From Dethiosulfovibrio sp. (lineage in GTDB: Bacteria > Synergistota > Synergistia > Synergistales > Dethiosulfovibrionaceae): a stretch of 15,287 nucleotides of DNA. Below the pieces are notes generated by a model, which was not told the origin of the DNA, made no database searches, and worked only from the letters and a program-made list of their open reading frames with translations. The stretch is from positions 1 through 15,287 of the forward strand of contig JAQUTB010000006.1 of assembly GCA_028709985.1 (NCBI GenBank), in the 5' to 3' direction. The stretch's first letter is position 1; each line of letters opens with the position of its first letter. This document shows, in pieces, positions 1-15,287 of this stretch. A program made the translations under genes and the position numbers.

Positions 1-562
1 GAATACCTACCAGATAGATATCATGTTCATGTCGCACTATCTGCAATTGCCCCTTAGTCTCTGTTGACCAACGGATGTACATCTCCGCATAATTTGAATC
101 AAACACAGTAAGGGTCTGGTTTCCCGATCCTTTCCATACAGCCTCCGTAAGCTCTCCCCGTCGAAAGGGACCATCCACGAGAGCTGTAAGTAATCGGGCT
201 ATTCTTGAATGATCTCGAAGAATAAACTTTTTTTCGTAGCCCGAATAGACAAGGATATCGTCCAGCCCCAAATCACGAAGCAAACTGATGAGAGAAGCAA
301 GTGCCTCCGGTTGGTCGAACGGTTCGCCACCAGAAATTGTAACGCCATTAATGCCTCTATCTACTTCAAGGAAGTATCGTACTCGCTCTTGGACGCTCTC
401 TATCGACGTTTTAAAACTTTGGTCAAAGGGCTGATTTTCCGGGGCAATACACCCTTCGCAACCGATAGAACATCCTTGGAACCATATACCAATTCTCCTA
501 CCGGGACCAAGCGTTTCAACAGGACAATGAAGAAGGCGAAGCAGCATAGTATCCTCTTTCAT
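1..562 (-). CDS. Radical-SAM protein, NrdG-like 4Fe-4S single-cluster family (partial, C-terminus off the left edge)
   Basis: The frame is open from an ATG at 562 to the left edge, giving 187 residues without a stop. It shows the radical-SAM signature C-X3-C-X2-C at C31, C35 and C38 (GCSIGCEGC), which binds a 4Fe-4S cluster and S-adenosylmethionine. The SAM-binding SGGEPF motif is at 77-82. VDGPF (129-133) and GSGNQTL (146-152) are motifs typical of the activating-enzyme group that includes NrdG of anaerobic ribonucleotide reductase. Family members generate a 5'-deoxyadenosyl radical, often to install a glycyl radical on a partner. The start overlaps the stop of the ATPase gene (ATGA), so translation is probably coupled. 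A second ATG at 547 has a better ribosome site (AGAGG, 5 nt upstream) and may be the true start. No class III reductase gene lies in the window, and the neighbours are an ATPase and a kinase, so a plain NrdG role is doubtful. The partner may lie further left. Confidence 0.9.
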   Translation of the reverse strand, partial: MKEDTMLLRLLHCPVETLGPGRRIGIWFQGCSIGCEGCIAPENQPFDQSFKTSIESVQERVRYFLEVDRGINGVTISGGEPFDQPEALASLISLLRDLGLDDILVYSGYEKKFILRDHSRIARLLTALVDGPFRRGELTEAVWKGSGNQTLTVFDSNYAEMYIRWSTETKGQLQIVRHEHDIYLVGI

Positions 563-2445
563 ATATTCTTCTCATTCCTAACAATCTCGATCGACCAGCC
601 ATCATCATTTTTATTAATACCTGTTAAAATAAGGTGCGTTTTTTCGCCGCTATGGATGTCTTTCTCGAATAAGGCCCGGGAGAGGGGGTTTATAAATATC
701 TCCTCCAGATTATTGCCAATCCCTCTGCCTCCCATAGAGAGATCGGCGCATACAAATTCCGCAAGTTTCTTTCTTGCAGCTTCGTCTACATCAAGAGTTA
801 TCCCGTGCGTATCTTCTAATCGAAAAAGAACATTAGCTAGCATTGCGTTGAAAATTCGCTCAGCAGTGCCTGTGCGGATAAAGTCAAAGACAACGATATT
901 CTTTCCGATACGATTGAGAATTTCCGGTCTGTTTATCTTGTACTTAAAAAAATCGTTAATGGCGCCAACTATTTTATCAGATACTTTTTCATACTCCATA
1001 TCTGGTGAAACGATTTGAAGTTTTTCTCCGTCCGGGAGTTGCTCGTAAACACCGAGATTACTGGTAAAGATGATAAGGCACTCAGAAAAATAGACCGTCT
1101 CACCCCTACTAGAGGAGAGTCTGCCATCGTCAAGAATCTGTAGAAACATGTCCAGAATCTTGGGGTTAGCCTTCTCTATTTCATCGAAGAGCACAACAGA
1201 GAAAGGGTTCTGCTTTACGGCATTGGTGAGTTCGCCGCCCACATCGTATCCAACATATCCAGGAGGGGCTCCAACAAGACGCTGGTCGGAGTGCTCCTGT
1301 CCAAATTCGCTCATATCGAAACGTATATAGCTGGTGGGCGAACCGAAGACCAATTCTGTGATAGACTTAGCCAACTCCGTCTTACCAACACCTGTGGGAC
1401 CTGCAAAGAAGAGAACCCCTTTAGGTCTTTGGGAATACCTAGAGAACTGTGCTCCTGAAAGGTTAAACACAGATCGCTTGAGGATATCGGCAGCGTGACG
1501 AATAGCGTGATTTTGCCCCATGACCTTTTCGCTGAGCAGAGTTTCAGCATCAGCAATTTTTCCGAGATCCAGTTTGGACCAAAGATTTTCAACAACACCA
1601 AGCTTATAACCACGTATAGCATCAGCTACCTCAGCAAAGCGAAGCTCTTCCTTCCGGGCAAGCTGGACAATGGATACAATTTCCTCTGCAAAGAGGCCCC
1701 TTGTCTGGGAAACGAAGATAGAAAGGTTCTCTCTCCGCCTGTTTTCATCCATATCATCGAATCCTATCATCTTGGGTGCAATAGATTCGACTATACGACG
1801 ACGTATCTCATAATCCGGGCGCGGCAGCGGGAGGACACGAATCTTCTGATTCTCCAGAGCAAACCATGCGGGAAGGTCGTTTTCCTTATCCAGTATCCAC
1901 ATAATCGGATTAAAACGTGGATAAAGAGGTGTAGCAGGTGCACCAGGAGAGATTGGCTCTCTCCCTGACCTATTAGGAATTTTAGGTGAAGCATTCCCAG
2001 CCAGGCGAAACATCCGGTAGAAAAAGTCTTCGGAGTCGGGCCGACAGAGCTCCTGTATTCTGGAAGCAAAGTTCAGTATGATAGCAACGTGCACCTTATC
2101 TGTCTCGACGAGTTTTTCTATAACATTGGCTACATCTGAGAGCTTAGCCTTAATAAGATTGCCATTACAATCTATTTGCTCTCCAGTTACATCATTGAAA
2201 AGGGCGGGGGATCCTTCAAGAAGGGAAAATCCGATAAGAGGCTCGTACTTGACCACTAACGAGTACCCTTCACGCTTTAGCGTTTCTTGGAGAAAGTCGC
2301 AGAGACGAAAAGTGCAAACCACGCCCTGCTCAATTTGCAGAGGATAGACATCATTAACATTCCCCCACAGGATAAATTGTGACTTGACCGGTAAAAAACG
2401 GAGTAGTTCTCTTGCCCACTTTAGGGGAATAAACTCAGCGCTCAT
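559..2445 (-). CDS. Hsp100/ClpB-type AAA+ ATPase with a degenerate first AAA-like domain
   Basis: This 628-residue protein has a complete ClpA/ClpB D2-type ATPase module in its second half: Walker A GPTGVGKT (349-356), pore loop GYVGY (396-400), Walker B VVLFDE (417-422), sensor 1 TSN (461-463), arginine finger in NRPEILNR (505-512) and a GGRGI sensor-2-like motif (572-576) in the D2-small domain. Such ATPases thread or remodel protein substrates through a hexameric pore. Residues 1 to about 280 look like a decayed AAA core. LILWGN-like and IMWILD strands and a PLPRPDYEIRRRIV segment (206-219) fit the end of an AAA fold, but there is no P-loop. No ClpP-binding IGF/IGL loop is visible in D2, so remodelling rather than proteolysis is likely. 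It overlaps both neighbours by 4 nt (ATGA). The true Clp N-domain, D1 ATPase and ClpB middle domain are all absent, so this is not a housekeeping ClpB. The substrate is unknown. Confidence 0.92.
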   Translation of the reverse strand: MSAEFIPLKWARELLRFLPVKSQFILWGNVNDVYPLQIEQGVVCTFRLCDFLQETLKREGYSLVVKYEPLIGFSLLEGSPALFNDVTGEQIDCNGNLIKAKLSDVANVIEKLVETDKVHVAIILNFASRIQELCRPDSEDFFYRMFRLAGNASPKIPNRSGREPISPGAPATPLYPRFNPIMWILDKENDLPAWFALENQKIRVLPLPRPDYEIRRRIVESIAPKMIGFDDMDENRRRENLSIFVSQTRGLFAEEIVSIVQLARKEELRFAEVADAIRGYKLGVVENLWSKLDLGKIADAETLLSEKVMGQNHAIRHAADILKRSVFNLSGAQFSRYSQRPKGVLFFAGPTGVGKTELAKSITELVFGSPTSYIRFDMSEFGQEHSDQRLVGAPPGYVGYDVGGELTNAVKQNPFSVVLFDEIEKANPKILDMFLQILDDGRLSSSRGETVYFSECLIIFTSNLGVYEQLPDGEKLQIVSPDMEYEKVSDKIVGAINDFFKYKINRPEILNRIGKNIVVFDFIRTGTAERIFNAMLANVLFRLEDTHGITLDVDEAARKKLAEFVCADLSMGGRGIGNNLEEIFINPLSRALFEKDIHSGEKTHLILTGINKNDDGWSIEIVRNEKNI

Positions 2446-3989
2446 TTCATTTCCCTTCCCTGTCTTACGCTCTCTCTAACTGGTTTGCTATGGCGAGAGG
2501 CAATTTTATCGTCGATAACCACGTCAAGCGGCTCTTCACCGGGTTCCTTACAATGGACAGGCTTCAGAAAAATGCCTTCCTTCTCCATTGAATCATAGAA
2601 GGCATTCAGATCTTTGCACCATTTCCTTCCGGTTTCCTCATCTTTTTGGCATTGATACTCCCCTCCGGCTTTTGCCTCATCCTCGTTTGCGACGACGCGG
2701 ACCAATCTCGTGGCTAATTTTCCTCCATCAATGCGGACAATAACTCTATATCCTTTGTACGGTGACTCCAGATAACAGATCTCTCCTGGTGGAAGCGAGG
2801 TAACCGGATCTCCTACGAATACCCTATCCTCGGCGATAAGAGAGTAGCCCATTTCGCCCAGAACACTCCCCATCTTACGAGCCACCGCGTCATCCAATAG
2901 GGAGTCAAGTTGTTCCGCAAATATGGTTTTAATTTCACAGTAAAGGGGAGAGAAATCGTTTCTGTCTACTTTTTCTGAACTAAGAAGTTCTTCCATCCGA
3001 ACAATAACAGACTCAGAGTTCTTAGTCCGCTTCATGACTGGCAGAAGTTCCCTAATTTCTTGCTTGAAGAGTTCTGTGAGCACCTTACACTCTTTTAGCC
3101 TACCGTAGGTGGTCTTGACCTGATCACGTATTGAGGAGATCCGGAAATGACTGGTGCAGCAGGTCGCCTCCTCCATAAGAGGGCGTAAAATTTCGGCCTC
3201 TTGTCTGTCAAAAAAAGCAATTCGGCCACCGAAGTCCGCGATATCAGCCCGCATCAATTCGATATCCTTATTTTGCTCCGCAGCTTCAACCTGGGGAGCA
3301 GGTGGAGGCACAACAAAAATATCCTCAACGATACCTTCAAGGGAGAATGTAGCGACCTTATTCATTTGCACTGCAAAGTTATTTGCTTTGCTAATCAAGG
3401 AGTTCAATTGATTTATTTTTCGGTTAACAGGTAGATTTTGAACTTCCTTGGCCGAGGCCAGCAACTTCTTCCAATCACTACGAAAGCCGGGGAGCATGTT
3501 TGATTCAACTGTGGACACGAGGGATTCAAAGCCGGAGACAAGAGAACTAGCCATTTCTTCATCCATCTTTGCCTCAAGAAGCTTGCCTCTTATCTCACGA
3601 AAAGATTCTTTGACAGTCGTATGGCCACGCTGGATGTCCAGCTTACAAGATGAGAGAGTCTGCTGGAGAAATTCTTTAAGAGAGCGCTTGGCCGTCGTGT
3701 CACTCAGCATGTCAATTTGAGCAGAGAGTTCCTTTGATAGTCCCTCAGCAACTTTGACAAGAGCCTTACGCTGTTCCTCGATACGGCGTTGCTCTTCGAG
3801 ACGACGTTGCTTTGCTTTTTCTGCACGTCGATCTTCAGAAGCCTTCGAAGTAACGTTTGCCCCTATGCCCGACTCTTTGTCTCCCAGAAGATATGCCACT
3901 CCTAAAACAGCACCGACAGCTAAGAACCCTACACCAAAAATTACAGCCTCCAGACACAGTCCTACTTCTGACACTCTGGCTTGACTCAT
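2442..3989 (-). CDS. Membrane-anchored coiled-coil protein of unknown function
   Basis: I do not recognise this 515-residue protein. Residues 12-36 form one hydrophobic segment rich in Gly, Ala and Val, with no cleavage site, so it is likely an N-terminal membrane anchor. Residues 52-80 are a highly charged Arg/Glu/Gln coiled-coil (RRLEEQRRIEEQRK). Residues 80 to about 360 are predicted mostly helical, interrupted by a Pro-rich linker near VVPPPAPQVE. The last 150 residues look like a globular alpha/beta domain (KMGSVLGEMGYSL onward), with a Cys at EICYLES and two more at EYQCQ and KWCKD. The ATG at 3989 is preceded by AAGGA at 9-nt spacing. The stop overlaps the ATPase start (ATGA), so the two are translated together. 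This suggests an adaptor or scaffold that tethers the ATPase to the membrane. That role comes only from context. Confidence 0.88.
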   Translation of the reverse strand: MSQARVSEVGLCLEAVIFGVGFLAVGAVLGVAYLLGDKESGIGANVTSKASEDRRAEKAKQRRLEEQRRIEEQRKALVKVAEGLSKELSAQIDMLSDTTAKRSLKEFLQQTLSSCKLDIQRGHTTVKESFREIRGKLLEAKMDEEMASSLVSGFESLVSTVESNMLPGFRSDWKKLLASAKEVQNLPVNRKINQLNSLISKANNFAVQMNKVATFSLEGIVEDIFVVPPPAPQVEAAEQNKDIELMRADIADFGGRIAFFDRQEAEILRPLMEEATCCTSHFRISSIRDQVKTTYGRLKECKVLTELFKQEIRELLPVMKRTKNSESVIVRMEELLSSEKVDRNDFSPLYCEIKTIFAEQLDSLLDDAVARKMGSVLGEMGYSLIAEDRVFVGDPVTSLPPGEICYLESPYKGYRVIVRIDGGKLATRLVRVVANEDEAKAGGEYQCQKDEETGRKWCKDLNAFYDSMEKEGIFLKPVHCKEPGEEPLDVVIDDKIASRHSKPVRESVRQGREMK

Positions 3990-4477
3990 CGCGACACATC
4001 CTTATTGCTACTCAAGATATCTTAGGCGTAACTATTCAATCGCCCTACCAATTTAGATCTTAAATCAGCAGTCGTTTAGTTCCTTGTGATGTAATATCAT
4101 TAAAACACAATAAACCTGAAGAGGGAGACCTATCCATGTTTCAGCCCCCCCTACGAAGAACTCTTCGAGGAAAATCAGATGCTTAAGGCTATAAAAATTC
4201 CAATCTAACCAAGTCACAAGAAGAAAAACGCAGAGGCTGAGTCAGTTAATTCGATCTTTTTGCGACATCTCTCTTGATAGGCTCCGCATCTAGAACTACA
4301 CCTCCAAGGTTTTTTTGTGAACTACATAGACAAAATATTTAAATTCTCCTTTACTGCAGAGGAATACACACGGCGAAAGAATGATAAGCTTCATCTCAAG
4401 AAGGTCCATCTCAAATAAAAAAAAACATGAATTTTGTCAGCTAAAATATAGCCTTTAAATGTCAATTTATAATCATC
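3990..4477. other. AT-rich 488-bp gap between the kinase and coiled-coil genes
   Basis: I see no intact gene here on either strand. It is strongly AT-rich, with an A-run near 4418-4426 that would give a U-tract on the minus-strand kinase transcript, but no convincing hairpin precedes it. GCTA/TAGC at about 4440-4454 is only a weak 4-bp stem. The length of the gap means the three downstream genes could have their own promoter. I could not find a good -35/-10 pair upstream of 3989. A short plus-strand frame with a ribosome site and an apparent frameshift is listed separately. Confidence 0.5.
4136..4208 (+). pseudogene. Possible decayed 5' end of a gene (transposase-like helix), frameshifted in a C7 run
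   Basis: An ATG at 4136 follows a purine-rich GAGGGAGA element. After five codons there is a run of seven C (4145-4151). If one C is skipped, the frame continues as PYEELFEENQMLKAIKIPI and stops at 4206-4208. The acidic helix YEELFEENQMLK resembles the N-terminal coiled-coil of IS66-type transposases, but only loosely. As sequenced, the frame instead ends after 16 codons. It lies opposite to the flanking genes in an otherwise empty gap, as expected for a remnant of an insertion or a lost gene. The evidence is thin and the resemblance could be chance. Confidence 0.2.
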
Positions 4478-6985
4478 CTACAAACCATTTAAAAAAGCCA
4501 TGATACCCAAAATTAAAACCACTGCACCTACACCTGGTGAAAAAAACACACTTACTAAAGCAGCAAGACCAACCAAACCGATAAAAAGCTCAATAACATT
4601 CCAGAAAATTAAGACTAAGCAAACACAAATCATCAAAATTATTGCTGTCCACGGAATAGACTGGTCTTCCTTTTTTCGACGAGCTTCTTTTTTGTTTTTT
4701 TCGAAATCATTGTTTTGAGATTTTTTTTTCGATTGGACTTGCACTGCCTTGTTCTGATTTTTATTGTTGTCCCTTTGGTTCTCTTTTTTTTCTCTTGCAA
4801 ATCGTTCTTTTTTAATCTCAACATATGTTTTAATTAATTTATCGTTATGAGAGTTACTTGGTATTCTTGAAATAACGGTCTCCATGGGCACGACCATCCC
4901 TGCTTTATCTTTATTAATAAATTTATTGTAAAGTGAAAGTAAAAGGTTACGATCACTTTGAGTAATGCTTACTTTTTTCTCTATAAAAGGAGTGATATAT
5001 ATGCGGAGAAGATTGCTTTGTGCCACCACAAGAGAATCGTTTCCTTTATATGATTTAGAAACTAGTTTATTAGAAAGATAAAAAATAACATTTATAATTT
5101 CTTTGTCATAGCCCCAAAAAAACTTTAACGCCATTTCCTTGTAGTTTTCGAAGGTTCCCTCGCAAAGCTTAGTCCTTTCCTCTCCCGTAACAAACGCCCA
5201 CGAAAAAAAGAGTTTGTTCTGCTCAAGATCTTCAATGTTGGACAAAGTGCTTGTATATTGTTCCGATGAGAGATTCAGATTAGCGATCACACTCTTAGGA
5301 CAAATATATTTTTCTGAAAAAGATTTCCATCGCTTCTTTGTCCATGGGATTTTTTTCATGTCAATGAGCGCCTTCAGAACTCGATCTAGTGACGGACGAT
5401 CACCCAAAAAGGGCAAAAAATACTTATCCCTACGTACAAGAACAGTAAGCAGTTGAAAAGCATCTGCGGGAGTATTTCCAGCTAGAAACTTAACAACAGC
5501 GAACATCTCACTTAAATTTTCTTCTTTGTTTAATTTAGAATATAGCTCTAAAAAACATAAAAGATTCCCATTCAGCAGGTTGGTGACGATTTTCGTCTCG
5601 GCTTCCCCCAAGTTTTCTTTCTTCGCGTACTTCCCTAAAAAAAGATAGATATTGTTTAATGTCAACGGCTTTCCCATAAATACTAACGGCAAAGACTTTC
5701 CGTAAGTATGAATGAAAAGGAACATCTTTTCTTCTGCGTCCTTAACCTTCTCGATAAGAGCATCCAGATCAAGTGCTTGTTCGTATTCCCCCCTTCCCTC
5801 AAGCCACATACGGATATTCCCGCGAAGCAATAACCCCTTCCCCTTGTTCCAAGATTCCTCGTTTTTTGCACACGCTATCGCTAACTCATGAAGATCGTGA
5901 CACTCTACACCCATGAAATCAAGGGGCTTCATAATCACCTCTCTTGCAACATCTTTAAGCGCTCGTTCATAGTACTCTGGAATATCGCGTTTTCCAGATA
6001 GCCATCTTGTTACTTCCTCTGCTCCCCAGCGCTTTTTCATGTCTCGCGTCAACAGACCACGTAGAAGCAGCTTGCAATCTTCCGGTAAACTCTCTGGAAT
6101 CTCAACTGGCTTCGTTGCAAGGATTGTATGAATCACCTGAGAGTTAAGTCCTTGAAAGGGGTGCTCCCCCAATGCAATTTCCAATGCGATCATCCCTAAC
6201 CCCCACCAATCGGAGGCTTTTCCCATACTTCCAACCGCCGATTCGGGGGATTGGTACATCGGCGTACCGCGAGATGATGTAAACTTCTTTGATAGCTCCG
6301 GATCCAGAATGCTTGCCACTCCAAAATCGGTGAGTACGAGATCCAATGGATACTCGGAGCGAATAAGAACGTTCCCCGGCTTCAGGTCAAGATGAAGAAG
6401 ACCATTGTCATGAAGAACAATAAGGCTAGCGGATATTTCTCGCACTACAGTATTGAATAAAGCGCTTGCACGAGTTATGCATTTTGCTTTATTTTTTGTT
6501 AGATAATTTTTCAATGAACCAAAAGGAGCAATTTCCTGTATTTCATACCATCTTTTGCTTTTTTCATCGAAACCAGTCTCAAATATGCGCACCATATCTT
6601 TTGGATTGTTCTTACTCAGTGCTTCTATTTTTTCAAGCACTTCGAATTTGGGCTCGATACCTATTCGATAAAGTTTGAGGATACGACGATCCCCATTCCT
6701 CTCAATGACGTGAATGTCCGACTCGGCACCGTAAGAAGGGAGATGTTCAACAACACGATAGTCTCCAAATGTTTCAAAGGTACCAAGATAAGTTTTTACT
6801 GATCCGGACTCTCCTTCGTACAACGTCTGGTCACTTCTCTCGGCAACTGTAGCTTCTGAACTCTTTCTTCTATTTTCAAAAAGAGTTTCTGCGGCTCCCT
6901 GCTGCTTTTTCACACTTACCACATCTCCTTCAAACATAAAACTTGTGAAGCATGTCGCACATAACCTCAATACGTAAAAAGGCAT
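4478..6985 (-). CDS. Membrane-anchored Ser/Thr protein kinase (Hanks type, non-RD) with a helical C-terminal region
   Basis: This 835-residue protein has a eukaryotic-like kinase domain at about 76-335. It has a Val-Ala-Ile-Lys-type lysine at K104 (RILKLY), catalytic loop HLDLKPGN (198-205), DFG (220-222), activation segment ending in SPES (246-249), and a WWGLG helix (260-264) after D259. The usual HRD Arg is Leu199, so it is a non-RD kinase, and the Gly-rich loop is poor (only G86 is clear). Residues 340 to about 730 look helical and repeat-like. They are followed by a Lys/Asn/Gln-rich charged linker (about 730-776) and a hydrophobic C-terminal hairpin of two or three membrane helices (777-835). 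The kinase thus faces the cytoplasm on a C-terminal anchor, the reverse of PknB, where the membrane helix leads to an external sensor. ATG 6985 has AGGT 9 nt upstream. GTG at 6913 preceded by GGAG is an alternative and would drop the odd Cys-containing leader. Confidence 0.93.
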   Translation of the reverse strand: MPFYVLRLCATCFTSFMFEGDVVSVKKQQGAAETLFENRRKSSEATVAERSDQTLYEGESGSVKTYLGTFETFGDYRVVEHLPSYGAESDIHVIERNGDRRILKLYRIGIEPKFEVLEKIEALSKNNPKDMVRIFETGFDEKSKRWYEIQEIAPFGSLKNYLTKNKAKCITRASALFNTVVREISASLIVLHDNGLLHLDLKPGNVLIRSEYPLDLVLTDFGVASILDPELSKKFTSSRGTPMYQSPESAVGSMGKASDWWGLGMIALEIALGEHPFQGLNSQVIHTILATKPVEIPESLPEDCKLLLRGLLTRDMKKRWGAEEVTRWLSGKRDIPEYYERALKDVAREVIMKPLDFMGVECHDLHELAIACAKNEESWNKGKGLLLRGNIRMWLEGRGEYEQALDLDALIEKVKDAEEKMFLFIHTYGKSLPLVFMGKPLTLNNIYLFLGKYAKKENLGEAETKIVTNLLNGNLLCFLELYSKLNKEENLSEMFAVVKFLAGNTPADAFQLLTVLVRRDKYFLPFLGDRPSLDRVLKALIDMKKIPWTKKRWKSFSEKYICPKSVIANLNLSSEQYTSTLSNIEDLEQNKLFFSWAFVTGEERTKLCEGTFENYKEMALKFFWGYDKEIINVIFYLSNKLVSKSYKGNDSLVVAQSNLLRIYITPFIEKKVSITQSDRNLLLSLYNKFINKDKAGMVVPMETVISRIPSNSHNDKLIKTYVEIKKERFAREKKENQRDNNKNQNKAVQVQSKKKSQNNDFEKNKKEARRKKEDQSIPWTAIILMICVCLVLIFWNVIELFIGLVGLAALVSVFFSPGVGAVVLILGIMAFLNGL

Positions 6986-7072
6986 CTAAAGAGTACCTCG
7001 CTAGAGGGTAACTCAATAAATTCATCGCGCTTCTTAACTCATAACCAGGCTAAACATAAATACTTTGCAAAC

Positions 7073-7264
7073 TTAATCTACGCAATTTTTATATAAATTC
7101 ACCTCAAGTATCTTTATGCACTTCTCTATTTCCGAAGCAGATCTCTTACGACGTACGATATAAATTAGAGATGGAGATAAATCCTCGCCTGATAATAACC
7201 CAAAAAGGGTAAGATTCAAAATGAAATTGGTAGTAAAAAACATCCTTAGCCCCAACCAAAACAT
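7073..7264 (-). CDS. Doubtful small hypothetical protein
   Basis: This ATG frame has about 63 codons and lies upstream of the kinase on the same strand. Its first half is hydrophobic (LGLRMFFTTNFILNLTLFGL) and its second half is basic and amphipathic (RRKRSASEIEKCIKILEV). The upstream AGAAGAG element is weak and too close to the start. I recognise no family. It could be a small membrane protein, a decayed fragment, or a chance frame in AT-rich DNA, and I lean towards chance or a fragment. Confidence 0.2.
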   Translation of the reverse strand: MFWLGLRMFFTTNFILNLTLFGLLSGEDLSPSLIYIVRRKRSASEIEKCIKILEVNLYKNCVD

Positions 7265-7416
7265 CAAACTCTTCTACTGGTTGTCAAAAACATCTACTCT
7301 GCACCTTTATGGCTTGAGCCAAAGTAAGATCTTCTTACGCTGAAAATCAGCCGAATGGTAACCAAACAGAAAAAAGAACGTGTAGAAGCCTCGGCGTAAA
7401 AAGGTCCTAAAACAGC

Positions 7417-7443
7417 AAGAGCCGTCCCCATCGGACGGCTCTT
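7417..7443 (-). terminator. Rho-independent terminator of the crotonase gene
   Basis: A perfect 11-bp inverted repeat (AAGAGCCGTCC, loop of 5, GGACGGCTCTT) begins 14 nt beyond the crotonase stop codon. On the minus strand the stem is followed by GCTGTTTTAGG, a short U-tract. On the plus strand it is followed by GACCTTTTCC, so it may also work in the other direction and insulate the gene from the AT-rich island. Confidence 0.85.
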
Positions 7444-7457
7444 GACCTTTTCCTCTC

Positions 7458-8234
7458 CTACCTCCCCCGCCACACAGGCTCTCTCTTTCCTAAAAAAGCC
7501 TCCAGACCTTCCCTTGCGTCCTCCGTCGCAGCCAGGGCGGCAAACCTCTCCCCTGCTGCCTCTATGGCTCGCTCCAGGGTAAGGCCCTCCATCTGCTGCA
7601 ATCCCCTTTTGCCGGTTTTCAGGGCAAGGGGGCTCTTCTTTGCCAGCTTTGCCGCAAACTCCATGGTCGCCTCCTCCAGCTTCTCCAGGGGAACCACCTG
7701 ACTGGCTATGCCAAGCCTCAGGGCCTCCTCCGCCGGTATGAAGTCTCCGGTCAGGACGTATTGTAGGGCCCGTTTGGGGCCTATCCAGCGGGAAAGCTGA
7801 TAGCCCGGCTCCAGGCATATGAGCCCCACGTTTATGGCGGTGGTGCCGAAGACGGCGTTCTCCGCCGCGACTATGAAGTCGCAGGCCAGGGCAAGCCCAG
7901 CACCGTTCGCCAGGGTGTAGCCCTGGACGGAGGCAATAACCGGCTTGGACATGGCAAACAGGACGTTGTTGTGCCGGTCCATCAGCCGCAAAAACTCCCG
8001 AATCTCGTGCTTTTCTTTCGACAGAAACTCCTTCAGGTCGATGCCTGTGGAGAAGTGCTTTCCCGCTCCACCCAGGACGATAACCACAACCTCTGGGTTC
8101 GACTCCATGGCCTCCAGGGCGTCGGAGAGGTCCCTTGCCAGCGCGCTTGAGAAGGTGTTCATCGACTCAGGTCTGTTGAGGGTGATCTTGCCGATCCCCT
8201 CCCTAATTTCCGTGACAACCGCTTTGCGCTCCAT
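7458..8234 (-). CDS. Enoyl-CoA hydratase/isomerase (crotonase) superfamily protein with atypical active site
   Basis: The 258-residue length and fold are those of a crotonase. It has an N-terminal ITLNRPESMNTFS segment, oxyanion-hole loop GKHFSTGIDLKEF (58-70), and the second signature VQGYTLANGAGLALACDF (103-120). Family members bind acyl-CoA thioesters and stabilise the enolate. Aligned by eye with mammalian enoyl-CoA hydratase, the two catalytic glutamates (Glu144 and Glu164) fall on G113 and A133. A glutamate is present instead in the loop LICLEPGYQL (E142). Ordinary hydratase activity is therefore doubtful; an isomerase, lyase, hydrolase or other crotonase reaction is possible. ATG 8234 has a GGAAGGA ribosome site 8 nt upstream. 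It is transcribed away from the GntR regulator and the dehydrogenase operon, which suggests control by the same regulator and a role in the same pathway. Confidence 0.93.
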   Translation of the reverse strand: MERKAVVTEIREGIGKITLNRPESMNTFSSALARDLSDALEAMESNPEVVVIVLGGAGKHFSTGIDLKEFLSKEKHEIREFLRLMDRHNNVLFAMSKPVIASVQGYTLANGAGLALACDFIVAAENAVFGTTAINVGLICLEPGYQLSRWIGPKRALQYVLTGDFIPAEEALRLGIASQVVPLEKLEEATMEFAAKLAKKSPLALKTGKRGLQQMEGLTLERAIEAAGERFAALAATEDAREGLEAFLGKREPVWRGR

Positions 8235-8499
8235 TTATATCATCCTTCCATGCTCAAGGATTTCCCCTATGAATATGGGCTGCCCCAGTATAGACACAGA
8301 CCTGCCATCAAGTCCACAGAGAGCGGCAAATTACCGCAAAAGTGGGCCTCTTTAGCAAACCTCCCATCTCTTTCAGTTCACATCCCCCTCAAAAAACCGC
8401 TTTACACAGATGAAACGTTCTAGGGCTGTATTTTTTGACCTTGCCTGATTATTCCAGCACAGTAACTTGCACATAAAAAAACAAAGAGCCTGTATTTTA

Positions 8500-8516
8500 A
8501 CAGTAAAGTATACTGT
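8500..8516. promoter_or_regulatory. 17-bp palindrome, candidate GntR/FCD operator
   Basis: ACAGTA and TACTGT arms are separated by 5 nt (AAGTA) and overlap a second palindrome, AGTATACT (8507-8514). GntR/FCD regulators bind short palindromes, often built round GTATAC-like cores, and this sits about 120 bp upstream of a gene for one. No binding evidence exists beyond the symmetry and location. Confidence 0.45.
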
Positions 8517-8589
8517 ATAAACGGCGAAAAACTTTTGATTTTCAAGTTTAAAGTCCGTATAGTTACATAAGCCCAGGTGACGTACAACT

Positions 8590-8612
8590 TGTATGGAAGT
8601 GGAATACATACA
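8590..8612. promoter_or_regulatory. Inverted repeat TGTATG-N11-CATACA, candidate operator near the regulator start
   Basis: Two perfect 6-nt arms lie 11 nt apart, just upstream of the proposed TTG start at 8637. The position is what one expects for an autoregulatory operator overlapping the promoter or leader. The arms share the TGTAT word with sites at 8427, 8491 and 8514. If translation instead started at GTG 8577, the repeat would lie inside the gene. Confidence 0.35.
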
Positions 8613-8636
8613 CTGAAGGGCATCGGAGGGGTTGCT

Positions 8637-9263
8637 TTGAGGAGCAGGAAGAAGGATCAGGCCTATCAGGCCATCAAGAGGATGATCCTGTCCAAGGAGA
8701 TCACCGAGGATCACTGTCTGTCGGAGAACAGTCTGGCCCAGATGCTCGATATGAGCCGCACCCCCGTGAGGGAGGCCCTTTTGAAGCTCCAGTCCGAGGG
8801 CTTCGTCACGGTGATACCAAACAGAGGGGCGGTCATAAACACCGTTTCGGTGGTGGAGGCCAGGGAGATCTACGACATGAGGATGGCAATAGAGGAGTTC
8901 GTCGTCCGAAACCTGGCGGACAAGCTGACCGAGGACCATTTCAGGACGCTGGACAGGCTTATCGCCGAACAGGAGAGGGCCTGCGCCGCCGGGAACCTGG
9001 ACGAATATCTCAAGGCGGACAGCCGTTTCCACGACTTTTTCCTCCAGCTCTACGGCAACAGGGCCATTCTGGAGGCCATCCTACAGGTCAGGCAGAGGTT
9101 TCACACAGTAGGGGTGTCGGTTTTGACAACCCAGAAGGACATCGAGACGTCCTTGAATTACCACAAGGAAATCGTCCAGGCACTAAAGGACAAGGACGTG
9201 GAGAGGGCGGTCCGCACCACCCACGACCACCTAAAGTTCGGCAAGACCAATCTTCTCAAGTGA
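8637..9263 (+). CDS. GntR-family transcriptional regulator, FCD (FadR-type) subfamily
   Basis: Counting from the TTG start, this is a 208-residue protein. Its N-terminus is a winged helix-turn-helix (AYQAIKRMILSKEI, then ENSLAQMLDMSRTPVREALLKL and a wing GFVTVIPNRGAVI). The rest is an all-helical FCD ligand domain with the usual metal or ligand histidines in RFHDFF, NYHKEI and THDHLKF. FCD proteins usually repress catabolic operons and release DNA when they bind a small organic acid. I chose TTG 8637 because GGAGGGG lies 5 nt upstream and the family normally begins about 10 residues before the first helix. GTG 8577 would add 20 residues without a ribosome site. It immediately precedes the dehydrogenase operon and diverges from the crotonase, so both are probable targets. 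Confidence 0.93.
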   Translation: MRSRKKDQAYQAIKRMILSKEITEDHCLSENSLAQMLDMSRTPVREALLKLQSEGFVTVIPNRGAVINTVSVVEAREIYDMRMAIEEFVVRNLADKLTEDHFRTLDRLIAEQERACAAGNLDEYLKADSRFHDFFLQLYGNRAILEAILQVRQRFHTVGVSVLTTQKDIETSLNYHKEIVQALKDKDVERAVRTTHDHLKFGKTNLLK

Positions 9264-9268
9264 GTCAA

Positions 9269-9286
9269 AAAGGGGATTTCCCCTTT
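9269..9286 (+). terminator. Small hairpin between the regulator and the dehydrogenase operon
   Basis: AAAGGGG and CCCCTTT pair around an ATTT loop directly after the regulator stop codon. An A/T-rich tract (ATATAAAAA) follows, but no U-run, so it is at best a weak terminator or an attenuating hairpin that lowers read-through into the E1 genes. An independent promoter for the operon could lie over it. Confidence 0.4.
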
Positions 9287-9333
9287 ATATAAAAAGCGAG
9301 TGGGGTAAACACAACAGGAGGAGGGTTCAGCGT

Positions 9334-10338
9334 ATGTGTGCAAAAGCTATTCGTAAAGAGCCGCTTGTCCCGGTCACTGCCTATGATCGGGACCTTTTGG
9401 TGGAGCTCTACAGAAAGATGGTGTCCATCCGTCTGTTCGAGCAGAAGGTGGAACATCATTTTCTGGCGGGGGACATACCGGGATTCGTCCATCTCTACAT
9501 AGGTGAGGAAGGGATAGCCACCGGGGTCATGGCCAACATGACCAAGGAGGACTATATCGAAAGCACCCACCGAGGTCACGGCCACACAGTTGCGAAAGGC
9601 GCCGACCTGAACCGCATGATGGCGGAGATCTTCGGCAAGAGGACGGGATGCTGCAAGGGCAAGGGAGGCTCTATGCATATAGCGGACTTCAGCGTGGGAA
9701 TGCTGGGGGCCAACGGCATAGTGGGAGGGGGCTATACCCTGGCGGTCGGCGCCGGTCTGGCGTCCAAACTGAGGGGAGACGACCGAGTCTCGGCGGTGTT
9801 CTTCGGTGACGGGGCCTCCAACAGGGGAACCTTCCACGAGGCACTGAACATGGCGGCGGTTTGGAACCTGCCGGTGCTTTTCGTCTGCGAGAACAACCAG
9901 TGGGCCTCCACCACACCGACCAACACGGCAAACTCGGTGGAGGACGTAGCGGACCGGGCCCAGGGATACGGTATTCCGGGCTATATAGTGGACGGAAACG
10001 ACGTTTTTGCCGTGTACGAGGCGGCGAAGGAGATAATCCAGTCGATCCGGTCCGGCGGCGGCCCTGTCCTTCTGGAGTGCAAGACCTACCGAATCAAGGG
10101 ACACTTCGTGGGAGACCCTGAGAAATACAGGACCAAAGAAGAGGTCCAGAATATGCAGCAGACCAACGATCCTATCACCCGGTTCGAGGCCAAGGTCACC
10201 GAGGCGGGGGTCATGACGGATCAGGAGCTTGAGGAGATCCACCGCCAGGTGGAGGCGGCCATAGAGGACGCGGTGCGGTTCGCCCTCGAGAGTCCCGAGC
10301 CCGATCCGTCGGAGCTCTACGAAGACCTTTACGTGTAG
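9334..10338 (+). CDS. acoA: TPP-dependent dehydrogenase E1 component, alpha subunit (acetoin/2-oxoacid type)
   Basis: This 334-residue protein is the thiamine-diphosphate-binding alpha subunit of a two-subunit E1. The cofactor motif begins at GDG (158-160) and ends at NN (187-188). HRGHGH (79-84) and the CKGKGGSMH loop (107-115) are close to those of acetoin dehydrogenase AcoA as I recall the family. The segment YRIKGHFVGDPEKYR matches the regulatory loop region of this class. With the beta subunit it decarboxylates or cleaves the substrate and passes an acyl group to lipoyl-E2. A strong GGAGGAGG lies 9 nt before the ATG. The beta subunit follows after 15 nt, so the two are co-transcribed. 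A branched-chain or pyruvate substrate cannot be excluded, because these paralogues are hard to separate by eye. Confidence 0.93.
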   Translation: MCAKAIRKEPLVPVTAYDRDLLVELYRKMVSIRLFEQKVEHHFLAGDIPGFVHLYIGEEGIATGVMANMTKEDYIESTHRGHGHTVAKGADLNRMMAEIFGKRTGCCKGKGGSMHIADFSVGMLGANGIVGGGYTLAVGAGLASKLRGDDRVSAVFFGDGASNRGTFHEALNMAAVWNLPVLFVCENNQWASTTPTNTANSVEDVADRAQGYGIPGYIVDGNDVFAVYEAAKEIIQSIRSGGGPVLLECKTYRIKGHFVGDPEKYRTKEEVQNMQQTNDPITRFEAKVTEAGVMTDQELEEIHRQVEAAIEDAVRFALESPEPDPSELYEDLYV

Positions 10339-10353
10339 TCAGGAGGAAGAATT

Positions 10354-11337
10354 ATGGCTGAGACTAAAAATATAACCTTCTCTCAGGCGACCCTTGAGGC
10401 GATGCAGGAGGAGATGGCCAGGGACGACAGGGTTTTCGTCATGGGCGAGGATATCGTCAGACAGGGAGGCATCTTCGGTCAGTTCAGAGGGCTTCCCGAC
10501 TCCTTCGGAACCGAGAGGGTCAGGGACACACCTATCACCGAGACCGCCATCATAGGGGCGGCGGTGGGTGCGGCCCTCGCCGGTATGAGGCCCATAGCGG
10601 ATATGCACTTCGCCGACTTTATGATGGTCTGCGGAGATGAGATATACAACCAGATGGCAAAAGTTCACTATATGTTCGGAGGCCAAAAAACCGTTCCTAT
10701 GGTGCTCAGGGCTCCAGACGGCCTTATCAACCAGGCGGCGGCCCAGCATTCCCAGAGCCTGGAGGCTATTTTTCAGCATATCCCAGGGCTTAAGGTGGTG
10801 GCCCCGTCAAATCCGGCGGACGCCAAGGGGCTTCTGAAGTCGGCCATAAGGGACGATAATCCGGTGATCTACTTCGAGCACAAGGCCCTGTTCAACACAA
10901 AAGGGGACGTCCCCACCGACGATTACCTAACCCCCATAGGCAAGGCAAAGGTGGTCAGTGAGGGATCCGACGTCACTATGGTGTCCTATTCAAACTGTCT
11001 CCAGACCGTTGCCAAGCCGGTGGTGGAGATGGCGTCTAAAGAGGGTATCTCCATAGAGCTGGTGGACCTCAGGACCATCTCCCCCATAGACAAAGACACT
11101 ATACTCGAATCGGTGGCGAAGACCAGCAGGCTGGTCATAGTCCACGAGGCGGTCAAGCAGGGAGGGGTCGGAGGGGAGATCTCCGCCATCGTCGCCGAGG
11201 AGGCGATAGACCTTTTGGACGCCCCTATACTCCGGTTCGGAGCGCCCTTCACCCCTGTGGCCTTCGCCAGGCCTCTGGAGCAGGAGTACCGTCTGAAGCC
11301 CCAGGCCATCCTGGAGGCTATCAGGAAGATGTTCTAG
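10354..11337 (+). CDS. acoB: TPP-dependent dehydrogenase E1 component, beta subunit (transketolase-like)
   Basis: This is a 327-residue partner of the preceding alpha subunit. It has the transketolase pyrimidine-binding fold, with GEDI (31-34) and the conserved cofactor glutamate in PITE (60-63). AAQHSQSLEAIF and NPVIYFEHKALF are hallmarks of E1 beta, and the transketolase C-terminal domain follows (about 195-327). The alpha and beta chains form the heterotetrameric E1. The start is clear: AGGAGG stands 7 nt before the ATG. The next gene begins 3 nt after the stop. Length and motifs fit AcoB, PdhB and BkdB alike. The acetoin label rests mainly on the alpha subunit. Confidence 0.93.
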   Translation: MAETKNITFSQATLEAMQEEMARDDRVFVMGEDIVRQGGIFGQFRGLPDSFGTERVRDTPITETAIIGAAVGAALAGMRPIADMHFADFMMVCGDEIYNQMAKVHYMFGGQKTVPMVLRAPDGLINQAAAQHSQSLEAIFQHIPGLKVVAPSNPADAKGLLKSAIRDDNPVIYFEHKALFNTKGDVPTDDYLTPIGKAKVVSEGSDVTMVSYSNCLQTVAKPVVEMASKEGISIELVDLRTISPIDKDTILESVAKTSRLVIVHEAVKQGGVGGEISAIVAEEAIDLLDAPILRFGAPFTPVAFARPLEQEYRLKPQAILEAIRKMF

Positions 11338-11340
11338 GCC

Positions 11341-11859
11341 ATGGCGGCCTTTCAGTCGGTGGTTCCAGAGGGGACGGTGAAGATCGTCGCCAGGCTAACC
11401 CCTGGGACCGACCTTTTCGAGGGAATCAGGGAGATCTGTCGTCACCACCAGGTGGAGTGCGGAGCCATAGACACCGCCTTAGGAAGCCTGACCTCCGCAA
11501 CGGTGGTATGCATATCCCCCGACGAGTCGTCCCCCTCCGGGGCGTCCTACCGGGAGCCCCTTAACGTAAAAGGACCTCTCGAGCTGGTCTCGGCCTGCGG
11601 AACTATCGGTACGGAAGGCGAGTCGGGAGAGCTGTCGATCCACGTCCACGGGACGGTGGCGGTTGACGAGGCAAAGGCCTATTACGGCCATTTCGTCGAC
11701 GACGGACGCAACAGGGTCCTGGCCACAGTGGAGATAGCGATAACCAAATTTATCGGAATGAGGTGGATCCGAGGTCTCGACGAGGAGACGGGATTTCCCC
11801 TCTTTAAACCGGAGCCCCACAATCGATCGGGAGAGGTTGGAGGTGGTCGATCACGGTGA
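11341..11859 (+). CDS. PPC (DUF296) domain protein
   Basis: This 172-residue protein matches the plant-and-prokaryote-conserved PPC/DUF296 fold, a trimer-forming domain of unknown biochemical role in bacteria. The characteristic H-x-H pair is at H101 and H103 (ELSIHVHGTV), with a further His at H117 (YYGHFVDDGR). These are expected metal ligands. GAIDTALGSLTSATV and KGPLELVSACGTIG are also typical. It starts 3 nt after the E1 beta stop. The best upstream purine element is distant (AGGAAG, 12 nt), so translation probably depends on coupling. Its tail (from about 158) is polar and glycine-rich, and the stop overlaps a GTGA. Being embedded in a catabolic operon suggests an enzymatic, ligand-binding or regulatory role there, which is inference. 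Confidence 0.88.
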   Translation: MAAFQSVVPEGTVKIVARLTPGTDLFEGIREICRHHQVECGAIDTALGSLTSATVVCISPDESSPSGASYREPLNVKGPLELVSACGTIGTEGESGELSIHVHGTVAVDEAKAYYGHFVDDGRNRVLATVEIAITKFIGMRWIRGLDEETGFPLFKPEPHNRSGEVGGGRSR

Positions 11860-11912
11860 AAACGCGCTTAGTGTGCAACTCAGGGCTTCTTATATCGCAA
11901 GGAGGGAATGAA

Positions 11913-12989
11913 ATGAAGAAAAAGGTTTCTGCGGTTCTGCTGACTGTCATGATACTCTGCATCGCCCTTCCGGGATTCGCTTCCTACAAGAACGAGTACA
12001 AAATGAGCGTCGTCCCAGGCGCCGTCACCCCTTGGGGGATGGGCGCTGGCTACTTCGCCGAGCTGGTCAACGAGAGGACCGAGGGACGGGTCAACGTCAA
12101 GGTTTACTACTCGGGACAGCTTTTCGCCGGCAAACAGACCTCCGAGTTCCTTCTGCTCAGGAACGGAGCCATCGACTTTTCGCTGGCGTCGACGATCAAC
12201 TGGTCTCCCCAGGTCAACGAGCTGAACCTTCCGGCTCTGCCTTTCTTCGTAGCCTCGGACGTGGATAAAAGATACGCCGCCATGGACGCCATAGAGGACG
12301 GCAAGTCGGGCAAGATGATGATCGACGCGGTGGAGAAAAAGGGCGTCAAGTTCCTGGCCTGGGGCGAGAACGGCTTTAGAGAGCTCACCAACAGCGTCAG
12401 AGAGGTTGCCACCGTCGAGGACATGAAGGACCTCAAGCTCAGGGTCGTCGGAAGCCCCATCTACATCGACACCTTCAAGGCCCTTGGAGCCAACCCGATC
12501 AACATGAACTGGTCCGAGGCAACGACGGGATTCCAGCAGGGACTTGTCGACGGCCAGGAGAACCCTCTGGTCGGGATATGCATCCCGGTTAAAATCTGGG
12601 ACTACCATAAGTACCTCACCAACTGGCACTACGTCATAGATCCCCTCCTCCTTGCGGTCAACCCCAAGGTGTGGAAGAGCTTCGACGAGAAGGACCAGGC
12701 CATCATAGCCCAGTGTGCCGTAGACGCCATGAAGTATCAGAAGGCAATATCCCGCATAGGCCTGGACGACGGAAGCTCTCTGGCCTACCTCGACAGCATC
12801 GGCAAGACCCCTGAGGTCAAAGACCCGATCAAGTTCTGCGAGGAAAACGGCATGACAGTGACGAACCTTACCCCTGAGAGCGTTCAGGCCTTTAAGGACG
12901 CCACGGCGTCTGTGAGAGAGGACTGGACCAAGAAGATCGGTCCCGAGCTAGTAGCTGCCGCCGAGGAGGATATGGCTTCGGTACAGTAA
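11913..12989 (+). CDS. dctP: TRAP transporter substrate-binding protein, DctP family
   Basis: This is the periplasmic binding protein of a tripartite ATP-independent transporter. From ATG 11913 it has 358 residues. A signal peptide has Lys residues 2-4, a hydrophobic core and a likely cut after GFA (residue 23). The ligand-carboxylate arginine is expected at R177 in DLKLRVVGSP, followed by the classic FKALGANPINMNW and FQQGLVDGQENP segments. TRAP binding proteins usually carry organic acids, often 2-oxo or hydroxy acids. ATG 11913 is chosen because AAGGAGG lies 7-8 nt upstream and because it gives a proper signal peptide. A GTG at 11856 overlapping the previous stop would put 19 unsuitable residues in front. 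It is followed by a hairpin that probably sets a higher level of this protein than of its membrane partners. Confidence 0.95.
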   Translation: MKKKVSAVLLTVMILCIALPGFASYKNEYKMSVVPGAVTPWGMGAGYFAELVNERTEGRVNVKVYYSGQLFAGKQTSEFLLLRNGAIDFSLASTINWSPQVNELNLPALPFFVASDVDKRYAAMDAIEDGKSGKMMIDAVEKKGVKFLAWGENGFRELTNSVREVATVEDMKDLKLRVVGSPIYIDTFKALGANPINMNWSEATTGFQQGLVDGQENPLVGICIPVKIWDYHKYLTNWHYVIDPLLLAVNPKVWKSFDEKDQAIIAQCAVDAMKYQKAISRIGLDDGSSLAYLDSIGKTPEVKDPIKFCEENGMTVTNLTPESVQAFKDATASVREDWTKKIGPELVAAAEEDMASVQ

Positions 12990-13000
12990 CAAAACCTGTA

Positions 13001-13032
13001 GAGAGAGGGAGATTCTCTCCCCTCCCTCTCTC
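13001..13032 (+). promoter_or_regulatory. Intercistronic hairpin between dctP and dctQ
   Basis: A perfect 11-bp inverted repeat, GAGAGAGGGAG and CTCCCTCTCTC with a 10-nt loop, starts 11 nt after the dctP stop. There is no T-run after it, so it is unlikely to terminate fully. Such hairpins downstream of binding-protein genes typically protect the 3' end of the processed mRNA and give an excess of binding protein. Confidence 0.7.
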
Positions 13033-13058
13033 CCGTGATACGAAAGGGGTGGCGGTTT

Positions 13059-13529
13059 ATGTTTTCCAAGTTTCTGGATCACTTCGAGGAGATATTGGGG
13101 TCTCTGTTGGTAGCCGTGATGGTGACCATATCCTTCGTAAACGTGATAACTAGATATTTCATAAAGATGTCCCTGTCCTGGTCAGAGGAGATAACGGTCA
13201 ACCTGTTCGTCTGGGTGGTCCTCTTGGGCACATCGGTGGCGTTCAAAAAGGGCTCCCATCTGGGGATGGAGTTCGTATACGAGAGGCTTCCCGTTAAGTG
13301 CAAAAAGGTCCTTTTTCTGCTCTCCAGCGCCCTGTCCATAGGATTTTTCGTCGTCCTGGGATGGCTTGGATCACTGGAGGTCATAGACGAGATGGACCTG
13401 TCGGTCATAACCGAGTCGCTGGCCATACCGGTCTGGTATTACACCATAGCTGTCCCGGTCTTTTCACTGCTGATAATCGTCAGGATAGTGCAAAACACCG
13501 TTCAGGTCCTTAGGGACAAATCCTACTGA
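13059..13529 (+). CDS. dctQ: TRAP transporter small permease subunit, DctQ family
   Basis: This is a 156-residue inner-membrane protein with four hydrophobic segments: around ILGSLLVAVMVTISFVNVI, LFVWVVLLGTSVAF, VLFLLSSALSIGFFVVLG and WYYTIAVPVFSLLIIVRIV. The RYFIKMSLSWSEEIT stretch between the first two is the DctQ signature region. It associates with DctM in the Na+-driven permease. ATG 13059 has AAGGGG 9-10 nt upstream. A GTG at 13035 would add eight basic residues and lies just past the hairpin, so I prefer the ATG. The next gene starts 12 nt after its stop. Confidence 0.93.
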   Translation: MFSKFLDHFEEILGSLLVAVMVTISFVNVITRYFIKMSLSWSEEITVNLFVWVVLLGTSVAFKKGSHLGMEFVYERLPVKCKKVLFLLSSALSIGFFVVLGWLGSLEVIDEMDLSVITESLAIPVWYYTIAVPVFSLLIIVRIVQNTVQVLRDKSY

Positions 13530-13541
13530 GGAGGTATCACG

Positions 13542-14837
13542 ATGAATTTTTCCGATCCTGCACTCTGGACGATGATACTCTTCGTCGTGCCTCTGCTAAT
13601 AAAGGTCCCTATAGCCATAGCCCTGGGCGGAGCGGCGGTCGTGGTGGTCCACTTCTGGGACATGGGACTTCCCATGATCTCCTACAACTTTTTCGCCGGA
13701 ATAGCCAAGTTTCCCCTGCTGGCCATACCCTTTTTCATAATGGCCGGGGTCATCATGGAGAAGGCGGGCATAGCGGAGCGGATCATCGTCCTGATGAAGA
13801 AGATGGTCGGCAACATGACCGGAGGCCTTGCGATAGCCACCGTCGGGGTCGCCACATTCTGGGGGGCGGTCAGCGGCTCAGGCCCTGCCACAGTGGCGGC
13901 GCTGGGACTCATCCTCATCCCTGGAATGGCGAACGCAGGCTACGATAAGCCTTTCGCCGCTGCGACGGTTTCGGTGGCATCGGGGCTTGCCATAGTCATA
14001 CCGCCAAGCATCGCCTTTATAGTCTACGGAGGCGTCGCCAACGTCTCCATACCGGCGCTCTTTGCAGCTGGCTTCATCCCCGGGGCCGTCGTGGCGCTGT
14101 TCATGATGGGAGCTGTATATCTGGTGTCCCGTAAAAAGGGCTACGGAGGTGGAGAGCCAGCGAAGCCAGGGGAGATATTCACCGCCTTCAAGCGGTCCTT
14201 CTGGGGCATCTTGGCTCCGGTCATAATACTTGGGGGCATCTACGGTGGAATATTCACCCCCACCGAGGCCGCAGCTGTGGCGGTTTTCTACGGCCTCTTC
14301 GTGGGAGTTTTCGTCTACAGGCAGATAAACTCCTTCTCGATAATTTACGAGATACTGTCATCCACGGTGGTCGCCACGTCGGTGGTCATGATAGTGGTCA
14401 CCTGTGCCGGTCTGTTCTCCTGGGTCGGAGCGACGGTTGGACTCATAGAGAAGGGGGCAGGGGTGCTTCTCGGCATATCCCAGTCCCAGTGGGTCATACT
14501 GCTCATGATAAACGTCATATTGCTCCTGGCCGGGATGGTGCTGGACGCCATTTCCATCTACTACGTCTTTTTGCCCATACTGCTCCCGATAATGGCCCAT
14601 TTCGGATGGGACCCTATCTGGTTCGGGGTCATGATGACCATAAACCTCGCCATAGGTCAGGTCACCCCTCCTGTGGCGGTGAACCTCTACGTCGGAGCGA
14701 ACATAAGCGGACTGACCATAGAGGACATAAGCCGTCCCGCCCTGCCGCTGATCTTTGCGGCCATAGTGGCCCTGGCGGTGATAGTCCTCTTCCCCCAGCT
14801 ATCGACCTGGTTGCCCTACACGCTGGGACTTAAATAG
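13542..14837 (+). CDS. dctM: TRAP transporter large permease subunit, DctM family
   Basis: This 431-residue polytopic membrane protein (about 11-12 hydrophobic segments) is the transport subunit of the TRAP system. WGAVSGSGPATVAALG, IPPSIAFIVYGGVANVSIP and GGIFTPTEAAAVAVFYG are hallmarks of the family, and the length is standard. The start has AGGAGG 7 nt before the ATG. With DctP and DctQ it forms a Na+-coupled importer with an expected organic-acid substrate. The lipoyl E2 gene of the dehydrogenase begins 12 nt after its stop with its own AGGAGG, so import and oxidation are encoded in one unit. Confidence 0.95.
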   Translation: MNFSDPALWTMILFVVPLLIKVPIAIALGGAAVVVVHFWDMGLPMISYNFFAGIAKFPLLAIPFFIMAGVIMEKAGIAERIIVLMKKMVGNMTGGLAIATVGVATFWGAVSGSGPATVAALGLILIPGMANAGYDKPFAAATVSVASGLAIVIPPSIAFIVYGGVANVSIPALFAAGFIPGAVVALFMMGAVYLVSRKKGYGGGEPAKPGEIFTAFKRSFWGILAPVIILGGIYGGIFTPTEAAAVAVFYGLFVGVFVYRQINSFSIIYEILSSTVVATSVVMIVVTCAGLFSWVGATVGLIEKGAGVLLGISQSQWVILLMINVILLLAGMVLDAISIYYVFLPILLPIMAHFGWDPIWFGVMMTINLAIGQVTPPVAVNLYVGANISGLTIEDISRPALPLIFAAIVALAVIVLFPQLSTWLPYTLGLK

Positions 14838-14849
14838 GAGGTGTGAGTT

Positions 14850-15287
14850 TTGTCCACGACCCTTACGATGCCCAAGCTCGGTCTGACAATGACCGAGGGG
14901 ACCGTCTCAAAGTGGCTTAAAAAAGAAGGTGACGCTGTAACCTCAGGGGAGGCGCTGTTCGTCGTCTCCACCGACAAGATAACCTACGAGGTCACGGCAG
15001 AGAGAGAGGGAGTTCTCTTAAAGGTATACGTCGAGGAAAACGGCTCGGTCCCGGTGGGAGCTCCGGTAGCGGTTATCGGAGACCAGGGAGAGGCGGTGGA
15101 GGACTCTGAGCCGGTCTCGGGCGACGCCCCTGTTCCAGCCGAGGAATCGAAAGAGGTGCAGATCGAGGCCGAAAGACCTGCGACGGTGGTCTCCTCCGGC
15201 AAGGTCAAGGCGACCCCTAAGGCCAGAAAGACCGCCAAAGAAAAGGGCATAGACCTGAGGACGGTGGTCGGATCGGGGCCCGACGGA
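14850..15287 (+). CDS. Dihydrolipoamide acyltransferase (E2), lipoyl domain and start of the subunit-binding domain (partial, C-terminus off the right edge)
   Basis: The frame begins at TTG 14850 with AGGAGG 7-8 nt upstream and stays open to the right edge (146 codons). Residues 4-80 are a biotinyl/lipoyl domain: MPKLGLTMTEGTV, then the lipoylated lysine expected at K43 in STDKITYEV. A Pro/Glu/Ala-rich hinge (about 85-115) follows. KATPKARKTAKEKGIDL starts the peripheral subunit-binding domain that docks E1 or E3. The catalytic acyltransferase domain lies beyond the window. It would accept the acyl group from the E1 pair and transfer it to CoA. Separation of E2 from E1 by four genes is unusual. 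Its E3 should follow to the right or be shared with another complex. Confidence 0.93.
   Translation, partial: MSTTLTMPKLGLTMTEGTVSKWLKKEGDAVTSGEALFVVSTDKITYEVTAEREGVLLKVYVEENGSVPVGAPVAVIGDQGEAVEDSEPVSGDAPVPAEESKEVQIEAERPATVVSSGKVKATPKARKTAKEKGIDLRTVVGSGPDG

Follow-up and report, generated by a model that had tools for sequence, protein, structure and literature searches.

An Hsp100-like ATPase and a radical-SAM protein recur together in a kinase-bearing gene cassette, probably a new system for stress or phage defence

Several described systems share parts with the cassette analyzed here. The threonine-phosphorylation pathway of the type VI secretion system (T6SS), as far as its available descriptions go, also includes a membrane Ser/Thr kinase, a PP2C phosphatase, an FHA protein and an Hsp100 ATPase. 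The cassette differs in that its ATPase is not ClpV and in that it has two extra members, a coiled-coil protein and a radical-SAM (rSAM) protein. TerY-P triads consist of a vWA protein, a PP2C phosphatase and a kinase with a zinc ribbon. One variant of the cassette (in genome G057) has vWA, PP2C and kinase genes, whereas on the cut-off contig studied here no vWA gene was seen, and it carries Hsp100 and rSAM genes in addition. Mokosh, Hhe and PDC-S37, which contain a kinase and/or an SF1 helicase, resemble the partners of the ATPase in Rhizobium locus L099, genome G058 and a Moellerella plasmid, but our cassette has no helicase as far as it can be seen. To our knowledge, the definitions of these three systems include no Hsp100 or rSAM protein. 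In MkoA of Mokosh type I, kinase and SF1 helicase form one protein; our kinase (835 aa) matches its kinase part alone (profile positions 62-275 of 1112), and MkoB had no match among the four proteins encoded on our cut-off contig. The disaggregases ClpB, ClpG and ClpK share the D2 motor with the cassette ATPase, but the latter has a dead upper ring, no full-length match and GGRG in place of GARP. NrdG and the glycyl-radical activases share the cluster motif and the small activase-like size with the rSAM protein. Unlike them, it is an extra paralogue tied to the ATPase, and no glycyl-radical enzyme was recognised in the cassette. In addition, an eLife paper of 2020 (PMC7159879) connected a GTPase system with genes for kinases, PP2C phosphatases and vWA proteins.

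The DNA analyzed here (the window) is a Dethiosulfovibrio contig of exactly 15,287 bases. It terminates within the rSAM gene, so the operon is cut off. A first-pass annotation had described four genes, for an rSAM protein, an ATPase, a coiled-coil protein and a kinase, and we found their reading frames where it had placed them (Table 1). The two ATGA overlaps it reported (2442-2445 and 559-562) are present in the sequence, and the kinase gene does lie upstream on the same strand, with a 488-base gap (36.9% GC) and no overlap between it and the coiled-coil gene. The two proposed membrane anchors correspond to hydrophobic residues 6-37 of the coiled-coil protein and 774-835 of the kinase. The description as AT-rich, island-like DNA was also borne out by a GC step near 7000 (0.34-0.475 in positions 1-7000 vs 0.51-0.60 from 7001 on) and by other defence-type genes at this flank in same-genus genomes. 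We conclude that the four genes are genuine and make up a system. As a set of four they recur elsewhere, but the set is incomplete: related cassettes of Synergistota continue past the rSAM gene with a zinc-ribbon/FHA gene and a PP2C phosphatase gene. We found neither a nuclease or toxin nor a known effector among the cassette genes of the window.

Table 1. Cassette genes of the window and the border of the strain-specific segment
Feature	Position	Strand	Remarks
rSAM gene	2-562	(-)	187 aa seen; incomplete at contig end
Hsp100-like ATPase gene	559-2445	(-)	ORF and Pfam domains
Membrane-anchored coiled-coil gene	2442-3989	(-)	conserved C-terminal domain; motif MGY, later WC
Ser/Thr protein kinase gene	4478-6985	(-)	kinase domain at about residues 70-330; C-terminal transmembrane segments
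Right edge of strain-specific segment	~7350		rightwards 93-96% identical to two same-genus genomes without the cassette

The ATPase matched the Pfam families AAA_2 (4e-45) and ClpB_D2-small (4e-8). Its residues 1-290 have a p97/Vps4-like AAA fold without Walker (nucleotide) motifs, and residues 300-604 form a ClpB-D2-like motor with intact Walker A and B and the sensor-2 motif GGRG. The D2 motifs, which we take to be Walker A, Walker B, sensor 1 and the arginine finger, and the D2-small domain were conserved in all 21 aligned ATPases including that of the window, with Pfam scores over the cut-off; the protein belongs to the AAA+ superfamily and has a Clp/Hsp100 D2 module. Against the full-length NCBI profile of ClpB it scored 244 bits (cut-off 1232), and the second ring alone matched. 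GGRG was present in 146 of 148 unique high-scoring sequences, compared with one of 92 low-scoring Clp-like ones, a set that takes in Clp-like proteins from viral loci; sequences were made unique by the matched string, with near-identical copies kept separate. The two exceptions among the high-scoring sequences were L013 (GARG) and L106 (GGRK), and the sole low-scoring sequence with GGRG (L045, 370 bits) was a fragment of the cassette of G139. When family membership was defined by a score >480 or GGRG, which admits L045 by the motif alone, the counts became 147/149 and 0/91. Judged by sequence, the GGRG sensor 2 is specific to this ATPase family. None of the 142 phage records with a match covered 80% of the ATPase. 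Among the matches listed for viral contigs, 80 loci matched it from residue 249 on only; these matches are a weak test of phage origin and prove little.

The rSAM protein carries the CxxxCxxC cluster motif and matched Fer4_12 (2e-23) and Radical_SAM (3e-8), which places it in the radical SAM superfamily. Its gene did not follow the ATPase gene in five carriers (G096, G097, G141, G143 and G147), and because of this it was first taken as dispensable. That view was rejected, as a cassette-type rSAM gene was found elsewhere in all five genomes. In G148, it lies on a different contig, and the cassette contig stops within the ATPase gene.

The kinase matched Pkinase (8e-31) and keeps the catalytic residues, and the signature residues of PP2C and FHA are likewise conserved. 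Kinase, PP2C and FHA are encoded together in related cassettes. The window shows the kinase alone, and FHA and PP2C were not found in its own genome (66% complete) in a search run without a positive control. A kinase of this type was not found in four of the 21 ATPase carriers (G057, G058, G150 and G156), in some of them near contig ends, and it was present without the ATPase in G063, G080 and G092. The coiled-coil protein had no Pfam match over the cut-off of any family. Its C-terminal domain is homologous to that of the coiled-coil proteins that begin with MSGPK (hhalign E 5e-7, probability 92.5). The Rhizobium-type coiled coils likewise have MSGPK, and their C-terminal match is weak (E 0.001, probability 21%); against the coiled coils of the helicase-PIN variant, hhalign gave an E value of about 0.05. 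The model of this domain was moderate (pLDDT 79) and had no PDB match at E 0.001. We considered its GY motif as a glycyl-radical site and dropped the idea because the model has no glycyl-radical loop.

The cassette recurs, and within it the rSAM protein and the ATPase are linked. We searched 185 genomes from the phylum and found the ATPase in 21 and the coiled-coil protein, the kinase and the rSAM protein in 20 each, at thresholds of 1e-100, 1e-10, 1e-60 and 1e-40, respectively; in some genomes, the search scored the first-look candidates only in part. The pairs compared shared more genomes than expected by chance: the ATPase and the rSAM protein 20, also where their genes were unlinked (Fisher P = 7e-26), the ATPase and the coiled-coil protein 19 (P = 1e-22), the coiled-coil protein and the kinase 18 (P = 8e-21), and the ATPase and the kinase 17 (P = 1e-17), in tests that ignore the relatedness of the genomes. 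The four genes thus co-occur outside the window, which the first-pass annotation had proposed as a check. All six parts were found together in seven distinct loci, in the same order in six and rearranged in L060. Co-occurrence in distant phyla was found for the ATPase-rSAM pair, which occurs in Synergistota, Bacillota and Pseudomonadota and mostly has a coiled-coil protein beside it; the membrane-anchored coiled coil and this type of kinase were seen only in Synergistota. In Bacillota and Pseudomonadota, partly on conjugative plasmids, the neighbours of the pair were genes of the FHA/PP2C, kinase-helicase or helicase-PIN type. In L099, the pair adjoins a fusion of kinase and helicase that matches PDC-S37, Hhe and MkoA. 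A helicase resembling MkoA occurs in G058, whose variant also has a weak match to MkoB (3e-7), and on the Moellerella plasmid.

Contamination is unlikely because the right flank of the window is 93-96% identical to the same-genus genomes G110 and G111. The cassette ATPase was present in none of the six same-genus relatives, and its distribution is sporadic. In four of the six (G107, G109, G110 and G111) we compared the flank at the window's site, the one cassette site covered by this comparison. Three of the four had other defence-type genes there, including CARF, JAB/E1-like and E2-like genes; in G109, the contig begins 1.3 kb from the flank and showed, by eye, transposase-like frames only. 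Border genes mostly differ between cassette loci, and the plasmid versions lie near ArdA, a restriction subunit and integrases. At the DNA level, none of the 1466 matching E. coli records spanned 80% of the plasmid trio. PADLOC matched the helicase and kinase partners of the variants to defence families. It gave partial matches only for the proteins of the window; kinase matches were generic, and for the PIN protein found in the plasmid variant there was no match.

Relatives of the ATPase and the rSAM protein occur together in distant bacteria, and no account of them was found; the cassette therefore probably constitutes a new system that acts in stress or against phages. The first-pass statement that the combination matches no known system stands for the open-access literature, which held no description of an Hsp100-rSAM pairing or system; a subscription paper or a supplement could hold one. 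The novelty would lie in the way the parts, all of known kinds, recur in combination and in the strictness of the ATPase-rSAM dependence. We infer the activities, targets and defence role of the cassette, and give about even chances to the following reading: it is self-contained, moves between genomes and carries out phospho-switched, rSAM-matured protein remodelling in stress or phage defence. The membrane kinase would sense a cue and phosphorylate its partners. The zinc-ribbon/FHA protein would bind phosphothreonine and bring the ATPase to the coiled-coil scaffold, where the ATPase, whose upper AAA ring is dead and whose lower, ClpB-type ring is live, would unfold or remodel a target, and PP2C would reset the switch. 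The rSAM protein would be a maturase reserved for one component of the system, a protein more probably than a metabolite. If this is true, phospho-signalling, protein unfolding and radical chemistry are joined in one mobile cassette, an AAA+ motor family that spans several phyla needs a radical enzyme, and the roles of small NrdG-like enzymes beyond glycyl-radical enzyme activation become a testable question. It is very unlikely, but conceivable, that the unfoldase is radical-gated: the NrdG-like enzyme would take hydrogen from the sensor-2 glycine, which replaces the proline of GARP and is near-invariant in the family, and leave a glycyl radical or another backbone change. The motor may then be active only once matured, and oxygen or an invader's chemistry could switch it off. 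In a close variant, the modified site may be the N-terminus of the coiled-coil partner, where MSGPK is near-invariant.

The cassette might instead be a proteostasis or envelope-stress module, in which kinase, PP2C and FHA switch a disaggregase on and off with no role against phages. We consider this possible but unlikely. The motor is Hsp100-like and of the ClpB type, the kinase and the coiled-coil protein are membrane-anchored, the six-gene cassettes as annotated contain no nuclease, and the disaggregases ClpG and ClpK are existing NCBIfam families. However, the sporadic occurrence (21/185 genomes, 0/6 same-genus relatives), the defence-type genes at the same flank and the existence of helicase and PIN variants do not fit such a module. 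The six-gene cassettes also lack a recognised effector, which speaks against an Aravind-type conflict system (kinase, PP2C and vWA with NTPases) that would cause programmed cell arrest rather than phage removal. The G057 variant with vWA, PP2C, kinase and helicase genes resembles such a system, as does the linkage reported in the eLife paper, but we found no Hsp100-rSAM pair in the accessible part of that paper, and we regard this explanation as improbable.

A regulator like the T6SS pathway, with a contractile or secretion apparatus encoded elsewhere as its target, would account for parts that, in the available descriptions, correspond to PpkA, PppA, Fha and ClpV. It has only a slim chance: the ATPase scored 204 bits against the ClpV/TssH profile TIGR03345 (cut-off 885), and the sheath protein VipB/TssC (PF05943) was found in none of nine carriers, most of them incomplete genomes, while the E. 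coli control was positive. The chance presence of an anaerobic ribonucleotide reductase activase is hardly credible. NrdG is indeed the best NCBIfam match of the rSAM protein (8e-23), but the score is 81 of the 126 bits of the curated cut-off for the incomplete gene, and uncut relatives, at 83-110 bits, are likewise below it. An NrdD gene with an adjoining NrdG-like fragment lies on another contig than the cassette rSAM gene. In four carriers (G093, G145, G153 and G157), NrdD adjoins its own over-cut-off NrdG, and three genomes (G150, G057 and G058) have the cassette-type rSAM protein and no NrdD match. Together with the co-occurrence of rSAM protein and ATPase, this already contradicts the explanation in the carriers tested.

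Some loci depart from the common pattern. An adjacent rSAM gene was absent in the Clostridia loci L008 and L009 and in Geminocystis L106. In L008 and L009, no recognisable rSAM, FHA, PP2C or coiled-coil gene was found near the ATPase gene in stretches of about 10 kb upstream in both and 2.2 kb (L008) or about 10 kb (L009) downstream. These ATPases without partners, and G063 with partners and no ATPase, count against the co-occurrence claim. In L013, GAP1 and DO-GTPase genes were a by-eye lead that gained no Pfam support, as the two neighbours had no such hit at 0.01. The kinase of G057 has a zinc-ribbon-like stretch, as judged by eye. G063 (95% complete) has the coiled-coil protein, PP2C and the kinase without the ATPase (E 1e-100) or the rSAM protein (1e-40), which counts against linkage of all parts; its kinase contig carries a weaker rSAM frame of 132 bits.

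The rSAM (NrdG-like radical-SAM), ATPase (Hsp100-like) and coiled-coil genes of the window were linked via two ATGA overlaps, and the kinase gene lay upstream on the same strand, both as the first-pass annotation had described; 488 bases separate it from the coiled-coil gene. Its two membrane-anchored members were also recovered: the coiled-coil protein had a membrane anchor and the Ser/Thr kinase had membrane segments at its C-terminus. The assembly is 66% complete, and the window spans the whole of its contig C55, which breaks off within the rSAM gene. The genes to the right of the cassette belong to ordinary metabolism. Enoyl-CoA hydratase and a GntR/FCD regulator were assigned by Pfam, followed by E1 alpha/beta dehydrogenase, TRAP transporter and lipoyl-domain genes recognized by eye.

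Locations of the cassette and of gene groups discussed in the text
Feature	Location	Strand	Content
Four cassette genes	window, 2-6985	minus	rSAM, ATPase, coiled coil, kinase
Metabolic genes	window, 7458-15287
Group without ATPase or rSAM, G063	L084:5728-9269		286-residue membrane protein between coiled coil and PP2C
Unlinked rSAM, G141	L204:1677-6410		rSAM, one gene, 1,577-residue protein
Flank, G111	L094:479-10406		IetA-like AAA protein, DUF3800, TPR, MSGPK coiled coil, rSAM, CARF-HD protein, CSD-like protein (weak match)
Flank, G110	L095:5846-8769		JAB-E1 (JAB-ThiF fusion) protein, E2-like protein
Flank, G107	L097:1-11841		CARF-HD protein, RtcR-like CARF-AAA protein
Gene after ATPase, Clostridia	L008:11869-12585		~220 codons
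Gene after ATPase, Clostridia	L009:11887-12549		~220 codons
Tandem ORFs, Rhizobium plasmid	L109:3036-6160		two ORFs

A profile search detected the ATPase in 21 of the 185 genomes (G-numbers) of the window's phylum, but in no other member of the window's genus (6 genomes). In loci (L-numbers) annotated with HMMs built for this analysis, the full set ran kinase, coiled coil, ATPase, rSAM, FHA, PP2C in L047, L048, L051, L052, L053 and L055. Two kinases were present in L047, of which L007 is a duplicate, and also in L055. L060 had all six parts in a different order. The four genes suggested to form a new system do occur together in other genomes, within a six-part cassette. Its border genes mostly differed from locus to locus, and the few recurring clusters were found in two loci each. 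The kinase lysine, catalytic loop and DFG were invariant across 9 aligned kinases, the PP2C aspartates across 11 aligned phosphatases, and the FHA arginine, serine, histidine and asparagine, together with four zinc-ribbon cysteines, in 11.

The coiled coil was present in 20 genomes of the phylum, 19 of them with the ATPase, and the window-type kinase also in 20, 17 with the ATPase. Additional kinase copies were located outside the cassette (e.g. G093, G144), and G063, G080 and G092 had the kinase without the ATPase. G063 also had the coiled coil and PP2C; its group in L084 is possibly a motor-less relative of the cassette.

The cassette-type rSAM (E 1e-40) was found in 20 genomes of the phylum, all with the ATPase (Fisher P = 7e-26, in a test that ignores relatedness). 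In G058, the 21st ATPase carrier, a more divergent rSAM directly adjoined the ATPase. The rSAM is not an optional part of the cassette, because the five carriers without an adjacent copy all encoded a cassette-type rSAM elsewhere. In one of the extracted loci (L204), the large protein near the unlinked rSAM had a P-loop-like stretch and, by eye, looks like a BREX-type ATPase.

We also considered that the rSAM might be a housekeeping activase of NrdD. In G093, G145, G153 and G157, the NrdD genes adjoined an NrdG scoring over the cut-off. In G000, the window's own genome, contig C185 carried an NrdD gene and, at its edge, an NrdG-like fragment. No NrdD was found in G150, G057 and G058, though the cassette rSAM was present. 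As NrdD had its own NrdG, or the rSAM occurred without an NrdD match, in these carriers, this explanation was rejected. The part list of the cassette agrees with that of the type VI phosphorylation pathway, but a T6SS sheath gene was found in none of the nine cassette carriers searched. Therefore, we propose that the cassette encodes a remodelling machine controlled by a phospho-switch and served by its own radical maturase; the steps that would lead from kinase to target are inferred. A role in defence or acute stress is more likely than housekeeping. Among the matches listed in literature searched by system features, mostly titles and abstracts, no description of the cassette was found, nor in passages of PMC7159879, PMC10853773, PMC8195603 and PMC5379612.

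The DNA right of position 7350 was 93-96% identical to that of G111 and G110, where the cassette was absent. The same flank was compared in four of the 6 same-genus genomes (G107, G109, G110 and G111), and it looks like a variable defence-type site. In the G111 group, the coiled coil and rSAM were paired again, whereas the AAA protein differed from that of the cassette. The G110 genes are a ubiquitin-like conjugation set. A 1,692-residue protein of G107 had no match in PADLOC, and G109 showed by eye only transposase-like frames.

A genome scan revealed ATPase relatives in Clostridia and Succinivibrionaceae; protein names alone, without gene context, indicated others in Nitrospirae, Wallbacteria and Hydrogenedens. 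Three Succinivibrionaceae loci contained the coiled coil, FHA, rSAM, ATPase and PP2C, and no window-type kinase was found within the stretch covered. In the Clostridia locus L013, the rSAM lay 4.8 kb past the ATPase. A plasmid collection contained 19 records covering at least 80% of the ATPase, and we examined 12 records (11 of these and one with 65% cover). An rSAM gene or rSAM-like frame adjoined the ATPase in 11 of the 12 plasmid records (the exception was Geminocystis; the frame was short in the Rhizobium record L100). No recognizable partners surrounded the ATPase in the Clostridia loci L008 and L009 within the stretch covered, which counts against universal partner linkage. The genes after the ATPase in L008 and L009 were related (33% identity).

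The plasmid loci had three arrangements. In Aristaeella, a DUF4011 protein weakly matching helicases, a kinase, a coiled coil and FHA preceded the rSAM and ATPase, and PP2C, a DUF6273 protein and a kinase followed. Rhizobium and Caballeronia had the ATPase, rSAM, a ~2,100-residue protein with a kinase match (two frames in L100) and a coiled coil. In L099, the only one tested, this protein also matched helicase families and was related to PDC-S37, Hhe and MkoA of PADLOC. The two tandem ORFs in L109 were of equal length with an identical start. Moellerella, Photobacterium, Acinetobacter, Polaromonas and Leisingera had an SF1 helicase, PIN protein, coiled coil, ATPase and rSAM. G058 resembled this arrangement, with only a weak PIN family match; its helicase and that of Moellerella were related to MkoA, and the Moellerella PIN protein had no match in PADLOC. 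In G057, vWA, PP2C, kinase and helicase genes were added.

The C-terminal domain of the window-type coiled coil was homologous to that of the soluble coiled coils of other phyla (hhalign E 5e-7). Among 48 database relatives of the latter, query included, 45 started with MSGPK and two more had it slightly further in. It was kept in all four aligned Rhizobium and Caballeronia coiled coils, and the membrane-anchored coiled coil of the window was without it. A literature search for MSGPK found nothing but one unrelated paper. In the database coiled-coil proteins P0121-P0168, the N-terminal MSGPK was nearly invariant while the middles differed strongly.
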